Of a stretch of DNA of 64,000 nt, positions 1 through 64,000 are shown piece by piece. The stretch is from contig NZ_CP025394.1 in assembly GCF_002943525.1 (NCBI RefSeq), positions 620,001 through 684,000 on the forward strand, in the 5' to 3' direction. Position 1 is the stretch's first letter. The number at the start of each line of letters is the position of its first letter. The position numbers and the translations under genes were made by a program. The DNA is from Kitasatospora sp. MMS16-BH015 (GTDB lineage Bacteria > Actinomycetota > Actinomycetes > Streptomycetales > Streptomycetaceae). Below the pieces are notes generated by a model. The model was not told the DNA's origin, made no database searches, and saw nothing but the letters and a program-made list of their open reading frames with translations.

Positions 1-1
1 C

Positions 2-1513
2 AACATCGGCTTCCTGCTCTGGATGATCATGGGCTACCTGCTGGTGACCGCCGTCCTGGTGGTCACCCTCGGCCGCCTGGGCGATCTGGTCGGCCGGGTC
101 CGGATCTACAACCTGGGCTTCGTGGTCTTCACCCTCGCCTCGGTCGCGCTCTCCTTCGACCCGCTGCTCGGCGCGGCGGGCGCGCTCTGGCTGATCGGCT
201 GGCGGGCGGTGCAGGCCCTCGGCGGTTCGATGCTGATGGCCAACTCGGCCGCCATCCTGACCGACGCCTTCCCGGCCCGCCAGCGCGGCATGGCCCTCGG
301 GGTCAACCAGATCGCCGGTCTCTCCGGCCAGTTCGTCGGCCTGGTGCTCGGCGGGCTGCTCTCCGCCTGGGACTGGCGCGCGGTGTTCTGGATCAACGTG
401 CCGTTCGGCATCCTGGGCACCGTCTGGGCCTACCGCTCGCTGCGCGAGGTGGCCACCCGCGGGCGGGTGAGGATCGACTGGTGGGGCAACCTGACCTTCG
501 CGGGCGGCGTCGGCCTGCTGCTGGTCTCGATCACCTACGGCATCCAGCCGTACGCCGGGCACACCATGGGCTGGACCAGCCCCCGGGTGCTCGCCGGGCT
601 CGCCGGCGGCGTGCTGCTGCTGATCGCCTTCGGCCTGATCGAGACCCGGGCCGAGCAGCCGATGTTCCGGCTCGCGCTCTTCCGCAACCGCGCCTTCGCC
701 TCGGGCAACCTGGCCGCACTGCTCGCCTCGGTGGCCCGGGGCGGGCTCCAGTTCATGCTGATCATCTGGCTCCAGGGCATCTGGCTTCCGCTGCACGGCT
801 ACGACTACGCCGACACCCCGCTCTGGGCGGGCGTCTTCCTGCTGCCGCTGACCTTCGGCTTCCTGCTGGCCGGCCCGCTCTGCGGCCACCTCTCCGACCG
901 GTACGGCGTCCGCTATTTCACCACCGGCGGGCTGCTGGTCTTCGCGGCGAGCTTCGTCGGCCTGATGCTGCTGCCGATCGCCTTCCCCTACTGGGCCTTC
1001 GCCCTGCTGCTCGCGCTCAACGGCCTGGGCTCGGGCATGTTCTCCGCGCCCAACACCTCCGCCATCATGAGCAGCGTGCCGCCGGCCGACCGGGGCGCCG
1101 CCTCCGGCATGCGCTCGACCTTCCAGAACTCGGGCATGTCGCTCTCGATCGGCATCTTCTTCTCGCTGCTCATCGCGGGCCTGGCCCGCCGGCTGCCCGG
1201 CGCACTGGAGTCCGGCCTCACCGCCCAGGGCGTGCCCGGCCCGCTGGCTCACCAGGTGGCCGGGCTGCCGCCGGTCTCCACCGTCTTCTCGGCCTTCCTC
1301 GGCGCGAATCCGGTGCAGACCCTGCTCGGCCCGAGCGATGTGCTGCCCACCCTCACCCCGCAGCAGGGCGCGGTGCTGACCGGCCGGGAGTTCTTCCCGC
1401 ACCTGATCTCCGCGCCCTTCCACCAGGGCCTGGTGATCGTCTTCGCGGCCGCCACCGCGATGTCCCTGCTCGCGGCGGCGGCCTCCCTCCTCCGGCCCTC
1501 CCACACCAACTGA
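2..1513 (+). CDS. MFS drug-efflux type transporter, DHA2 family (5' partial)
   Basis: Integral membrane proton-driven exporter of the 14-helix DHA2 (EmrB/QacA) type. The open frame runs into the left edge of the window (codons from base 2), so the first one or two helices and the start are missing; 503 residues are visible. Seen: the loop GRLGDLVGRVRIY after the second helix is the MFS motif A, the stretch around FPARQRGMALG follows it, and many hydrophobic segments cover the full length. A proline- and glycine-rich loop lies before the last helix, as in DHA2 exporters. Substrate cannot be told. It converges on the GH3 gene with only 8 bases between stops and a small hairpin there. Confidence 0.9.
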   Translation, partial: NIGFLLWMIMGYLLVTAVLVVTLGRLGDLVGRVRIYNLGFVVFTLASVALSFDPLLGAAGALWLIGWRAVQALGGSMLMANSAAILTDAFPARQRGMALGVNQIAGLSGQFVGLVLGGLLSAWDWRAVFWINVPFGILGTVWAYRSLREVATRGRVRIDWWGNLTFAGGVGLLLVSITYGIQPYAGHTMGWTSPRVLAGLAGGVLLLIAFGLIETRAEQPMFRLALFRNRAFASGNLAALLASVARGGLQFMLIIWLQGIWLPLHGYDYADTPLWAGVFLLPLTFGFLLAGPLCGHLSDRYGVRYFTTGGLLVFAASFVGLMLLPIAFPYWAFALLLALNGLGSGMFSAPNTSAIMSSVPPADRGAASGMRSTFQNSGMSLSIGIFFSLLIAGLARRLPGALESGLTAQGVPGPLAHQVAGLPPVSTVFSAFLGANPVQTLLGPSDVLPTLTPQQGAVLTGREFFPHLISAPFHQGLVIVFAAATAMSLLAAAASLLRPSHTN

Positions 1514-1514
1514 C

Positions 1515-1530
1515 CAGCCCGTCAGGGCTG
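1515..1530. terminator. Short hairpin between convergent stops
   Basis: CAGCCC, loop GTCA, GGGCTG. It lies just after the MFS stop and overlaps the last codons of the GH3 gene, so it could end transcription of both. No T-run follows, which is usual in actinobacteria. Confidence 0.45.
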
Positions 1531-4038
1531 CTGCGGCACCACCAGGGCCAGCGCCAACGGACGCTCGCCCGCGTTCGGGCCGGCCTCGACGGTGTGCACG
1601 CCGGGGTTGGTCCGCCAGGCGTGCGCGGCGGCGTCCCAGCTCTGCACGGCCCGGCGCGGCACGGTGATCCGCGCGGTGGCCGGTGCGCCGGCCGCCGCCT
1701 CGACCACGGCGAAGCCCGCCAGCTGGCGGTCCGGGCGGCTGCGGTCGGAGCCGTCGGTGGCCAGGTACACCTGCACCACCTCCCGCCCGGCCCGCTCACC
1801 GGTGTTGCGCACCCGGACGGTCACCTCCGCCAGCGCCTCGCCGCCGCCCTCGGCCAGCCGCGCCTCCAGGCCCTCGTACGACCAGCTGGTGTAGCCGCTG
1901 CCCGCGCCGAACCAGTACGCGGGCGCCGCGCCGGCCCGTCGCTGCCAGGCCCGGTAGCCGATGAACAGGCCCTCGCTGTAGTCGAGTTGCCCATTGGTCG
2001 GCTCGACCTGCCAGACCGGGCAGTCGGCCTCCTCGGCCGGCCAGGTGGTGGGCAGCCGGCCGCCCGGCTCGACCGTGCCGAGGAGCACGTCGGCCAGCGC
2101 CTCGCCGGCCTGCTGGCCGGGGAACCAGGCGAGCAGCACGGCCGCCACCGACTCCCGCCAGGGCATCAGCACCGGCGCTCCCGCATTGACCACCACGACC
2201 GTGCGCGGGTTGACGGCGGCCACCCGGGCCACCAACTCGTCCTGTCGGCCCGGCAGCCCGAGCCCGGCGCGGTCCACGCCCTCGCTCTCCACCTCCTCGG
2301 TGGTGCCGACCACCACCACCGCCACATCGGCCGTCCGGGCCGCCTCGACGGCCCGCTCGATCAGCTCGTCGGCGGTCACCACCGGTGCGCCGTGGCCGAG
2401 TTCGAAGGAGACCAGACCGAACCCGGCGAAGGCGCTCGCCTCCGGCATGGTGTACGTCAGCGTGACGGCCACCTCGCGGCCCTCGGCCAGCTCCAGCTCG
2501 AACCGGCGCTCCGGCGGGTTGAGGAACGCGGCGGCCGGGTCCTCGCCCTCGGGCAGCAGCGCGCCGTCGTACAGCACCACGCCGTCGGCCTCCAGTGTGA
2601 ACCGGCCCACGCCCCGGACCGAGAGCTGGTGCACCCCGGCCACCTCGGCGGTGAGCGTGCCGCCCACCCGCACCCCGGTGAGCTCCGCGAACGAGACCTC
2701 CCCCGGCAGCGCGCCGAGCCAGCGGACGCTGCCGTTGGCCAGCGTCTCGACGCCCAGCACGCCGTCCCCACCGAGCAGTTCGGCCCGGCGGGCGAAGCCG
2801 GCCGGCGGCAGGAAGGTGCGCGGGTCGGCGCCGAGCTCGTACCGCAGCTCGCCGCCCAGCGCCTCCCGCAGCCCCTCCAGCGGGGTGACCACCCGGGTCG
2901 GGAAGACCTGGGCGCTGCCGCCACCGCCGATCCGCGCCTCGGCCGCCGCCGCGCCGATCACCACCACCGACTCGGGCGCCGTCGCCGGGCTCAGCGGCAG
3001 CAGACCGCCCTCGTTCCGCAGCAGCACGAACGACCGGGCCGCCAACTCCCTTACCAGCGCCTCGCCGTCCACCGGTGCGGGCAGCTGCTCGGGCGGCACG
3101 GCGGCCGGGGCCCCGGCCAGCAGGCCGACCCGGGCGGCCAGCCGCAGCACCCGGCGGGCCAGGTCGTCCACCAGCTCCTCGGGCACCAGGCCCTCATGCA
3201 CGGCCTTCACCAGGTGCTCGCCGTAGACGGTGGCCGGGCCGGGCATCGCGATGTCGAGCCCACCGAGCGCGTCCCGGACGGTGTCCCGGGCACCGGTCCA
3301 GTCCGAGACCAGCACCCCGTCGAAGCCCCACTCCTCGCGCAGCACACCGTTGTTGAGCTCGGCGTGCTCGGTCATCGAGACCCCGTTGACGGCGTTGTAC
3401 GCCGCCATCAGACCCCACGGGTGAGCCTTCTTGACGATGGTCTCGAACGGCGCCAGGTAGAGCTCGCGCAGCGTCCGCTCATCCACCCGGGCGTCCACGG
3501 TGTACCGGTCGGTCTCCGAGTCGTTGGCCACGAAGTGCTTGGGCGTGGTGCCGACCCCGCCGTCCTGCACGCCGGAGACCAGCGCGGCGCCGATCTCGCC
3601 GGTGAGCACCGGGTCCTCCGAGTAGCACTCGAAGTGCCGGCCGCCGCGCGGGCTGCGGTGCAGGTTCACGGTGGGCGCGAGCACCACGTGGGCACCCTTG
3701 CGGCGGGCCTCCTGGGCCAGCAACCGGCCGGCCCGGCGCACCAGTTCGAGGTCCCAGGTGGCGGCCAGCGCGGTCGGCGAGGGCAGTGCCACGGACGGAT
3801 CGTCCGGCGTCCACTGCTCACCGCGCACCCCGGCCGGACCGTCCGACATGACCAGCCGGCCCAGGCCGATCCGCTCGTTGGCGGGCAGCGACCACATGTC
3901 GGCCCCGGCCAGCAGGGCCACCCTGGCGGGCAGGTCGAGCCGCGCGAGGGCGGCCTCCACGGCGGCCTTCCGCGCGGCCTCGGGGGTCATGCCGGTCTCC
4001 TGACCGTCGTTCACGGACTGCTCCCGGTACTCGCTCAT
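1522..4038 (-). CDS. GH3 beta-glucosidase with PA14 insert
   Basis: Glycoside hydrolase family 3 enzyme, 838 residues, without a visible signal peptide and so probably cytoplasmic, acting on imported beta-glucosides. Seen: N-terminal TIM-barrel motifs (KHFVANDSETDR), the catalytic Asp in the VLVSDW motif (about D246), a C-terminal sandwich domain interrupted by a PA14-like segment (about residues 400-550), and a C-terminal Fn3-like domain near GREVVQVYLA. The start is the ATG at 4038, two bases after the stop of the upstream hydrolase gene, with GGAAGG upstream; the longer open frame beyond it is a shadow. Last gene of the MFS-hydrolase-GH3 operon, probably repressed by the LacI protein encoded at 6175. 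Exact substrate (cellobiose, gentiobiose or a plant glucoside) is unknown. Confidence 0.9.
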   Translation of the reverse strand: MSEYREQSVNDGQETGMTPEAARKAAVEAALARLDLPARVALLAGADMWSLPANERIGLGRLVMSDGPAGVRGEQWTPDDPSVALPSPTALAATWDLELVRRAGRLLAQEARRKGAHVVLAPTVNLHRSPRGGRHFECYSEDPVLTGEIGAALVSGVQDGGVGTTPKHFVANDSETDRYTVDARVDERTLRELYLAPFETIVKKAHPWGLMAAYNAVNGVSMTEHAELNNGVLREEWGFDGVLVSDWTGARDTVRDALGGLDIAMPGPATVYGEHLVKAVHEGLVPEELVDDLARRVLRLAARVGLLAGAPAAVPPEQLPAPVDGEALVRELAARSFVLLRNEGGLLPLSPATAPESVVVIGAAAAEARIGGGGSAQVFPTRVVTPLEGLREALGGELRYELGADPRTFLPPAGFARRAELLGGDGVLGVETLANGSVRWLGALPGEVSFAELTGVRVGGTLTAEVAGVHQLSVRGVGRFTLEADGVVLYDGALLPEGEDPAAAFLNPPERRFELELAEGREVAVTLTYTMPEASAFAGFGLVSFELGHGAPVVTADELIERAVEAARTADVAVVVVGTTEEVESEGVDRAGLGLPGRQDELVARVAAVNPRTVVVVNAGAPVLMPWRESVAAVLLAWFPGQQAGEALADVLLGTVEPGGRLPTTWPAEEADCPVWQVEPTNGQLDYSEGLFIGYRAWQRRAGAAPAYWFGAGSGYTSWSYEGLEARLAEGGGEALAEVTVRVRNTGERAGREVVQVYLATDGSDRSRPDRQLAGFAVVEAAAGAPATARITVPRRAVQSWDAAAHAWRTNPGVHTVEAGPNAGERPLALALVVPQQP

Positions 4039-4040
4039 GC

Positions 4041-4754
4041 TCAGATCCACCCTTCCAGTGCGGCGAGGAAGCCCTCGTGGTCGTCGCGGTGCACGGTGTG
4101 TCCCGCACCCGGCACGGTGCGCACCTCGAAGCCGCGCCGGCGCAGCAGCTCGGCGTCCTCGGCGCTCACCAGGAAGCTCTGGTCGGCGAGCACCACCAGC
4201 GAGGGCACGGCGGGGGCGACGGGGAGGCCGGAGTGCTGGCCGGGCATGGCGAGCGCGGAGTCCGGATCCCAGGCGGCCAGGGTGGCGAGCTCGACCTCGA
4301 TGTCCTCGGCCTCCCAGCGCGGGTTGAGCCCGGCGATCTGCTCCCGGGTGGCGTGCCGGAACTCCACGAACATCGCCGGGTCCACCCCCTCCGCCTGCCC
4401 GAACTGCCAAGCGGGGTCCACGTACACGGCCCGGGCCGGCGCCAGCCGCTCGACCGCCCGCAGCAGGGTGATCCCGCCGAGCGAGTGCCCGACCGCGAGC
4501 TCCAGGGAGACCCCGGCGGGCAGCGTCTCGACCAGGTCCTCGGCGTACGCCTCGAGCGCGTACCGCTCCTGCGGGGTCTCGCCCGCACCGCGCGGGCTCA
4601 GCCCGTGCCCGCGCTGGTCGACGGCGATGACCCGGTAGCCGCGCTCGGCCAGCGCCGGGCCGACCCGACGCCAGGTGCGGTGGTCGGACATGATGCCGTG
4701 CACGAGCAGGGCGACACGGTCCCCGGTGCCCCATTCCTGGGTGTTCAGCTTCAC
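4041..4754 (-). CDS. Alpha/beta hydrolase
   Basis: A 237-residue single-domain alpha/beta-hydrolase. Seen: oxyanion-hole HG at 19-20, nucleophile elbow GHSLGG with Ser91, probable acid Asp191 (LADQS) and catalytic His219 (GAGHTVH), a complete triad. No signal peptide. It sits between the MFS transporter and the GH3 beta-glucosidase and is almost fused to the latter (two bases between stop and start). This suggests it removes an ester, for example an acyl or aromatic group, from the imported glucoside; that role is inferred from context only. Confidence 0.88.
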   Translation of the reverse strand: MKLNTQEWGTGDRVALLVHGIMSDHRTWRRVGPALAERGYRVIAVDQRGHGLSPRGAGETPQERYALEAYAEDLVETLPAGVSLELAVGHSLGGITLLRAVERLAPARAVYVDPAWQFGQAEGVDPAMFVEFRHATREQIAGLNPRWEAEDIEVELATLAAWDPDSALAMPGQHSGLPVAPAVPSLVVLADQSFLVSAEDAELLRRRGFEVRTVPGAGHTVHRDDHEGFLAALEGWI

Positions 4755-4826
4755 GGTTCTTCAGCCTTTCCTACGTACGATCATCAGTTCTTACGGACTC
4801 GGCGGGCCGATGCGCCCCGAGCGGGC

Positions 4827-6023
4827 TCAGCGCACGCCGCGGATCGGCCGCACGGCCAGTGCTCCGGCCACCGCGAGCGCGGCGCCGAGCAGGAACAGAG
4901 GGGTGTAGCCGCCCACCGCCACCACGGCGGAGGCGACGAAGGGCGCGACGATCTGGGGCCCGGCATTGGCGATGTTGAGCACGCCCATGTCGCGGGCGGC
5001 ATCCTCGGCCCGGGGCAGCACCATGGTGACCAGCGCGGTGTCCACGGCCATGAAGCAGCCGAAGGCCAGCCCGTTGACGGCGGAGAAGACGATCATTGCG
5101 GGCCAGGTCGGGCTCAGCACCGGGATCAGCAGGGAGAGGCCGGAGAGGGCCGCCGAGACCGAGACGAAGAGCTTGCGCCGGTCCAGCCGGTCCGAGAGCA
5201 CGCCGCCGACCACGGTGGAGACGGCCATCGCGATCGCCGAGACGGGGGTCAGGATCGCGATCGCGCTCTCGGGCTTCAGTCCGCCGGGCAGGCTGATGTG
5301 GTCCTGGAGGATGTACAGCCGGTAGCCGACCACCGCGAAGTACCCGAGCACCAGCAGCGCCCGGCCGATGAACGCCCACCGGAAGTCCGGCTCGCGCAAC
5401 ACCCCGAGGAAGGCGGCGGCCTGCTCGCGCAGCGGCACCGGCTGCTTGGCGGCCATCCGCTGCTCGCGGGCCAGCCCGCTGAACACCAGGCCGGCCACCG
5501 CGACCAGCAGGCCGAGCGCCAGGTAGCCGGTGCTCAGGTGGTCCGAGAACGCCGAGGCCAGCAGCACGCCGACGGTGGAGCCCACCGGCAGCCCGAGCCC
5601 GACGGCCGCCGAGGCGGTGCCGCGCCGCTCCACCGGCACCCGGTCGGGCACCACCGAGGTGAGCGCGGCCTGGTAGAAGTTCATCGCCGCCTGGCCGAGG
5701 CACCAGGCGAGGCAGACGAGCAGCACCGTGTCGACGTTGCCCAGCAGCGCCATCGCGGCCACAGCGGCCAGGCCGCCGCCGAGGATCCACGGGTTGCGCC
5801 GACCGGACCGGTCGGAGAGCGCCCCGGCGAACGGGTTGAACACGGTGGCGAAGACCGCCGAGACCCCGCCGACCAGGCCGAGGTTGGCCACCTTGGCGGC
5901 CGGGTCGAGGTGCTCGATCTGCAGCGGCAGCAGCACGCTGCCGACACCGAGGTAGAGCGCGTACATCGCGCTGTTGCCGACGAACAGCAACGGCAGCAGG
6001 CCACGGGTGGGGGTAAGGGCCAC
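4827..6023 (-). CDS. MFS transporter, probable glycoside importer
   Basis: Twelve-helix major facilitator protein of 398 residues. Seen: FAGALSDRSGRRNPW after the second helix matches MFS motif A, and the same element recurs in the second half as GGVLSDRLDRRKLF, showing the two six-helix repeats. The GTG at 6023 is preferred over the in-frame ATG at 6068 because GGAGGG lies six bases before it. The gene is first in the operon MFS-hydrolase-GH3 and is divergent from a LacI regulator. That layout favours sugar or glycoside uptake over drug export, but substrate is inferred. Confidence 0.85.
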   Translation of the reverse strand: MALTPTRGLLPLLFVGNSAMYALYLGVGSVLLPLQIEHLDPAAKVANLGLVGGVSAVFATVFNPFAGALSDRSGRRNPWILGGGLAAVAAMALLGNVDTVLLVCLAWCLGQAAMNFYQAALTSVVPDRVPVERRGTASAAVGLGLPVGSTVGVLLASAFSDHLSTGYLALGLLVAVAGLVFSGLAREQRMAAKQPVPLREQAAAFLGVLREPDFRWAFIGRALLVLGYFAVVGYRLYILQDHISLPGGLKPESAIAILTPVSAIAMAVSTVVGGVLSDRLDRRKLFVSVSAALSGLSLLIPVLSPTWPAMIVFSAVNGLAFGCFMAVDTALVTMVLPRAEDAARDMGVLNIANAGPQIVAPFVASAVVAVGGYTPLFLLGAALAVAGALAVRPIRGVR

Positions 6024-6082
6024 GTTGCCCTCCAGGAGAGTGCTCGGCGTGGTTGGGGGTCCGAGCAATGGACTGTGGTCAG

Positions 6083-6111
6083 GTTACACGTGTAACGCTT
6101 ACTCGTGTAAC
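6083..6111. promoter_or_regulatory. Tandem LacI-type operators
   Basis: GTTACACGTGTAAC (6083-6096) is a perfect 14-base palindrome with the central CG usual for LacI-family sites. A second copy, CTTACTCGTGTAAC (6098-6111), matches at 12 of 14 bases, 15 bases centre to centre. They lie between the divergent MFS and LacI genes, so they probably allow one regulator to control both. Confidence 0.75.
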
Positions 6112-6174
6112 CAGGTGTTTAACAGGGGTTTCCGCCCCACCACCAGAGCCGGACGTGAAAAGATCCGAACCGTT

Positions 6175-7230
6175 ATGAACAGCGACCACACCACTCCCGC
6201 CGCCGCACCCGCCGATGCCCCCACCACCGCACCTGGCGCCGCGCCCACCAGCGCCGACGTGGCCCGGCTGGCCGGCGTCTCCCGCGCCACGGTCTCCTTC
6301 GTGCTCAACAACACGGCCGGCGGCCGGGTCAGCGAGCGGACCAGGGCCAAGGTCCGGGCCGCCGCCGACCAGCTCGGCTACGTGCCGCACGCGGGCGCCC
6401 GCTCCCTGCGGGCCGGCCGCACCGGCCTGGTGCTGCTGGTCGGCTCGGCCGTGCCGATCGGCCCGCTGTTCAGCGGCTTCTACCGCGAGCTCCAGGAGGC
6501 ACTGCCCCGGCACGGCTACACGGGCGTGCTGCTCGGGCCCACCCCCGGCGGCTGGGACAAGGCCGCCCGCGCCTGGGCCGAGCTGCGGCCCACCGCCGTG
6601 CTCTGCCTCACCCCGGGGCTCACCGCCGAGGGCGTGCGGGTGCTCCGCCGCTCCGGCACCCGGGCGGTCTTCACCCTCGGCATCCCGCCGGTGCCCGGCG
6701 CGCACGCGCTGATCATGGACCAGCGCGAGGTCGGCGCGGCGGCCGCCGCCCACCTGCTCGACCGGGGTCGCCGCCGGATCGGCGTCGTCATGCCCACCGA
6801 CCCGGCCCTCGCCCTGTTCAGCGCCCCCCGCCTGGCCGGCGTCCGCGCGGCCGTCGCCTCGGCCGGCCTCGGCGCCCTGGTCGAACCCCTCCCCCTCGAC
6901 TACACCGAACCCTCCGCCGCCCAACTCGCCGACCAGTGCCGCTCCCTGGGCCTCGACGCCGTCTTCGGCTACAACGACGAGTACGCCATGCTCACCCAGC
7001 GCGCCCTCCAGGACGCCGGCCTCGACGTCCCCCGCACCATCGCCCTGGTCGGCGCCGACGACCTCCTCCTCGCCCGCCTGCTCCGGCCCCGGCTGAGCTC
7101 CGTCCGGATGCGCCTCCCGGCCGGCGAAGACCTCGCCGACCTCGTCGACCGCGTGGTCGCCGACCCCGAAGCCCCCACCGTCACCCGGGACTTGATGACC
7201 GTCGAGTTGATCCCCCGCGACTCCTCCTGA
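6175..7230 (+). CDS. LacI-family transcriptional regulator
   Basis: Sugar-responsive repressor of 351 residues. Seen: after a proline/alanine-rich leader of about 25 residues comes the LacI helix-turn-helix (TSADVARLAGVSRATVSFVL) and hinge, then a periplasmic-binding-protein-like effector domain to the end. The ATG at 6175 is chosen; the frame is open upstream but has no ribosome site there, and the site at 6175 is also weak. The gene is divergent from the MFS-hydrolase-GH3 operon with two palindromic operators in between, so it most likely represses that operon and itself. The inducer is unknown. Confidence 0.9.
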   Translation: MNSDHTTPAAAPADAPTTAPGAAPTSADVARLAGVSRATVSFVLNNTAGGRVSERTRAKVRAAADQLGYVPHAGARSLRAGRTGLVLLVGSAVPIGPLFSGFYRELQEALPRHGYTGVLLGPTPGGWDKAARAWAELRPTAVLCLTPGLTAEGVRVLRRSGTRAVFTLGIPPVPGAHALIMDQREVGAAAAAHLLDRGRRRIGVVMPTDPALALFSAPRLAGVRAAVASAGLGALVEPLPLDYTEPSAAQLADQCRSLGLDAVFGYNDEYAMLTQRALQDAGLDVPRTIALVGADDLLLARLLRPRLSSVRMRLPAGEDLADLVDRVVADPEAPTVTRDLMTVELIPRDSS

Positions 7231-7313
7231 CCTCGCCCCCACTGGCCTGCCCGGTCACCCGGGCCATCCGCTGCCACGGTCCCGCATTGAGGTCGTCTCG
7301 CGGGAATGGCCGT

Positions 7314-7348
7314 GCGCAGTCAATCCGTCGTGGTATGACTGACTGCGC
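7314..7348. promoter_or_regulatory. Inverted repeat upstream of the 7385 gene
   Basis: GCGCAGTCA (7314-7322) and TGACTGCGC (7340-7348) are perfect 9-base inverted arms with 17 bases between, ending 36 bases before the start at 7385. It could be an operator or an mRNA hairpin. Confidence 0.35.
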
Positions 7349-7384
7349 CGGACCACGGGGGGCTCCGGCACAAGGGGGTGCCGC

Positions 7385-8878
7385 GTGAAATCCGGCTTAC
7401 GGTCGTGTGCCCGACTCTGTACGGCTGCTGCGGTTCTCGCCGGCTACATCGCAGTCCACCTGGCCATCACCGCAGGCCTGGACCTGCAGGCCCGCGACCG
7501 GTTCCGTGACGGCCCGGCCCGCGCGGCCGCCTTCACTGCCATGGTGGACCGCTACGCGCTCGGCGATGAATCGGCTCAGGCTCAACTCGAGGCGGCACAG
7601 GCCTGGTTCGAGGCGAATGCACCGGCTGGTCACACCCGCACCACGGTCGCCGCCGCCACCGACCTGGTCCGACGGGGGAAGGGTCCCGCTGCCCAGGAAC
7701 GCGCCTCCACTCTGGCGGCCGACCTGACCGAGGACAGGTCGGTGCTCGATCGTGAACTCCACTCCCTCTGGCAGGCCACCCTCTGGTTCACCCTGGGAGC
7801 CGGGGTATTCGTTGTCCCCTCTCGCCGGCTACGCCGCCGGCGCCGCGCGGCCATGGCAGCCATCGCCCGCACGGTCAGCCGCTTCGCCGCACCACAGCCG
7901 AGGTGGCGCCGACCCCTGTTCCTGTCCGTCAGTGGCGTCGGCTACCTCCTCTTCACCTGCGGGGAGTACGCCGTCACCGCGGCTCAACAGAACGGACGCA
8001 AGCTGCCGTTGGAGGCACAACTCCTGCTGATGCCCTTGGGCCTGGCCGCACTCGGTGCCGGCTTCCTGGTACTCAGGTACGCCCGCCCTCGCTCCAGCCG
8101 CCCGGCTGCCCGCGCCCTCCAGGCCGACGGCCGCCCGCCGGTGCTCTACCTGCGCAGCTTCGCCGACGACCCGACCGCCGCACAGATCGACGACGGGACG
8201 GCGCTCAACATCCACTCGCGGGAAGAACAGCTCACAGCAGCTCTCCACGCATTCGGCCCCGTGATCGCGGTCGGCAGACCTGGGGAACCGCTGCCGCAGC
8301 TCGGTGCGGCTCGGTTCTACCTGCCGCTGGACGACTGGAAGCCGACGATCCTCGAGCTGATGGACCTGTGCCAGCTCATCGTGCTACGCGTGGGCCTCGG
8401 CGAGGGCCTGCGTTGGGAGATCAGCCAGGTTGTCGCTCATCAACCCAGCCGCAAACTGGTTCTACTGACGCCTGGTCGGATCGACGATGCGGTCGACAGC
8501 CTGGCTGGCCGCCTGCCCGTCCCCCCGCAGCTGGCGGAAGTGGCGGCCGACGCCCCGTGGCTCTCGGCGGCCATCACCTTCGGCCCCGACTGGACCCCGC
8601 ACGTTCGAGCCGTGGAAGCCTTGCCCGGCAGCGCACCACAGCGCGTCGGGCTGGCGCGGCGCGCAGCCAGGGCGGTCAAGGCCGTGATCTGGCAACCCTC
8701 TCCGGCACGACTTACGGTGCGGGCGATGAAGAGTGCCCTGGCCGCAGTGGGAGTCCGCGGCCGGTTGATCGTCCTGCGGAGCGACAGCGGAACGCTGGTC
8801 ACCATGGGCCGGGGCTTGGCAGTGCTCGCGGTCCTGGCCCTGCTGTACCGAGTGTTCGAGCTCATCGGCGCCTGGTAG
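7385..8878 (+). CDS. Membrane protein of unknown function with a cytosolic alpha/beta domain
   Basis: 497 residues starting at GTG with a GGGGG run just upstream. Not assigned to a named family. Seen: a hydrophobic segment near residues 10-30, a loop, three hydrophobic segments between about 125 and 235, then a soluble domain (about 245-370) with motifs PVLYLRSFADD, AVGRPGEPLPQLGAARFYL and LRWEISQVV, and a last hydrophobic segment at the C-terminus. The alternation of strands and helices suggests a Rossmann- or TIR-like fold, but no catalytic residue can be named. Followed by a DUF4328 membrane protein on the same strand, possibly one operon. Confidence 0.75.
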   Translation: MKSGLRSCARLCTAAAVLAGYIAVHLAITAGLDLQARDRFRDGPARAAAFTAMVDRYALGDESAQAQLEAAQAWFEANAPAGHTRTTVAAATDLVRRGKGPAAQERASTLAADLTEDRSVLDRELHSLWQATLWFTLGAGVFVVPSRRLRRRRRAAMAAIARTVSRFAAPQPRWRRPLFLSVSGVGYLLFTCGEYAVTAAQQNGRKLPLEAQLLLMPLGLAALGAGFLVLRYARPRSSRPAARALQADGRPPVLYLRSFADDPTAAQIDDGTALNIHSREEQLTAALHAFGPVIAVGRPGEPLPQLGAARFYLPLDDWKPTILELMDLCQLIVLRVGLGEGLRWEISQVVAHQPSRKLVLLTPGRIDDAVDSLAGRLPVPPQLAEVAADAPWLSAAITFGPDWTPHVRAVEALPGSAPQRVGLARRAARAVKAVIWQPSPARLTVRAMKSALAAVGVRGRLIVLRSDSGTLVTMGRGLAVLAVLALLYRVFELIGAW

Positions 8879-8953
8879 CAGCACAGTTCGGTCGGCGCCA
8901 CACTCGCAGTGCCTGATCGGATCTCGAACACCTCGACTCAATCAGGGGGAGCC

Positions 8954-9655
8954 ATGAGAACCCAAGGACCGAAGAGCCCAGACAGCACCGACCGCCCCGG
9001 AGGTGAACGGCCCAGGCCGGTCTCCGGCTGGGCGACCGCGACCACGGTGCTGATCTGTCTGGCCGTCGTGCGCGAGCTGCTGGTCCTGGCCGCCAACTGG
9101 CGCGAGTATCAGCTCGTCCACGACTACCTGAACGGATCGGCCACCGAGGCCGACGTCGCAGCCACCGAGGCCGACACTCTGACTGCGGCGGCAGGCTCCT
9201 CGGGCCTGCTGCTCCTGGTGGCCGTCCCGACCGCAGTGGCGTTCCTGGTCTGGCTCTGGCGGGCGCGGGCCAACGCCGAGCTGATCGGCGGTCGCGAGAC
9301 ACAGCGTCGCTCCCGGCTCTGGGTGGTCGGGTCCTGGATCGCCCCCGTCATCAATCTCTGGTACCCCTACCAGGTAGTCGTGGACATCTGGCGGGCGCGA
9401 GTGCCCCGTCGGCAGGTCTCCCTCGCCCTGGTGAACGGTTGGTGGGCCTGCTTCGTTCTCGGCGGCTTCGTCAAACCGATCCAGTGGCGGGTGGCCGATT
9501 CGGAACAGAGCGAGCAGGACGTGCTGACCAACGCGAACCTCTCCACCCTGCTCACTGCGCTGATCCTGCTGTCGGGCGTACTGCTGATCCTCATCATGCG
9601 GCGAGTCACCGCCACGCAGAACCAGGCCTTGGAGCTAGGCCGCCATACTCGCTGA
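8954..9655 (+). CDS. DUF4328 membrane protein
   Basis: 233 residues. The ATG at 8954 is chosen because AGGGGGA lies just before it; the frame is open 45 bases further up without such a site. Seen: hydrophobic segments near 27-45, 80-100, 125-140, 165-180 and 205-225, and the family signature WRARANAE followed by GSWIAPVINLWYPYQ, as in DUF4328 proteins of streptomycetes. Function unknown. Its last 289 bases are opposite to the open 3' extension of the regulator gene on the other strand. Confidence 0.8.
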   Translation: MRTQGPKSPDSTDRPGGERPRPVSGWATATTVLICLAVVRELLVLAANWREYQLVHDYLNGSATEADVAATEADTLTAAAGSSGLLLLVAVPTAVAFLVWLWRARANAELIGGRETQRRSRLWVVGSWIAPVINLWYPYQVVVDIWRARVPRRQVSLALVNGWWACFVLGGFVKPIQWRVADSEQSEQDVLTNANLSTLLTALILLSGVLLILIMRRVTATQNQALELGRHTR

Positions 9656-10788
9656 CCTGCCCCCCGCCAGTACCAGCCCTCGGGCGGGGCGGCACGGGCG
9701 AGGTACGGCGGGGCCACGACGCCGAACCGCGCCCGCGCCGGCCCCGCCCGGCGGGGCCGGCGCGGGCGCGGCGGGCGGGCCGCGGGAGCGCTCCGCTTGC
9801 CGCGTTCGTTCGGCGGCAGGATCAGGTCCACCGGGGCCCGGTCGGCCGTGGCCACCTCGATCCACTGGCGGGCCCAGTGGGCCTGCTGGTGAGCGGCGGG
9901 CATCGCGGCGTAGCCCTCCTCGATCTCCCGCCGGGCGGATTCGGCCCGCCCCTGGGCGAGCATCGCCACACCCCGCTGGAGCGCGAGCCAGCCCGGGGTG
10001 TACCAGTACGTGCCGACCGGGAGATCGGCGTAGTCGATCGACTGGGCGAGCCGGTCGGCTGTCAGCAACATCCGGTCCGCTTCCCGGTGTTCACCCGCGT
10101 GAGCGAGCGCGCGGGCCTGCTGGACGGTGTCGTAGGCGCGCAGCGCCGGGTGTGCGCCGGTGTCCCGCCGAGCCGCGTCGAACATGCTCGCCGCTGCCGT
10201 CGGACTCCCCCAGACCAGCTCCAACACGGCGCGGTAGCTCATCGTCCGCTCCAGCCGCTCGGCGGTCTGGGACTCGTACGCGTAGGCCACCGCCCGGTCC
10301 AGCATCTGCTCCGCCTGCGCGTACCGACCGGCCAGGAACTGGCACCACCCGAGGTAGGCGGCGCCCATCGCGGCCACCCCGACCGCTCTGGCCCGCAGCG
10401 CGTACGGGACCTCGCGCGCCGCCGCCACGATGCACTCGGTCTGCGCGGCCACCATCGGCGTGACGCCCGCCGAGGAGGAGGCATCCTCGATCCGACGCAA
10501 CTCCACCAACCCCGACTCGAGTTCGACGATCGTCGCCCGGTCGACGGCCCCCGGCCGCCGAGCCCGGAACTCCGTCCGCTCCGGATCGGCCGGCGCCAGC
10601 CCGGCCAACGCCCCGCCCGCCCCGAGCGCCTCGTCCAACAGCCGGGCCAGGGTCGGATCAGGCGACCGCTCCCCCGACTCGAACCGACTGATGGTCGGCT
10701 GCGACACGAACACCTGGGCAGCCAGCGCCGGTTGGGAGATCCCCGCCCGCTGCCGCAGCAGTCTCAACGTCCGCCCGAATGAAGTCAT
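9367..10788 (-). CDS. Xre-family regulator; C-terminal end doubtful
   Basis: Cytosolic DNA-binding regulator. From the ATG at 10788 the protein begins with a helix-turn-helix (RQRAGISQPALAAQVFVSQ, about residues 12-35), then a long helical region with TPR-like repeats to about residue 330. The frame stays open to 9367, giving 473 residues, but the last 140 or so are Arg/Pro-rich, run through a large hairpin at 9728-9770 and lie antisense to the DUF4328 gene. The true end may be near 9790, with the natural stop lost by a small indel in this GC tract. Divergent from another Xre regulator (11106). Confidence 0.7.
   Translation of the reverse strand: MTSFGRTLRLLRQRAGISQPALAAQVFVSQPTISRFESGERSPDPTLARLLDEALGAGGALAGLAPADPERTEFRARRPGAVDRATIVELESGLVELRRIEDASSSAGVTPMVAAQTECIVAAAREVPYALRARAVGVAAMGAAYLGWCQFLAGRYAQAEQMLDRAVAYAYESQTAERLERTMSYRAVLELVWGSPTAAASMFDAARRDTGAHPALRAYDTVQQARALAHAGEHREADRMLLTADRLAQSIDYADLPVGTYWYTPGWLALQRGVAMLAQGRAESARREIEEGYAAMPAAHQQAHWARQWIEVATADRAPVDLILPPNERGKRSAPAARPPRPRRPRRAGPARARFGVVAPPYLARAAPPEGWYWRGAGQRVWRPSSKAWFCVAVTRRMMRISSTPDSRISAVSRVERFALVSTSCSLCSESATRHWIGLTKPPRTKQAHQPFTRARETCRRGTRARQMSTTTW
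9728..9770. terminator. 43-base perfect hairpin between convergent genes
   Basis: Two perfectly complementary 21-base GC-only arms (9728-9748 and 9750-9770) around one base. Placed 73 bases after the DUF4328 stop and facing the regulator gene from the other side, it is best read as a bidirectional factor-independent terminator without T-run. Confidence 0.7.
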
Positions 10789-11105
10789 GGCCGCCTCCGC
10801 GCTCGATCTCCCCCGATGCCGACGGTTCCTACCCAGGCGACCAGCCTCGGGAGCATACGAATCACCTCCCGCAGGGGAACTTGAACTCCCCTTCCCTCGC
10901 CTCGGCCCCACCCCGGGTGAACTTGTCGCCAACTCGGTATGTACGCATAGCCATTCGATCGGAAAAGAGGAAACGGGAAACCCGCCCGAACCCCGTTTCA
11001 CCGGCTCGATCGCATGCCAAGATTCAGGCCGAAGCGAGGGGAGACCGCTTCCGGCCCACCACAAGGCAACCGCCCGGGCCGTCGGACACACCGTGGGGGT
11101 TGGCA
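10789..11105. promoter_or_regulatory. Divergent promoter region between two Xre regulators
   Basis: 317 bases without a gene, AT-richer than its surroundings around 10930-10985. It must hold start signals for both regulators. A partly symmetric element, GGGGAACTTGAACTCCCC (10874-10891), has 5-base arms around two GAAC repeats and could be bound by either protein. No clear -35/-10 pair was assigned. Confidence 0.4.
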
Positions 11106-12362
11106 ATGGGCGCGCCCGGATCGCCGTACGAGGAGTTCGGCCCGGAGCTCCGGAGGCGTCGACTGGCCGCCGGCCTGACCCTGACCCGGCTGGCCGAGCT
11201 GCTCAGTTACAGCAAGGGCCACCTCAGCAAGATCGAACGCGGCCACAAGGCTCCCCCACCCGAGTTCGCCCGCCGCTGCGACGCCCAACTCGGCGCCGAC
11301 GGTGCACTCGAACGGCTCCTCACCGCCCCGCACCCCGTCACCGCCTCTCCCTCCGGTGACCAACTCGGCTTCGGACGGCGCCGGTTGCTCACCGTCGGAG
11401 CGGGCTCCCTGCTCGGTGTCGGCCTGGCCACCACCTTGCCCCCGGCCTCCGCCACGGCCTCACCAGCAGTTACGGACTCCGCACCGGTCGAGATCTTCCG
11501 CGCGCAGTTCGACCAGATGCGGCAACTCGGCCAGGCCGGCGCCCCCGGCACCCTGCTCCCCCTGCTGGACGCCCAGACCCGCACGGTGACCGAACTCGCC
11601 GCCCAGGCCGACACCGTGAACCGCGCCCGACTGCTGGCCCTCGCCGCACGCTACGCCGAGTACGCGGGCTGGATGGCCCAGGAGGCGGGCGACGACTTGG
11701 CGGCCCTCAGCTGGACGGCCCGGGCCGTCGACCTCGCCGAGGCCGGCGGCGACCGCGACCTCGCCTCGTACGCACTGGTCCGCCGCGCCCTGATCACCTT
11801 CTACGCGGGCGACGCCACCGCCACGGTCCAACTCGTCGCCCCGGCCCGTTCCGGCCGCCTGCCACCGCGGATCCGCGGCCTCGCCGCCCAACGCGAAGCC
11901 CAGGGCCACGCCTTGGCCGGCGACCGCGACGCCTGCCTGCGCAGCCTCGACCAGGCCGCCGACCTACTGGCCCGGGCCGACCACGAGAACGACGGCGGAC
12001 CAGTGCTCGGCACCACCCACCTCGCCGATCCGGCCGCCATGGTCACCGGCTGGTGCCTCTACGACCTCGGCCGCCCCCGCGAGGCCGCCGAACTCCTCTC
12101 CCGCGAATACCCCAAGATCCCCGCCCGAGCCCTGCGCAGCCGCGCCCGCTACGGCCTCCGGCTCGCCCTCGCCCAGGTCGCCGCCGGCGAACCCGAACTC
12201 GGCTGCTCACTCGCCGCCGAACTCCTGCCACTCACACCGGTGTTGCACTCCGCCACCATCCGGCAGGACATCCGGCGACTCGCCCGCCACCTGCACCGCT
12301 TCCGGACCAGCCCGGCCGCACAGGCACTCCAGCCGCTGCTCGCCCGCGCCCTACACCCGTAA
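11106..12362 (+). CDS. Xre-family regulator with helical C-terminal domain
   Basis: 418 residues. ATG at 11106 follows GTGGGGG. Seen: helix-turn-helix at about residues 10-60 (LRRRRLAAGLTLTRLAELLS, YSKGHLSKIERG), then RRRLLTVGAGSLLGVG, a twin-arginine-like hydrophobic stretch common in this class of Streptomyces regulator, and a C-terminal half of TPR-like helical hairpins ending at the C-terminus. 57 bases upstream of the TIR-protein operon on the same strand, so it may control or be co-transcribed with it. The ligand is not evident. Confidence 0.82.
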   Translation: MGAPGSPYEEFGPELRRRRLAAGLTLTRLAELLSYSKGHLSKIERGHKAPPPEFARRCDAQLGADGALERLLTAPHPVTASPSGDQLGFGRRRLLTVGAGSLLGVGLATTLPPASATASPAVTDSAPVEIFRAQFDQMRQLGQAGAPGTLLPLLDAQTRTVTELAAQADTVNRARLLALAARYAEYAGWMAQEAGDDLAALSWTARAVDLAEAGGDRDLASYALVRRALITFYAGDATATVQLVAPARSGRLPPRIRGLAAQREAQGHALAGDRDACLRSLDQAADLLARADHENDGGPVLGTTHLADPAAMVTGWCLYDLGRPREAAELLSREYPKIPARALRSRARYGLRLALAQVAAGEPELGCSLAAELLPLTPVLHSATIRQDIRRLARHLHRFRTSPAAQALQPLLARALHP

Positions 12363-12419
12363 CCCCGCCTCCTCCGCCCGTTCCGCCCTCCACCCTCACC
12401 GCCGAAAGGTCGATCCGCC

Positions 12420-13187
12420 ATGCCCGATATCTTCGTCAACTACCGCACCGGCGACGGCGACACCGCCGCCACCCTGATCGAACGCGAGCTCTCCGGCCGC
12501 TTCGGCAGCGAACGCGTCTTCCGCGCCAGCAAGTCCATCCGGATCGGCCGGGCCTTCCCTCAGGAGCTGATCACCGCCGTCCGGCGCAGCAGTGCCCTGC
12601 TCGCCGTCATCGGCCCGACCTGGGCGGACGCCCGCACCTCCGAGGGCCGCCGCGCCCTCGACGACCCCGAGGACTGGACCCGCCGCGAGATCCTGGAGGC
12701 CCGTGACACCAACGCCTTGGTCATCCCGATCCTCCTGGGCCACACCCGCCTCGACCGCCGCCTCCTCCCGACCGAACTCGGCTGGCTCGCCGACTGCCAG
12801 TACCGCCGCTTCGACAACCGCGACGCCGAATCCACCCTCCGCCGCATCGGCGACGACCTCGCCGAGTCCATCCCCCAACTCGCCGCCGCAGAACGTGAGA
12901 TCGCCGCATCATCACGCCCCGAGGCACAGCCCGACTCCTCCCCCGGCGGCATCCGGATCCAGCACCACTACCACGACCAGCACGGTGGCGTAGGCATCGT
13001 CGGCGGCGACCTGGGCACGTTCATCAACCACGCCAGCGGCCAGGTGCACACCGGCAGCGGCGACCAGCACAACAACATCCGCAACGGCGGTGTCTCCTTC
13101 CACGGCGACGGCAACGGCTACCTCGAACGGGGCGACATCCGCAACGAGTTCGGCGACCGACGCCACCGCGAGGACGGCGGGCGGTGA
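12420..13187 (+). CDS. TIR-domain protein with C-terminal amyloid-like signalling motif
   Basis: 255 residues. Residues 1-155 form a TIR domain: MPDIFVNYRTGDGD at the first strand, VIGPTWAD at strand C, and Glu90 in DWTRREILEARD at the position of the catalytic Glu of NAD-cleaving TIR domains. Residues 160-255 are Gly/His/Asn-rich and unlike a globular domain; residues 207-219 contain GQVHTGSGDQHNN, nearly repeated at residues 11-22 of the next protein. This layout (effector with C-terminal motif, STAND partner with N-terminal motif, adjacent genes) is that of bacterial amyloid-signalling pairs. NADase activity and cell-death function are inferred. It starts a coupled operon; GAAAGG precedes the ATG. 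Confidence 0.88.
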   Translation: MPDIFVNYRTGDGDTAATLIERELSGRFGSERVFRASKSIRIGRAFPQELITAVRRSSALLAVIGPTWADARTSEGRRALDDPEDWTRREILEARDTNALVIPILLGHTRLDRRLLPTELGWLADCQYRRFDNRDAESTLRRIGDDLAESIPQLAAAEREIAASSRPEAQPDSSPGGIRIQHHYHDQHGGVGIVGGDLGTFINHASGQVHTGSGDQHNNIRNGGVSFHGDGNGYLERGDIRNEFGDRRHREDGGR

Positions 13188-15124
13188 ACACGACCTGGAT
13201 CGACGACGCCGAGGGCCAGACCCACACCGGCAGCGGCAACCAGTACAACATCAACAACAGCTACTTCTTCGACCGCAACGACCGGTTCTCCCGTGCGGGT
13301 GACCCCCTCCGGGTCGCGATCGACGAACGCCGCTGGCTGAGCGAGCGGTTCGTCCCCCCGTCGGGCTACGGCGATGCCGTCGAGCGGTTCGAGGAGGGCG
13401 GTACGGCGGTACTGCTGTCCGGCGCCCGAGGCTGTGGCCGTCGTACGGCCGCGGTGGTTCTCCTGCACCACGCCGGCAGACCGGAGGCCCCGTTCCGCGA
13501 AGCGGCATTGGACGACCCCCCGGTCAGTCAGATCGAACTCGCCCAGGGAGAGCGAGTCTTCATCGACCTGACCGCCGTGCCTGACCAGCGGTTCGCCGAG
13601 GCGCAGCAGCTCGTCCAGTCCTACCGGGAGAAGACCGAGCGCGTCGGCGGCCGACTGGCGGTGGCAGCTCCCCGGGACCGGGACCAGCTCCTGCTGCCGG
13701 CTCTACGCGCACTGTCGGTGTCGATCGACCGACCGGACGGCGCCCGGGTACTCGCGAAGCATCTGACCAAGGCCGGCCTCGGAGTCTCACCCGCCGAGCT
13801 TCGCCGATCTGCCCTCGACTGGCTCCTCGACCCCTCGCCCATGCGGGACTTGCAACGTCTGGCCGAGCTGGTGCTCCAGGCGAGATCGCGCGGCGGTGCC
13901 TTCGAGCAGTGGGCCGAGCGGGCGAGCGAAGCCCTCCAGGACCGTGGCCTGATCGCGGCCCAGAAGATCGCCGCCTTGGAGAGCGGGCACGAGCGAGCCC
14001 TGCTGTTCGCCGCAGCAATGCTGGAGGAGACCCCCGCCGACATCGCATTCCTGCTCTACAAGCGGCTACTGACCAGCCTGCGGCATCCCGAGGAGGAGGC
14101 CCCACGGCTCGACCGAGCGGACTTGAGCGCGCGCTTGACGAACCTCGGGATCAGCGTGGTGGACGGTCGGATCCGATTCGACGGTCTCGCTTTCGGGGCG
14201 GCGGTCCGCTCTCATCTCTGGCTCTATTACCCGGACTTGCGGGGCGGCTTCCGCGCTTGGGTGACCGAAACCGTCCAGACGACCACGTGGTTGGACGGGC
14301 CGGACCGAGGAAGGCTGGTGGCCCGGCTGACCGAGCAGTGCCTGCACGCCGGAGAGGTCACGGCCCTCGGCGACCTGGTGGCGGACTGGGCGAAGCACCT
14401 CAAACTGCTGCCGCTCGCCATGGCCGTGCTGGAGCAGTCGCTCAGGGACGAACAGCGTGGTGCCGAGGTCCGCGCGCAGGTCTACCTCTGGGCCACCAGC
14501 TCCAACACGGAACTCACCTTGGTGCGTGGTCTGGCCCGGGTCTGCGTGGACGTCATCGCGCCGTACCACCCGGACCAAGCCCTGGTCCGCCTCCACCAGT
14601 TGGCCCGGCGCGAGCCCGACGGCCCCCGCTACGCCCGTGCCTCGCTCTTCGAGCTGGTCGAAGGGGACCGCCGGCTCTACCGACGTCTGCTCGTCCGGCT
14701 CGCCGAAGGCATGGAGCTGGAGCGACCGTGGCGCCGGGACGCACTGATCTTCCTGGCTCTCGTCGCCACTCCCCCTCCCGAACCCTGGTACGCCGAACTG
14801 GTCCGCTGCTGGCGCGGCCCCTTCGTCCTGGCCGCCGAATGGTCGGGCGGTGTCGAGTCCTGGCTCGCGGCAGCGCGGCTGACCCCGGCCCGGAGTGACC
14901 GGTTGCTGGACGTGTTGATCGAGGCGGCCGACGGGCGCAGCGGTGTGCTCAGCCGCTGCTACCTGATCGCGGAGCGCTGGGCGCGGCAGCCCGAAGTGGA
15001 GCCGGGGCTGGTGGGGCGTCGGGAGGTGGCGCGGAGGTTCCGGCAGAAGATCGACCGCGCGCAGGGGATCGAACCGTTCGAACCGACCCCGGCCGGGGCG
15101 GCGGAAGAGGAGAGGGCGTCATGA
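13184..15124 (+). CDS. STAND-like P-loop protein, partner of the TIR protein
   Basis: 646 residues, starting at a GTG that overlaps the TIR stop (GTGA). Residues 11-22 carry GQTHTGSGNQYN, the motif shared with the TIR protein. A P-loop follows at 80-88 (GARGCGRRT) in which the usual Walker A Lys is Arg, so ATP binding may be altered. The rest (about 200-640) is helical, rich in Leu/Ala/Arg, possibly a repeat-type sensor. No clear NB-ARC or NACHT Walker B was picked out. Role inferred: senses a trigger and templates assembly of the TIR effector. The stop overlaps the start of the next gene (ATGA). Confidence 0.78.
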   Translation: MNTTWIDDAEGQTHTGSGNQYNINNSYFFDRNDRFSRAGDPLRVAIDERRWLSERFVPPSGYGDAVERFEEGGTAVLLSGARGCGRRTAAVVLLHHAGRPEAPFREAALDDPPVSQIELAQGERVFIDLTAVPDQRFAEAQQLVQSYREKTERVGGRLAVAAPRDRDQLLLPALRALSVSIDRPDGARVLAKHLTKAGLGVSPAELRRSALDWLLDPSPMRDLQRLAELVLQARSRGGAFEQWAERASEALQDRGLIAAQKIAALESGHERALLFAAAMLEETPADIAFLLYKRLLTSLRHPEEEAPRLDRADLSARLTNLGISVVDGRIRFDGLAFGAAVRSHLWLYYPDLRGGFRAWVTETVQTTTWLDGPDRGRLVARLTEQCLHAGEVTALGDLVADWAKHLKLLPLAMAVLEQSLRDEQRGAEVRAQVYLWATSSNTELTLVRGLARVCVDVIAPYHPDQALVRLHQLARREPDGPRYARASLFELVEGDRRLYRRLLVRLAEGMELERPWRRDALIFLALVATPPPEPWYAELVRCWRGPFVLAAEWSGGVESWLAAARLTPARSDRLLDVLIEAADGRSGVLSRCYLIAERWARQPEVEPGLVGRREVARRFRQKIDRAQGIEPFEPTPAGAAEEERAS

Positions 15125-16431
15125 TCGTCAGAGGCAGGACCAAGGGAACGGGCAAGGGGCCGTTGGTGGCCCTGGCGCTCGCGGCCGGGGTGGCGACGGT
15201 GGTGCTCGGGGTGGCCGGCAAGTGGCCGGCCTGGCTCTGGGCGGTGCCGCTCGGGTTGGCGCTGGTGCTGGCCATGCTGCTGGCGACGGCCCGGCCGCCG
15301 GCCCAGGCGGTGGACCCGGACGACCCGCCGTGGGAGGAGACGCGGGTGATCGGGGTGGCGCTGCCGAGCCGGGTACCGGACTACGACTTCCTCTTCTCCG
15401 CGACCGTCTGGTGGCGGCCGATCCGCAACTCCACCGGGCTGCTGCACGCGGACCCGGCCGGTCTCGCCGCCGAGGCGGTGCTGGCCCGCGCCAGGGCGGT
15501 GACCGAGCGGGCGCACCCGGACCATCCCGATCTGGTACTGCACCGGCTCAACGCGGTGCTGGGCACCCAGGGCACCGACGAGTCCATGCTGGTCGAGGCG
15601 ATGGGCGGCCGGGTCGAGCTCCGGCTGTCGGAGGAGGACCGGAGCCGGCTGGGTCGGCTCTCCGAGGTGCGCAAGACCGGCGAGGTCTGGGAACACGAAC
15701 GGCGGCAGGAGCAGAGCAAGCGGGCCTACCTCGGGGAAGACGTGCTCCGCACCCCGGGCAGCGCCGCCGTCTGGTGGCTGGCCCGGCACGAGGACCGGAT
15801 CCAGGAGACGGTCGACCTGCTCGGGCCGCTGGCCCAACTCTCCGCAGCCGCCAACGACGCTCCCGTGGACGAGCTCTACCACCACCTGGTCTACGAGCAG
15901 GAATCCACCCCGGACGGCCAGACCTCGCCGGCCCCGCCCACCCCGCCGTCGCGCGGCCCCCAGTTCATCGGCCCGGTGCGCGACCTGCTGGAGGACAGCG
16001 GCCTCGCACCCGACTCCCCGGAGTGGCAGGTGCTCGTCCGCCGGATCGCGAACGCCGCAGCGGCGGCGGGCCGCGCCGATCAGGCCCGGGCCGTCCGAGA
16101 GCACTTCCTCGGCGAAACCGACGACCCCGACGACCCGACCGGGGCCGGCTCTCCCGGAGACCCTCGTAGCCCAGGTAGCCCGGGAGGGCGGGACGCGACC
16201 GGCCCCGGCGTACGCTGGGCCAAGCCCGGCCAGGACGTGAACGGGCATCCGGCGAACGGCACCTCGCCCTACGGCGACGCACCGTACGCCGCCACAGACG
16301 GCAGCAACGCCGGCAGCACCCGCGCCCCGGACGAGCAGACTGACACCCCGTGGACCGCAGGTGGCCACGTCAACGGTGGCGCACCGTACGGTGGCCACGT
16401 ACCGGACCACCCGTTCTCCTCGGAGGATTGA
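15121..16431 (+). CDS. Membrane-anchored protein of unknown function, third gene of TIR operon
   Basis: 436 residues. The ATG overlaps the previous stop (ATGA), so translation is coupled to the STAND-like gene. Seen: two closely spaced hydrophobic segments at about 13-30 and 34-55, then a soluble region with charged helices (about 80-300), then a disordered Gly/Pro/Asp-rich tail from about 310 to the end. Not recognised as a named family. The topology would put the bulk of the protein in the cytosol, and it may tether the TIR/STAND complex to the membrane; that is inferred from operon position only. Confidence 0.75.
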   Translation: MIVRGRTKGTGKGPLVALALAAGVATVVLGVAGKWPAWLWAVPLGLALVLAMLLATARPPAQAVDPDDPPWEETRVIGVALPSRVPDYDFLFSATVWWRPIRNSTGLLHADPAGLAAEAVLARARAVTERAHPDHPDLVLHRLNAVLGTQGTDESMLVEAMGGRVELRLSEEDRSRLGRLSEVRKTGEVWEHERRQEQSKRAYLGEDVLRTPGSAAVWWLARHEDRIQETVDLLGPLAQLSAAANDAPVDELYHHLVYEQESTPDGQTSPAPPTPPSRGPQFIGPVRDLLEDSGLAPDSPEWQVLVRRIANAAAAAGRADQARAVREHFLGETDDPDDPTGAGSPGDPRSPGSPGGRDATGPGVRWAKPGQDVNGHPANGTSPYGDAPYAATDGSNAGSTRAPDEQTDTPWTAGGHVNGGAPYGGHVPDHPFSSED

Positions 16432-16435
16432 CCGC

Positions 16436-16996
16436 ATGAGCGCCAGCAGCCCCGCCGACCGCACCGGCATCGACCCGCCGCTCCCGGGAGAGGCGGCGCG
16501 GGTGCTCGCCCGACTGGACGAGGTGGTCGGGGCGGCCGAGGGTGGGCAGGGCGGGGCGCTCTGGCGGCTCGCGGAGAGCGGGCGGCAGCTGGACGCGAAC
16601 GTGGTGCGGCTGCTGCCCGGAGCCGCAGTCGCCGAGCACGTGGAACCGGAGCTGGACGTGCTGCTCCACGTGCTCACCGGCGCCGGCCGACTGCTGGCGG
16701 ACGGGGTGGCACAGGAGTTGACGCCCGGCGCGCTGGTCTGGCTGCCGCGCGGATCACGGCGCTCGGTCGCGGCGGGCGAGGCCGGGCTGCTCTATCTGAC
16801 GGTGCATCGGCGCCGCCCCGGTCTGACCATCCGCCCGGCGGCGGCCCCCGGCACGACACCCGAACCCACTCAACCCGAGGGCGGCGAGGCCGCTTGCCTG
16901 CTGCACCTGGTCTGCCCCGAGTGCGGCCGACTCTCCCAGGAGCGCGACGCCCGGTTCTGCGCCCGCTGCGGCACCGAGCTCGCTCAAGCGTACTGA
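16436..16996 (+). CDS. Cupin-like protein with C-terminal zinc ribbon
   Basis: 186 residues. ATG at 16436 has GGAGG ten bases upstream and lies four bases after the previous stop. Seen: a cupin-like beta segment (about 50-130: VVRLLPGAAVAEHVEPELDV, then PGALVWLPRGSRRSV) and a C-terminal four-Cys zinc ribbon (CPECG near 159 and CARCG near 176). The cupin half has only one obvious metal-type His, so enzyme activity is uncertain. Last gene of the coupled TIR operon; it may act as a ligand sensor for it. Function not known. Confidence 0.75.
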   Translation: MSASSPADRTGIDPPLPGEAARVLARLDEVVGAAEGGQGGALWRLAESGRQLDANVVRLLPGAAVAEHVEPELDVLLHVLTGAGRLLADGVAQELTPGALVWLPRGSRRSVAAGEAGLLYLTVHRRRPGLTIRPAAAPGTTPEPTQPEGGEAACLLHLVCPECGRLSQERDARFCARCGTELAQAY

Positions 16997-17007
16997 TCCC
17001 CCATCAA

Positions 17008-17108
17008 ACCCGAACCGGACTCCGGTTCACTCGAGCATCGAAACCTGAACCGGACTCCGTTTCAGTCTGCATCCTCAAACGAGAACCCGACTCCGGTTCA
17101 GGTTTCGA
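17008..17108. repeat. Three 22-base palindromic direct repeats between convergent genes
   Basis: Copies at 17008-17029, 17043-17064 and 17079-17100, about 35 bases apart. The first contains GAACCGGACTCCGGTTC, an 8+1+8 perfect palindrome; the others differ at one or two bases. In addition CGAAACCTGAACCGG (17039-17053) is inverted at 17094-17108. The array fills the whole gap between the cupin/zinc-ribbon gene and aglA, and the last copy supplies the aglA stop codon. It may be a terminator or a protein-binding array. Confidence 0.7.
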
Positions 17109-18735
17109 TCCGCAGCCACACCGCCGTGTCCGGCGGCAGCGACCGGTCCACCCCCACCGGCCCGCTCGCGAGCAGCGGTGCCCCCTCCACCCCCACCACC
17201 ACCGGCTCCGCCGACAGGTTGACCACGCACGCGAAGGCCTCACCCCGCCGGAACGCAAGCACCCCCGTCGGCACGTCCTCCACCCACTCCAACCCCGCCT
17301 CCGCCGGCAGCTCGCGCCGCAGCCGCAGCGCCGCCCGGTACAGCGAGAGCATCGACCCCGGGTCGGCCGCCTGCGCGGCCACCGTGTGCTCCTTCCAGGC
17401 GTCCGGCTGCGGGAGCCAGGGTACGGCGGTGGCCTGGTCCGGGCTGAAGCCGAAGGGCGGAGCGTCGCCGGACCAGGGCAGGGGGACGCGGCAGCCGTCC
17501 CGGCCGGGGTTGGCGGGGTTGCGGCCGCCGCGCTCCCACATCGGGTCCTGGCGGAGGGCGTCGGGGATGGTTTCGACCTCCCAGAGGCCGAGTTCCTCAC
17601 CCTGGTAGAGGTAGACCGAACCCGGCAGGGCCTGGGTGAGCAGGGCTGCGGCCCGGGCCCGGCGGGTGCCGAGGGCGAGGTCGACCGGCCGGCCGTGGTG
17701 GCGGGCGTAGATGGCGAAGGAGGTGTCCGCCCGGCCGTAGCGGGTGACCACCCGGTCCACGTCGTGGTTGGAGAGCACCCAGGTGGCCGGCGCCCCGGCC
17801 GCGGTGTGCAGGCGCAGCGTGTCGTCGATCACCGTACGCAGCGGTTCGGCCTCCCAAGGACATTCCAGGTAGGGGAAGTTGAAGACGGTATGGAGCTCAC
17901 CGGGCCGCAGGTAGCGAGCCAACCGCGCCGGGTCGGGGAGCCAGACCTCGCCGATCAGCACCCGGCCGCCGGAGTAGGAATCAGCTAGCCGCCGCCAGGC
18001 CCTGTAGACCTCGTGCACCTCCTCGCGGTCAGTGCGGGCCCGCTCCTCCGGGTCGTCCACCGGCAGTGCCGGGTCCTTGACCAGCAGCGCGGCCGAGTCG
18101 ATCCGGAAGCCGTCGGCACCCCGGTCGAACCAGAACCGCAGCACCGCCTCGAACTCCGCCCGCACCTCCGGGTGTTCCCACTGGAAATCGGGCTGCTCGG
18201 GCGCGAACAGGTGCAGGTACCACTCCCCCGGACTGCCGTCCGGCTCGGTCACCCGCGACCAGGCGGGGCCGCCGAAGAAGCCCTGCCAGTCAGTCGGCGG
18301 CAGCTCGCCGGCCTCGCCCCGGCCGGGCCGGAACCAGAACCGCTCCCGCTCGGGCGAGCCCGATGCGGCGGCCAACGCCGCCTGGAACCAGGGGTGTTGG
18401 TCGGAGGTGTGGTTGGGCACCACGTCGATCACCACCCGGATGCCGGACTCGTGGGCACGCCGGATGAGTTCCTCCGCCTCCTCCAGGGTGCCGAACAGCG
18501 GGTCGATCCGCCGGTAGTCGGCCACGTCGTACCCGGCGTCGGCCTGCGGCGAGGCGTACCAGGGGTTGAACCAGATGGCGTCGATGCCCAGTTCGGCCAG
18601 GTACGGCAGCCGGGCGAGCACACCGGCCAGGTCGCCGACCCCGTCGCCGTCGGCGTCGGCGAAGCTGCGGGGGTAGATCTGGTAGATGGCGGCGGAGCGC
18701 CACCAGGGGAGCTCGTGCGCTCGGGACAGTGCCAC
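17098..18735 (-). CDS. aglA: GH13 alpha-glucosidase of the maltose operon
   Basis: 545 residues, no signal peptide: a cytoplasmic exo-alpha-glucosidase that splits imported maltose or maltodextrin. Seen: GH13 barrel motifs in order DVVPNHTS, GFRIDS with nucleophile Asp213, LIGEVW with acid Glu263 and LSNHDVDR with Asp325. The start is the GTG at 18735, as the frame upstream lacks family sequence. It follows malEFG on the same strand with a 169-base gap holding a GC-rich hairpin, the order known for the Streptomyces mal locus with aglA. Isomaltose or trehalose specificity cannot be excluded. Confidence 0.88.
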   Translation of the reverse strand: MALSRAHELPWWRSAAIYQIYPRSFADADGDGVGDLAGVLARLPYLAELGIDAIWFNPWYASPQADAGYDVADYRRIDPLFGTLEEAEELIRRAHESGIRVVIDVVPNHTSDQHPWFQAALAAASGSPERERFWFRPGRGEAGELPPTDWQGFFGGPAWSRVTEPDGSPGEWYLHLFAPEQPDFQWEHPEVRAEFEAVLRFWFDRGADGFRIDSAALLVKDPALPVDDPEERARTDREEVHEVYRAWRRLADSYSGGRVLIGEVWLPDPARLARYLRPGELHTVFNFPYLECPWEAEPLRTVIDDTLRLHTAAGAPATWVLSNHDVDRVVTRYGRADTSFAIYARHHGRPVDLALGTRRARAAALLTQALPGSVYLYQGEELGLWEVETIPDALRQDPMWERGGRNPANPGRDGCRVPLPWSGDAPPFGFSPDQATAVPWLPQPDAWKEHTVAAQAADPGSMLSLYRAALRLRRELPAEAGLEWVEDVPTGVLAFRRGEAFACVVNLSAEPVVVGVEGAPLLASGPVGVDRSLPPDTAVWLRIET

Positions 18736-18805
18736 GACTGGCCTGCTTTCTCCTCGACAGAGGGTCCGCGGTGAGGGGCGGGAACACGAAGGGGGAAGGT
18801 CGGGG

Positions 18806-18856
18806 CCGCCGCCCCGGCCCGCACCGGTCAGGGCGGCTGGGCCGGGGCGACGGCGG
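18806..18856 (-). terminator. Hairpin between malG and aglA
   Basis: CCCCGGCCC (18812-18820) pairs with GGGCCGGGG (18839-18847), and flanking GCCGCC/GGCGG extends the stem with a bulge. It may reduce, not stop, read-through from malEFG to aglA. Confidence 0.5.
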
Positions 18857-18904
18857 CATGTGAGGCGGCACCACACCAGGGGCGCCGCACGCGTGCGAGC
18901 AGCG

Positions 18905-19795
18905 TCAGCCCTTGAGGCTGCCCGCCGTGAGGCCGGCCATGATGTTGCGCTGGAAGACCAGGAACAGCGCGATGGTCGGCACCGAGGCGAGGAAGAGGCC
19001 CGCGATCAGGGTGTTCTGCGGCATCGAGGTGGCGGCGGTGTTGACGCCGACGTTGAGCGTCTCGTGGGCGGGCACGGTGATCAGCGGCCAGAGGAAGTCC
19101 TTCCAGACCGTGACCAGGCCGAAGATCGCCACCACCCCGAGCACCGGGCGGGAGATCGGCAGCACCACGGACCAGAGGATCCGCAGCGGCCCGGCGCCGT
19201 CGATCGCCGCCGCGTCCAGCAGCTCGTCCGGGATCGAGTCGAAGAACCGTTTGAGCAGGAAGACGTTGAAGGCGTTGGCCACCGTGGGCAGCCAGATCAC
19301 CCACGGGGTGTCCTGGAGGTTCCAGTGCACCAGCGGCAGGTCGAGCACGGTCAGGTACTGCGGGATGACCAGCGCCGCCGCCGGGATCATCATCGAGGCG
19401 AGCATCAGCCCGAGGATCAACGTGCCCAGCACCGGCCGGAGTTTGGAGAGCGCGTACGCGGCGGCCACGCAGAACACCAGCTGCAGCAGCAGCGCCCCGC
19501 CAGCGTAGACCACGGTGTTGAGCAGCAGCTGCCCCATCCCCAGCCGGCTCCACGCCTCGGTGAAGGCGTGCGTGCTCGGGTGTTCGGGCACCAGGGTCGG
19601 CGGGGTGCGGACCAGCTCCTGGGCGGATTTGAACCCGCCGGTGGCCATCCAGTAGAGCGGGCCGAGGAAGGCCACCGTGGCACCGGGGAGCACCAGGGCC
19701 AGTACGGCCCGGTAGGCCAGCCGGCCGCGCGGCCGGTTCAGGGCGACCGGCGAGATCAACGTCCGCGTGGCGGAGCCGTGTTGCTGCTGGGCCAT
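18905..19795 (-). CDS. malG: Maltose ABC transporter permease MalG
   Basis: 296-residue inner-membrane permease of the CUT1 carbohydrate ABC importers. Seen: six hydrophobic segments, the large loop before TM2 with FKSAQEL, and the cytoplasmic EAA loop DAAAIDGAGPLRILWSVVLP that contacts the ATPase. Starts one base before the end region of malF (ATG at 19795, malF stop at 19797). No ATPase gene is encoded here; in streptomycetes the shared ATPase MsiK normally serves such importers. Confidence 0.88.
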   Translation of the reverse strand: MAQQQHGSATRTLISPVALNRPRGRLAYRAVLALVLPGATVAFLGPLYWMATGGFKSAQELVRTPPTLVPEHPSTHAFTEAWSRLGMGQLLLNTVVYAGGALLLQLVFCVAAAYALSKLRPVLGTLILGLMLASMMIPAAALVIPQYLTVLDLPLVHWNLQDTPWVIWLPTVANAFNVFLLKRFFDSIPDELLDAAAIDGAGPLRILWSVVLPISRPVLGVVAIFGLVTVWKDFLWPLITVPAHETLNVGVNTAATSMPQNTLIAGLFLASVPTIALFLVFQRNIMAGLTAGSLKG

Positions 19796-19796
19796 C

Positions 19797-20747
19797 TCAC
19801 TCCTCCTGCCCGTGGCGTTCCAGCCGCAGGTAGACCGCCGAGAAGGCGCCGAGGACCAGCAGCAGGATGACCCCGAGCGCGGCGGCGGTGTTGAACTTGT
19901 CGTAGTTGAAGGCGTAGTCGTACAGCAGGTAGACCACGGTGGTGGTGGAGCCCTGCGGTCCGCCGCCGGTCAGCACGAAGGCCTCGGTGAACATCTGCAT
20001 GGTGGCGACGACTTGGAGCATCAGCATCAGCGAGAGGATCAGCCGGGTCTGCGGCACGGTGACGTGCCGGATCCGCTGGAGCAGCCCGGCGCCGTCGAGT
20101 TCGGCGGCCTCGTAGAGTTCGCCGGGGATGCCCTGGAGGGCGGCCAGGTAGACCAGGGTGGCGCTGCCCATGTTGGCCCAGGTGGAGACCAGGACCAGGG
20201 CGGGCAGAGCGGTGGTCTTGGAGGTGAGCCAGGCCGAGGTGGGCAGGTGCAGGGCGTGCAGCAGCTGGTTGAAGAGGCCGTAGCCGGGATCCATGAAGGA
20301 CTTGAAGAGCAGGATCCCGGCCACCGGCGGCAGCATCACGGGCAGGTAGACCAGCATTCGGAGGTAACTCCTCGCGTGCCGCAGCTCGTTGATGACGATC
20401 GCGGTGACGAACGGCACCACGAAGCCCACCACCAGCGCGATGCCGGTGTAGAGCAGGGTGTTCCGCCAGGCCGACCAGAACTCCGGATCGGCCGTGATCT
20501 GCCGGTAGTTGGCGAGCCCCACCCAGCTGGTGGTGCCGTGCCGGGTCCGCTGGAAGGACATCACGATCTCGCGGACCATCGGGTACCAGGTGAACAGCGC
20601 GAAGCAGAGCAGCGCACCGGCCAGGAAGGCGTACGCCCGCAGGTTCCGCACCACCACCCGCCGTCCGGCGCGGACCCCACGCTGCCCGCGGGCTCCGCGC
20701 CGGGCGGCCCGCCGCCGGGCGGTCCGGCCTCCGGCGGCGAGGCTCAC
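19797..20747 (-). CDS. malF: Maltose ABC transporter permease MalF
   Basis: 316 residues. Begins at a GTG that overlaps the malE stop (GTGA), after an Arg-rich N-terminal tail of about 30 residues. Seen: hydrophobic segments starting with AYAFLAGALLCFALFTW, the CUT1 feature FQRTRHG before the first loop, and the EAA loop EAAELDGAGLLQRIRHVTVP. It pairs with MalG to form the sugar channel. The longer open frame reaching 21374 is antisense-free but out of frame with malE and is not coding. Confidence 0.88.
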   Translation of the reverse strand: MSLAAGGRTARRRAARRGARGQRGVRAGRRVVVRNLRAYAFLAGALLCFALFTWYPMVREIVMSFQRTRHGTTSWVGLANYRQITADPEFWSAWRNTLLYTGIALVVGFVVPFVTAIVINELRHARSYLRMLVYLPVMLPPVAGILLFKSFMDPGYGLFNQLLHALHLPTSAWLTSKTTALPALVLVSTWANMGSATLVYLAALQGIPGELYEAAELDGAGLLQRIRHVTVPQTRLILSLMLMLQVVATMQMFTEAFVLTGGGPQGSTTTVVYLLYDYAFNYDKFNTAAALGVILLLVLGAFSAVYLRLERHGQEE

Positions 20748-22183
20748 TGGTTGGCCAGGATCTTGTTCGCCTGGGTCTCGGCGGTGGCGAGCAGGGCGCT
20801 GACGTCGGCGTTCTGGTCGGTCAGCACGGCGGACATCGCGGTGTCGAGCACCTTGTAGAGCTGCTGGGCGGCGGGCGGCTCGTTGACCGTGCTGGTCGGG
20901 TTGTTCACGTACGGCGCGTAGTTGTCCAGCGGGAGGTTGCCGTTGGCCTTGAGCGAGGTGGTGATCGCGGTCAGCTGCGGGGAGCCGTTGGCCCAGAAGT
21001 ACGGCTGCGGCACCGAGATGGCCACCGGGTCCTTGCTGCTGCCGGCCAGGGTGGCCGAGCGGGCGAAGTTGAACTGGCCCGTGTCGGGGGTGAGGTACTC
21101 GAAGTCGATCCAGGCGATCTCGGCCTTGATCTGGTCCGGGGTCTGGCCCTTCTTGAAGTAGTAGAGGTCGCCGCCGCCGAGGCTGGAGCCGGGGCCGGTC
21201 GCACCGGGCATCGGACCGAGGCCGAAGGCCTTGCGGTCGGCGCCGAGCACCTCGATCAGGTGCTTGACCACGTCCGGGGCGCCGATGAACATGCCCACCT
21301 TGCCGGTGGCCAGCGGCGGGAACGCGTCCGCCCACTGGGTGAGTTGGGTGGCGCCGATGCTGTGGTCGGTCCACCGCATGTCGTGCAGCCGCTGCAGCAC
21401 CCGCTTGCCCTCGGCCGAGTTGAACGCGGCCTTGGTGCCGTCGGCGCTGACCATCGTGCCGCCGAGGCTGTATAGCTCGGAGGTGAAGTGCCAGCCGCCG
21501 GTGTTGCCGCCGCTGTAGTCCTCGTAGCCGGTGATGCCGTTGCCGAGCGCGGCGATCTTCTTGGCGTCGGCCTGGAGTTCGTCCCAGGTGGTCGGCGGCT
21601 TGTCGGGGTCGAGGCCGGCCTGCTTGAACAGGTCGCGGTTGTAGATCAGGCCGGTGCTGTAGAAGTTGATCGGGAGCGCGTAGACCTTGCCGTCGGCGCC
21701 GAGGTTCTGCTTCACGCTGGGCAGCATGGTCGAGTAGCCGGGCACGGTGCCGTCGTTGAGGTACCCGCTGATGTCCACGGCGTCACCGGAGTTGAGCGTC
21801 TGCTCGCGGTCGGTGAAGTAGGCGTGGAAGGCGCCGGTCTCGTCGTGCGCCTTGTACTCGGCGGTCTGCTGGGCGGGCACCTCGCACTGGCCCACGTACG
21901 GCTTGGCATTGACCGTGACGTTCGGGTACTTGACCTTGAACAGGGCCAGGTCGTCGGCGTAGTTGGCCTTCCCCGCGGCCTGGTCGGCGCCGGGGGCGCA
22001 GTCGATCGAGATGGTGACGGCGGTGGCCGGGTCGAGCGGCTTGCCGTCGGCGCTGCCGCCGCCGGTGGCGTGGCCCGGGGAGCTGCTGCTGGAGCAGGCG
22101 GTGGCCAGGCAGAGACCGGCGGCCAGCGCGGTGGCGGCGAACTTCCGTGCTCTGTCGGTCTTCGTCGATCTGTCGGTCTTCAT
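20744..22183 (-). CDS. malE: Maltose/maltodextrin-binding lipoprotein MalE
   Basis: 479 residues. ATG at 22183 with GAGGA seven bases upstream. Seen: basic N-terminus, hydrophobic signal and lipobox LATAC with lipidated Cys30, a Ser-rich linker, then a family-1 extracellular solute-binding domain (TWDELQADAKK, GTMVSADGTKAAFN, GKVGMFIGAPDV). It captures sugar outside the membrane and delivers it to MalFG. The promoter has a CTTGC box over its -35 region. Maltose specificity is inferred from synteny with malR and aglA. Confidence 0.85.
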   Translation of the reverse strand: MKTDRSTKTDRARKFAATALAAGLCLATACSSSSSPGHATGGGSADGKPLDPATAVTISIDCAPGADQAAGKANYADDLALFKVKYPNVTVNAKPYVGQCEVPAQQTAEYKAHDETGAFHAYFTDREQTLNSGDAVDISGYLNDGTVPGYSTMLPSVKQNLGADGKVYALPINFYSTGLIYNRDLFKQAGLDPDKPPTTWDELQADAKKIAALGNGITGYEDYSGGNTGGWHFTSELYSLGGTMVSADGTKAAFNSAEGKRVLQRLHDMRWTDHSIGATQLTQWADAFPPLATGKVGMFIGAPDVVKHLIEVLGADRKAFGLGPMPGATGPGSSLGGGDLYYFKKGQTPDQIKAEIAWIDFEYLTPDTGQFNFARSATLAGSSKDPVAISVPQPYFWANGSPQLTAITTSLKANGNLPLDNYAPYVNNPTSTVNEPPAAQQLYKVLDTAMSAVLTDQNADVSALLATAETQANKILANQ

Positions 22184-22222
22184 CCGTGTGTCCTCAGGGT
22201 GGCGAGTGGAGGAGGTGGGGAG

Positions 22223-22252
22223 AACGTAGGACGCGGAATGATTGATTGCAAG
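22223..22252 (-). promoter_or_regulatory. malE promoter with overlapping MalR-type box
   Basis: Minus strand: -35 TTGCAA (22251-22246), 17-base spacer, -10 TACGTT (22228-22223). CTTGCAA (22252-22246) is the CTTGC motif also repeated before malR, so a bound repressor would cover the -35 region. Confidence 0.65.
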
Positions 22253-22352
22253 ACTTCGACAGAAATCCGCAAACCAAGGACTCTCACGGGACCGTCCTCG
22301 CGAACGGACGCCGAACGGCCTGACCAGCGCCCTCGCCATGAGCCGTCAATTT

Positions 22353-22390
22353 CTTGCAGCTACTTGCGTACAGCTGCTCTACTCTTGCGA
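22353..22390 (+). promoter_or_regulatory. malR promoter with three CTTGC direct repeats
   Basis: CTTGCAG (22353-22359), CTTGCGT (22363-22369) and CTTGCGA (22384-22390). A -10-like TACTCT (22380-22385) ends six bases before the malR ATG, which lacks a ribosome site, so malR may be leaderless. CTTGCAG repeats are known sites of maltose control in Streptomyces amylase promoters. Confidence 0.65.
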
Positions 22391-22391
22391 C

Positions 22392-23405
22392 ATGAAGAGC
22401 AGACTCGCCGAGGTGGCACAGAAGGTCGGCGTCAGCGAGGCCACCGTGAGCCGGGTGCTCAACGGGCGCCCCGGCGTCTCCGAGACCACCCGCAACGCGG
22501 TGCTCGCCGCCCTCGACGTGCTCGGGTACGAGCGGCCCACCCAGCTGCGCGGGGAGCGCGCCCGGCTGATCGGCCTGGTGCTGCCCGAGCTGCAGAACCC
22601 GATCTTCCCGGCGCTCGCCGAGGTGGTCGGCGGCGCGCTGGCCCAGCGCGGCTTCACCCCGGTGCTCTGCACCCGGACGGCCGGCGGGCTCTCCGAGGCC
22701 GACTACGTCAGCATGCTGCTCGAACAGCAGGTCTCCGGCGTGGTGTTCGCCGGCGGGCACTTCGCCGAGGTGGAGGCCCCGCACGAGCACTACGACCGGC
22801 TGCGCGAGCGCGGCATCCCGGTGGTGCTGTTCAACGCGGCCGTCGAGCACCTGGGCTTCCCGCAGGTCTCCACCGACGACGCCGTGGCCGTCGAGCAGGC
22901 CTTCGGCCACCTCGCGGCGCTCGGCCACGACCGGATCGGCATGATCGTCGGCCCCGCCGACCACGTGCCCTCGCAGCGCAAACTGGCCTCCTTCCGCCGC
23001 CAGTACGAGCGGCTCGGCCGCACCCCCGAGCCGGACTGGATCGCGCACGCCTTCTTCGCCCTGGAGGGCGGGCACGCCGCCGCTACCCGGATGATCCGGG
23101 CCGGGGTCACCGGCATCGTCTGCGGCAGCGACCCGCTCGCGCTCGGCGCGATCCGGGCCGCCCGCCGCGCCGGCCTGGCCGTGCCGGGCGAGGTCTCGGT
23201 GGTCGGCTTCGACGACTCGGCGTTCATGAACTGCACCGAGCCGCCGCTCACCACCGTGCGCCAGCCGATCGAGGCGCTCGGCCGGGCGGCCGTCACCCTG
23301 CTGATGAGCCAGGTCGACGGCGCGAGCGTGGCCGCCGAGGAGCTGCTGTTCGAGCCCGAGTTGGTGGTCCGCGGCTCCACCGGACCGGCGCCCAGCGCCG
23401 CCTGA
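22392..23405 (+). CDS. malR: LacI-family maltose repressor MalR
   Basis: 337 residues. N-terminal helix-turn-helix (RLAEVAQKVGVSEATVSRVL) and hinge LAALDVLGYERP, then the sugar-binding domain (GLVLPELQNPIFPALAEVVG; VVGFDDSAFMNCTEPPLTTV). This closely matches the MalR type of streptomycetes as I know it. Divergent from malEFG-aglA; CTTGC boxes at both promoters are its probable sites. Expected to repress the operon until a maltodextrin is bound. Confidence 0.88.
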   Translation: MKSRLAEVAQKVGVSEATVSRVLNGRPGVSETTRNAVLAALDVLGYERPTQLRGERARLIGLVLPELQNPIFPALAEVVGGALAQRGFTPVLCTRTAGGLSEADYVSMLLEQQVSGVVFAGGHFAEVEAPHEHYDRLRERGIPVVLFNAAVEHLGFPQVSTDDAVAVEQAFGHLAALGHDRIGMIVGPADHVPSQRKLASFRRQYERLGRTPEPDWIAHAFFALEGGHAAATRMIRAGVTGIVCGSDPLALGAIRAARRAGLAVPGEVSVVGFDDSAFMNCTEPPLTTVRQPIEALGRAAVTLLMSQVDGASVAAEELLFEPELVVRGSTGPAPSAA

Positions 23406-23422
23406 CGACCCGTCATCCACCA

Positions 23423-23462
23423 ACGGCTCCCCGCCGCACCTCCGGGCGTGCCGGGGAGCCGT
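23423..23462 (+). terminator. Terminator after malR
   Basis: ACGGCTCCCCG (23423-23433) pairs perfectly with CGGGGAGCCGT (23452-23462), 18-base loop, starting 18 bases after the malR stop. Confidence 0.75.
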
Positions 23463-23560
23463 CGCATTCCCGTCCGTGCAGCAGCCGGCAGACCACCCAC
23501 CACCCGCCCTCCGATCCGACATGTTCCGGTCGGGTTCGGCGCCTCCTGCTGCCGGAACCA

Positions 23561-23589
23561 TTGACTCCCCGAAATCTCGCTTGTAACTT
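23561..23589 (+). promoter_or_regulatory. Sigma-70-type promoter for the GH87 gene
   Basis: TTGACT (23561-23566), 17-base spacer, TAACTT (23584-23589). It lies in the 315-base gap between malR and the GH87 gene, about 130 bases before the start. The rest of the gap holds the malR terminator and no gene. Confidence 0.6.
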
Positions 23590-23720
23590 CCTGGCAAAGC
23601 TCTGGAAATCCACGTCAGTCGACCGGCAATCGGCGCGCGTGGACCACCATCGGCCGCCAGCGAGGGAGCCCGGGTCAGGGGCGGCTCGCCTCGGCATCCG
23701 CACACAGGAACCGAGGGACG

Positions 23721-26700
23721 ATGAAGGCACTGCTCAGATCACCGCGCTCACGCCGCCTGCCGGGTCGGGCGCTCACCGCGCTCGTCGCCGTGCTGGCCCT
23801 GCTCCTGCCGGCACTCGGCGCGAGCCTCGCCCAACCGGCGGCGGCCGCCGCCACCAACCTGGCGCTCGGCAGAGCCGCCACCGTCTCCAGCGCCAACGGC
23901 CAGTACACGGCGGCCAATCTCGACGACGGCTCGCAGTCGAGCTACTGGGAGAGCGCCGGCGGCAGCTTCCCGCAGTGGGCCCAGATCGACCTCGGCGCGC
24001 CCACCGCCGTCAGCCAGGTGGTGCTCAAGCTGCCCGCCGGCTGGGGCGCCCGCACCCAGACGCTCGCCCTCCAGGGCTCCACCGACAACGCCACCTTCGC
24101 CACCGTGACGGCCTCGGCCGCGTACACCTTCGACCCGGCCTCGAACAACACCGTTTCGCTGAACTTCGGTACGGTGACGGCCCGTTACCTCCGGGTCGCC
24201 ATCACCGCCAACACCGGCTGGAGCGCCGGCCAGCTCGCCGAGTTCGAGGTCTACGGCCCGGCCACCTCGGCCACCGACCTGGCCCTGCACCGCCCCACCA
24301 CCGAGAGCGGCCACACCCAGGCCTACACCTCGGCCAACGCGGTGGACGGCGACCCGAGCACCTACTGGGAGAGCACCGACAACGCCCTCCCGCAGTGGCT
24401 CCAGGTCGACCTCGGCGCCTCCGTGGCCGTCGACCAGGTGGTGCTCAAGCTGCCGCCCGCCACCGCCTGGAACGCCCGGACGGAGACCATCGCCGTCCAG
24501 GGCTCCACCGACGGCACGGGCTTCACCGATCTCTCCGCCGCCGCCGGGCGCGCCTTCGACCCGGCCACCGGCAACACCGTGACCGTCACCTTCGGCCAGG
24601 CCGTCACCCGGTACGTGCGGCTGTACGTGACCGCCAACACCGCCTGGCCGGCCGCCCAGCTCGGCTCCGTCGAGGTCTACGGCCCGACCGGCGCCACCCA
24701 GCCGCCGGCCGCGCCCACCAACCTCGCCTACACCCAGGGCGCCAACGGCGCGGTCAAGTTGACCTGGACGGCCTCCAGCAGCTCGGGGGTCGCCGGGTAC
24801 GACGTATACGCCAACAACGCGCTGCTCAGCTCGGTGCCCGCCACCGCGACCGGCTACACCGACACCCCGGCCGCCACCGCCACGGTCAGCTACTTCGTCC
24901 GGGCCCGGGACGCGGCGGGCAACCAGTCGGCGAACAGCAACACCGTGACCCGTACCGGCGCCACCGCCACGCCGCCCACCGCGCCGAGCAACCTCGCCTA
25001 CACCCAGCCGAGTTCGGGCAAGGTGGCGCTGACCTGGTCGGCCGCCTCGGACCAGGTGGGCGTCACCGGATACACCGTGTACCGCAACGGCGGCAAGCTC
25101 GCCGCCGTCGGCGGCTCGACCCTGAGCTACACCGACAGCGTGGACGACTCGCTCACCGTCTCCTACGCCGTGACGGCCTCCAACGCGGCCGGTCTTGAAT
25201 CCGCCGCCTCCAACGCCGTCACCCGCACCGGCTCCGGCGGCTCGGCCACCAACCTGGCCCTGCACAAGGCGGTGGACGGCACCGCCAACACCTACGTCTA
25301 CGCCCCGGCCAACGCGGTGGACGGCGACCCGACCACCTACTTCGAGGGCGCCTCCTACCCCTCGCAGCTCACCGTGCACCTGGGCGCCGACGCCGATCTC
25401 AGCTCCGTCAAGGTGAAGGTGAACCCGGCCGCCTCCTGGTCCACCCGCACCCAGACCATCGCGGTGCTCGGCCGCGAGCAGAACGCCACCGGCCTCACCA
25501 CCCTGGTGCCGGCCGCCTCCTACACCTTCGACCCCGGCGCCAACCAGAACACCGTGACCATCCCGGTCAGCGGCCGGGTGGCCGACGTGCAGCTCTCGAT
25601 CACCACCAACTCCGGTGCCCCCGGCGGCCAGGTGGGCGAGCTGGAGGTCTACGGCACCCCCGCCCCCAACCCCGACCTCACCATCGCCTCCAGCTCCTGG
25701 TCGCCCGCCGCGCCCACCGAGACCGACGCGGTGACGGCCTCCGCCGTGGTGAAGAACGGCGGCACCGCCGCCTCGGTCGGCACCGACGTCAACTTCTACC
25801 TGGGCAGCACCAAGGTCGGCTCCACCACCGTGGGGGCGCTCGCCCCCGGCGCGACCCAGACCGTCTCGGCCCCGATCGGCACCCAGAACGCGGGCTCCTA
25901 CCAACTCACCGTCAAGGTCGACGAGTCGAAGAAGAACTTCAACCTCACCGCTGACCAGAGCGTGACCAACCCGACCGCCCTGGTGGTCAGCCCCGTCCAG
26001 TCCGCCGACCTGGTCGGCGCGCTCAGCTGGACGCCGAGCACCCCGGCCGCCGGCAGCATCGTCACCTTCACCGCGACGGTCAAGAACCAGGGCACCATCG
26101 CCACCACCTCCGGCGCCCACGGCGTGACCCTCAAGCTGCTCGACTCCACCGGCGCCACCGTGACCACCCTCACCGGCTCGGTGAACGGCGCCATCGCGGC
26201 CGGCGCCACCGCGGCCCCGGTCAGCCTCGGCAGCTGGCCCGCGGTGAACGGCAAGTACACCGGGCACCTGGTGATCGCCGCCGATCCGAACGAACTCCCG
26301 GTCAAGCAGCCGCACTTGACCAGCGACACCCCGCTCTTCGTCGGCCAGGGCGCCAACATGCCCTACGACTCCTATAAGTCCACCGACGGCACCCTCGGCG
26401 GTGCGGCCGCCACCGTCGGCCCGAACCGCACCATCGGCGACCTCGCCGGCGAGGCCACCCAGCGCAAGGCCGTCACCCTGAACAACACCGGTGACTCGGT
26501 CAGTTGGACCTCGCGCGAGGCGACCAACACCTTCGTGCTCCGCTACTCCATCCCGGACGCCCCGGGTGGCGGCGGCACCAACGCCACCCTCGACCTCTAC
26601 GCCAACGGCCAGTTGGTGCAGCCGCTCGCCCTCAGCTCGCACTACGCCTGGCTGTACGGCTCCGAGACCAGCCCCGGCAAGAGCCCGACCGCCGGCTCGC

Positions 26701-28037
26701 CCCGGCACGTCTACGACGAGTCCAGCTTCCTGCTCGGCCAGTCGTACCCGACCGGCACCGTCTTCACGCTGAAGAAGGACAGCGCCAACACCTCCCAGTA
26801 CGCGATCGACTTCATGAACCTGGAGCAGACCGCGCCCACCGCCAACCCCGACCCGGCCCACCTGCTCGTCCCGGCCGGCTTCGGCCAGCAGGACGTGCAG
26901 AACGCCCTGGACAAGGTGCGGATGGACACCACCGGCACGTACACCGGCGTCTACCTGCCCGCCGGCCAGTACGCGGTGACCGGCCGCCTCACCATCTACG
27001 GCAAGGGCGTCAAGGTGGTCGGCGCGGGCGTCTGGTACACCCAGTTCATCGCCCCGCAGACCATGACCGACACCGACACCGGCTGGGACCTGCAGAGCGG
27101 CGCGAGCGGCTCCACCTTCACCGGCTTCGCCTGGTTCGGCAACTACAACACCCGCCAGGACGGCCCCGGCCACACCTGGGACCTGCGCAACCAGTCGAAC
27201 ATCACCATCGACAACGTCTGGATCGAGCACAACGTGGTCGGCGTGTGGGGCTCCTCCAACGTGCAGAACTCCACCTTCACCAACATGCGGATCCGCGACA
27301 CCATGGCCGACGGCATCAACCTCACCAACGGCAGCCAGGGCAACCTGATCTCCAACGACGAGGCCCGCTCGACCGGTGACGACAGCTTCGCGCTGTTCGC
27401 CGCCCAGGACCAGAACCCGGGCAGCAAGCTCATGAACAACACCATCCAGAACGTCACCGCGATCGCGCCCTGGCGCGCGGCCGGCGTGGCGATCTACGGC
27501 GGCGGTGGCAACACGATCCAGAACTTCACCGTCTCCGACACGCTCTGCTACTCGGGCCTGACCGTCTCCTCGCTCAACTTCGGCTTCGCCTTCGAGGGCT
27601 TCGAGTCCACCCCGCAGACCGTGATCCGCAACTTCTCGCTCGCCCGGGACGGCGGCCACTTCTGGGGCAGCCAGGTCTTCGGCGCCATCTGGGCCTTCTC
27701 GGCCACCCAGCCGTTCCAGGGCATCCGGGTCAGTGACGCGACCATCACCGACCCGACCTACAGCGGCATCATGTTCCAGACCGACTACTCCGGCTCCACC
27801 GCGCTCAACCCGGTGACCGACACGGTCTTCACCAACACCACCATCACCGGCGCCCACGCCACCAACGACGCCTACGGCACCGGCAAGTCCGGCTACGGCA
27901 TCTGGGCCAACCCGATGCCCGAGCCCGGCCAGGGCCCGGCCGTCGGCTCCGTCACCTTCAACCACCTGGTCGAGAACAACAACGACACCGACATCAAGAA
28001 CACCACCTCGACCTTCAACATCACCGTCAACCCGTAA
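23721..28037 (+). CDS. Secreted GH87 alpha-1,3-glucanase (mycodextranase) with discoidin, Fn3 and CARDB modules
   Basis: 1438 residues, secreted by a signal peptide (1 to about 42, ALGASLAQPAAAAA at the cleavage end). Modules, approximate: discoidin 44-178, discoidin 183-322, Fn3 327-413, Fn3 417-505, discoidin 508-648, CARDB-like 650-750 and 760-875, a CBM35/6-like module 878-1030, and a C-terminal parallel beta-helix 1042-1438. In the helix, Asp1197 (MADGIN) and Asp1220-Asp1221 (STGDDSFALF) have the same 23/24-residue spacing as the three catalytic Asp of characterised GH87 enzymes. Expected to cut alpha-1,3-glucan or mixed alpha-glucans of fungal walls and biofilms. Products would feed the adjacent alpha-glucoside (mal) locus, though no shared regulation is seen. 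Confidence 0.88.
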   Translation: MKALLRSPRSRRLPGRALTALVAVLALLLPALGASLAQPAAAAATNLALGRAATVSSANGQYTAANLDDGSQSSYWESAGGSFPQWAQIDLGAPTAVSQVVLKLPAGWGARTQTLALQGSTDNATFATVTASAAYTFDPASNNTVSLNFGTVTARYLRVAITANTGWSAGQLAEFEVYGPATSATDLALHRPTTESGHTQAYTSANAVDGDPSTYWESTDNALPQWLQVDLGASVAVDQVVLKLPPATAWNARTETIAVQGSTDGTGFTDLSAAAGRAFDPATGNTVTVTFGQAVTRYVRLYVTANTAWPAAQLGSVEVYGPTGATQPPAAPTNLAYTQGANGAVKLTWTASSSSGVAGYDVYANNALLSSVPATATGYTDTPAATATVSYFVRARDAAGNQSANSNTVTRTGATATPPTAPSNLAYTQPSSGKVALTWSAASDQVGVTGYTVYRNGGKLAAVGGSTLSYTDSVDDSLTVSYAVTASNAAGLESAASNAVTRTGSGGSATNLALHKAVDGTANTYVYAPANAVDGDPTTYFEGASYPSQLTVHLGADADLSSVKVKVNPAASWSTRTQTIAVLGREQNATGLTTLVPAASYTFDPGANQNTVTIPVSGRVADVQLSITTNSGAPGGQVGELEVYGTPAPNPDLTIASSSWSPAAPTETDAVTASAVVKNGGTAASVGTDVNFYLGSTKVGSTTVGALAPGATQTVSAPIGTQNAGSYQLTVKVDESKKNFNLTADQSVTNPTALVVSPVQSADLVGALSWTPSTPAAGSIVTFTATVKNQGTIATTSGAHGVTLKLLDSTGATVTTLTGSVNGAIAAGATAAPVSLGSWPAVNGKYTGHLVIAADPNELPVKQPHLTSDTPLFVGQGANMPYDSYKSTDGTLGGAAATVGPNRTIGDLAGEATQRKAVTLNNTGDSVSWTSREATNTFVLRYSIPDAPGGGGTNATLDLYANGQLVQPLALSSHYAWLYGSETSPGKSPTAGSPRHVYDESSFLLGQSYPTGTVFTLKKDSANTSQYAIDFMNLEQTAPTANPDPAHLLVPAGFGQQDVQNALDKVRMDTTGTYTGVYLPAGQYAVTGRLTIYGKGVKVVGAGVWYTQFIAPQTMTDTDTGWDLQSGASGSTFTGFAWFGNYNTRQDGPGHTWDLRNQSNITIDNVWIEHNVVGVWGSSNVQNSTFTNMRIRDTMADGINLTNGSQGNLISNDEARSTGDDSFALFAAQDQNPGSKLMNNTIQNVTAIAPWRAAGVAIYGGGGNTIQNFTVSDTLCYSGLTVSSLNFGFAFEGFESTPQTVIRNFSLARDGGHFWGSQVFGAIWAFSATQPFQGIRVSDATITDPTYSGIMFQTDYSGSTALNPVTDTVFTNTTITGAHATNDAYGTGKSGYGIWANPMPEPGQGPAVGSVTFNHLVENNNDTDIKNTTSTFNITVNP

Positions 28038-28049
28038 CCCGCCGCACCA

Positions 28050-28085
28050 CGACGGCCCCCTCCGCGAAGCGGGCGGGGGCCGTCG
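28050..28085. terminator. Bidirectional terminator
   Basis: CGACGGCCCCC (28050-28060) pairs with GGGGGCCGTCG (28075-28085). It sits between the convergent GH87 and metallo-hydrolase genes and can serve both. Confidence 0.8.
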
Positions 28086-28099
28086 CCGTCTGCGCGCGC

Positions 28100-29062
28100 T
28101 CAGCCGAACAGACCTCGCACCGCGTACGCCGCCTTGTGCGTCAAGCCACGGGCCAGCAGCCGGAGTTGACCGGCGGTGCACTTGCCGTTGTAGAGCACGA
28201 AGAAGTCGTACCGGTGCACGCCTGGCCGGTCGGCCACCGCCCGTGCGGCAGCGCGCACCTCCCGCAGCTGATCGACCGTCAGCTCAAGCGGCAGCTCGCG
28301 CGGTTGGTACGAGGCACCGATCGGATAGTCCTTGCCGGGGCGGTCCGACATCTCGACGTGGCAGCCCAGCACATGGCTGACCGGGTGCGCCTCGGCGAAC
28401 TCCACCATCCGGTCCAGGGTCGCCACGAAGGCGGGGAAGTCGGCGGCGTAGAGCCGGCCCGGGTAGACCGTGTCACCGGTCAACAGCAGCCCGGTCCAGC
28501 GGTCGTAGCAGGTGATCGCGGCCTGGTGGTGACCCGGCGAGCCGAACACGTCGAGCACCCGGCCGCCCAGGTCGAAGCCCACCGTCTGCCCGGGCCAGTC
28601 CGTGAAGCCGAAAAACTCCTGCGCCGCCTCGGCCTCCCGGGCCACCACGGTGGTCCGCGGCCGGTCGGCGAACTGGCCGTCGGCGGCCACGTGGTCGCCG
28701 TGCCCGTGGGTGTGGGCGATCACCAACTCGTAGCCCTCGCGCGGGTGCTCGGCCAGCCACCGGTCGATCAGCCCGTCCACGGTGGCCCGCAGCGGGAAGC
28801 GCTCCGGATCGGCCGTCGCGCCGGTGTCCAGCAGCAGCGCGCGCTCGTTCCCGAACAGCAGGAAGAGGAACGGGGCTTCGAAGCTCACCGTCTTGCTCTG
28901 CCGGAGCAGGTAGGTGTGCTCGTCGTACGCGTGCACCTGGATCAGCGCCTCGCCGCCGCTCTTCGGCGAGCGGAGGCCGTGCTGCCACCGCACGGCGAGA
29001 TCACCGACCACCGGCGCTCCGGTCACGTAGTCCAGCTCGGTGCCGTGCTGCTGAGTATCCAT
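28100..29062 (-). CDS. MBL-fold metallo-hydrolase
   Basis: 320 residues. Seen: the zinc-binding HTHGHGDH motif, a later His in SPGHHQAA, the bridging Asp in LLTGDTVYPG and C-terminal His in LGCHVEM: a full metallo-beta-lactamase-fold di-metal site. No signal peptide. The ATG at 29062 overlaps the stop of the ArsR-type regulator (ATGA), so both form one unit controlled by that regulator. Substrate unknown; such enzymes include lactonases, thioesterases and glyoxalase II types. Confidence 0.87.
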   Translation of the reverse strand: MDTQQHGTELDYVTGAPVVGDLAVRWQHGLRSPKSGGEALIQVHAYDEHTYLLRQSKTVSFEAPFLFLLFGNERALLLDTGATADPERFPLRATVDGLIDRWLAEHPREGYELVIAHTHGHGDHVAADGQFADRPRTTVVAREAEAAQEFFGFTDWPGQTVGFDLGGRVLDVFGSPGHHQAAITCYDRWTGLLLTGDTVYPGRLYAADFPAFVATLDRMVEFAEAHPVSHVLGCHVEMSDRPGKDYPIGASYQPRELPLELTVDQLREVRAAARAVADRPGVHRYDFFVLYNGKCTAGQLRLLARGLTHKAAYAVRGLFG

Positions 29063-29652
29063 CAGTTCTCCCCCTGATCGCCTTGATCATTAATGTCCGC
29101 CTGCGGCGAAGCCGCCATGAAGTACCGCACCACCCGGCGCCCGTCCGCCGACTCCCCGGCCTGCGCTGCCTGCTCGGCTTCCCGGGCCAGGTACGGCTCC
29201 AGGGCGCGGTGCCAGGCCGCCTTGATCTCGGCCGCCTCGGCGGCCGTCACCCGCACGGTGGCCGCCATACCCCGCGCGGTCTCCCGCCACGGCACCGGCT
29301 CCGCCGGCGCCCGCTCCACCCAATCCAGCACCCGCGCGAACTCCCGTTCCACCACGGCCCGGCTCAGCTCCCGGGTGACGGCCGGATCGACCTCCTCGGC
29401 CGCCCCGAGCCCGATCTGCCGATCGGCCACCCGCCAGAGCCGCTCCCGCCTGTCCTGCCCCGGCCCCGCGTCCTCCACGAAGCCGTACTTGGCCAACTGC
29501 CGCAGGTGGAACGAGCAACTGGCCTGCGACACCCCGATCGCCCGCCCGCACTGCGCCGCCGTCGCCACCCCCATCCCACCGAGTGCCTCGATCAGATCGA
29601 GTCGGACGGGATGGGCCAGCGCCCTGATCGCCTTCGGATCGCTCAACCTCAT
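29062..29652 (-). CDS. ArsR-like winged-helix regulator
   Basis: 196 residues. N-terminal winged helix (IRALAHPVRLDLIEAL; VSQASCSFHLRQLAKYGFV), typical of ArsR/HTH_20 proteins, and a C-terminal helical region without a Cys metal site, so a metal sensor role is unlikely. No ribosome site precedes the ATG; translation may be leaderless. Two inverted repeats directly upstream are its probable operators. Coupled to the metallo-hydrolase gene. Confidence 0.85.
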   Translation of the reverse strand: MRLSDPKAIRALAHPVRLDLIEALGGMGVATAAQCGRAIGVSQASCSFHLRQLAKYGFVEDAGPGQDRRERLWRVADRQIGLGAAEEVDPAVTRELSRAVVEREFARVLDWVERAPAEPVPWRETARGMAATVRVTAAEAAEIKAAWHRALEPYLAREAEQAAQAGESADGRRVVRYFMAASPQADINDQGDQGEN

Positions 29653-29656
29653 GTAT

Positions 29657-29706
29657 CAAAGACTACTTTGGCTTTCGCAGATGTCAACGCTTTCTTTGAC
29701 ATCTGC
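29657..29706. promoter_or_regulatory. Two inverted repeats upstream of the ArsR-like gene
   Basis: CAAAG-ACTA-CTTTG (29657-29670), five bases from the start codon, and GCAGATGTCAA (29677-29687) with its exact inverse TTGACATCTGC (29696-29706), 8-base spacer. The AT-rich setting and position fit an autorepressor site. Confidence 0.7.
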
Positions 29707-29827
29707 CCGGACATCGCCTCGCACAGCGCCTCGACGACCACCCCCAAGGCCGAGTCGGAGACCGATCGGCACGGACTGGCGACCCCCGCGCGCCCGTGCC
29801 TAGCCTGGGAGGGAAGGACGTTGGACC

Positions 29828-32800
29828 ATGCCCGGCACACCCGACCCCCGCCGCTCACGGCCGCGAGCCCGTCCGCCCGAGCTCCCGGCAGCGGGTGGGG
29901 TACGCCGCTTCTGGGCCACCCTGCGCCGCCCGGCCGTCACGGCCGGGCGCCGGATCCGCACCCGCTGGCTGCTGAGCCGGGGCACCGTCCACGCCAAGCA
30001 CTGGTGGCCGCCGCTCGGCAGCGTCATCGGCACCGCCGTCACCTGGCTGTTCGCGCTGGCCCTGCTCTTCTGGTTCCTCCGCGCGCTGGCCGGGGTCTTC
30101 GGCCTCCAGTCGCTCAGCCACCCCTGGGGGCTCGACCCGGACCACAGCTGCGCCAAGGATTCCTACTCCTGCGGCGTGGCCAACAGCGTCGTGCTCCCCG
30201 TGCTCACCGCCGCCCTGGCCAGCGCCGTCTTCCTCACCCTCGCGATGCGCTCGGTGCGCCGCTACTACACCCGCCGGGCCCGCCACGAGCCCCGCGCGCT
30301 GGTGGAGTCGGCCGGCAGCTTCATGGGCCGGGTGGTCGGCCGCGACCAGCTCTGCACCGCCCTGATGGACAACCTCCGCGACGCCCGGGCCCGCCGCCCG
30401 CACGTGGTGGTCGGCGCGATCGGCACCGGCAAGACCGCGCTGGTGGTCCGTCTCACCGGCATGCTCGCGCGCAAGGGCGCCTTCCCGGTGCCGATCCGGC
30501 TGCGCGACGCCCAGCAGGAGCTGGACTTCGGCAAGCTCGCCTTCGAGCACTTCTCCCGCATCGTCGAGCCCCGCACCCACTCCCTGGCCGAGACCGACCG
30601 GATCTGGCGCCGGCTCCGCCGCCAGGACAAGATCGTCGTGCTGGCCGACGGCCTGGAGGAGGCACTCAGCGGCCCCGACCGCACGGCCGACCGCGACAAC
30701 GTCATCCGCAAGGCGATCCGCAAGGCCGGAGAGGCCCGGCTGCCCCTGGTGATCACCTCCCGGCCGCACGACCCGCTGCGCGCGATGGAGGCCGCCGTCA
30801 CCGAGCTGGAGCCGCTGAGCGAGGAATCCGCCCTCGACTACATCGCCTCCGACAGCGGCTGGCGCTCCGACCGCCGCCGCCTCGACCGGATCGTCGAGAT
30901 CGCCGGCGTCACCGACGCCCCGCTCTACCTGCAGATCGCCAAGGACCTCTACGACCACGACCTGCTGGAGAGCGTCTGGGTCAGCGACGACGAGGACGGC
31001 CACGACAGCTGGGAGCTCAAGTTCGACCTCCTGGAGGCCTGGATCCAGGCCTTGATCGACGACCACCTCCACCCCGAGCTGCCGATCGACCGCGAGGACC
31101 GCCGGCTCACCGTCGACTACATGTCCGTCCTCGCCTGCATCGGCCTGCACCAGGACAGCGCGGAGGTCTGCCTCGACCGACTGGAGCCGCCGCGGGACGC
31201 CGCCCCCGGCCCGTACCAGCCGCTTCTCACCTACCTCGAGCGCGCCCGGCGCAAGCCGCACACCCCGCTGGACGTCCGCCTCGCCGCGACCTGGGCCACC
31301 CGCCTCGGGCTGGTCGAGGAGTACGGCAGGTGCATCCGCTTCCAGCACAGCATCGTGCAGGCCTACCTGGGCTCGCGGGTGATCGGCAAGGTGCTCGTCG
31401 CCCCGCCGGGCCGGGACTCCTACTTCCCGGACGCGCTGCGCAATCCGAACCGGGAGCTGCTGCTCGCCCTCGTCCTCCACAGCCGCTCCGCCACCCGGGA
31501 GGCCCGCTGCACCTGCACCGTCACGCGCAGACCCACCTGCCCCGTCGTCCGCCTCGTCGACCTGCTCACCGGCCAGGCCCTGTCGGGACTGCTCCGGCCG
31601 TCGAGCCGCGTCTCCGCCGTCGGCCAGGGCCAGGTCTCGCACGCCAAGCTGCTGGACCTCTACGGCGCCGCGCTCGACATCGACAGCGTCGACCGGCGGC
31701 CGCGCCCCGGCCCCGTCGTGGAGGCGCTCGTCAAGGCCTGGCCGCGCCTGCGCGAACGCGACCCCCGGCGGCTCCGCGCGGCAAAGCTCTCCGTCGTGCA
31801 CCGGCTGGGCACCGCGGCCCGGCGGGCTGCCCCGGACGACGGCGGCGGGGCGTACGAGGCACTGTTCGGGATCGGCGCGGCGGAGCTCACCTACCGGGTC
31901 CGGATCGCCGTCGCCCAGGAGATCGGCCTCGGCGGCCGGACGGCGTACGAGGCGCTCCCGGAGCGCCTGCACCACTGGGAGGATCCCGCTCCGCAGCCCC
32001 CGTTCACCCTGGCCGCCGCTCCCCCGTCGCGGGATCCGATCCCGGGCGACGGCGAGCGCGGCAGGCGCAAGGAGCAGACCAGGCTCCGGGGCGCCCAGGC
32101 CCTGCGGGAGGCCGGCCGCGAGCGCGCCGAGGCCGCCGAGGAGCTGATGAGCTTCAACCACCACACCATCGCCGCCCGGGTGATCCCGCTGCTGGTCGAC
32201 TCGGCCGCGCTCACCCAGCACCAGGGCACCCCGTACCCGGACCTGGAGCACTGGGTGCAGGGCATCGTCGCCAACAACCGCCGCACCGGCCGCGGCCAGA
32301 GCCTCCGTGGCGAGCTGCGCGGGATCGAGGTGGCACTCGCGCACGGCTTCAAGCACGCCGCCAACTGCCGCTGCCGGCCAGGCGATCGGGGGCAGGCGCG
32401 GGAGTTCCTGGCCGAACAGGCCTGGGAGCTGCTGCGGTCCACCCGGTTCTGGTTCACCCGGCTCACCCTGCTGCACGCGCTCACCCTCTGGGCCCTGCCG
32501 GACGACGTGGCCCAGGAGTACCCGATGCACGGGCACGGCGCCGACCCGGCAGGGCAGGTCCGCCGCTGGCTGCAACTCCCGGACGGGGAAAGGGAACACC
32601 GCTGGTTGCGGCGGCCGGACAGCTGGCCGTGCGGGCCCTGCAGACCAGGCGGCCGGAGCGGTTCATCTGGCTGGACGAGGCGGTGGTGGCCTCCCAGGTC
32701 GGCTCCGCGCCCAGCCTGCTCGCCGAGCCGCGCCAGCACAACCTCTGGATCGCCCCCTCCACCGGTTGGAGCACCCTGGACCCGGCGGCCCAGCAGCTGC

Positions 32801-33261
32801 TCGCCGACGTCACCCTGCTCATCATGCTCACCGAACGGGCCGACCGCCCGAGGGAGATGTACCGTCGGCTGGAGCGCGACCAGGCCATCCCGGCCGAGCT
32901 GCCGCCCTGCCTGACCAGGCACCGCACCGCACTGGACCCGACCCGGCGGATCACCCGCCCCGGCACGGTGCCGCCAGGCACCAACTGCGCACCCCAGTAC
33001 CCCTTCGAGTTCTGTCCCTGCCCGCCGAAGATGCCCGACCTGCGGGTCGAGCTCGGTGAGGTGTTCTGCATGAACCAGCGCGGCCTGCTCGGCCGTTGGC
33101 GCCCCTGGGCCTGGCTGCACCTGCGGCTGCGCCGCAAGGCGCGCTGGCAGCGCCGCACTCCGGTCGCCGAACTGCGCCGGTTCTGGGACCAGATGGGCCG
33201 CCGCGCCCGTGACCTGCCCCCCGAGGACGTGGCGCTGCCCCGGCACCTGCCCGACCCCTGA
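29828..33261 (+). CDS. Membrane STAND/NACHT-like ATPase, frameshifted
   Basis: From ATG 29828 one frame runs to 32914 (1028 codons), but after His924 (near 32599) its sequence becomes unnatural while the frame ending at 33261 becomes natural (GQLAVRALQTRRPERFIWLD; QYPFEFCPCPPKMPDLRVEL). Restoring one C in CACCGC at 32597-32602 joins both into about 1144 residues. Seen: two hydrophobic segments (about 66-91, 119-141), a Walker A GAIGTGKT (196-203, Lys202), Walker B-like KIVVLADGLEE, LVITSRPHD as a sensor motif, and a long helical C-terminal half. Probably a membrane-anchored STAND signalling ATPase; function unknown. GGGAGGGAAGG precedes the start. Either a sequencing error or a true mutation. 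Confidence 0.72.
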
Positions 33262-33301
33262 GCCCTCCTCCGGGGCTCTCGTACTCGACCTGAACGCGTA
33301 C

Positions 33302-33330
33302 TGACGGTCTACCCGGGCCCCGGCTACGGT
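33302..33330 (+). promoter_or_regulatory. Putative promoter of a leaderless gene
   Basis: TGACGG-like -35 near 33302-33307 and -10 TACGGT at 33325-33330, seven bases before the GTG at 33338. This geometry is usual for leaderless actinobacterial transcripts. Confidence 0.45.
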
Positions 33331-33337
33331 GGAGCCC

Positions 33338-34111
33338 GTGACCACGCTTCGTACCGAACTCGACGATCTGGGCTCGCCCGTCCGGCTGGGCGCCGTCCGC
33401 CGGGTGGTGTCGCTGGTGCCCTCGCTCACCGAGGCGATCGCCGCCACCGAGCCCGAACTGCTGGTCGGCGCCACCGACTGGTGCTCGCACCCGGCCGAGC
33501 TCGCGGTGGCCCGGATCGGCGGCACCAAGAACCCCGACCCGGCCCGGATCGCCGCGCTGGCCCCGGATCTGGTGCTGGCCAACCAGGAGGAGAACCGGGC
33601 AGTGGACCTGGCCGCGCTGCGGGCGGCCGGCCTGCCGGTCTGGGTCACCGACGTGCGCTCGCTGCCGCAGGCGATCCGCTCGCTGGAGCGCCTGCTCACC
33701 ACCGCCTGCCGGCTCACCCGGCCCGACTGGCTCGAGGCCGCCGCCCAGGCCTGGCAGTTCACCAGTGCGGCGGCGCCGATCCGGGCCGTGGCCCCGATCT
33801 GGCGGCGGCCCTGGATGGTGCTCGGCCGGGACACCTTCGCGGGCGACCTGCTGGCCCGGCTCGGCGTGGAGCTGATCCACGCCGACCACGCCGAGCGCTA
33901 CCCCGCCATCCCGCTGCCCGAACTCCTCGCCGCCCGGCCCGAACTGGTGGTGCTGCCGGACGAGCCGTACCGCTTCACCGGCGAGGACGGCCCGGAGTCC
34001 TTCCCCGAGCTGCCCTGCGCCCTGGTGAGCGGCCGCCACCTCACCTGGTACGGGCCCTCCCTGGCCGAGGCACCCGCCGTGCTGGCCGGCCAACTGGCCG
34101 TGGCGGGCTGA
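33338..34111 (+). CDS. Helical-backbone metal receptor (BtuF-like) without signal peptide
   Basis: 257 residues. Seen: RVVSLVPSLTEAI at the N-terminus, GATDWCSHP, IGGTKNPDPARIAALAPDLV, and EPYRFT with TWYGPSL near the C-terminus, the pattern of TroA/BtuF-type class III binding proteins for cobalamin or siderophores. No signal peptide is present, so it is cytosolic, as are many actinobacterial members. GTG at 33338 (or nine bases earlier). Its ligand and link to the peptide cluster downstream are unknown. Confidence 0.82.
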   Translation: MTTLRTELDDLGSPVRLGAVRRVVSLVPSLTEAIAATEPELLVGATDWCSHPAELAVARIGGTKNPDPARIAALAPDLVLANQEENRAVDLAALRAAGLPVWVTDVRSLPQAIRSLERLLTTACRLTRPDWLEAAAQAWQFTSAAAPIRAVAPIWRRPWMVLGRDTFAGDLLARLGVELIHADHAERYPAIPLPELLAARPELVVLPDEPYRFTGEDGPESFPELPCALVSGRHLTWYGPSLAEAPAVLAGQLAVAG

Positions 34112-34229
34112 CCGGAGCGATACGGTCCGCTCCACCGGTTCGGCAACAGCGGGTGCCTGTCAGCATGTTGCAAATTCATGACGGCGTCACCCCCTGTCCA
34201 AGTGGATCTCCCACTGCCAACCTGAAGCG

Positions 34230-35453
34230 GTGAGCCGCACCGACGACCACCCCGCGACCCGAGCCGCCGCCACCCGTCGCGATCTGGCCGTCTTCCTGAC
34301 CGCCAAGACCGTCTCGGACATCGGTTACGCGCTCGATTTCATCTGCCTCTCCGTCTTCGTCTGGGAGCGCAGCCACTCCGCCCTGGCCACCGGCCTGTTG
34401 AGCACCGCCCTGTACGCGGGGGCGATCGCCGGCGGCCGGCTCGGGCACCGCTACGGCGACCGCTGGGACCGGCGGCAGGTGATGATCGGCGCCGACCTGG
34501 TCCGGGCCGGGATGCTCGGGCTGCTGGCCCTGCTGCCGGACGGCGCCCAGAACTGGTGGCTGTACGCGGCGGTGGCGCTGGTCGGGGCGGGCCGGTCGGT
34601 CTTCGAGGCCACCCTCTCGGCCGCCACCCCGGTGCTGGCCGGGGAGCGCACCCAGACGGTCAACAGCGTGCTGGCCGGGCTCAAGGGCGTGGCCTTCGTG
34701 ATCGGCATGGGCCTGGCCACCGTGCTGGTGCCGCTGATCGGATACCGGGGCGTTTTCGCGCTGGACGCGGGCAGTTACGTGCTCTCCGCCCTCGTGCTCA
34801 CCGCCCTGCGGCTGCGGATGCGCGAGGTGGACGGCCCGGGCCGGGCCGGCCGGCAGGCCGCCGGGGCCTGGCCGCTGCTGGTCGGCGCCGGGCTTGCCGT
34901 GCTGGTGGTACTGCGCGGTCTGGACGCCTTCGGCTCCTCCTCCCAGCACGTCGGACTGCCCATCCTGGGCGGCCAGTTGCGACCGGAGTCGCCCACCGAG
35001 GTCTCCGGCGCGGTCTGGAGCTCCTGGGCCGCCGGGCTGCTGCTCGCCGGCTTCGTGCTCCGTCCGCTGGCCAAGCGGCTGATCGAGCGCAATCCTCCGG
35101 TGGTGTTCTGCCTGGCCACCATGGTGATGTCGGCCGGGTTCATCGGCGTGTTCTGGCTGGACGGCTGGTGGCCGAGGCTGGCCGCCGCCGTGCTGGCCGG
35201 CCTCGGCGACGCGCTCAGCGAGATCACCTACAAGCAGGCCATGCAGCGCCTCCCGGACGACCGCCGCGGCCGGGCCTTCGGCTTCGGCCAGATCGTGGTC
35301 AACGCCGGCTTCATGGCCGGCCTGCTCGCCACCAGTCTCGTGCTGCAGCCGAATTGGCTCCCCGAGTGGGTCCTGCTGCTGCACGGCGTCCCGCTCCTGG
35401 TGGCCGCCTGGGCCACCCTCCGCTCCCGCACCGCCGGACCGACTCCCGATTAG
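34230..35453 (+). CDS. MFS exporter, first gene of the peptide cluster
   Basis: 407 residues, GTG start. Seen: twelve hydrophobic segments, motif GRLGHRYGDRWDRRQ after the second (MFS motif A form), and an acidic/basic loop in the middle. It resembles small-molecule or peptide efflux proteins of biosynthetic clusters. Seventeen bases separate it from the PLP-enzyme gene. Probably exports the product of the twin peptides; inferred from context. Confidence 0.82.
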   Translation: MSRTDDHPATRAAATRRDLAVFLTAKTVSDIGYALDFICLSVFVWERSHSALATGLLSTALYAGAIAGGRLGHRYGDRWDRRQVMIGADLVRAGMLGLLALLPDGAQNWWLYAAVALVGAGRSVFEATLSAATPVLAGERTQTVNSVLAGLKGVAFVIGMGLATVLVPLIGYRGVFALDAGSYVLSALVLTALRLRMREVDGPGRAGRQAAGAWPLLVGAGLAVLVVLRGLDAFGSSSQHVGLPILGGQLRPESPTEVSGAVWSSWAAGLLLAGFVLRPLAKRLIERNPPVVFCLATMVMSAGFIGVFWLDGWWPRLAAAVLAGLGDALSEITYKQAMQRLPDDRRGRAFGFGQIVVNAGFMAGLLATSLVLQPNWLPEWVLLLHGVPLLVAAWATLRSRTAGPTPD

Positions 35454-35470
35454 CCCTGCTGGAGGGCCGC

Positions 35471-36595
35471 ATGACCGACCGCGCCTACCTCGACCACGCC
35501 GGCTTCGGCCGGCTGCGGCCGCCCGCGCTGAGCGCGATGCGGACCGCACTGGAGGAGGTGATGCCCTACGGCAGCGTCGAGTTGGGCCAGGTCTTCTGGG
35601 CCCGCAACGCGGCCCGCCGCACCATGGCCGGGCTGCTGAACCGCTCCCCGGCGGAGATCGCCTTCGTCCCGAACACCTCCACCGGCGTGCACCTGGTGGC
35701 CGACGGCCTGGACTGGCGGCCGGGCGACCGGGTGGTGCTCTTCGACCGGGACTTCCCCGCCAACGTCCGGCCCTGGCTCCGACTCGCCCGCCAGGGCGTG
35801 GAGTTCGACTGGGTGCCGATGCGCGAGGGCGGCCACCGGCTGGAGGACCTGGCGGCCGTGCTCACGCCGGCTACCCGCCTGATCGCCGTCAGCCACGTCA
35901 ACTTCGCCACCGGCTTCCGGATCGACCTGGCGGCCGTCTGCGCGCTGGCCGCCGAGGTCGGCGCCCTGGTCAGCGTGGACGCCGTGCAGAGCCTCGGGGC
36001 CCTCCCGCTCGACCTCACCGCGACCCCGGTCGACTTCCTCGCGGCCGGCGCGCACAAGTGGCTCGGCGGCCCCACCGGCACCGGCGTCTTCTACTGCCGG
36101 GCCGACCGCCTGGAGCTGCTGCGCTCCACCCCGACCGGCTGGTACGGCTTCGAGGGCGCGGCCGAACTCACCAAGGGCCCGGGCCCGCTCAGCTACCAGC
36201 TGCCCGAACGGCCGGCCGCGGCCCGGGTCGAGGGCGGCATGTACGACCTGGTGGGCATGGTCGGCCTGGCCGCCACCCTGGCCGAGCTGGCCGAGCTCGG
36301 CCTCGACACGGTGGCGCCCCGGGTGCTCGCCCACGCCCAGCGGCTCCGCCAGGGCCTGGCGGAGCTCGGCCTCACCGCGGCCACCCCCTCCACCGGCCCC
36401 GACTGCCCCTCGAATTCCGGGATCGTGAGCTTCTCGTGTCCAGAAGTGGACAGTGCGGAGCTGGTGGCCGCGCTGGCACACTCCGGCGTACAGGTATCCG
36501 TTCCGGCCGGCCTGGTGCGGGTCTCCCCGCATTATTGGACGACCGACGAGGAAATAGATCTCTTCCTTCTGACGATGAAGGAAATCAAGCCTTGA
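35471..36595 (+). CDS. Class-V aminotransferase-fold PLP enzyme
   Basis: 374 residues; ATG with GGAGGG just upstream. Seen: AYLDHAGFG at the N-terminus, SVDAVQSLGALPLDL with the PLP-binding Asp, and AAGAHKWLGGPTGTG with Schiff-base Lys196. It lacks the Cys loop of cysteine desulfurases (SufS/IscS). It is closer to isopenicillin-N-epimerase/EgtE-like members, which epimerise, cleave C-S bonds or transaminate. Lying directly before two Cys-containing peptides, it is the best candidate for their modification, but no peptide-acting member is known to me. Confidence 0.85.
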   Translation: MTDRAYLDHAGFGRLRPPALSAMRTALEEVMPYGSVELGQVFWARNAARRTMAGLLNRSPAEIAFVPNTSTGVHLVADGLDWRPGDRVVLFDRDFPANVRPWLRLARQGVEFDWVPMREGGHRLEDLAAVLTPATRLIAVSHVNFATGFRIDLAAVCALAAEVGALVSVDAVQSLGALPLDLTATPVDFLAAGAHKWLGGPTGTGVFYCRADRLELLRSTPTGWYGFEGAAELTKGPGPLSYQLPERPAAARVEGGMYDLVGMVGLAATLAELAELGLDTVAPRVLAHAQRLRQGLAELGLTAATPSTGPDCPSNSGIVSFSCPEVDSAELVAALAHSGVQVSVPAGLVRVSPHYWTTDEEIDLFLLTMKEIKP

Positions 36596-36681
36596 CGGCC
36601 CTGACGGGTTGTCATACGTTCCCCTCACCGCGCTGCCGCCGACAATCGGCGGCCGACGAATTCACCGAAGGGAGTTGCGAA

Positions 36682-36777
36682 ATGGCGTACGAGTCCTGGG
36701 AGATGCTGACCGACGAGGTCGAGGTCACCACGGGTTCGGCCGACTGCTGGACCTGCCTGGTCGACGACGCGGCCTGA
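36682..36777 (+). CDS. Precursor peptide 1 with CWTC motif
   Basis: 31 residues: begins MAYESWEMLTDEVEV, ends with DCWTC (21-25) and LVDDAA. The ribosome site AAGGGAG lies eight bases before the ATG. It is 26/31 identical to the next peptide, and differences are at positions 8, 10, 15, 19 and 27 only, outside the CWTC. Short acidic leader plus conserved Cys/Trp core is the form of a RiPP precursor. Too short for automatic gene finders and easily missed. Confidence 0.82.
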   Translation: MAYESWEMLTDEVEVTTGSADCWTCLVDDAA

Positions 36778-36819
36778 TTCGCTCCGATTGTTCGCGCTTT
36801 CATCGAAAGGAGTCACACC

Positions 36820-36915
36820 ATGGCTTACGAGTCCTGGGAATCCCTCGCCGACGAGGTCGAGATCACGACCGGTGCGGCCGACTGTTGGACCTGTCTGATG
36901 GATGACGCGGCCTGA
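36820..36915 (+). CDS. Precursor peptide 2 with CWTC motif
   Basis: 31 residues: begins MAYESWESLADEVEI and ends with DCWTC (21-25) and LMDDAA. Its own ribosome site AAAGGAG lies before the ATG, 42 bases after peptide 1. Substitutions against peptide 1 are conservative (Val/Ile, Ser/Ala, Thr/Ala, Val/Met) or exposed. Two independent ATG-to-stop frames with ribosome sites and the same protein sequence, but different codons, show selection on the peptide. Confidence 0.85.
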   Translation: MAYESWESLADEVEITTGAADCWTCLMDDAA

Positions 36916-36995
36916 TCCGCGGCACCGCAGATGCGCCCGGCGGCTCTCCGGCCGCCGGGCGTTTCGCCAATCTCCGAGACGATGGGAATGACGCC

Positions 36996-39518
36996 GTGAG
37001 CCGCTGGGAGTTCAGTCACGGAAAGGTCGGGGTGAATTCCCCGAGCTGGTTGACCTTCGAGGTGCACCGGCCGTACTTCGACGGCGCCGCCTCGCCGCTG
37101 ACGGTGATCCAGGCCCGCGCCGCGGTGCTCGCCGCCCGCCGGTTCGAGACCCGCTCACCGCAGGCCCTGCGGTTCGGCATGACGATGCCCGCCAGCTACC
37201 GGCGGTTGCTCGTCGAGGAGTCGCGGCTGCACGACTACCGGGCCACCACCCCGCTGGACCTCCCCGAGCACCTGGCCTCCCGCGACTGGCGGCGGATGAC
37301 CGAGGCGTACCGGCACCACGCCGAGCTGGACGAGACCGAGCGCACCGGCCTGGCCCACTGGCTGGTGGCGGCCTGCCTGCTGCCCGCCGTCCTGGAGCTG
37401 CTGCCCGCCGACCTGACCGCCGAGCGCTGCCAGCAGGCCGTCCCGGCCGGCCTCCAAGCGGCCCGCGCCGTCGCGCTGTTCGGCCTGGAGGGCCTCTCCG
37501 AGCGCACCATGGCCGCGTACCGCCCGCTGGTCGAGCACCCGGCGCCCACCCTGACCCATGTGCACGCGGTGGCCGGCTGGGGCTACCTGCTGGCCCGGCA
37601 CGGCGGTGACGACTCGGCCGTGCCGGAGCACCTCGACCGGGCCGCCGGGCTGCTCGCCGAGCTGGCCGACCGGCTCTCGCCCTTCGAACTCACCGTGGTC
37701 CGGGCCAGGTTGGCACTGCGCGAGGCGATGCTCGCCGAGCGCCGCCAGGACCACGCCGGGGGTGCCGAACGGCTGGCAGCCGCCTGGCAGGCCGTCTCGG
37801 CGCTCGAAGCCCCGGACGGCGACGAGGAGTTGGTACTCCTGGAGACCAGGCGGCGGCTGATCGACCGGCGGCTGGAGCTGGCGGTGCGCCTGGGCGACAC
37901 CGCCACCGAACGGACCGCCCTGGCCGAGGGGGTGGCGCTCGACCCGACCTGCGTCAAGCTGCGGATGCAGTCCGCCCAGGCCCACCAGCGGGCCGGTGAG
38001 CCCGAACTCGCCCTTCGCGACTACCTGCACGCCGCCCGGCTCGGCCCCTACGGCACCGGCTTCGCCCTGCTCCGCGCGGCCGACTGCGCCGAGCAGACCG
38101 GCGAGCGGGAGTTCGCCCGGGTGCTGACCGAGCGGGCCTTCCGCGCGGCCCCGCGCGCCTCGGCCACCCGGGACGGGCTGATCGCCCGCTGCCTGGCCGA
38201 GGGCGACGAGCCGCTGGCCGAGCTGGTCCGGCTGGCCGCCGAGCGCGATCCGGAGCGCCCGTACCTCAACAACTGGCACTACCGGATGCACGCCGCCTAC
38301 TTCAACCTCGGCGAATCCCACTCCCCGGGCCTGTACGCCAAGTTGCCCACCCTCGCCTTCGAGCACGCGCAGCGCGGCGAGTTCCCGGCCGTGAACTGGC
38401 AGCGCCTGATGCCGCCGGCCTTCCGCACCAACCTGATCCGCGAATCCGGCCTGACCGAATTCGCCGTGGACCACCCCGCCGAGCTCCCAGCCCGGCTGCG
38501 CACCCCGGCCTGGGACGAACTCTGTCGCTGGGTCGAGGAGTTCGAGGGCTACGACACCGAGCGCAAGCACCAGGTGGCGGTGGTGCTCTTCCGGCTCGGC
38601 TTCGCCAAGCTGGTGCTGCGGCTGCTGCCCTTCCGGCCCGCCACCGAGCTGACCACCACCGCCGAACTGCGGCTGCACCACTGGCTGGACGTGGTCCGCT
38701 GGGTCACCTCGGTGGGGCAGGGCACGGTGGTGCACCCCGCCAACTCGGCCGCGATCGCGGCGCATCCGGCCTGCTCCACCCACCTGCGGTTCGTCATCGC
38801 GGTGTTCTCGGTGATCTTCGAGGCGCGCGAGACCCGGTCGCTGGAGACCGCACTGGCCTGGCGGGAGACGGGCGAGAAGGCGATGGCCGAGCTGCTGGCC
38901 GATCCGGGCTACTCGGATTTCGAGAAGGCCATGTTGGAGAGCCGGTTCTACCGTAGCGTCAGCTACGTGCCCTTCCTCCAGCAGGACGCCGAGCGGCTCG
39001 CCGCCGACATGGACCGGGCCGAGGAGCTGGCCCGCGCGGTGCCCGCCGTCGGCGAGTACCAGGAGTTCCTGCGCCGGGAGAACCTGCGGGCCTGCGTGGA
39101 GAGCCGGTCCAAGGAGTTCTACGCCTTCGGCGCGAACGAGCGGGCGCACCGGCTGGTCGCCGAGGCGCTGGCGATCGACCCGTACGAACCGAAGACGCAC
39201 ATCGAGGTCGCGGAGGGCCTGATGAAGGAAGGCAACCCCGAGGAGGCGGCCCGCAGTTACCTGCGGACGGCCCGGCTCGGCCCGGTCTCCACGGCCTTCG
39301 GCTACGCGGCGGCCGGCGACTGCTTCGCCCGCGCCGGGCGCGAGTTGCTGGCCGAGGACTGCTTCTTCCAGGCCCTGCGGATCGACCCGTACGCCATCTC
39401 GGCCGCCCGGGGCTGGGCCGGCGTCGGCGCGGCGGGCGGCATGCCCGAGCTCGCCACCGCCTACCTGGCCGACCTGGAGGCCTGGGGAGCGGCCCGCCGG
39501 GCCGCGCGCACCGCATGA
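36996..39518 (+). CDS. Large TPR-repeat protein of the peptide cluster
   Basis: 840 residues, GTG start, soluble. N-terminal region (1-130) without recognised fold, then helical repeats. TPR-like units are clear in two places: about 300-370 (ALAEGVALDPTCVKLRMQSA; ALRDYLHAARLGP) and 705-800 (RLVAEALAIDPYEPKTHIEV; AARSYLRTARLGPVSTAFGY). There is no radical-SAM, YcaO or other known RiPP enzyme motif. It may bind the peptide leader as a scaffold or hold an unknown enzyme domain. Coupled to the aminopeptidase gene by ATGA. Confidence 0.78.
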   Translation: MSRWEFSHGKVGVNSPSWLTFEVHRPYFDGAASPLTVIQARAAVLAARRFETRSPQALRFGMTMPASYRRLLVEESRLHDYRATTPLDLPEHLASRDWRRMTEAYRHHAELDETERTGLAHWLVAACLLPAVLELLPADLTAERCQQAVPAGLQAARAVALFGLEGLSERTMAAYRPLVEHPAPTLTHVHAVAGWGYLLARHGGDDSAVPEHLDRAAGLLAELADRLSPFELTVVRARLALREAMLAERRQDHAGGAERLAAAWQAVSALEAPDGDEELVLLETRRRLIDRRLELAVRLGDTATERTALAEGVALDPTCVKLRMQSAQAHQRAGEPELALRDYLHAARLGPYGTGFALLRAADCAEQTGEREFARVLTERAFRAAPRASATRDGLIARCLAEGDEPLAELVRLAAERDPERPYLNNWHYRMHAAYFNLGESHSPGLYAKLPTLAFEHAQRGEFPAVNWQRLMPPAFRTNLIRESGLTEFAVDHPAELPARLRTPAWDELCRWVEEFEGYDTERKHQVAVVLFRLGFAKLVLRLLPFRPATELTTTAELRLHHWLDVVRWVTSVGQGTVVHPANSAAIAAHPACSTHLRFVIAVFSVIFEARETRSLETALAWRETGEKAMAELLADPGYSDFEKAMLESRFYRSVSYVPFLQQDAERLAADMDRAEELARAVPAVGEYQEFLRRENLRACVESRSKEFYAFGANERAHRLVAEALAIDPYEPKTHIEVAEGLMKEGNPEEAARSYLRTARLGPVSTAFGYAAAGDCFARAGRELLAEDCFFQALRIDPYAISAARGWAGVGAAGGMPELATAYLADLEAWGAARRAARTA

Positions 39519-41065
39519 GCGCCCAGTGGCGGCTCGCCCCGCAGCAGCCCGCCGACGTGGACGCCGTGGTGGTGCCGGTCTTCGCCGGTGAGCTGCCCGC
39601 CGACCTGACCGCCGCCTTCCTCGCCGGCACCGGCTTCACCGGCGCCCTGGGCCAGGTGCTCCACCTCCCCGGCGAGCCGGTCCGGGTGCTCTGGGGCTGC
39701 GGCCCCCGCGCCGCCCTCGACCCCACCACCACCCGCACCGCCGCCGCCCACCTGGCCCGCGCCGTCCGCGACCACCGCCGCCTGGCCCTGCACGCCCCGG
39801 GCCCGGCCCTGCGCGAACTCGCCGAGGGCTACCTGCTCGGCGCCTACCGCTACGCCGGGCACTTCTCCACCGAGGAGGCCGTCCGCCGCACCGCCCCGGA
39901 CCAGGTGATCGACCTGCTCCCGGCCGAGGCCGCCACCGAATCCGCCCACCACGCCGGGCCCACCACCGAATCCGCCCACCACGCCGGGCCCACCGCCGAA
40001 GCCGCCCACCACACCGGGTCCACCGCCGAAGCCGCCCCCGAAACCGCTCGCCACAGCGGGCCCGCCACCGAGGCGGCCCTCGCAGCCGGCCTCCGGGTCG
40101 GCGCGGCCGTCGCCCTCGCCCGGGACCTGGTCAACGAGCCCGGGGCCGAGCTGACTCCCCCGCTCTTCGCCGAGCGCGCGCTCAAGCTCGCGGCCGAGAC
40201 CGGCCTGGAGTGCGAGGTCTGGGACGCCCAGCGGATCGCCCACGAGCGGCTCGGCGGGCTGCTCGGGGTGAGCCGGGGCTCGCTGGTGCCGCCCCGGCTG
40301 GTCCGGCTGCGGTACCGCCCCGCCGGCGGGTCCGAGCGGCGGATCGCGCTGGTCGGCAAGGGCGTCACCTACGACGCGGGCGGCCTGGCGCTCAAGCCGA
40401 ACGCCGAACTCGCCACCATGAAGGCCGACATGGCGGGTGCGGCGGCGGTGCTGGCCGCGATGTCCGTGCTGCCGGCGCTGAGCTGCCCGGTCGCGGTGGA
40501 CGGCTGGCTGCCGCTCACCGAGAACATGCCGAACGCGGACCCGATCCGGGTCGGCGACGTGCTCACCATGCGCAGCGGCACCACGGTGGAGGTCCGGCAC
40601 GCCGACGCCGAGGGCCGGTTGATCATGGCGGACGCGCTGACCCTGGCCGCCGAGACCCGGCCGGACGCGATCCTCGACCTGGCCACCCTGACCGACGCCG
40701 CCGCGGTGGCCCTGGGCCGCCGGATCGCGGCGGTGATGGCCACCGACGAGGAGCTGCTGGCCCGGCTGCTGGCGGCCTCGGCCCGGGCGGGCGAGCGCTG
40801 CTGGCCGCTCCCGCTGCCACCCGACTACGGCGGGCAGCTGCACTCCCGGGTGGCCGACCTGGTCAACTACACCCTGGGCGTGCGGCACGGCACGGCGATG
40901 CTGGCCGGGCTCTTCCTCCAGCACTTCGTCCCCCCGGGCACCCCGTGGGCCCACCTGGACATCCAGGGCACGGCGCTCTCCGACGCGGACGACCCCGAGT
41001 GGGGTCTGGGCGGGACGGGGTTCGGCGTCCGCACCCTGGTGGAGCTGCTGACCGCCGGTGGCTGA
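39515..41065 (+). CDS. M17 leucyl-aminopeptidase-type peptidase
   Basis: 516 residues. The ATG overlaps the stop of the TPR gene. Active-site set is complete: Lys282 and Asp287 in VGKGVTYDAGG, Lys294 in LKP, Asp in MKADMAGA, and Asp364, Glu366, Arg368 in ADAEGR. Expected to be a two-zinc cytosolic aminopeptidase that trims N-terminal residues. The linker between the N-terminal and catalytic domains carries tandem 10-residue repeats (see repeat). In this cluster it probably removes the leader of the CWTC peptides; a housekeeping pepA role is less likely given the coupling. Confidence 0.87.
   Translation: MSAQWRLAPQQPADVDAVVVPVFAGELPADLTAAFLAGTGFTGALGQVLHLPGEPVRVLWGCGPRAALDPTTTRTAAAHLARAVRDHRRLALHAPGPALRELAEGYLLGAYRYAGHFSTEEAVRRTAPDQVIDLLPAEAATESAHHAGPTTESAHHAGPTAEAAHHTGSTAEAAPETARHSGPATEAALAAGLRVGAAVALARDLVNEPGAELTPPLFAERALKLAAETGLECEVWDAQRIAHERLGGLLGVSRGSLVPPRLVRLRYRPAGGSERRIALVGKGVTYDAGGLALKPNAELATMKADMAGAAAVLAAMSVLPALSCPVAVDGWLPLTENMPNADPIRVGDVLTMRSGTTVEVRHADAEGRLIMADALTLAAETRPDAILDLATLTDAAAVALGRRIAAVMATDEELLARLLAASARAGERCWPLPLPPDYGGQLHSRVADLVNYTLGVRHGTAMLAGLFLQHFVPPGTPWAHLDIQGTALSDADDPEWGLGGTGFGVRTLVELLTAGG
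39938..40066 (+). repeat. 30-base tandem repeat in the M17 peptidase gene
   Basis: Three clear 30-base units (39938-39967, 39968-39997, 39998-40027), encoding ESAHHAGPTT, ESAHHAGPTA and EAAHHTGSTA, and a diverged fourth. Units 1 and 2 differ by one base, showing recent duplication. Confidence 0.85.
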
Positions 41066-41126
41066 GCGCTTGCTCAGCCCGTGTCGCCCATCCGGGTGAG
41101 CCGTCCTTCGCCTACCATCCCAAGAC

Positions 41127-41795
41127 ATGAGCAGGTACGGGTGGGTGGCGGCGGTCGTGGTGCTGATGGTGGGTCTGGCGGGCTGCCGGGCGGCGGACCC
41201 TTCCTCCGCCGCCGCCACTCCGCTCCCCACCACCACGAAGTCGGCCGCGCCCTCCCCGAAGCCGGCCTCGCCCTCCGCCAAGGCCACCGGGCCCACCACG
41301 GGCACCGGCTACGACCCGGCGGCCTTCGCCCCGCAGGTCCGCGCCTGGGCGGCGAAGACGGACATCAGCCCCCGGCTGCTGCTCGCGGTGCTCTACAACG
41401 AGGCGTACAAGCCGCACGATCCGGACCTGGAACGGGCCTGGCAGCGCCTCAAGCCGGATTCGGCCTTCGGGATCGCCAACATGCACCGGGCCGCCTTCGA
41501 CGAGACCAAGGCCGAGCACTTCCCGAACCGGAACTGGGAGGAGCTGCCGGACGACCCGAACCTCGCGATCCAGGCCGCCGCCTGGTACCTCGCCGGGCTG
41601 GCCGACCAGCTGCCCGAGCAGCGAAGTTCTTCCTACACGAAGGAAGAACTCCTCGCCCTCGGCTACAACACCGGCCCCGGCAACATGCTCGCCTTCGCCC
41701 GCGGCGCGCACCCGGGGGCGCAGGCGCAGTCGTACCTGGACCATCTGCATGCCAACCTGCCGAAGGCCGAGCAGGCCCTCGCGAAGCAGGACTGA
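41127..41795 (+). CDS. Lipoprotein with lytic-transglycosylase-like fold
   Basis: 222 residues. Lipobox LAGC with Cys20, then a Pro/Ser/Thr-rich linker to about 60, then an SLT/lysozyme-like domain (LLLAVLYNEAYKPHD with Glu91 in the position of the catalytic Glu, FGIANMH, LGYNTGPGNMLAFA). It is anchored to the outer face of the membrane and expected to cut peptidoglycan. A -10-like TACCAT eight bases before the ATG suggests a short or absent leader. Neighbour of the rpf gene, a second cell-wall gene. Confidence 0.83.
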   Translation: MSRYGWVAAVVVLMVGLAGCRAADPSSAAATPLPTTTKSAAPSPKPASPSAKATGPTTGTGYDPAAFAPQVRAWAAKTDISPRLLLAVLYNEAYKPHDPDLERAWQRLKPDSAFGIANMHRAAFDETKAEHFPNRNWEELPDDPNLAIQAAAWYLAGLADQLPEQRSSSYTKEELLALGYNTGPGNMLAFARGAHPGAQAQSYLDHLHANLPKAEQALAKQD

Positions 41796-41846
41796 CGACG
41801 AGGCACCCGAGACGCGTGTTGATTGTGTGATGGTCGGGTTGCCGGG

Positions 41847-41876
41847 TTGTTATCTGAGCGAGATCCGCTCTAGTCT
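41847..41876 (+). promoter_or_regulatory. Promoter of the riboswitch-rpf transcript
   Basis: TTGTTA (41847-41852), 18-base spacer, TAGTCT (41871-41876), about 35 bases before the riboswitch core. Confidence 0.55.
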
Positions 41877-41911
41877 CACGGCAGCCCGAACTCCACGGGC
41901 CCCGGACGCGG

Positions 41912-42080
41912 CCACGCCGAATCCCGCCCACCGCGCTTCCGGGACAACGACGCAGACCCCTGGGCGGGAGCGGGGGACCCACGTACCACGCCGTGCCCCA
42001 CGGCTCGGGGTGAAGCCGCCCAGCGCGGCCGGGCCACTCTCCGGTCCGAACCCGACAGCTCACTTCGCAGGCGTGCGGAG
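41912..42080 (+). ncRNA. ydaO-type c-di-AMP riboswitch
   Basis: The leader of the rpf gene has the signature blocks of the ydaO/yuaA class in order: GCCGAATCC at the 5' side, GCGGGGGACCCACG, CGGGGTGAAGCC, then CCGAACCCGACAGCTCAC and TTCGCAGGC near the 3' side, followed by the ribosome site GGAGAGGGA. In Streptomyces this class is known to sit before rpfA and to lower its expression when c-di-AMP is high. Confidence 0.88.
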
Positions 42081-42091
42081 AGGGACAACTG

Positions 42092-43060
42092 ATGGTCTTC
42101 TCGGGCTCCGGACGACACCGCCGCCCCACCCAGACCGACCGCGCGGTGGCCGCCGCCTCCGTCGCCGGAGTCGGACTGGCCCTGCCGCTGCTCACCGCCG
42201 CAGGTGCGCACGCCGCGCCGGTCACCGCCTGGCAGACCGTCGCGCACTGCGCGAGCGGCGGCAACTGGGCCTCCAACGACGGCGAGGGCGGCTACGGCGG
42301 CCTCCAGATCAGCCTCAAGGACTGGAGCCGCTACGGCGGCGACCAGTACGCGGCGCAGCCCGACCACGCGACCGAGGCGCAGCAGATCGCCGTCGCCGAG
42401 CAGATCCTCACCGCCAAGGGCCCCGGCCTCTGGGACAGCTGCGGCTCCGCGCTGACCACCGCCCCGGCCACCCCCACCCCGCCGACGGCCCCGACCACCC
42501 CGGTCACGCCGACCACCCCCACGGCCCCGGCCACCGCCACCCCTGACCCGGTGGCCACCGTCCCGGGCGGCACCCCGACCACCCCCACCTCCCCGGTCAC
42601 GCCGGTCACGCCGCCGACGGCGGTCACGCCTGCCGCCCCGGCGACCACGCCCACCCCGGCCCCGACCGCCACCACGCAGCCGACCACGGGCCAGCCCGCC
42701 ACCGCGCAGCCGAGCACCCCGCAGCCCCCGGCCGCCCAGCCCGGCACGCCCCAGCCCACCGCCTCCCAGTCGACGGGCGACCAGCCCACCCCGGCCCCGA
42801 CCGCCACCACGCAGCCGACCACCCCGACCGGCCAGACCGCCGAGGCCCCGCAGCCCGCCCCGGCCGCGCCCGCCGCCCCGGCCACGCCCGCCCCCGCCGC
42901 CCCGCAGGACTACACCGTCCTTCCCGGCGACACCCTCTCGGACATCTCGAACACCTACCACCTCGGCGGCTGGCAGCACGTCTACGACCACAACCAGACC
43001 ACCGTCGGCACCGACCCGAACCTGATCCACCCCGGCCAGGTCCTCCACCTCGGCAGCTAG
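42092..43060 (+). CDS. rpfA: Resuscitation-promoting factor-like protein with LysM; catalytic Glu replaced
   Basis: 322 residues: signal peptide to about 41 (TAAGAHA), an Rpf/transglycosylase domain (about 44-116, YGGLQISLKDWSRYGG), a Pro/Thr linker of about 150 residues, and a C-terminal LysM (DYTVLPGDTLSDISNTY). The linker would span the cell wall, with LysM binding peptidoglycan. The usual CESGGNW motif, whose Glu is catalytic in Rpf, reads CASGGNW here (Ala54, codon GCG). The protein may be a wall-binding, inactive paralogue. Riboswitch control matches rpfA of streptomycetes, so the symbol is used by analogy. Confidence 0.85.
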   Translation: MVFSGSGRHRRPTQTDRAVAAASVAGVGLALPLLTAAGAHAAPVTAWQTVAHCASGGNWASNDGEGGYGGLQISLKDWSRYGGDQYAAQPDHATEAQQIAVAEQILTAKGPGLWDSCGSALTTAPATPTPPTAPTTPVTPTTPTAPATATPDPVATVPGGTPTTPTSPVTPVTPPTAVTPAAPATTPTPAPTATTQPTTGQPATAQPSTPQPPAAQPGTPQPTASQSTGDQPTPAPTATTQPTTPTGQTAEAPQPAPAAPAAPATPAPAAPQDYTVLPGDTLSDISNTYHLGGWQHVYDHNQTTVGTDPNLIHPGQVLHLGS

Positions 43061-43069
43061 CGCAGCGGG

Positions 43070-45718
43070 CTAGTACCCCTCGGGCGGCGCGGGCTGCGCC
43101 GCCCAGATCACCTTGCCGCTCTCGGTGTACCTGGTGCCCCAGCGCTCCGAGCACTGGGCCACCAGGAAGAGCCCGCGGCCGCCCTCGTCGGTGGCCGCGG
43201 CGTACCGCAGGTGCGGCGAGGTGCCGCTGGTGTCGGAGACCTCGCAGACCAGGCCCCGGTCGTACAGCAGGCGGACCCGGATCGGTTCGGCGCCGTAGCG
43301 GATCGCGTTGGTGACCAGCTCGCTGAGAATCAGCTCGGTGGTGAAGACCAGCTCGTCCAGGCCCCAACTCTCCAGCTGCGCCGTGACGGTGGCCCGCACC
43401 CGGGAGACCGCCGCGGCCTCGGCCGGCACCGCGAACTCGACCACGTGCTCGCGCGGCAGCGCCTTGGTCCGGGCCACCAGCAGGGCCACGTCGTCGGCCG
43501 AACCGTGCGGCAGCATCGCCGCCAGCACGGCCTCGCAGGTCTCCTCCGGCTCCGGGCCGGCCTGCCGCAGTGCCTCGGCCAGCAGGTCGAGGCCGGTGTC
43601 GATGTCGCGGCTGCGGTCCTCCACCAGGCCGTCGGTGTAGAGCACCAGCCGGCTGCCCGGCTCCAGCCTGAACTCCCCGGCGGAGTACGGCATTCCGCCG
43701 ACCCCGAGCGGCGGGCCGGCCGGCAGCTCGGGGTAGCTGACCGAGCCGTCGGGGGCCACCACGGCGGGCGGCGGGTGGCCGGCCCGGGCCACCGAGCAGG
43801 TCAGCGAGACCGGGTCGTAGATCGCGTAGAGGCAGCTGGCCCCGGTCACCTCCGCGACCGGTTCGCCCTCCCGCTCCTGGTCGATCATGGCCACCAACTC
43901 GTCCAGGTGGCCGAGCAGTTCGTCCGGCGGCAGGTCGAGGGTGGCGAAGTTGTGCACGGCGGTGCGCAGCCGGCCCATGGTGGCGGCGGCGTGCAGGCCA
44001 TGGCCGACCACGTCGCCGACCACCAGGGCGACCCGGGTGCCGGGCAGCGGGATCACGTCGAACCAGTCGCCGCCGACGCCGGCCTGGGCGGGCAGGTAGC
44101 GGTAGGCGGCGTCCACCGCGCTCTGGCTGGGCAGGGCCCCGGGCAGCAGGCTGCGCTGGAGGGCGACGGCCATCACGTGCTCGCGGCTGTAGCGGCGGGC
44201 GTTGTCGATGCTGACGGCGGCCCGGGCGGTGAGCTCCTCGGCGAGCGAGAGGTCGTCCAGGTCGAAGGGTTCGGGCCGCTGCGAGCGCCAGAACTTGACC
44301 AGGCCCAGCTGCACGCCCCGGGCCAGGATCGGCACCCGGACCACCGAGTGGATGCCGTGTTCGAGCACCCGCCGGGCCCGGGGCGGATCCTGGGTCTGCC
44401 AGGCGGTGGCCGAGGCGAGATCGCGCTCCAGGCCGGCCTGCCCGGTGCCCAGGTTCCAGGCCTGCGGGGTGGCCGGGTGGACGGTGATCCGCTCGCCGAC
44501 GGGGTAGAGCGGCATCTCCTCGGCGATGCCGCTCTTGGCGACCCGCCGCATCGGGGTGTCCGGGCCGGGCCGGGGCTCCTCGCCGCGCAGCACCGGTTCG
44601 GCCAGGTCCACGGTGACGTGGTCGGCGAAGGCGGGCACGGCCACCTCGGCCAGCTCCTCGGCCGTCCGGGTGACGTCCAGGGTGGTGCCGATGGCCAGGC
44701 TGGCCTCGTAGAGCAGGGTGAGGCGGCGGCGGGCGGCCTCGGCCTCGGCCGTGAGCACGTGCAGTTCGGTCGCGTCGCGCAGGGTGGCCACGGTGCCGGG
44801 CGGGCCGCCGGCCCGGTCGGTGGGGCGGGTGCTGACCACCAGCCGCCGGGCCCCGGCCGAGAGCACCTCGTCGCTCACCGCCCGCCCGGAGGCGAGCAGC
44901 TCGGCGGCCGGCCCGTCCAGGCCGAGCTCGGCCACCGGTCTCCCCTCGGCGTCGGGCGGCAGGTCGAGCAGCCGCCGGGCCTCGTCGTTGGCGAGCAGCA
45001 GGGTGGCGTCGGCGCGCAGGATCACCACGCCCTCCCGGACGGCGTGCAGCACGGCGTCGTGGTGCTCGTACATCCGGGTCATCTCGGCCGGGCCGAGCCC
45101 GTGGGTCTGCCGCAGCAGCCGGCGGCTGGCCAGCGCGGTGCCGACGGTGGCCAGCCCGAGCGCGACGGCCGCCGCGCCGAGCAGCAGCGGCAGCTGGCGC
45201 TGGACCACCCCGCTGACCTTGCTGATGGTGATCCCGGCCGAGACGGCGCCGACCACCGTGCCGTTCGCGTCGTGCACGGGCACCACGGCCTGCACCAGGG
45301 GGCCGATCGTGCCGTTGATCTGCTCGGTGACCACCTGCCCCTGCAGGGCGGGCTGGTAGGTGCCGACGAACTTCTTGCCGATCCGGTCGACCAGCGGGTG
45401 GGTGTACCGGATGCCGTCGGTGCCCAGCACCACCACGAAGTCGACCCCGGAGTCCTTCCGGGCCGCCTCGGCGCTCGGCTGGAGCAGGGCCGTCGGGTCC
45501 GGGGAGCGCAGCGCGGCGGCGATGCCGGGCGAGTCGGCGAAGGTCTGGGCGACGGCGACCGACCGGTTGCGGGCCTCCGTGGTGCTGTCCCGCCGGGACT
45601 GGATCACCAGCGCGAGCACGGCGGCGAGCACCAGCAGCAGCACCACGACGACCTGGAGGGCGAACACCTGCGCGGCGACGCTGCGGGAGGCGGACGGCCG
45701 TGCCGTCGTACGGGCCAT
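43070..45718 (-). CDS. SpoIIE-type phosphatase with sensor, PAS, GAF and HATPase domains
   Basis: 882 residues from ATG 45718 (the frame opens earlier but without family sequence). Order seen: TM1 (about 20-40), extracytoplasmic CACHE-like sensor (about 45-170), TM2 (about 178-200), PAS (AVREGVVILRADATLLLAND), GAF (about 335-510), PP2C/SpoIIE phosphatase (GVGGDWFDVIPLP, VGDVVGHG, YTDGLVEDR) and a C-terminal anti-sigma kinase-like HATPase (LSELVTNAIRYGA, GRGLFLVAQC). It would dephosphorylate an anti-anti-sigma factor in response to an external signal. No partner gene is adjacent. Confidence 0.9.
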   Translation of the reverse strand: MARTTARPSASRSVAAQVFALQVVVVLLLVLAAVLALVIQSRRDSTTEARNRSVAVAQTFADSPGIAAALRSPDPTALLQPSAEAARKDSGVDFVVVLGTDGIRYTHPLVDRIGKKFVGTYQPALQGQVVTEQINGTIGPLVQAVVPVHDANGTVVGAVSAGITISKVSGVVQRQLPLLLGAAAVALGLATVGTALASRRLLRQTHGLGPAEMTRMYEHHDAVLHAVREGVVILRADATLLLANDEARRLLDLPPDAEGRPVAELGLDGPAAELLASGRAVSDEVLSAGARRLVVSTRPTDRAGGPPGTVATLRDATELHVLTAEAEAARRRLTLLYEASLAIGTTLDVTRTAEELAEVAVPAFADHVTVDLAEPVLRGEEPRPGPDTPMRRVAKSGIAEEMPLYPVGERITVHPATPQAWNLGTGQAGLERDLASATAWQTQDPPRARRVLEHGIHSVVRVPILARGVQLGLVKFWRSQRPEPFDLDDLSLAEELTARAAVSIDNARRYSREHVMAVALQRSLLPGALPSQSAVDAAYRYLPAQAGVGGDWFDVIPLPGTRVALVVGDVVGHGLHAAATMGRLRTAVHNFATLDLPPDELLGHLDELVAMIDQEREGEPVAEVTGASCLYAIYDPVSLTCSVARAGHPPPAVVAPDGSVSYPELPAGPPLGVGGMPYSAGEFRLEPGSRLVLYTDGLVEDRSRDIDTGLDLLAEALRQAGPEPEETCEAVLAAMLPHGSADDVALLVARTKALPREHVVEFAVPAEAAAVSRVRATVTAQLESWGLDELVFTTELILSELVTNAIRYGAEPIRVRLLYDRGLVCEVSDTSGTSPHLRYAAATDEGGRGLFLVAQCSERWGTRYTESGKVIWAAQPAPPEGY

Positions 45719-45816
45719 GCGCCCATCGTCCCCCGGGTGACCCCGAGGTGGCCAGTGGGTGTATAAGAAGCCTCCCCGATCTTCCCGGGATGCCTCCCCG
45801 ATCCCCGTGATCACTC

Positions 45817-45846
45817 TTGACATAACTCAACAGAAACAAATAATTC
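45817..45846 (+). promoter_or_regulatory. Promoter of the GH27 gene
   Basis: TTGACA (45817-45822), 18-base spacer, TAATTC (45841-45846), in an unusually AT-rich patch about 70 bases before the start. Confidence 0.65.
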
Positions 45847-45916
45847 TCAACACGGCGAGGCCGGGCAAACCCTCCTCACTCGGCGCCGGCCCGCCCTACG
45901 GAAGGCTTCCCCCCAC

Positions 45917-47983
45917 ATGGCTCAGTCCCTGCGTCGCGTCACCGTGGCCGCGGCCGGCTCACTGCTGCTCGCGCTCGCCCCGCTCACCGCCACCACCGCC
46001 CACGCGGCCACCCCGCCGCTGGCCAACGGCAAGGCCCTCACCCCGCCGATGGGCTGGAACTCCTGGAACAGCCTCGGCACCGGCGTCACCCAGCAGCAGG
46101 TCAAGGACACCATCGACTACATGGTGGCCAACGGCCTGGTCGCGGCCGGCTACGACACCGTGACCATCGACGACGGCTGGTCGCTCGGCCACCGCTCCGG
46201 CCAGACCACCGACCTGGTCAAGAACTCCTACGGCGCGATGCAGCTCTACGACGCGGGCGGCCACCCGGTCGGCGGCCTGGACGGCACCGGCAACGACCCC
46301 ACCACCGGCCACCTGGTGCCCGACCCGCGCAACTTCCCGAACCAGCTGGTCAACGGCCAGCCGGTGAACGGCATCCAGTACCTGAGCTGGTACGCGCACG
46401 GCAAGGGCATGAAGTTCGGCCTGTACGGGACCGACACCTACACCACCTGCCAGGGCCACCCGGGCAGCCTGGGCCACGAGGCCACCGACGCGGACGACTT
46501 CGTCAGCTGGGGCGTCGACTTCGTGAAGTACGACGACTGCCCGTACGGCGGCACCATCACCGGCCCGGACGGGCACGACTACGGCACCCAGGGCGAGGGG
46601 CGGGAGCTCACCCGCTCGATGTACGCCCGGGTGCAGGACTTCCAGCGCCAGCTGGACGCCGCCTCGGCCCGCCAGGGCAAGGGCAAGGTGACCATGAGCG
46701 TCTCCGCCCAGCCCGTGCACACCGGCGTCCCGTACCTGCTGGCCGCCGACGACCCGGCCCGCTCCGACTCGGTGGTCCAGGCCGCCGGCACCGCCCGGTA
46801 CAACGCCCCCGGCTACGCGCCCACCGGCGTCTGGTGCGGCCAGGTGGCCAACCTCTGCCGGATCGGCGGCGACCGGGGCAGCGACCTCGGCGGCGTGCTC
46901 TACGACGGCCAGCTGGGCACCGCCCTCCAGTACCCGGGCAACGTGCGCCCCGGCAGCTGGAACGACCTCGACATGGCCTTCGCCGGCTGGCAGGACCCGT
47001 ACGGCCAGTGGGGCGTCACCGACACCTGCACCTGCCACCAGCCGTACACCGACACCGAGTCGGCCAGCGAGCTCTCCATCCTCTCGATGCTGGCCGCCCC
47101 GCTGATCTCCGGCGCCGACCTGCGCACCGCCGCCGCCTCCCAGCACACCTCCGGCGGCGTCACCTGGTCCACCGGCCTGACCTCCTCGGCGCTCGCGCTC
47201 TACAAGAACGCCGACATGATCGCCATCGACCAGGACGGCCTCGGCAAGCCGGCCACCCTGGTCGGCGGCAACCCGAGCGGCTCGGCCCCGCTGGTGCTCA
47301 AGCGCACCCTGGCGGGCGGCGACACCGCCGTCCTGCTGCTCAACCAGAGCGCCACCGCCACCCAGACCGTCGCCACCTCGCTCCAGGCCCTCGGCCTGAC
47401 CGGCTCCTACAGCGCCAAGGAGCTCTGGACTAAGGCCACCAGCACCGTCACCGGCCCGCTGAGCGCCACCCTGGCCCCGCACGCCGCCGCGCTCTACCGG
47501 CTGAGCACCGCCGCGAGCTCCGTCACCCCCGCGATCGTCGGTGACAACGCCTTCCACGGCCTCACCAACGGCGGCAGCGGCGGCCTGGCCCTGGAGGTGG
47601 CCGGCACCTGCAGCGCCCCGGCCGGCGGCGTGGCCGACCTCAACACCTGGGACGCCACCCACACCTCCGAGCAGTGGCAGTTCGCCCGCAACGCCGACGG
47701 CTCGGTCCGGATCTACGACCGCTGCTACACCGGCACCCAGATCGCCGGCACCCTGACCGCCCCGACCTCGGCCGGCGCCCCCGTCACGGTGCAGAACGCC
47801 TTCGACCCCGCCAACGCCTACCAGAAGTGGACCGTCACCCAGTCCACCAGCACCGGCGCCATCACCCTCACCAACCAGGCCACCGGCCTGGTGCTCGACA
47901 CCCCGTCCACCGCGCGCACCACCACCGTGACCACCAACCCGGCCACCGGCGCGGCCACCCAGGGCTGGTCCACACTCAACTGA
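45917..47983 (+). CDS. Secreted GH27 alpha-galactosidase with ricin-type lectin
   Basis: 688 residues. Signal peptide 1 to about 30 (TTAHA), GH27 barrel (about 40-410: PPMGWNSWN, TIDDGW, nucleophile Asp206 in VKYDDC, acid/base Asp in WNDLDM near 350), a beta-sandwich to about 535, and a C-terminal ricin-B-like CBM13 (QKWTVTQSTST and two related units). Expected to remove alpha-galactosyl residues from plant galactomannan or oligosaccharides outside the cell. Single gene with its own promoter and terminator. alpha-N-acetylgalactosaminidase or arabinopyranosidase activity are alternatives in this family. Confidence 0.9.
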   Translation: MAQSLRRVTVAAAGSLLLALAPLTATTAHAATPPLANGKALTPPMGWNSWNSLGTGVTQQQVKDTIDYMVANGLVAAGYDTVTIDDGWSLGHRSGQTTDLVKNSYGAMQLYDAGGHPVGGLDGTGNDPTTGHLVPDPRNFPNQLVNGQPVNGIQYLSWYAHGKGMKFGLYGTDTYTTCQGHPGSLGHEATDADDFVSWGVDFVKYDDCPYGGTITGPDGHDYGTQGEGRELTRSMYARVQDFQRQLDAASARQGKGKVTMSVSAQPVHTGVPYLLAADDPARSDSVVQAAGTARYNAPGYAPTGVWCGQVANLCRIGGDRGSDLGGVLYDGQLGTALQYPGNVRPGSWNDLDMAFAGWQDPYGQWGVTDTCTCHQPYTDTESASELSILSMLAAPLISGADLRTAAASQHTSGGVTWSTGLTSSALALYKNADMIAIDQDGLGKPATLVGGNPSGSAPLVLKRTLAGGDTAVLLLNQSATATQTVATSLQALGLTGSYSAKELWTKATSTVTGPLSATLAPHAAALYRLSTAASSVTPAIVGDNAFHGLTNGGSGGLALEVAGTCSAPAGGVADLNTWDATHTSEQWQFARNADGSVRIYDRCYTGTQIAGTLTAPTSAGAPVTVQNAFDPANAYQKWTVTQSTSTGAITLTNQATGLVLDTPSTARTTTVTTNPATGAATQGWSTLN

Positions 47984-47994
47984 CCCCCGCCCCG

Positions 47995-48025
47995 CCGCGC
48001 CCGCCCTCCCCCGGGGCGGGCGCGG
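47995..48025 (+). terminator. Terminator after the GH27 gene
   Basis: CCGCGCCCGCCC (47995-48006) pairs perfectly with GGGCGGGCGCGG (48014-48025), 7-base loop, just after the stop. Confidence 0.8.
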
Positions 48026-48034
48026 CAAATCGCG

Positions 48035-48064
48035 TTGCCGCCCGCCGCGGCCCGCTCCTAGGAT
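48035..48064 (+). promoter_or_regulatory. Promoter directly before the tRNA-like element
   Basis: TTGCCG (48035-48040), 18-base spacer, TAGGAT (48059-48064). The predicted start point (about 48071) falls three bases before the tRNA-like 5' end. Confidence 0.6.
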
Positions 48065-48073
48065 CACCGGCAA

Positions 48074-48150
48074 CGGCGTGTAGCTCAGTCAGTCAGAGCA
48101 CCGGACTCGGGATCCGGAGGGCGCGGGGGCAGCACCCGCCATGCCGGCCA
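48074..48150 (+). tRNA. tRNA-like cloverleaf with CCA at the head of an mRNA; probably not a normal tRNA
   Basis: All stems form: acceptor CGGCGTG/CATGCCG (7 pairs, one G-T), D stem GCTC/GAGC, anticodon stem CCGGA/TCCGG with loop CTCGGGA (anticodon CGG, proline), 5-base variable loop, T stem GCGGG/CCCGC, then G and an encoded CCA (48148-48150). Yet the D loop AGTCAGTCA lacks the GG pair and the T loop GGCAGCA lacks TTC and the conserved A, so the tertiary contacts of a normal tRNA are lost. The ATG of the next gene (48141) lies in the acceptor stem, and a second in-frame ATG begins at 48150, the A of CCA. It could be a decayed tRNA-Pro or a tRNA-mimic leader. Confidence 0.55.
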
Positions 48151-50399
48151 TGGACACCAGCGCTGAGCAGCAGCACCCGCATCCGACCGTCGCCGCCGAC
48201 TACGCCCACGGGCAGGTCGCCCGGGCCTTCGTGACGGCCCGCACCCACTCCGACCCGGCCACCCGCACCCGCGCCGAGGGCCGCCTCGACGGCTGGCGCG
48301 CCGCGCTGGCCGGGATGCTGGACGGCAGCCTGCGGATCGGCAGCCGCGCCCCGGTGGCCGGCCTGCCCGGCTGGGTCACCCTGGAGGTGCTCCAGGGCGG
48401 CTTCGCCAGTGGCCGGGCCAGTGCTGAGGGCCCGCTCCAGCCGTACGAGACCGCGGCCTGCCGCGCGGCGGGCCTGCCGGCCGACCGGGCCGAGCTCTTC
48501 GCCCACTCCCTCACCGAGGCCGGCCTGGCCCGGCTCTGGGAGCTGCTGGACACCGGCCACTACCGGGTGACGGTGCCGGAGGAGGCCGCGCTGCTCACGG
48601 TGGCCTGGCTGGTCCGGGCCGGCGAGCAGCAGTCCGCCCTGGAGCTGGTGGACGCCCTGGCCCCGTACGCCCACCGGCTGCGCTTCACCCCGCCCACCGC
48701 CGACACCCCCGAGCCCGCCACCGACGCCGTGCACCGCCAGCCGCTCGCCGACACCGTCGAGGCCCTGGAGCGGCGCGGCCCCCATCACGCGATCGAGACC
48801 CAGCGCGAGGCGCTGGCCGTCTGGCTGCCGTTCTCCGACGAGCTGCTCACCCACTGGCTGGAGACCGCCGGGCCGGACGGCCGGGTGCTGCACCGCGACG
48901 CGGGCCCCGACTGGCACCGGCGCGGCGCCGAACTCCTGGATCGCTACCGGCTGTTGGCCGCCGCACACCCGCGCTGCGGCAAGCACCGGTCCACCCGGCA
49001 CAACCTCGGCGTGCTGCGCTCCGCCCTGGAGACCACCGTGCAGGGCGAGCAGCTGACCCCGCGCGCCGCCGGCCTGCTGCGCCTGGCCGCCGAGTCGATG
49101 GTCCGCCGCCGCGGGCTGCCCGGCTCCGAGCGGCACACCGCGCTGCGCCGGATCCAGGCCCGCCAGGCGGCCCTGCCCTCGCACCGGGCGCTGGCCGCGC
49201 TGCTGGTGGAGCGCCTCGGCCAGTACCCGCTGCAGCACGGCCTGGCCGACCCCGACCGGGTGCTCGGCCCGACCACCCCGGCCGAGGCGGCGCAGACCGG
49301 CGGGCCGGCCGGCACGGCCATCCCCGCCCAGCTGCGCAAGCCGGTGCTGGCCGCCACCAGTGCCCCGGTCGAGACCCTGGTCGAGCTCGGCCTGGTGCCC
49401 TCGGCCGAGGTACTGGCCACGCTGGCACCGCAGTTGGCCTCGGCGGTGGCGGCGCACGGCTACCGCGACCAGGCCCTCGGCACCCTCGCCTCGGCCCACC
49501 ACCGGGCCTTCGCCGCCCGGCGCTCCCTGCTGCTGCTCGACTACGCCCACCAGGTCCGGGCCGGGGAGCTGCCCTGGGTCCGCGCCACCGAGCCGCACCG
49601 CACCGCCACCGGCCAGGAGCTCGCCCTGCTGCGCCGCCTCGGCGGCCTGGCCCTCGCCGCCTTCCCCGGCACCATCCTGCCGAACCCGCTGGTGAGCGAG
49701 TTCGCCGCGCTCTCCCGCCGGGGCGCGCTGGACCTGCCCTTCGTGGAGGAGCTCGCGGCCGACATCTTCATGGGCGGCTTCACCCCGAAGTACCTCGCCG
49801 CCGCCAAGCTCGCCGCCGAGCAGCTCCAAGGCACGCTCTACGAGCGGTACTTCGGCATCGACTACGCCGCCGTCCTGGCCCTGCCACCGGGTGCCGCCCC
49901 TGGTGGCCGCACCGCCGAGGCCTTCTCGGGGCTCTGCCGCGAGCGGGCCGGCAGCCCCGGCCGCCACAGCTCGGTGGCGGCCAACGGCACGGTGATCGAG
50001 CAGGCCCAGATCCTCACCACCCACAACCTGACCACCCTGACCGGCCCCGTCGGCCTCACCCCGGCCGACGGCTGGGCACCCCTCGCCCTCGGCGCCTTCA
50101 CCACCGCCGCCCGCCTCACCACCCGGGCCCGCCGCCTCCCGTACCCGCTGGCCACCGTGAAGAACGCGGCCTTCGCCTGGCGCCAGCTGGTCTTCCACCT
50201 CACCCACTGCACCCCGGCCGACCGCACGGCCGTGCTCGCCCGCATCCGAGCCGACCACCCCACCGCCCTGACCCCGGCCGTCGCCGGCCTGGCCCTCCTC
50301 GCCGCCGGCGAACACTTCACCCCCGACGGCACCACCCCGGACGGCACCGGCCGCCGCCTCCTCGGCTGGACGACCGGCCCCCACTGGCTGCTCCACTAA
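48141..50399 (+). CDS. Unknown 752-residue protein behind a tRNA-like leader
   Basis: Soluble, Ala/Leu/Arg-rich, mostly helical by composition; no family recognised. Visible conserved-looking patches: AADYAHGQVARAFVTARTHS near the N-terminus, LPNPLVSEFAALSRRGALDL and YERYFGIDYAAVLAL in the middle, and EQAQILTTHNLTTLTG near residue 615. Start at 48141 or at the in-frame ATG 48150; both overlap the tRNA-like element. GGGGGC 11-16 bases before 48141 may be the ribosome site. No operon partner; its stop overlaps that of the convergent VOC gene. The tRNA-like leader is the only hint about regulation or role. Confidence 0.75.
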   Translation: MPAMDTSAEQQHPHPTVAADYAHGQVARAFVTARTHSDPATRTRAEGRLDGWRAALAGMLDGSLRIGSRAPVAGLPGWVTLEVLQGGFASGRASAEGPLQPYETAACRAAGLPADRAELFAHSLTEAGLARLWELLDTGHYRVTVPEEAALLTVAWLVRAGEQQSALELVDALAPYAHRLRFTPPTADTPEPATDAVHRQPLADTVEALERRGPHHAIETQREALAVWLPFSDELLTHWLETAGPDGRVLHRDAGPDWHRRGAELLDRYRLLAAAHPRCGKHRSTRHNLGVLRSALETTVQGEQLTPRAAGLLRLAAESMVRRRGLPGSERHTALRRIQARQAALPSHRALAALLVERLGQYPLQHGLADPDRVLGPTTPAEAAQTGGPAGTAIPAQLRKPVLAATSAPVETLVELGLVPSAEVLATLAPQLASAVAAHGYRDQALGTLASAHHRAFAARRSLLLLDYAHQVRAGELPWVRATEPHRTATGQELALLRRLGGLALAAFPGTILPNPLVSEFAALSRRGALDLPFVEELAADIFMGGFTPKYLAAAKLAAEQLQGTLYERYFGIDYAAVLALPPGAAPGGRTAEAFSGLCRERAGSPGRHSSVAANGTVIEQAQILTTHNLTTLTGPVGLTPADGWAPLALGAFTTAARLTTRARRLPYPLATVKNAAFAWRQLVFHLTHCTPADRTAVLARIRADHPTALTPAVAGLALLAAGEHFTPDGTTPDGTGRRLLGWTTGPHWLLH

Positions 50400-50779
50400 G
50401 CGTCAGCGGCGTAGACGACCTCCAGCTCGAAGCCCTGGCCGTCCGTCAGATGCAGGGCCTGGCCGGTGTCCGTGCGCACCGACCACCCTGCGGCGACTGC
50501 CGCCTCCAGCACCGGCTCCCGCCGCCCCCGCACCGCCAGGTGGTTGATCCCGGCCCGGAGCCGGTCATGCCCCCCTGCCCGGAGATCCGGCGACTGCTCG
50601 ATCACCACGTAACTGCCCCCGCGCCGCCAACTACGCCCGTTCTCCCAGTGCTGGAACGGCTCGCACCCCAGCGCCACCAGCACGGGGCCCCACTGGCGTT
50701 CGGCCGTGGACAGGTCGTCCATCCACAGCTCGACGTGGTGGATGAACGCATCGCCTTGCCGATCCTGCTGTTCGGTCAT
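50396..50779 (-). CDS. VOC-family (glyoxalase-like) protein
   Basis: 127 residues from the ATG at 50779; another ATG three codons up (50788) is possible. Seen: FIHHVELWMDDLSTAERQW at the start of the fold, GINHLAVRGRRE in the second half, and GFELEVVYAADA at the end, the two beta-alpha-beta-beta-beta units of vicinal-oxygen-chelate proteins. His18-type and Glu residues that may bind a metal are present. Substrate unknown. Stops overlap with the convergent neighbour by three bases. Confidence 0.83.
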   Translation of the reverse strand: MTEQQDRQGDAFIHHVELWMDDLSTAERQWGPVLVALGCEPFQHWENGRSWRRGGSYVVIEQSPDLRAGGHDRLRAGINHLAVRGRREPVLEAAVAAGWSVRTDTGQALHLTDGQGFELEVVYAADA

Positions 50780-50817
50780 GCGTCCCATTTAACCTATGGT
50801 TTCGGCGCAGCGGCGTC

Positions 50818-51303
50818 CTAGCTCCGACTTCCCGTCCAAGCGGTGGACTGGTAGACGAGGGCGCAGATCACCGTCCGGTGCGTCCGTGCCGTCAGGGTGT
50901 TGCCCAACGGCAGGAGGTAGTCGATCTGCGCCGAGGCGGGGACCCCCCGGTCACGCCGCAGGTAGTCGGCCGCCATCGCCGCGCAGGCCTTGGCCGCCCC
51001 GTCCGCACGGTCGTCCGCGCCGCCGTAGACCGCGTCGCCCATGTCCGCGAGGGCGAACACCACACCGTGGTGAAGCTGCGAGCACGGGACCGCCGTCACC
51101 TCTCGGGTCAGATGCGCCTCGGCCGGCTGGGGGCCGAAGCAGTCACCGACCTTCAGGTCGTACCCACTCACCGTCCGGGCCTGCCCGCCGTCGGACGTCC
51201 CGCTGTCGAACACCGACATCCCGACGACCGCCCACATCGCGCACAGCACCAGGCCGGTCAGCGCGGCCCAGCGGCCGCGCTGCTTCGTCCGCCGGATCCG
51301 CAC
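50818..51303 (-). CDS. Membrane-anchored septum-formation-like domain protein
   Basis: 161 residues, GTG start. A basic N-terminus, one hydrophobic segment (about 13-32), then an extracytoplasmic domain with LKVGDCFGP, VPCSQLHHGVVFALADM and a Cys near KACAAMA. The paired Cys and the CSQ-HHG-VF pattern match the septum-formation/DUF4190-associated domain common in actinobacteria. Function unknown. Confidence 0.72.
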   Translation of the reverse strand: MRIRRTKQRGRWAALTGLVLCAMWAVVGMSVFDSGTSDGGQARTVSGYDLKVGDCFGPQPAEAHLTREVTAVPCSQLHHGVVFALADMGDAVYGGADDRADGAAKACAAMAADYLRRDRGVPASAQIDYLLPLGNTLTARTHRTVICALVYQSTAWTGSRS

Positions 51304-51587
51304 CAGTGCCGGAAGGACCTGTAGGCCTCGGTCTACCCAGACCGCTCCGCGGCCGGCTCGGTGCCGCCCGGGTGCGAGGTCGACGTCTCGGCGTCGATCT
51401 CCTGTGCGTTCCGTCCGTCAGCGGACACGAGACTCTCCATGGCTGTCGCGGTCAATCGGCCGGTCGGGCCCGGGAACGATCCCTGCCGGCCACCTTGCCC
51501 GACAGGCCGCCGCACAGTTGATCACATCACGGCAGCGCCGTCGACAGACTTTCCGCCGACGGACTCCCGGTCATCGAGGTCCCCGCG
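51304..51587. other. Intergenic stretch without recognised features
   Basis: 284 bases between two minus-strand genes. Base composition is lower in GC than the genes around it. No supported ORF, RNA or strong hairpin was seen. Confidence 0.5.
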
Positions 51588-52106
51588 CTACTCCCCCGCC
51601 ACCCCGTCCGTGAGTTCCCGCACGATGTCCAGGTGCCCGGCGTGCCGCGCGTACTCCTGCAGCACGTGGAACAGGATCCACCCCAGGGTCGGCCGCGCGT
51701 CACCCTCCGCGAAGCGCCCGCCCCCGGCCGCGGAGGCCGACAGCGGAGTGCCCGTCACCACCTGCCGGGTGTGCTCACCCCCTGCCCGCAGTGCCCCCAG
51801 CAGCTCCGCCACCGTCTCCTCCAGCCGCACCAGCCACCGCGTCCTCTCCTCGTCCCAGTCCCCCCAGGGCTCCGCGACCTGCTCCCCCTGGAAGCCCCAC
51901 CGGAGCCAGCGCTGCTCCATGTACACCAGGTGCTTGACGAGTTCGAGCGGGCTCCAGCCGGACGGCAGCCGGCTCGACCGCAGCTCCGCCTCCCCCATCC
52001 CCGCCACCTTGGCCGCGATCACGGCTCGGTAGTAGTCCAGATATCCCAGCAACAGCTCACTCGGGTCGGAGAGTTGCTTGTCAGGCTCGTGCACCGTAGA
52101 AGTCAT
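51588..52106 (-). CDS. DinB/DUF664-family protein
   Basis: 172 residues from ATG 52106, which overlaps the stop of the LacI gene (ATGA). Seen: WSPLELVKHLVYMEQRWLRW with the first His, and EYARHAGHLDIVRELTDG near the C-terminus with the paired His: the three-His metal site of DinB four-helix-bundle proteins, DUF664 branch. Members include mycothiol-dependent transferases. Coupled translation to the regulator of the N-glycan locus is odd; a link in function is not evident. Confidence 0.87.
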   Translation of the reverse strand: MTSTVHEPDKQLSDPSELLLGYLDYYRAVIAAKVAGMGEAELRSSRLPSGWSPLELVKHLVYMEQRWLRWGFQGEQVAEPWGDWDEERTRWLVRLEETVAELLGALRAGGEHTRQVVTGTPLSASAAGGGRFAEGDARPTLGWILFHVLQEYARHAGHLDIVRELTDGVAGE

Positions 52107-53128
52107 GGCCCCGAGTCTGCCACCCACCCCACCGGCATCCCACTACCGCCCCGCACCACCAGCCTCGTCGGCAACACCACCCGCCGCACCGCGCCACCCT
52201 CCCCGGCGAGGCGCCGGAACAGCAGCTGCGCCGCCGTCCGCCCGAGCAGCGCCGAGTCCTGGGCCACCACGGTGACCGGCACCGCCAGCAGGTCCGCCAG
52301 TTCGAAGTCGTCGAAGCCGACCAGGGCCGGGCGCCGGGCCCGCCCGGCCAGCTCCCGCAGCACGGCCACGCTCACCCGGTTGTTGCCGCACATCAGCGCG
52401 GTGACCGGCCACCGCCCGGCCAGCATCCGGTCCAGCGCCAGCCGCACGCCCAGCGGGTCGGGCCGGCCCATCGAGACCCACTCGGGGCGGGCCTCACAGC
52501 CGGCCGCCGCCATCGCCCGCCGGTAGCCCCGCAGCCGCTCCACCGCCGTGAATATCCCCGGTGAATCACCCAAGTAACCGATCCTGCGGTGCCCTTGCCG
52601 CAGCAGGTGCTCGACCCCGGCCCGGCTGCCGCCCTCGTTGTCGCAGAGCACGGTGTCCACGGCCGGCCCGGCCAGCGGCCGATCCACGGCCACCACCACC
52701 GTGCCGGCGGCCGTCTCCCCGGCCAGGTACCCGTGGTCGGCGGCGGTGGGCACCAGGATCAGCCCGTCCACCCGCCGGGCGGTGAAGGCCAGCGCCAACT
52801 CCCTTTCGCGCTCTGGGTCCTGGGCCGAGGAGCCGGAGAAGAGCAGCGCGCCGTGCGCCCGGGCCACCTCCTCCACGGCCCTGGTCAGCGCGGAGTAGAA
52901 CGGATCACCGACGTCCTCGACGATCAGGCCGACGCTGCTGGTGCGCCGCCCCTGTCTCAGCAGCCGGGCGCCGTCGTTGGGCCGGAAGCCGAGCTCCTTC
53001 ACCGCCCGGCGGACCCGCTCGGCCGTCTCCTCCCGCACCCCGGCCTCGCCGTTGACCACCCGGGAGACCGTCTTGAGGCCCACCCCGGCCATCGCCGCCA
53101 CGTCCTTCATCGTCGGCCTGCCCGCCAC
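52103..53128 (-). CDS. LacI-family regulator of the glycoside locus
   Basis: 341 residues. Start GTG 53128 with AAGGAG six bases upstream. Seen: helix-turn-helix (MKDVAAMAGVGLKTVSRVVN), hinge with RLLRQGRRTSSVG, and the effector domain (VGLIVEDVGDPFYSALTRAV; PALVGFDDFELADLL). Divergent from the ABC importer operon; two identical palindromes in the gap are its probable operators. The inducer is likely a sugar freed from N-glycans, for example mannose or a Man-GlcNAc. Confidence 0.9.
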   Translation of the reverse strand: MAGRPTMKDVAAMAGVGLKTVSRVVNGEAGVREETAERVRRAVKELGFRPNDGARLLRQGRRTSSVGLIVEDVGDPFYSALTRAVEEVARAHGALLFSGSSAQDPERERELALAFTARRVDGLILVPTAADHGYLAGETAAGTVVVAVDRPLAGPAVDTVLCDNEGGSRAGVEHLLRQGHRRIGYLGDSPGIFTAVERLRGYRRAMAAAGCEARPEWVSMGRPDPLGVRLALDRMLAGRWPVTALMCGNNRVSVAVLRELAGRARRPALVGFDDFELADLLAVPVTVVAQDSALLGRTAAQLLFRRLAGEGGAVRRVVLPTRLVVRGGSGMPVGWVADSGP

Positions 53129-53151
53129 CCGATCTCCTTCCGTCCGACTCT

Positions 53152-53163
53152 GACAACGTTGTC
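53152..53163. promoter_or_regulatory. LacI-type operator 1
   Basis: GACAACGTTGTC, a perfect 12-base palindrome with central CG, 24 bases upstream of the regulator start. An identical copy lies at 53290. Confidence 0.78.
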
Positions 53164-53250
53164 GCGCCGCCCTCCGGATTTCCCTCCCACCCACGGTCAA
53201 AAACCTTGCGCAACAGCCCACTTCCACCGCAGGAGTTACGGCCGGAAGCC

Positions 53251-53281
53251 TTGACAGCGGTCGAGACTCCATGAGTACATG
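53251..53281 (+). promoter_or_regulatory. Promoter of the ABC importer operon
   Basis: TTGACA at 53251-53256 and a -10-like TACATG at 53276-53281 (19-base spacer). Operator 2 begins nine bases after it, over the predicted start point. Confidence 0.5.
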
Positions 53282-53289
53282 CCAACCGC

Positions 53290-53301
53290 GACAACGTTGT
53301 C
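53290..53301. promoter_or_regulatory. LacI-type operator 2
   Basis: Second exact copy of GACAACGTTGTC, just downstream of the importer promoter, 138 bases from operator 1. Placement fits steric repression, perhaps with looping to operator 1. Confidence 0.78.
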
Positions 53302-53346
53302 CACCGGCTGGACTCCCTGTGTCCGGCCCCGGCGAGGAGGAGCGCG

Positions 53347-54114
53347 GTGCCCGAACCCCTGCTGGCCGCCCGAGGGTTGGTGAAGCGATTCGGCCAGATC
53401 CAGGCCCTGGACGGGGCCGCCTTCACGGTGCACCCCGGCGAGGTGGTGGCCCTGATCGGCGACAACGGCGCGGGCAAGTCGACCCTGGTGAAGACCCTGG
53501 TCGGCGCGATCGCCCCGGACGCCGGGGAGGTGCTGCTCGACGGCCGCCCGGTCTCCTTCGCCGGCCCGCGCGAGGCCCAGGCCGCCGGGATCGAGACCGT
53601 CTACCAGGACCTCGCCCTGGCCGCCGACCTCGACGCCGCAGCCAATCTCTTCCTCGGCCGCGAACTGCTGCGCGGCGGCCCGCTGCGCCCCTTCGGCCTG
53701 CTCGACAAGCCCGCGATGCGCCGCCGCGCGGTCGAGGCCTTCGCCGAACTCGGCGTCGAACTCAAGGAATTGGACGCGCCGGTGGCCACCCTCTCCGGCG
53801 GCCAGCGGCAGAGCGTGGCGATCGCCCGCTCGGTGGCCTGGGCCTCCCGGGTGGTCTTCATGGACGAGCCGACGGCCGCCCTCGGCGTGGTCCAGCGCGA
53901 GCGGGTGCTCGACCTGATCCGCCGGGTCCGCGACCGGGGCGTCGCCGTGGTGCTGATCAGCCACAACATGCCCGAGGTGCTCTCGGTGGCCGACCGCGTC
54001 GAGGTGCTCCGGCTCGGCCGCCGGGTGGCCCGCTTCGAGGCCGCCGACACCTCCCTGGAGGAGTTGGTCGCCGCGATGACCGGCGCGCTCGAACACGAGG
54101 AAGGCTCACCGTGA
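53347..54114 (+). CDS. Sugar ABC transporter ATPase (CUT2, single domain)
   Basis: 255 residues; GTG with GAGGAGGAG upstream. Walker A GDNGAGKS (38-45), signature LSGGQ (149-153), Walker B VVFMDEP (169-175, Asp173, Glu174) and switch His in LISHNMPEV. It is a single ATPase unit, as in FrcA-like CUT2 importers, not the fused double RbsA form. Energises the permease encoded next, with which it overlaps (GTGA). Confidence 0.92.
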   Translation: MPEPLLAARGLVKRFGQIQALDGAAFTVHPGEVVALIGDNGAGKSTLVKTLVGAIAPDAGEVLLDGRPVSFAGPREAQAAGIETVYQDLALAADLDAAANLFLGRELLRGGPLRPFGLLDKPAMRRRAVEAFAELGVELKELDAPVATLSGGQRQSVAIARSVAWASRVVFMDEPTAALGVVQRERVLDLIRRVRDRGVAVVLISHNMPEVLSVADRVEVLRLGRRVARFEAADTSLEELVAAMTGALEHEEGSP

Positions 54115-55112
54115 ACCGACCCCCGTCCCCGCTCGCCAGGCTGCGCCGGAGCCTCGGCAGCCGGAACACCTTCTGGACCTTCCTCGTCCTGCTCGCCCTG
54201 GTGCTGGTCTTCTCGGTGCTGCGGCCCCACGCCTTCGCCACCGTCTTCGAACTCCGCAGCGTGGCCACCGAATCCTCGATCCTGGTGCTGCTCGCCGTCG
54301 GCCAGACCTTCGTCATCGTCACCGCCGGGATCGACCTCTCCGTCGGCTCGGTGCTGATCTTCTCCGGCGTGATCGCCGTCCGCGCCATGAACGCGCTGGA
54401 CAGCGGCCCACAGGCCGGCTGGGGCACCATCGCCCTAGGCGCGGCGGCCGGCGCGGGCGCCGGCCTGGGCTGGGGCGTGCTCAACGGACTGCTGGTCGCC
54501 AAGGCCAAGGTGCCGCCGCTGATCGTCACCCTCGGCACCCTCGGCATGGCGCTCGGCACCGCCCAGATCCTCACCCACGGCGTCGACCAGGGCAATGTGC
54601 CCACCAGGCTGGCCGACACCTTCGGCAGCGGCAGCCTGTTCGGCATCCCCTGGCTGATCGTGATCGCCGTCCTGGTGGTGGCGGCCGCCGCCGTCACCCT
54701 CTCGCTCAGCCGGTTCGGCCGCTACACCCTCGCCGTCGGCTCCAACACCGAGGCCGCCCAACGGGTCGGCATCCGGGTCGACCGCCACCTGATCAAGGTG
54801 TACGCCCTCTCCGGCCTGCTGGCCGGCCTGGCCGGCGTGCTCAATCTCGCGCACTTCAGCAGCACCACCCTCACCAGCGGCACCCAGGACAACCTCAACG
54901 CGATCGCCGCCGTCGTGCTCGGCGGCACCAGCCTCTTCGGCGGCAGCGGCTCGGTGATCGGCACCGTGATCGGGGTGTTCATCCCGGCCGTCCTGCAGAG
55001 CGGCTTCACCATCCTCCAAGTCCAGTCGTTCTGGCAGACGGTGGCCGTCGGCGCCGTCCTGGTGCTCGCCGTCTGGTCCGACCAGCTGCGCCGCCGCCGG
55101 CGACAGCGCTGA
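54111..55112 (+). CDS. Sugar ABC transporter permease (CUT2)
   Basis: 333 residues, GTG start overlapping the ATPase stop. About ten hydrophobic segments and the RbsC-type signature ITAGIDLSVGSVLIFSG / TLGTLGMALGTAQI. The Arg-rich C-terminus is cytosolic. Forms a homodimeric channel with two ATPase copies. Confidence 0.92.
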   Translation: MNRPPSPLARLRRSLGSRNTFWTFLVLLALVLVFSVLRPHAFATVFELRSVATESSILVLLAVGQTFVIVTAGIDLSVGSVLIFSGVIAVRAMNALDSGPQAGWGTIALGAAAGAGAGLGWGVLNGLLVAKAKVPPLIVTLGTLGMALGTAQILTHGVDQGNVPTRLADTFGSGSLFGIPWLIVIAVLVVAAAAVTLSLSRFGRYTLAVGSNTEAAQRVGIRVDRHLIKVYALSGLLAGLAGVLNLAHFSSTTLTSGTQDNLNAIAAVVLGGTSLFGGSGSVIGTVIGVFIPAVLQSGFTILQVQSFWQTVAVGAVLVLAVWSDQLRRRRRQR

Positions 55113-55143
55113 CCCCCGCTCCCCACCGGTGAAAGGACTCCCC

Positions 55144-56127
55144 GTGCCCGCAAGAAGCCTCCGCCCCACCGCACTTGCCGCGCTCGCCCTGCTCGCCCCC
55201 GCCCTCCTCCTCACCGCCTGCGACAGCACCGGCAACGGCAATGGCTCCGGCAGCAGCATCGCCTTCGTCGCGGGCAAGACCGGCGACCCCTTCTACATCA
55301 CCATGAAGTGCGGGGCGAGCGCCGAGGCCAAGAAGCTCGGCTACTCCTTCTCCGCCACCGGCTCGGCCGACTGGAGCGTCCCCGAGCAGGTGACCGCCGT
55401 CAACAGCGTGACCGCCAACCGCCCGGGCGGCGTCCTGATCTCCCCCGTCGACCCCAACTCCCTCGCCGCGCCGGTCAAGACGCTGCAGAGCGCCGGCACC
55501 AAGGTGGCCATCGTCGACACCTCGCTCACCGACACCTCCCTCGGCGTCACCCACATCTCATCCGACAACACCCAGGGCGGCACCCAGGCCGCCGACACCA
55601 TGGCCGGCCTGCTCGGCAGCTCCGGCGAGATCGTCATCCTCACCCCCGACCTCACCACGACCACCACCAACGCCCGGATCGACGGCTTCAAGCAGCAACT
55701 CGCCGCCAAGTACCCGGGCTTGAAGATCGACGACATCCGCCAGGTCGGCGACACCGCCCAGGGCGCCGCCTCCGCCGTCGGCGACGAACTCGCCGCCCAC
55801 CCCACCCTCACCGGCATCTTCACCGCCAACTCCCAGACCGGCGAGGGCGTCGGCACCGGCCTCAAGAATGCCGGCCGCCAGGGCAAGATCAAGGTCGTCT
55901 CCTTCGACGCCGGCCCCCAGCAGGTCCAGGCCCTGGAGAGCGGCGCCGTCGACGCCCTGATCTCCCAGGACCCGTACGGCATCGGCCAGCAGGCCGTCGA
56001 CCAGCTCGCCAACGCCCTCACCAAGAAGCCCGTCACCGACCCCATCCACACCAAACTCGCCAGCATCACCCGCGACAACCTCCACGACCCCGCCCTCGCC
56101 CACTTCCTCTACAAGGCCGATTGCTAA
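55144..56127 (+). CDS. Sugar-binding lipoprotein of the CUT2 importer
   Basis: 327 residues. GTG 55144 with AAAGGA before it is preferred over the in-frame GTG at 55129. Signal with lipobox LLTAC (Cys26), then a ribose-binding-protein-like domain (IAFVAGKTGDPFYITMKCGA; NRPGGVLISPVDPNSLAAPV; IFTANSQTGEGVGTGL). Presents sugar to the permease. In context it probably binds mannose or a small oligosaccharide from N-glycans. Confidence 0.9.
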   Translation: MPARSLRPTALAALALLAPALLLTACDSTGNGNGSGSSIAFVAGKTGDPFYITMKCGASAEAKKLGYSFSATGSADWSVPEQVTAVNSVTANRPGGVLISPVDPNSLAAPVKTLQSAGTKVAIVDTSLTDTSLGVTHISSDNTQGGTQAADTMAGLLGSSGEIVILTPDLTTTTTNARIDGFKQQLAAKYPGLKIDDIRQVGDTAQGAASAVGDELAAHPTLTGIFTANSQTGEGVGTGLKNAGRQGKIKVVSFDAGPQQVQALESGAVDALISQDPYGIGQQAVDQLANALTKKPVTDPIHTKLASITRDNLHDPALAHFLYKADC

Positions 56128-56249
56128 AACCAGGGGTGCGAGGAACCGCGCGCCCAGCCACCCACCCGCCCGCAGCCGCCCTCCTCCTTCGTTCCCCACC
56201 CAGCTCCGTACCCGCGCTCCCGGCACCCCCGTCCGGAAGGAAGCGACGC

Positions 56250-59200
56250 GTGTCCCGCCTCCCCATCCTCCTCCTCGCCGCCGTCCTGACCCTCACAGCA
56301 GCACCAGCGGCCCTCGCCGCTGAACCTGCGGCCGTCACCGACCCAGCCGCCCTGGTCGACCCCTTCGCCGGCACCGGCAACGGCGGCGGCACCGTCGGCC
56401 AGGTCGACACCTTCCCCGGTGCGGACCTGCCGTTCGGCATGGTCCAGTGGAGCCCCGACACCCCGGCCAAACCCCCGGGCGGCGGCTACGACATCAACGA
56501 CCACACCATCACCGGGTTCAGCCTCACCCACCTCTCCGGCCCGGGCTGCGCCGTGGCCGGCGACTTCCCGTTCCTGCCGCTCACCGGCCCGCTCCCGGCC
56601 GACCCCTCCGCCGCCGGCGTGCCCTTCGACCACGCCACCGAGTCCGCCCACCCGGGCGCGTACTCCGTGACCGCCGGCGGCGTCCGCACCGAGCTCACCG
56701 TCACGCCCCGCACCGGCCTCGGCCGCTTCACCTACCCCGCCACCGACCAGGCCAGGATCCTGGTCAAGACCGGGTCGAGCCAGAACGGCGGCTCCGCCGC
56801 CCAGTTCCACCTGGTCGGCGACCGCGAGATCACCGGCTCGGTCACCAGCGGCCACTTCTGCGGCCAACCCGACACCTACACCGTGTACTTCGCGGCCCGC
56901 TTCGACCGCCCGTTCACCAGCTCCGGCAGCTGGTCGCAGGGCGGCTGGGTCGGCTTCGACACCCGCACCGACGCCTCGGTCGGCGTCCAGACCGCCGTCA
57001 GCTACGTGAGCACGGCCGGCGCCGAGGCCAACCTCGCCGCCGAGGCCCGCAGTTGGAGCGTCCCGCAGGTGGCAGCCCAGGCCCACCACCGCTGGAACGA
57101 CTACCTCCGCCGCATCACCATCGCCGGCGGCACCCGCACCCAGCAGGCCACCTTCTACACCGCGCTCTACCACTGTCTGCTCCACCCCAACCTGTTCAGC
57201 GACGCCGACGGCCGCTACCCGGGCTTCGACGGCGCCGTGCACACCGTCCAGCCCGGCCACGCCCAGTACGCCAACGTCTCCGGCTGGGACATCTACCGCA
57301 CCGAGGTGCCCCTGCTCGCCCTGCTCGCCCCGGACGAGACCGGCGACCTCGCCACCTCGCTGCTGAACGACGCCGACCAGGGCGGCTGGCTGCCCAAGTG
57401 GCCGGTGGCCAACGGCTACACGGGCGTGATGAACGGCGACGCCGCCGACCCGATCCTGGCCGGCGCCTACGCCTTCGGCGCCCGCGGCTTCGACGCCGCC
57501 AAGGCGCTCCGCACCATGGTGCACGGCGCCGAGGCCACCACCGGCCCGACCGGCCAGGGCTGGTACGTCGAACGCCCGCACGCCGCCGAGTACTTGGCGA
57601 ACGGCTACGTGCCCAACCTCGGCTCCGACTCGATCAGCCCGGTGCCCAACGGGGCCTCCGAGACCCTCGAGTACGCGCTCGCCGACTTCTCGATCTCCCG
57701 CCTGGCCACCGCCCTCGGCCAACCCGCCGTGGCCGACCGCTTCCAGCGGCGCTCCGGCAACTGGGCCAACCTCTTCGACACCGCCACCGGCTACGTCCGC
57801 CCGCGCGACGGCGACGGCGCCTTCCCGCCCGGCGACCCGGTGGCCACCACCGGCGGCTTCGGCCAGAGCGGCTTCCAGGAGGGCAACGCCGCCCAGTACA
57901 CCTGGATGGTGCCGCAGGACCTCCGCGGCCTGGTCGACGGCCTCGGCGGCGACGCGGCGGCAGCCGCCCGCCTCGACACGTACTTCTCCCAGCTCAACGC
58001 CGGCCCCGACCTGCCGTACCACTGGCAGGGCAACGAGCCGGCCTTCGGCACCCCGTGGGTGTACGACAGCCTGCACCGGCCCTGGCAGACCCAGCAGACC
58101 GTCCGGCGGATCATGGACAGCCTGTACGCGCTCGGCCCGGGCGGCGAGCCCGGCAACGACGACCTCGGCGCGATGAGCTCCTGGTACGTCTGGTCCGCCC
58201 TCGGCCTCTACCCGCAGACCCCCGGCACCCCGCTGCTCGTCCTCGGCAGCCCGCTCTTCCCGCGCGCGACCCTGCACGGGCCGCACGGAAGGGAGTTGAC
58301 GGTGACCGCGAGCGGCGCCGGCCAGACCTACGTGCAGCGCCTGGCCGTGGACGGTCGCCCGTCCACCCGCACCTGGGTCGACCTCGACCACGTCCACCGG
58401 CTCGACTTCACGCTCGGCGCCACTCCCAACACGGTCTGGGGCAGCGGCCCTTCGGACGCGCCGCCCTCCTTCCCCACCGGCCGCCCGGCCTTCCCGCCGA
58501 CCACCCGGGCGTTCCTGCGGGTCGACCCGGCGCAGACCAGGCTCGCGCCCGGCGGCTCCGCCACCGTCCGGGTCACCGTGGACAACTCGCTCGGCACCCA
58601 ACCCGCCTCCGTCACTTGGCAGTCCACCCTCCCCACCGGCCTCACCGCCCGACCCGCCGGCGCCACCGTGACCGCCCCACCCGGTGGCAGCGCCACCACC
58701 GCGCTCACCCTCACCGCCGGTGCCGGCACCCCCACCGGCTACTACCAACTCGCCCTCACCGCCCGCACCGACACCGGCGCCACCCTCGCGCGCAATCACC
58801 TCCTGGTGACCCTGGCCGCCCCCGGTGAGACCATTCCGACCGCGTACGTCTCCAACTACAGTGACAACACCGTCACCCCGGTCGACACCCGGACGCACAA
58901 CGCCGGACCGCCGATCAGCGTCGGTAGCGGGCCGGACGGCATGACCACCGCGGCCGGGCACCTGTACGTAGCGAACAACAACAGCAACGACGTCACCGTG
59001 GTCGACCTCGCCACCAACGCCGTCACCGCGACGGTCAGGACCGGTGCGGTGGCGGCCGACGTCGCCGCCACCCCGGACCAACACACCGTCTGGGTCAGCG
59101 ACTTCGGTGACGGCACCGTGCATCCCATCGACACGTCGACCTTGGCCGTGGGGGCTCCGGTCAAGGTCGGCGCCCAACCGGAGCGGCTGCGCGTCAACCC

Positions 59201-59708
59201 GGCGGGCACCGAACTCTGGGTGGCCGACCAGGGCGACGGCACGGTCTCCGTGGTCGATCTGGCCACCCGCACGCTCCGCCGCACCGTCCCGGTCGGCGCC
59301 GCCCCGTTCGGGGTGGCCTTCGCGCCGGACGGCAGCCGCGCCTACGTGAGCGAGAACGGCTCCGGCACCGTCTCGGTGATCGACACTGCGAGCTACCGGG
59401 TGGTCGCCACCGTCCCGGTCGGCTCCGGCCCGGAGTACGTCAGCGTCGCGCCCGACGGCCGCACGGCCTACGTGGCCGTCACCGGCCCCGGCGGGGTCGT
59501 CCCGATCGACACCGCGACCGCCACCGCCCGACCCGTCATCCCGACCGGCGGCGGCACCTACGCCCTCGCCTTCTCCCCCGACGGGCGGACCCTCTGGGCG
59601 GTCGACTCCGCCACCAACGACGTCCGACCGGTCGACCCGGCCACCGGCACCCCCGGCCCCGCCGTCACCGTCGGCAACGTCCCGGACGGCATCGCCGTGA
59701 CCGGCTGA
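56250..59708 (+). CDS. Secreted GH92 alpha-mannosidase fused to a YVTN beta-propeller
   Basis: 1152 residues. GTG 56250 with GGAAGGAAG upstream; signal peptide 1-24. GH92 N-domain (about 30-270) and catalytic domain (about 275-745) with GYTGVMNGDAADPILAGAY, QEGNAAQYTWMVPQDL, GNEPAFGTPWVYD and GNDDLGAMSSWYVWSALG, family motifs that hold the calcium site and acid/base residues. Then a NEW3/Ig-like domain (about 750-855) and a C-terminal seven-blade-like propeller of about 290 residues with YVTN repeats (TAYVSNYSDNTVTPVDTRT). GH92 enzymes are exo-alpha-mannosidases acting on high-mannose N-glycans. The propeller fusion is unusual and may bind protein or glycan. Confidence 0.92.
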   Translation: MSRLPILLLAAVLTLTAAPAALAAEPAAVTDPAALVDPFAGTGNGGGTVGQVDTFPGADLPFGMVQWSPDTPAKPPGGGYDINDHTITGFSLTHLSGPGCAVAGDFPFLPLTGPLPADPSAAGVPFDHATESAHPGAYSVTAGGVRTELTVTPRTGLGRFTYPATDQARILVKTGSSQNGGSAAQFHLVGDREITGSVTSGHFCGQPDTYTVYFAARFDRPFTSSGSWSQGGWVGFDTRTDASVGVQTAVSYVSTAGAEANLAAEARSWSVPQVAAQAHHRWNDYLRRITIAGGTRTQQATFYTALYHCLLHPNLFSDADGRYPGFDGAVHTVQPGHAQYANVSGWDIYRTEVPLLALLAPDETGDLATSLLNDADQGGWLPKWPVANGYTGVMNGDAADPILAGAYAFGARGFDAAKALRTMVHGAEATTGPTGQGWYVERPHAAEYLANGYVPNLGSDSISPVPNGASETLEYALADFSISRLATALGQPAVADRFQRRSGNWANLFDTATGYVRPRDGDGAFPPGDPVATTGGFGQSGFQEGNAAQYTWMVPQDLRGLVDGLGGDAAAAARLDTYFSQLNAGPDLPYHWQGNEPAFGTPWVYDSLHRPWQTQQTVRRIMDSLYALGPGGEPGNDDLGAMSSWYVWSALGLYPQTPGTPLLVLGSPLFPRATLHGPHGRELTVTASGAGQTYVQRLAVDGRPSTRTWVDLDHVHRLDFTLGATPNTVWGSGPSDAPPSFPTGRPAFPPTTRAFLRVDPAQTRLAPGGSATVRVTVDNSLGTQPASVTWQSTLPTGLTARPAGATVTAPPGGSATTALTLTAGAGTPTGYYQLALTARTDTGATLARNHLLVTLAAPGETIPTAYVSNYSDNTVTPVDTRTHNAGPPISVGSGPDGMTTAAGHLYVANNNSNDVTVVDLATNAVTATVRTGAVAADVAATPDQHTVWVSDFGDGTVHPIDTSTLAVGAPVKVGAQPERLRVNPAGTELWVADQGDGTVSVVDLATRTLRRTVPVGAAPFGVAFAPDGSRAYVSENGSGTVSVIDTASYRVVATVPVGSGPEYVSVAPDGRTAYVAVTGPGGVVPIDTATATARPVIPTGGGTYALAFSPDGRTLWAVDSATNDVRPVDPATGTPGPAVTVGNVPDGIAVTG

Positions 59709-59714
59709 ACCCGA

Positions 59715-59744
59715 CCGGGGCGCGCCCGCCAGGGCGCGCCCCGG
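59715..59744 (+). terminator. Hairpin after the GH92 gene
   Basis: CCGGGGCGCGCCC (59715-59727) pairs with GGGCGCGCCCCGG (59732-59744), 4-base loop. May end or lower transcription into the next gene of the locus. Confidence 0.75.
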
Positions 59745-59772
59745 CACCTCCACCCCCTACCCAGGAGCACCC

Positions 59773-61479
59773 GTGCAAGCCCCCAAGCTGATAAGGCGGT
59801 TGGCCCTCGCCACCGCCGCCCTCGCCCTCGCGCTGCCGCTCACCCCGGCCGCCGCCGAGTCACGCCCGGCCACCGCTGCGGCCGCCGGGCAGGTCGAGAC
59901 CAACTACGCCGACCCGGTCACCGCGCTGCCCCCGGTCAGCCGTCCGGACACCCCGCACTGCACCGTGACGGCGATGCAGCACGACTTCGCCAACAGCTAC
60001 GGCCAGCCCTTCACCTCCACCCTCACCCCGCCGCCGGACTGCCCCGGGCCATGGAACAAGGTGGTGCTCGACTGGTCCGGCTCGGTGGGCGGCCGCCAGT
60101 ACGACCGGCTGGCGGGCGTCTGGATCGGCGGCGCCGAGGTGCTCCGCACCTCCACCCCCGAGCCGGACCCGGACGGCATCAAGTGGCACGTGGACACCGA
60201 CATCACGGCCTTCGCCCCGCTGCTGCGCACCGCGCAGCCGGTGGTGGTCGACCTCGGCAACCTGGTCAACTCCACCTACACCGGCGTCTTCCACATGACC
60301 ATGACGGTCACCTACTACCAGGCCGACCACCACCACCCGGCCGCCGCCACCGCCGACCAGGTGCTGCCGGTCTCCCAGTCCACCACCGCCCCCGGCTGGT
60401 GGAACCTCGGGAAGGGCCAGAGCGCCACCGCCACCCTCGCCTTCCCGCGCAACCTGACCCAGGCCCACCTCCAGCTCTACGCCCGGGGCGGCGGCTGCGA
60501 GGAGTTCTGGTACGCCAACGTGCCCGACTCCTACGCGGCGGCCCACGCCGACGAGGGCCTCTGCGGCGGCGGCACCTACCGGGAGATCCAGGTGCAGGTG
60601 GACGGCCGTCCGGCCGGCACCGTGCAGCCCTTCCCCGCCATCTACACCGGCGGCATCAGCCCGATGATGTGGCGGCCGATCCCGGCCATCGACGCCTTCC
60701 GCACCCTCCCCTACGACCTCGACCTCACCCCCTTCGCGGGCACCCTGACCGACGGCAGGCCGCACACCGTCACCCTGCTCCCGCCCGCCGGCATCGCCGA
60801 CCTCTGGACCCTGGACGGCAGCCTCTTCCTCTCCACCGACCCGCTGCGGCAGCAGACTTCGGGCGCCGTCACCCTCGACACCGTCCAGCCCGACCCGCAG
60901 CTGACCACCACCACCGCCGCCCAGGCCGACGGCAGCGACCTGATCACCGCCACCGCCACCCGCGACTGGTCGGTCAGCGGCTACGTGGACACCTCGCGCG
61001 GCCGGATCACCACCCGCCTGGACCGCCACGGCTCGTACAGCAACCGCGACACCATCAGCAACGGCGGCCAGCAGCAGGTCAGTTCGCAGCGCGACAGCGG
61101 CTGGCTGCAGACCACCGTCAGCCACGGCCCCGGCCGGCCCGAGGGCACCCGCGCCGACTGGTCCTACCCGATCGACGTGACCAGCACCTACGTGCCCGGC
61201 GCCACCGCCGACAGCTACCTCGTCCGCGGCCAGGCCACCGTCGCCCGCCACCTGAGCACCAGCACCCAACAGGGCCACCACTGGCGCCCGGTGGACTCCA
61301 CCGACGACCGCCTCACCGCCCAGGGCGTCATGGAACGCCAGTCCGGCACCCTAGTCCAGGCCGACGGCAGCGGCTCCGAGCACTACACCGGCCACTCCGC
61401 CGACGGCACGTGCTACGACCACCAACTCGCCGCCGACCACGGCTGGATCACCCTCGACCGGACCACCACCTGCGGCTGA
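59773..61479 (+). CDS. Secreted PNGase-A-like peptide N-glycosidase
   Basis: 568 residues. GTG 59773 after CCAGGAG. Signal peptide 1-28 (TPAAAES). The body matches the peptide-N4-(N-acetyl-beta-glucosaminyl)asparagine amidase A family: HDFANSYGQPFTSTLTPPPD, WNKVVLDWSGSVGGRQYDRL, VWIGGAEVLRTSTPEPDPDG and WHVDTDITAF. It would release whole N-glycans from Asn of glycoproteins outside the cell. Placement directly after the GH92 alpha-mannosidase gene supports this. The C-terminal third (about 400-568) is a beta-rich region of unknown role. Confidence 0.88.
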   Translation: MQAPKLIRRLALATAALALALPLTPAAAESRPATAAAAGQVETNYADPVTALPPVSRPDTPHCTVTAMQHDFANSYGQPFTSTLTPPPDCPGPWNKVVLDWSGSVGGRQYDRLAGVWIGGAEVLRTSTPEPDPDGIKWHVDTDITAFAPLLRTAQPVVVDLGNLVNSTYTGVFHMTMTVTYYQADHHHPAAATADQVLPVSQSTTAPGWWNLGKGQSATATLAFPRNLTQAHLQLYARGGGCEEFWYANVPDSYAAAHADEGLCGGGTYREIQVQVDGRPAGTVQPFPAIYTGGISPMMWRPIPAIDAFRTLPYDLDLTPFAGTLTDGRPHTVTLLPPAGIADLWTLDGSLFLSTDPLRQQTSGAVTLDTVQPDPQLTTTTAAQADGSDLITATATRDWSVSGYVDTSRGRITTRLDRHGSYSNRDTISNGGQQQVSSQRDSGWLQTTVSHGPGRPEGTRADWSYPIDVTSTYVPGATADSYLVRGQATVARHLSTSTQQGHHWRPVDSTDDRLTAQGVMERQSGTLVQADGSGSEHYTGHSADGTCYDHQLAADHGWITLDRTTTCG

Positions 61480-61494
61480 CCCCACCCGCCCGTC

Positions 61495-61529
61495 CGGGCC
61501 CGCGCCGACACCCGATCGGCGCGGGCCCG
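61495..61529 (+). terminator. Terminator after the PNGase gene
   Basis: CGGGCCCGCGCCGA (61495-61508) pairs with TCGGCGCGGGCCCG (61516-61529), 7-base loop. Confidence 0.78.
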
Positions 61530-61624
61530 ACCCGTTCCCGCCCGGCCGCCCCCTTACCCGCCCGCCCTGCGCAACTCCCTCAGTTCTCTCCGTCCCACCC
61601 TCCCCTCCCCCGAGAGGCCCGGCC

Positions 61625-62853
61625 ATGCTCCGCTTCGGCGTCAACTACACGCCCACCGAAGGCTGGTTCCACCACTGGCTCGACTTCGACCTCGACTCCA
61701 TCCGCCGCGACCTCGACTCGCTCTCCCCCTCGGCCTCGACCACCTCCGGGTCTTCGCCCTCTGGCCGCTCTTCCAACCCAACCGCACCCTGATCCGACCC
61801 CAGGCCCTCGACCAGCTCGGCCGACTCCTCGATGCGGCAGCGGAGTTCGGCCTGGACGTGACCGTGGACGCGCTCCAGGGCCACCTCTCCAGCTTCGACT
61901 TCCTCCCGTCCTGGCTCACCACCTGGCACCGCCGCAACCTCTTCACCGACCCCCAGGTCCGCTCGGGCCAGCGCGCCTACCTGCGCGCCCTCGCCACCGC
62001 CCTCGCCGACCGCCCCAACTTCCTCGGCCTGACCCTGGGCAACGAGGTCGACCAGTTCTCCGACGACCCCCACCCGGACCCGGACCGCTGCACCCAGGAC
62101 CAGGCCGCCGACTGGCTCACCGACCTCCTCGGCGTCTGCACGGCCGCCGCCCCGCACCGCCTCCACACCCACGCCGAGTACGACGCCGTCTGGTACCAGG
62201 ACGGTCACCCCTTCACCCCGGCCCACGCCACCCGCCTCGGCGCCCTCACCACCGTGCACTCCTGGGTCTTCAACGGCACCGCCCAGCGCCACGGCCACGC
62301 GGCGGCGGCCACCACGGGCCACGCCGCCTACCTGATCGAGCTCGCCCACGCCTGGGCCGCCACCCCGAGCCGTCCGGTCTGGCTCCAAGAGGTGGGCGCC
62401 CCAAGCCCGTTGGTCCCACCCGAGCAGGGCCCGGCCTTCACCGAGGCCACCGTCCGCGCGGCAGCCGACTGCACCGGCCTCTACGGCATCACCTGGTGGT
62501 GCTCCCACGACGTCTCCCGCAGCCTGGCCGACTTCCCCGAACTCGAGTACGGCCTCGGTCTGTTGACCTCCGACCGCACCCTCAAGCCCGCTGCCCGCAG
62601 CTTCGCCGCCCTGGCCACCGAACTCCGCCACGCACCCGAGCCGCCCCCGCGCACCACCGCCCTGCTCCTCGACCCGGCGGCCCCGCGCTCGGCCTGCGCC
62701 CCGGGCTCCGCCTTCCACGACACCTGGTCCGCCCTGCACGCCGCCGGCCGCCGCCCGGCCATCGTGCTCACCCCGGCCGCGGCCGACCCCAGCCACCTCG
62801 CCGCCCGCGGCATCACCGAACTCCTCTCCCCTGCACCCCCGCTGACCGCCTGA
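61625..62853 (+). pseudogene. GH5_18-like beta-mannosidase gene, frameshifted near codon 35
   Basis: ATG 61625 opens a GH-A barrel start (FGVNYTPTEGWFHHWLDFDL), but after the C-run at 61725-61729 the frame turns to unrelated sequence, and the barrel continues in another frame (LDHLRVFALWPLFQPNRTLI) to 62853. One extra C (six, not five) would give one protein of about 410 residues. Catalytic pair visible: acid/base in LGNEVDQ and nucleophile in WLQEVGAP. Similar actinobacterial GH5_18 enzymes cut the core Man-beta-1,4-GlcNAc of N-glycans, fitting the GH92/PNGase locus. No signal peptide, so cytosolic, on imported core saccharide. A sequencing error is as likely as a true mutation. Confidence 0.78.
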
Positions 62854-62891
62854 TCCCGGCCACCGAAGTCGCAGGTCATCCGGCGCGGGGC

Positions 62892-63830
62892 TCAGGCCGG
62901 CGGCCGCTCGCGCCACCAGGTGGCCGTGGCGCGGAAGGATTCGGGCCACGGGGTGGGGTGGAGGCCGAAGGCCTCGGTGAGGGCGGTGGAGTCCAGGGTG
63001 AAGGGCTGCTCGATCTGGTAGGCGATCTCGTCCAGCTCCCGGATGCGGGCGTTGAGCAGGCCGACGGCCCGCCGGAGGCGGCGGTTCACCGTGATCAGGC
63101 GGGGCTCGGCAGCGCCCACCGTGCGGCAGAACCGGAGCGCGAACTCACGCTGGCTCAGCTCCGGATGGCCGGGGACGTGCCAGGCACGCCCCCAGGCGCT
63201 CTCCTCGGTGGCCAGCAGCGCGAGGGTGCGGGCCGCGTCCGGCGCGTAGGTTCGGGCGTGCGGGAGAGTGGGGTTGCCGTAGAGGATCCCGGGACGGCCG
63301 GCCAGCAGCCGGGGGATCAGCAGCTTGCCCGTGTGGCTCTCGGTGACCCCGGGGCCGAAGTAGTCGGCGGCTCGGGCCTCCACCGCGCGCAGCCGGCCCG
63401 ATCGGTGGGCGGCCGCCGCCGCGAGCCACATCCCGGCGCGCAGCCGCCCCTTGGGGCCGCTCGCCGCCAGCGGCGACTGCTCGGTCAGCGGTGTGCTGGA
63501 CGGCCCGTAGGCGTAGAGGTTGCTCATCGTGACCAGGACGGCTCCGGTGCGCTCGGCCGCCGTCAGCAGCGCGGCGGCGAGCGGGGGCCACTCGCGTGAC
63601 CAGTGCTGGTAGCCGGGCGGATTGGCGCAGTTGTGGAGAGCCACCGCATCCCGGGCCAGCGCGCTGAGCAGCCCCGGCCCGGTGGCGTCGGCGGCGACCG
63701 GCTCGATCCGTCCGTGCTGCGGCGCGCGGCCGCGCCGGGTCACCACCCGCACCTCGTGCCCCTGTTCGGCGAGCAGCAGGGCGGTGGCCGACCCGACGGG
63801 GCCGGCTCCGACGATGACGTGCAGGGACAT
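62892..63830 (-). CDS. NAD(P)-dependent epimerase/reductase-like protein
   Basis: 312 residues from ATG 63830; a GTG three codons upstream is possible. Seen: Rossmann motif VIVGAGPVGSATALLLAEQG (a GxGxxG nucleotide fold), VTMSNLYAYGP with the extended-SDR YxxxK site apparently altered, and DYFGPGV as in sugar-nucleotide epimerase relatives. Convergent with the glycosidase locus and not clearly part of it. Substrate unknown. Confidence 0.83.
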   Translation of the reverse strand: MSLHVIVGAGPVGSATALLLAEQGHEVRVVTRRGRAPQHGRIEPVAADATGPGLLSALARDAVALHNCANPPGYQHWSREWPPLAAALLTAAERTGAVLVTMSNLYAYGPSSTPLTEQSPLAASGPKGRLRAGMWLAAAAAHRSGRLRAVEARAADYFGPGVTESHTGKLLIPRLLAGRPGILYGNPTLPHARTYAPDAARTLALLATEESAWGRAWHVPGHPELSQREFALRFCRTVGAAEPRLITVNRRLRRAVGLLNARIRELDEIAYQIEQPFTLDSTALTEAFGLHPTPWPESFRATATWWRERPPA

Positions 63831-63866
63831 CTCCACCACCTCGGGGCAGGATTCAGGGCACCAGGC

Positions 63867-64000
63867 TCAGGACGGCACCGCGCTCAGGACCACCACCGAG
63901 GGCCGGTCCGGTCGGTGGTGCAGCTCCTGCTCGGCCGCTGCCTGCCGCGCCGCCGATCCGGTCGGCTCGCCGGTGCCGGGGTTGCGGGCGAAGCGGGGGT
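63867..64000 (-). CDS. C-terminal end of an unidentified protein (partial)
   Basis: 43 codons and a stop (TGA at 63869-63867) on the minus strand, continuing past the right edge. The visible end has RFARNPGTGEPTGSAA and ends in VVVLSAVPS. The pattern NPGTGEPxGxA...HH..RPSxxxL resembles C-termini of CocE/NonD-type hydrolases, but the piece is too short to assign. Confidence 0.5.
   Translation of the reverse strand, partial: PRFARNPGTGEPTGSAARQAAAEQELHHRPDRPSVVVLSAVPS

Follow-up and report, generated by a model that had tools for sequence, protein, structure and literature searches.

The pathways closest to the locus described here join a ribosomally made peptide to a TPR protein or to a PLP-dependent enzyme. 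According to the available portions of their reports, the pearlin and ammosamide systems (BhaC1/AmmC1, AmmC2) share with it an acidic ribosomal peptide, a key Trp, a TPR protein, release by a peptidase and a transporter (PMC9850906, PMC12424672), whereas the biphenomycin-type systems, which have a TPR-annotated arginase (BipC/PbsE), are like it, in the accessible text (PMC12707348, PMC12257519), in joining a ribosomal precursor with a TPR-annotated protein, an MFS exporter and a peptidase. Further mentions of TPR proteins or domains, in the available parts of the sources, concern a lasso cluster (PMC12670498) and RiPP clusters of Bacteroidales (PMC10352776); another places them within E. coli YcaO (PMC13063428). 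The likeness to the daptides lies in the use of a PLP aminotransferase within a RiPP pathway; there, in the available part of the report, an IPR005814 aminotransferase, an iron alcohol dehydrogenase and a DUF-RRE fusion act on a C-terminal Thr (PMC11002830).

The window, a 64,000-nucleotide stretch of Kitasatospora sp. MMS16-BH015 (contig NZ_CP025394.1, positions 620,001 to 684,000; coordinates below count from its first letter), contains a cassette that departs from each of these. It has a class-V PLP enzyme but no PEARL (short LanB) enzyme as in the pearlin and ammosamide pathways, it lacks the arginase, MNIO and B12-rSAM of the biphenomycin type, and all three daptide components are missing. 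A radical SAM enzyme and an FxS motif, as found in FxSxx/FxsB systems, are also absent. We read it as a new RiPP-type cassette, in which a CWTC peptide is probably turned into an exported natural product without the usual peptide-modifying enzymes. No report of a TPR/M17/class-V-PLP RiPP was found in the literature searched (few subscription papers, no bioRxiv), nor did the string DCWTC occur in it; two papers with the letters DCWVC were judged unrelated from titles and abstracts.

The cassette opens with a gene for a presumed product exporter of the MFS type (34230..35453, 407 aa; PF07690, 97.8 bits against a cut-off of 33.4) and a gene for a class-V PLP-dependent enzyme (35471..36595, 374 aa; PF00266, 157 bits), which are followed by two small peptide genes, a TPR protein gene (36996..39518, 840 aa) and an M17 leucyl-aminopeptidase family gene (39515..41065, 516 aa; PF00883, 360 bits) whose start overlaps the end of the TPR gene by 4 bases. 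All of these genes lie on the + strand. The placement of the peptides between the MFS and PLP genes on one side and the TPR and M17 genes on the other, first described in a sequence-only reading of this DNA, is confirmed. That reading also described a RiPP-like cluster that lacks the class-defining enzymes known so far, a description supported by Pfam and NCBIfam searches, in which the conserved cassette returned only MFS, class-V PLP, TPR and M17 families and no YcaO, LanB, radical SAM, P450, MNIO or ATP-grasp enzyme. No PqqD match was seen in the cassette with Pfam, RREs being divergent.

Comparison across genomes delimits the system. Using the double-domain TPR protein for retrieval, 21 loci were assembled (the window plus 20 genomes), and the order MFS-PLP-peptide-TPR-M17 is collinear in 19 of them, the remaining two being truncated by contig ends. 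The MFS gene is the first of the cassette in every locus long enough to show it, and both M17 and MFS genes are present wherever the contig extends far enough. The conserved unit is five genes: no family outside it occurs in more than two of the 20 compared neighbourhoods. Three such families are each found in two loci of different genera (L033/L041, L044/L046 and L029/L033), and three further ones are common to the close pair L023/L039 only. Pairwise distances at 11 loci, from which shared ancestry was not removed, are correlated for TPR/PLP (r=0.945), TPR/M17 (0.917) and PLP/M17 (0.864), with none of 999 permutations reaching the observed values, which suggests co-inheritance of the three proteins. 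The hosts of the cassette are scattered soil actinobacteria.

A gene for a DCW[T/V]C peptide sits just upstream of the TPR gene in all 21 loci. The window has two in tandem, as previously described (36682..36777 and 36820..36915), each of 31 codons and each behind its own GGGAG or GGAG ribosome site; their translations, MAYESWEMLTDEVEVTTGSADCWTCLVDDAA and MAYESWESLADEVEITTGAADCWTCLMDDAA, differ at 5 of 31 positions (26/31 identical), the first being the more diverged copy and the second near the family consensus. The tandem pair was seen only in the window; the 20 other loci each yielded a single copy. Members of the family are acidic peptides of 29-33 residues in which E-x-W-E-x-L-x-D-E-V-E and A-D-C-W-x-C are invariant in 20 of 20 distinct sequences, with a short variable tail after A-D-C-W-[T/V]-C. 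Their pN/pS of 0.28 (26 aligned codons, 20 distinct sequences) indicates purifying selection, so that the expected coding constraint, a ratio not near 1, was observed together with the expected conservation beside the TPR, M17 and PLP genes. A homologous peptide gene at the same place in every locus and under purifying selection is more than a chance open reading frame, and a short encoded precursor under selection beside processing genes is what generally characterizes a RiPP system.

The reading that we favour, at somewhat better than even odds, is that the cassette is a self-contained RiPP-type biosynthetic system, with a peptide precursor, binding by the TPR protein, chemistry by the PLP enzyme, trimming by the M17 enzyme and export by the MFS protein. 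In the precursor, the leader would read E-[S/T]-W-E-x-L-x-D-E-V-E and the core A-D-C-W-[T/V]-C, ahead of the short variable tail. If this is true, the RiPP classes would gain one in which nothing but a class-V PLP enzyme and a peptidase is recognisable as a catalyst, and mining rules that look for the enzymes of known RiPPs would be likely to miss such clusters. The cassette is also unusually easy to test, as it comprises five genes, its substrate has 31 residues and a change in mass would be a clear read-out.

The sequence-only reading had placed the chemistry in either the PLP enzyme or the TPR protein. The former stands as the proposed catalyst of the defining chemistry, as the sole recognisable one besides the peptidase; for the latter, as discussed below, catalysis is less likely than binding. 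A profile alignment of the PLP enzyme to the L-cyst(e)ine C-S lyase C-DES (1elq) covers most of its length (E 3.8e-36); as it resembles cysteine desulfurases just as strongly, the likeness to C-DES is not exclusive. The PLP Lys and the carboxylate Arg of C-DES and SufS align with Lys196 and Arg350, both kept in 14 of 14 sequences, whereas the position that we take to be that of the SufS catalytic Cys, in the active-site loop, is Val342 in the window (Val in 13 of the 14 aligned sequences, Leu in the remaining one). The enzyme thus has the features of a C-DES-like protein (full-length similarity, PLP Lys, carboxylate Arg, no catalytic Cys), and the catalytic Cys of SufS/IscS is found in none of the 14. 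Because the Lys and the Arg are kept and the desulfurase Cys is missing, it appears closer to a cyst(e)ine C-S lyase than to SufS, and the earlier suggestion of Cys desulfuration is not supported as far as a SufS-like route is concerned.

PLP enzymes require a free amine, and with the carboxylate Arg kept an internal Cys would be no normal substrate. The enzyme would most likely be a C-S lyase or a related amino-acid enzyme, an assignment of low certainty that follows from the kept alpha-carboxylate Arg and the missing desulfurase Cys. Its substrate, named with equally little certainty, could be cyst(e)ine, either bound to the CxxC pair or supplying it, or else a residue that the peptide has released. 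Plasmid-borne relatives of the enzyme (four of 44 records) neighbour RidA, an Asp/Glu racemase with hydantoinase genes, or a membrane dipeptidase with a dihydropyrimidinase, the fourth context being uninformative; this suggests free-amino-acid chemistry but is not diagnostic.

The TPR protein consists of two tandem domains of ~420 aa that arose by internal duplication, and single-repeat Pfam TPR models match it below their cut-offs. Its AlphaFold2 model is all-helical (pLDDT 83.5), and the matches listed in a structure search with the whole protein and with its N-terminal half are TPR and similar helical-repeat structures, among them LGN (Z 20.3, rmsd 3.7, 288 aligned), RapI (Z 18.1, rmsd 4.9, 286 aligned) and NprR. 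A hidden enzyme fold was considered and rejected, as the matches listed are helical repeats, although absence from such a list does not exclude one; residues 1-28 (and also 61-77 in the whole model) are of low confidence and scarcely covered by the search. The model thus predicts two TPR superhelices in tandem, in which no catalytic fold is recognisable, and this makes precursor binding likelier than catalysis and probably the role of the protein. Its fold, its adjacency to the peptide gene and the RiPP contexts of its relatives suggest that it would hold the leader and present the C-terminal core; since it is itself acidic (net charge -15), as is the leader, simple charge-based binding is not favoured.

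Those relatives are distant, single-domain proteins, and three of the six contexts examined (a set that leaves out weaker matches of E 1e-8 to 1e-5 and the plasmid match H2) combine a RiPP-type enzyme with an adjoining small open reading frame. One relative is coupled to an FxsB radical SAM enzyme and a reading frame ending in an FxSF-type motif (L034), which is the likeness to FxSxx/FxsB systems, another to YcaO (L087), and a third to an arginase-family gene (L088), a pairing reminiscent of the biphenomycin type. A fourth has only a peptidase nearby (L036), and no recognisable RiPP enzyme lies beside those of L035/L038 and L037, which counts against the RiPP reading. The FxsB, YcaO and arginase-family contexts support a RiPP role for the TPR protein, make its domain a candidate leader-binding module and offer a possible search hook for orphan RiPP clusters.

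A more ambitious joint proposal, which we hold to be improbable as a whole, is that the cassette represents a new RiPP class that adds extra sulfur while the encoded residues are not rearranged, and that unrelated RiPP classes (FxsB, YcaO, arginase-family, PLP) have this TPR domain in common as a module for binding their precursors, an alternative to the RRE. For the sulfur part, the PLP enzyme may act in a C-DES-like manner on free cysteine disulfide-linked to the CWTC pair; such a cysteine would offer a free amine and carboxylate, so that a catalytic Cys would be unnecessary. The product may be a Trp-containing CxxC peptide with a persulfide or a tri/polysulfide bridge; the TPR protein would hold this peptide, and the M17 enzyme would then trim it.

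The M17 family comprises exopeptidases. In the cassette member, K282, D287, K294, D305, D364, E366 and R368, which we take to be active-site positions by analogy with those of E. coli PepA, are invariant in 12 aligned sequences, so the metal- and substrate-binding residues of an M17 leucyl aminopeptidase are in place. It is the second copy in the genome, its paralogue elsewhere being 46% identical. Within the favoured RiPP pathway it would remove the leader from the N-terminus up to the modified core, after which the MFS protein would export the product; the cassette genes include no endopeptidase, which counts against this precursor-processing model.

An exopeptidase would also suit a scaffold-peptide pathway of the pearlin kind, in which the TPR protein is itself the catalyst and acts on a carrier peptide at its invariant Trp or at a Cys. 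The M17 enzyme would digest the carrier, the PLP enzyme would complete the amino acid thus released, a kind of substrate that its alpha-carboxylate Arg fits, and the MFS protein would export it. BhaC1 provides a precedent, since in the available part of the report it is a TPR protein that has no obvious flavin domain and yet is an FMN enzyme that trihydroxylates an acidic scaffold peptide at its C-terminal Trp (PMC9850906), and the CWTC peptide is likewise acidic with an invariant Trp. That Trp is, however, internal and flanked by Cys, a LanB-type PEARL enzyme is absent, as noted above, and the cassette TPR protein has no significant similarity to presumed AmmC1 orthologues (hhalign probabilities of 1.0% and 0.1%; the comparison set was 594-680 aa reading frames at four loci, picked by position beside AmmA-like peptides). 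We consider this pathway unlikely. AmmA-like peptides themselves occur in 5 of 394 family genomes and in 0 plasmid records.

Slightly less credible is that the peptide acts unmodified, as a small protein such as a CxxC carrier of metal or persulfide that partners the PLP enzyme, with no natural product at all. The near-invariance of leader and CxxC alike, which is unusual for precursors of diversifying antibiotics, and the membership of the PLP enzyme in the cysteine desulfurase/C-S lyase superfamily speak for it, but the variable tail, the exporter and a second-copy aminopeptidase would be superfluous for a carrier protein, and the RiPP contexts of some TPR relatives also argue against it.

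Very unlikely, in turn, is a signalling system of the Rap-Phr/NprR type, with the TPR protein as receptor for an exported, processed peptide. Such a system would account for a TPR gene adjoining a small peptide gene together with a peptidase and an exporter, and Rap and NprR are among the fold matches; yet the generic TPR fold of LGN outscores RapI, no DNA-binding domain was found on the TPR protein, the peptide has by eye no hydrophobic stretch like a secretion signal, some TPR relatives accompany FxsB, YcaO and arginase-family enzymes, and there is no obvious place for the PLP enzyme.

In the favoured RiPP reading, the peptide gene would have its own promoter and transcription would partly terminate at a hairpin, yielding an excess of peptide over the downstream proteins, as the conserved elements suggest. 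A promoter-like region on the + strand (36592..36681; TTGACG at 36592, a spacer of 17, TACGTT, then the GGGAG ribosome site) precedes peptide gene 1 and overlaps the PLP stop codon. A TTGAC box lies ahead of the peptide gene in 19 of 21 loci, and in 12 of 21 a -10-like hexamer accompanies it, where shuffles would give an expected 0.21; a stricter consensus scan found no promoter. All 21 loci have a stem of 10 bp or more in the stretch that separates the peptide gene from the TPR gene, and in the window it is a G+C-rich hairpin with a 13 bp stem (36933..36962, + strand), probably an attenuator. That the peptide frame is merely a leader regulating the TPR-M17 genes through this hairpin is highly improbable despite the ubiquity of the stem, as the amino acids are kept while codons vary synonymously at many positions, the frame has no single-codon run and is duplicated in the window with its own ribosome site, and Rfam gave no match in 34000-41500.

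No long run of T follows the stem of the window hairpin, and a terminator scan did not list this hairpin. Against mononucleotide shuffles, hairpins fall below the threshold in 14 of 21 loci with loops of at most 8 and in 19 of 21 with loops of at most 30, those of L049 and L052 each being matched by 16 of 200 shuffles. Among the four loci folded against dinucleotide shuffles, the window hairpin is only moderately better than the shuffles (z-score -1.79), with values of -1.64 for L039, -5.37 for L044 and -5.49 for L048.

The genes encoding an MFS protein (34230-35453), a class-V PLP enzyme (35471-36595), twin 31-residue peptides (36682-36777 and 36820-36915), a TPR protein of 840 aa (36996-39518) and an M17 enzyme (39515-41065), all on the plus strand, make up a RiPP-type cassette that is real, compact and conserved and lacks a known class-defining enzyme, and its product is possibly a RiPP of a new class. 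The sequence-only reading had placed both peptide ORFs and their neighbors at exactly these positions and had noted that no class-defining enzyme of known RiPP classes was present; a YcaO, LanB, radical SAM, P450, MNIO or ATP-grasp enzyme was sought in the cassette and not found, and the flanking proteins were assigned by Pfam and NCBIfam to the MFS, class-V PLP, TPR and M17 families. The direct observations that bear on this system are its sequences, their conservation and selection, gene order, predicted fold class and active-site residues.

In a family sample, the TPR protein was matched in 17 of 394 genomes, comprising 14 clear relatives (the window included; 61-100% identity) and three distant ones (26-31%), while the single match in a phylum sample of 396 genomes was the source genome itself. 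A non-exhaustive, pattern-based scan of an 84,980-species collection gave 36 pattern matches and, from these, 14 confirmed loci, found in four Kitasatospora, four Streptomyces-labelled strains, four Actinokineospora, one Actinocrispum and one Allorhizocola, and a class sample of 394 genomes added one further relative with both TPR domains (G979). Removing genomes found twice left 21 loci: the window, the 14 from the pattern scan, and genomes G123, G207, G161, G079, G074 and G979.

All 21 loci have a peptide gene immediately upstream of the TPR gene, so the predicted conservation of the small ORFs beside the TPR, M17 and PLP genes was borne out, as was their coding constraint: across 20 distinct DNA sequences (locus L086 left out), pN was 0.106 and pS 0.379, a ratio of 0.28 that is not near 1. 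These 20 peptides share an invariant E-x-W-E-x-L-x-D-E-V-E segment, followed by one T and by A-D-C-W-x-C, in which x is T in 15 sequences and V in 5; the tail varies in both length and sequence, and the peptides are acidic (net charge -7 to -9). Two copies occur in the window alone among the 21 loci; they differ at 5 of 31 positions (corrected pN 0.125, pS 0.717), and copy 2 closely approaches the family consensus. Neither matched a Pfam or NCBIfam family at E up to 1, and a peptide search of the whole genome (8.96 Mb, single contig; E up to 10) returned these two places alone. The small peptide would be the precursor of the pathway.

Established RiPP operons use an own promoter plus a leaky terminator as a layout for making precursor in excess. 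In 19 of 21 loci, the 170 bp before the peptide start contain a TTGAC box, which is paired with a -10-like hexamer in 12 of the 21 (0.21 expected from shuffles). A stem of 10-19 bp separates peptide from TPR gene in every locus, and in 19 of them no more than 2 of 200 mononucleotide shuffles reach it; these counts come from related loci and hence are not independent. A stricter promoter scan of the window found none, and the window hairpin lacks a long T run, is absent from the terminator-scan list and outscores its dinucleotide shuffles only moderately (z -1.79).

The TPR protein is built of two tandem domains, as a profile of C-terminal halves and distant relatives found the N-terminal half at E 3e-25. 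AlphaFold2 predicted an all-helical solenoid for the whole protein (mean pLDDT 83.5) and gave the N-terminal half alone a pLDDT of 84.0. The top fold matches were TPR superhelices; LGN, for instance, aligned over 288 residues both in the C-terminal half of the whole model (Z 20.6, rmsd 3.9) and with the model of the N-terminal half (Z 20.3, rmsd 3.7). The list also includes a kinesin light chain TPR in complex with a tryptophan-acidic peptide (Z 15.4, rmsd 3.9, 219 aligned), and the leader E-[S/T]-W-E may resemble the motif bound there; because helical repeats match one another easily, such matches to predicted models show a fold of the peptide-binding kind but establish no function. The TPR protein would bind the precursor.

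The PLP enzyme would carry out chemistry in the pathway. Its best profile matches among solved structures were two cysteine desulfurases and an L-cyst(e)ine C-S lyase (E 5e-41 to 4e-36), and the genome holds three weaker paralogues (E up to 1e-10). Lys196, an N-T-S motif, Asp170, Gln173 and Arg350 are kept in 14 of 14 sequences, and the position that aligns with the SufS catalytic Cys holds Val or Leu in all 14. Since Arg holds the substrate alpha-carboxylate in this fold and PLP requires a free amine, a Cys within the peptide chain does not normally serve as substrate; this leaves as candidates a free amino acid, one attached through its side chain (for example, in a mixed disulfide), or an aminopeptidase-released residue. 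The boldest reading, held to be unlikely, is that the CxxC pair acquires a persulfide or polysulfide. In the M17 enzyme, seven positions that correspond to the active site of E. coli PepA are invariant (12 sequences), and a second M17 gene elsewhere in the genome is 46% identical; therefore, judged by sequence, the copy here is probably dedicated to the cassette. Trimming and export steps would also belong to the pathway.

The complete MFS-PLP-peptide-TPR-M17 order occurs in 19 of 21 loci, and the other two (L043 and L052) end at contig ends. TPR, PLP and M17 pairwise distances correlate strongly (r 0.86-0.95, 11 loci). Clustering of ORFs that were 100 aa or longer in 20 neighborhoods (E 1e-20, 30% identity, half length), in which the caller at times picked antisense frames inside core genes, found no non-cassette family in more than two neighborhoods once core genes and the antisense ORFs over them were set aside. 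Three two-locus outside families span different genera (L033/L041, L044/L046 and L029/L033), so the flanking genes are not wholly free of overlap, yet no outside family belongs to the cassette generally. Interrupted frames in locus L033 (TPR, 8917-11359; PLP, 7478-8573) and in L047 (PLP, 2314-3231), from the same genome as L030, could be sequencing errors or decay.

Outside the cassette, the window encodes, upstream, a NACHT/STAND NTPase protein of 1028 aa (29828-32914, plus strand) near a metallo-beta-lactamase-fold protein (28100-29062, minus strand). It also encodes a SpoIIE phosphatase with sCache, GAF and kinase-like ATPase domains (43070-45823, minus strand), adjoined by an alpha-galactosidase with a ricin-type lectin domain (45917-47983, plus strand). 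Three mechanically called long ORFs (646, 436 and 394 aa; 13184-16431 and 18686-19870, plus strand), downstream of an HTH protein (10779-12362), had no Pfam match at E 1e-5.

Other TPR proteins have been reported from RiPP clusters; the novelty here is that a single TPR domain family recurs across classes. Published examples are BhaC1/AmmC1 and AmmC2 in the pearlin/ammosamide pathway (PMC9850906, PMC12424672), the TPR-annotated arginases BipC/PbsE (PMC12707348, PMC12257519), a TPR protein in a lasso cluster (PMC12670498), Bacteroidales RiPP clusters with TPR proteins (PMC10352776) and E. coli YcaO, which includes a TPR domain (PMC13063428). Among the six contexts of our strongest distant single-domain hits (13 weaker hits and one plasmid hit left out), three directly couple the TPR relative to a RiPP-type modifying enzyme. 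For example, in L034 (8165-10682; 29% identity to the C-terminal half), a small ORF ending ...GSFNSFIEPGL, an FxSF-type motif, is followed by an FxsB radical SAM gene (TIGR04269, 452 bits, cut-off 370) and the TPR gene, with overlapping ends. L087 (6012-11385, one strand; profile E 1.4e-39) contains a 28-aa ORF, a divergent YcaO (PF02624, 96 bits, cut-off 25.7), TPR and MFS genes, and looks like an undescribed YcaO RiPP cluster. L088 (7258-15334; profile only, E 4.7e-16) also looks like a RiPP cluster, with a 51-aa ORF, an arginase-family gene and the TPR gene, and beyond it a MATE exporter, a PQQ propeller, an M3 peptidase-like protein and an O-methyltransferase. L036 (7135-10887; 24%) has a 34-aa acidic ORF, TPR and M3 peptidase genes, L037 (25%) has a 28-aa ORF and no recognizable RiPP enzyme, and the L035/L038 context (25%) has neither a clear precursor nor a RiPP enzyme. 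The small ORFs beside these distant relatives are candidate precursors only. Separately, AmmA-like acidic peptides occur in five of the 394 family genomes (loci L097, L098, L099, L100 and L101); in the four loci examined, ORFs of 594-680 aa adjoin them, and three of these loci carry additional large ORFs farther out; these are possibly ammosamide-type pearlin clusters.
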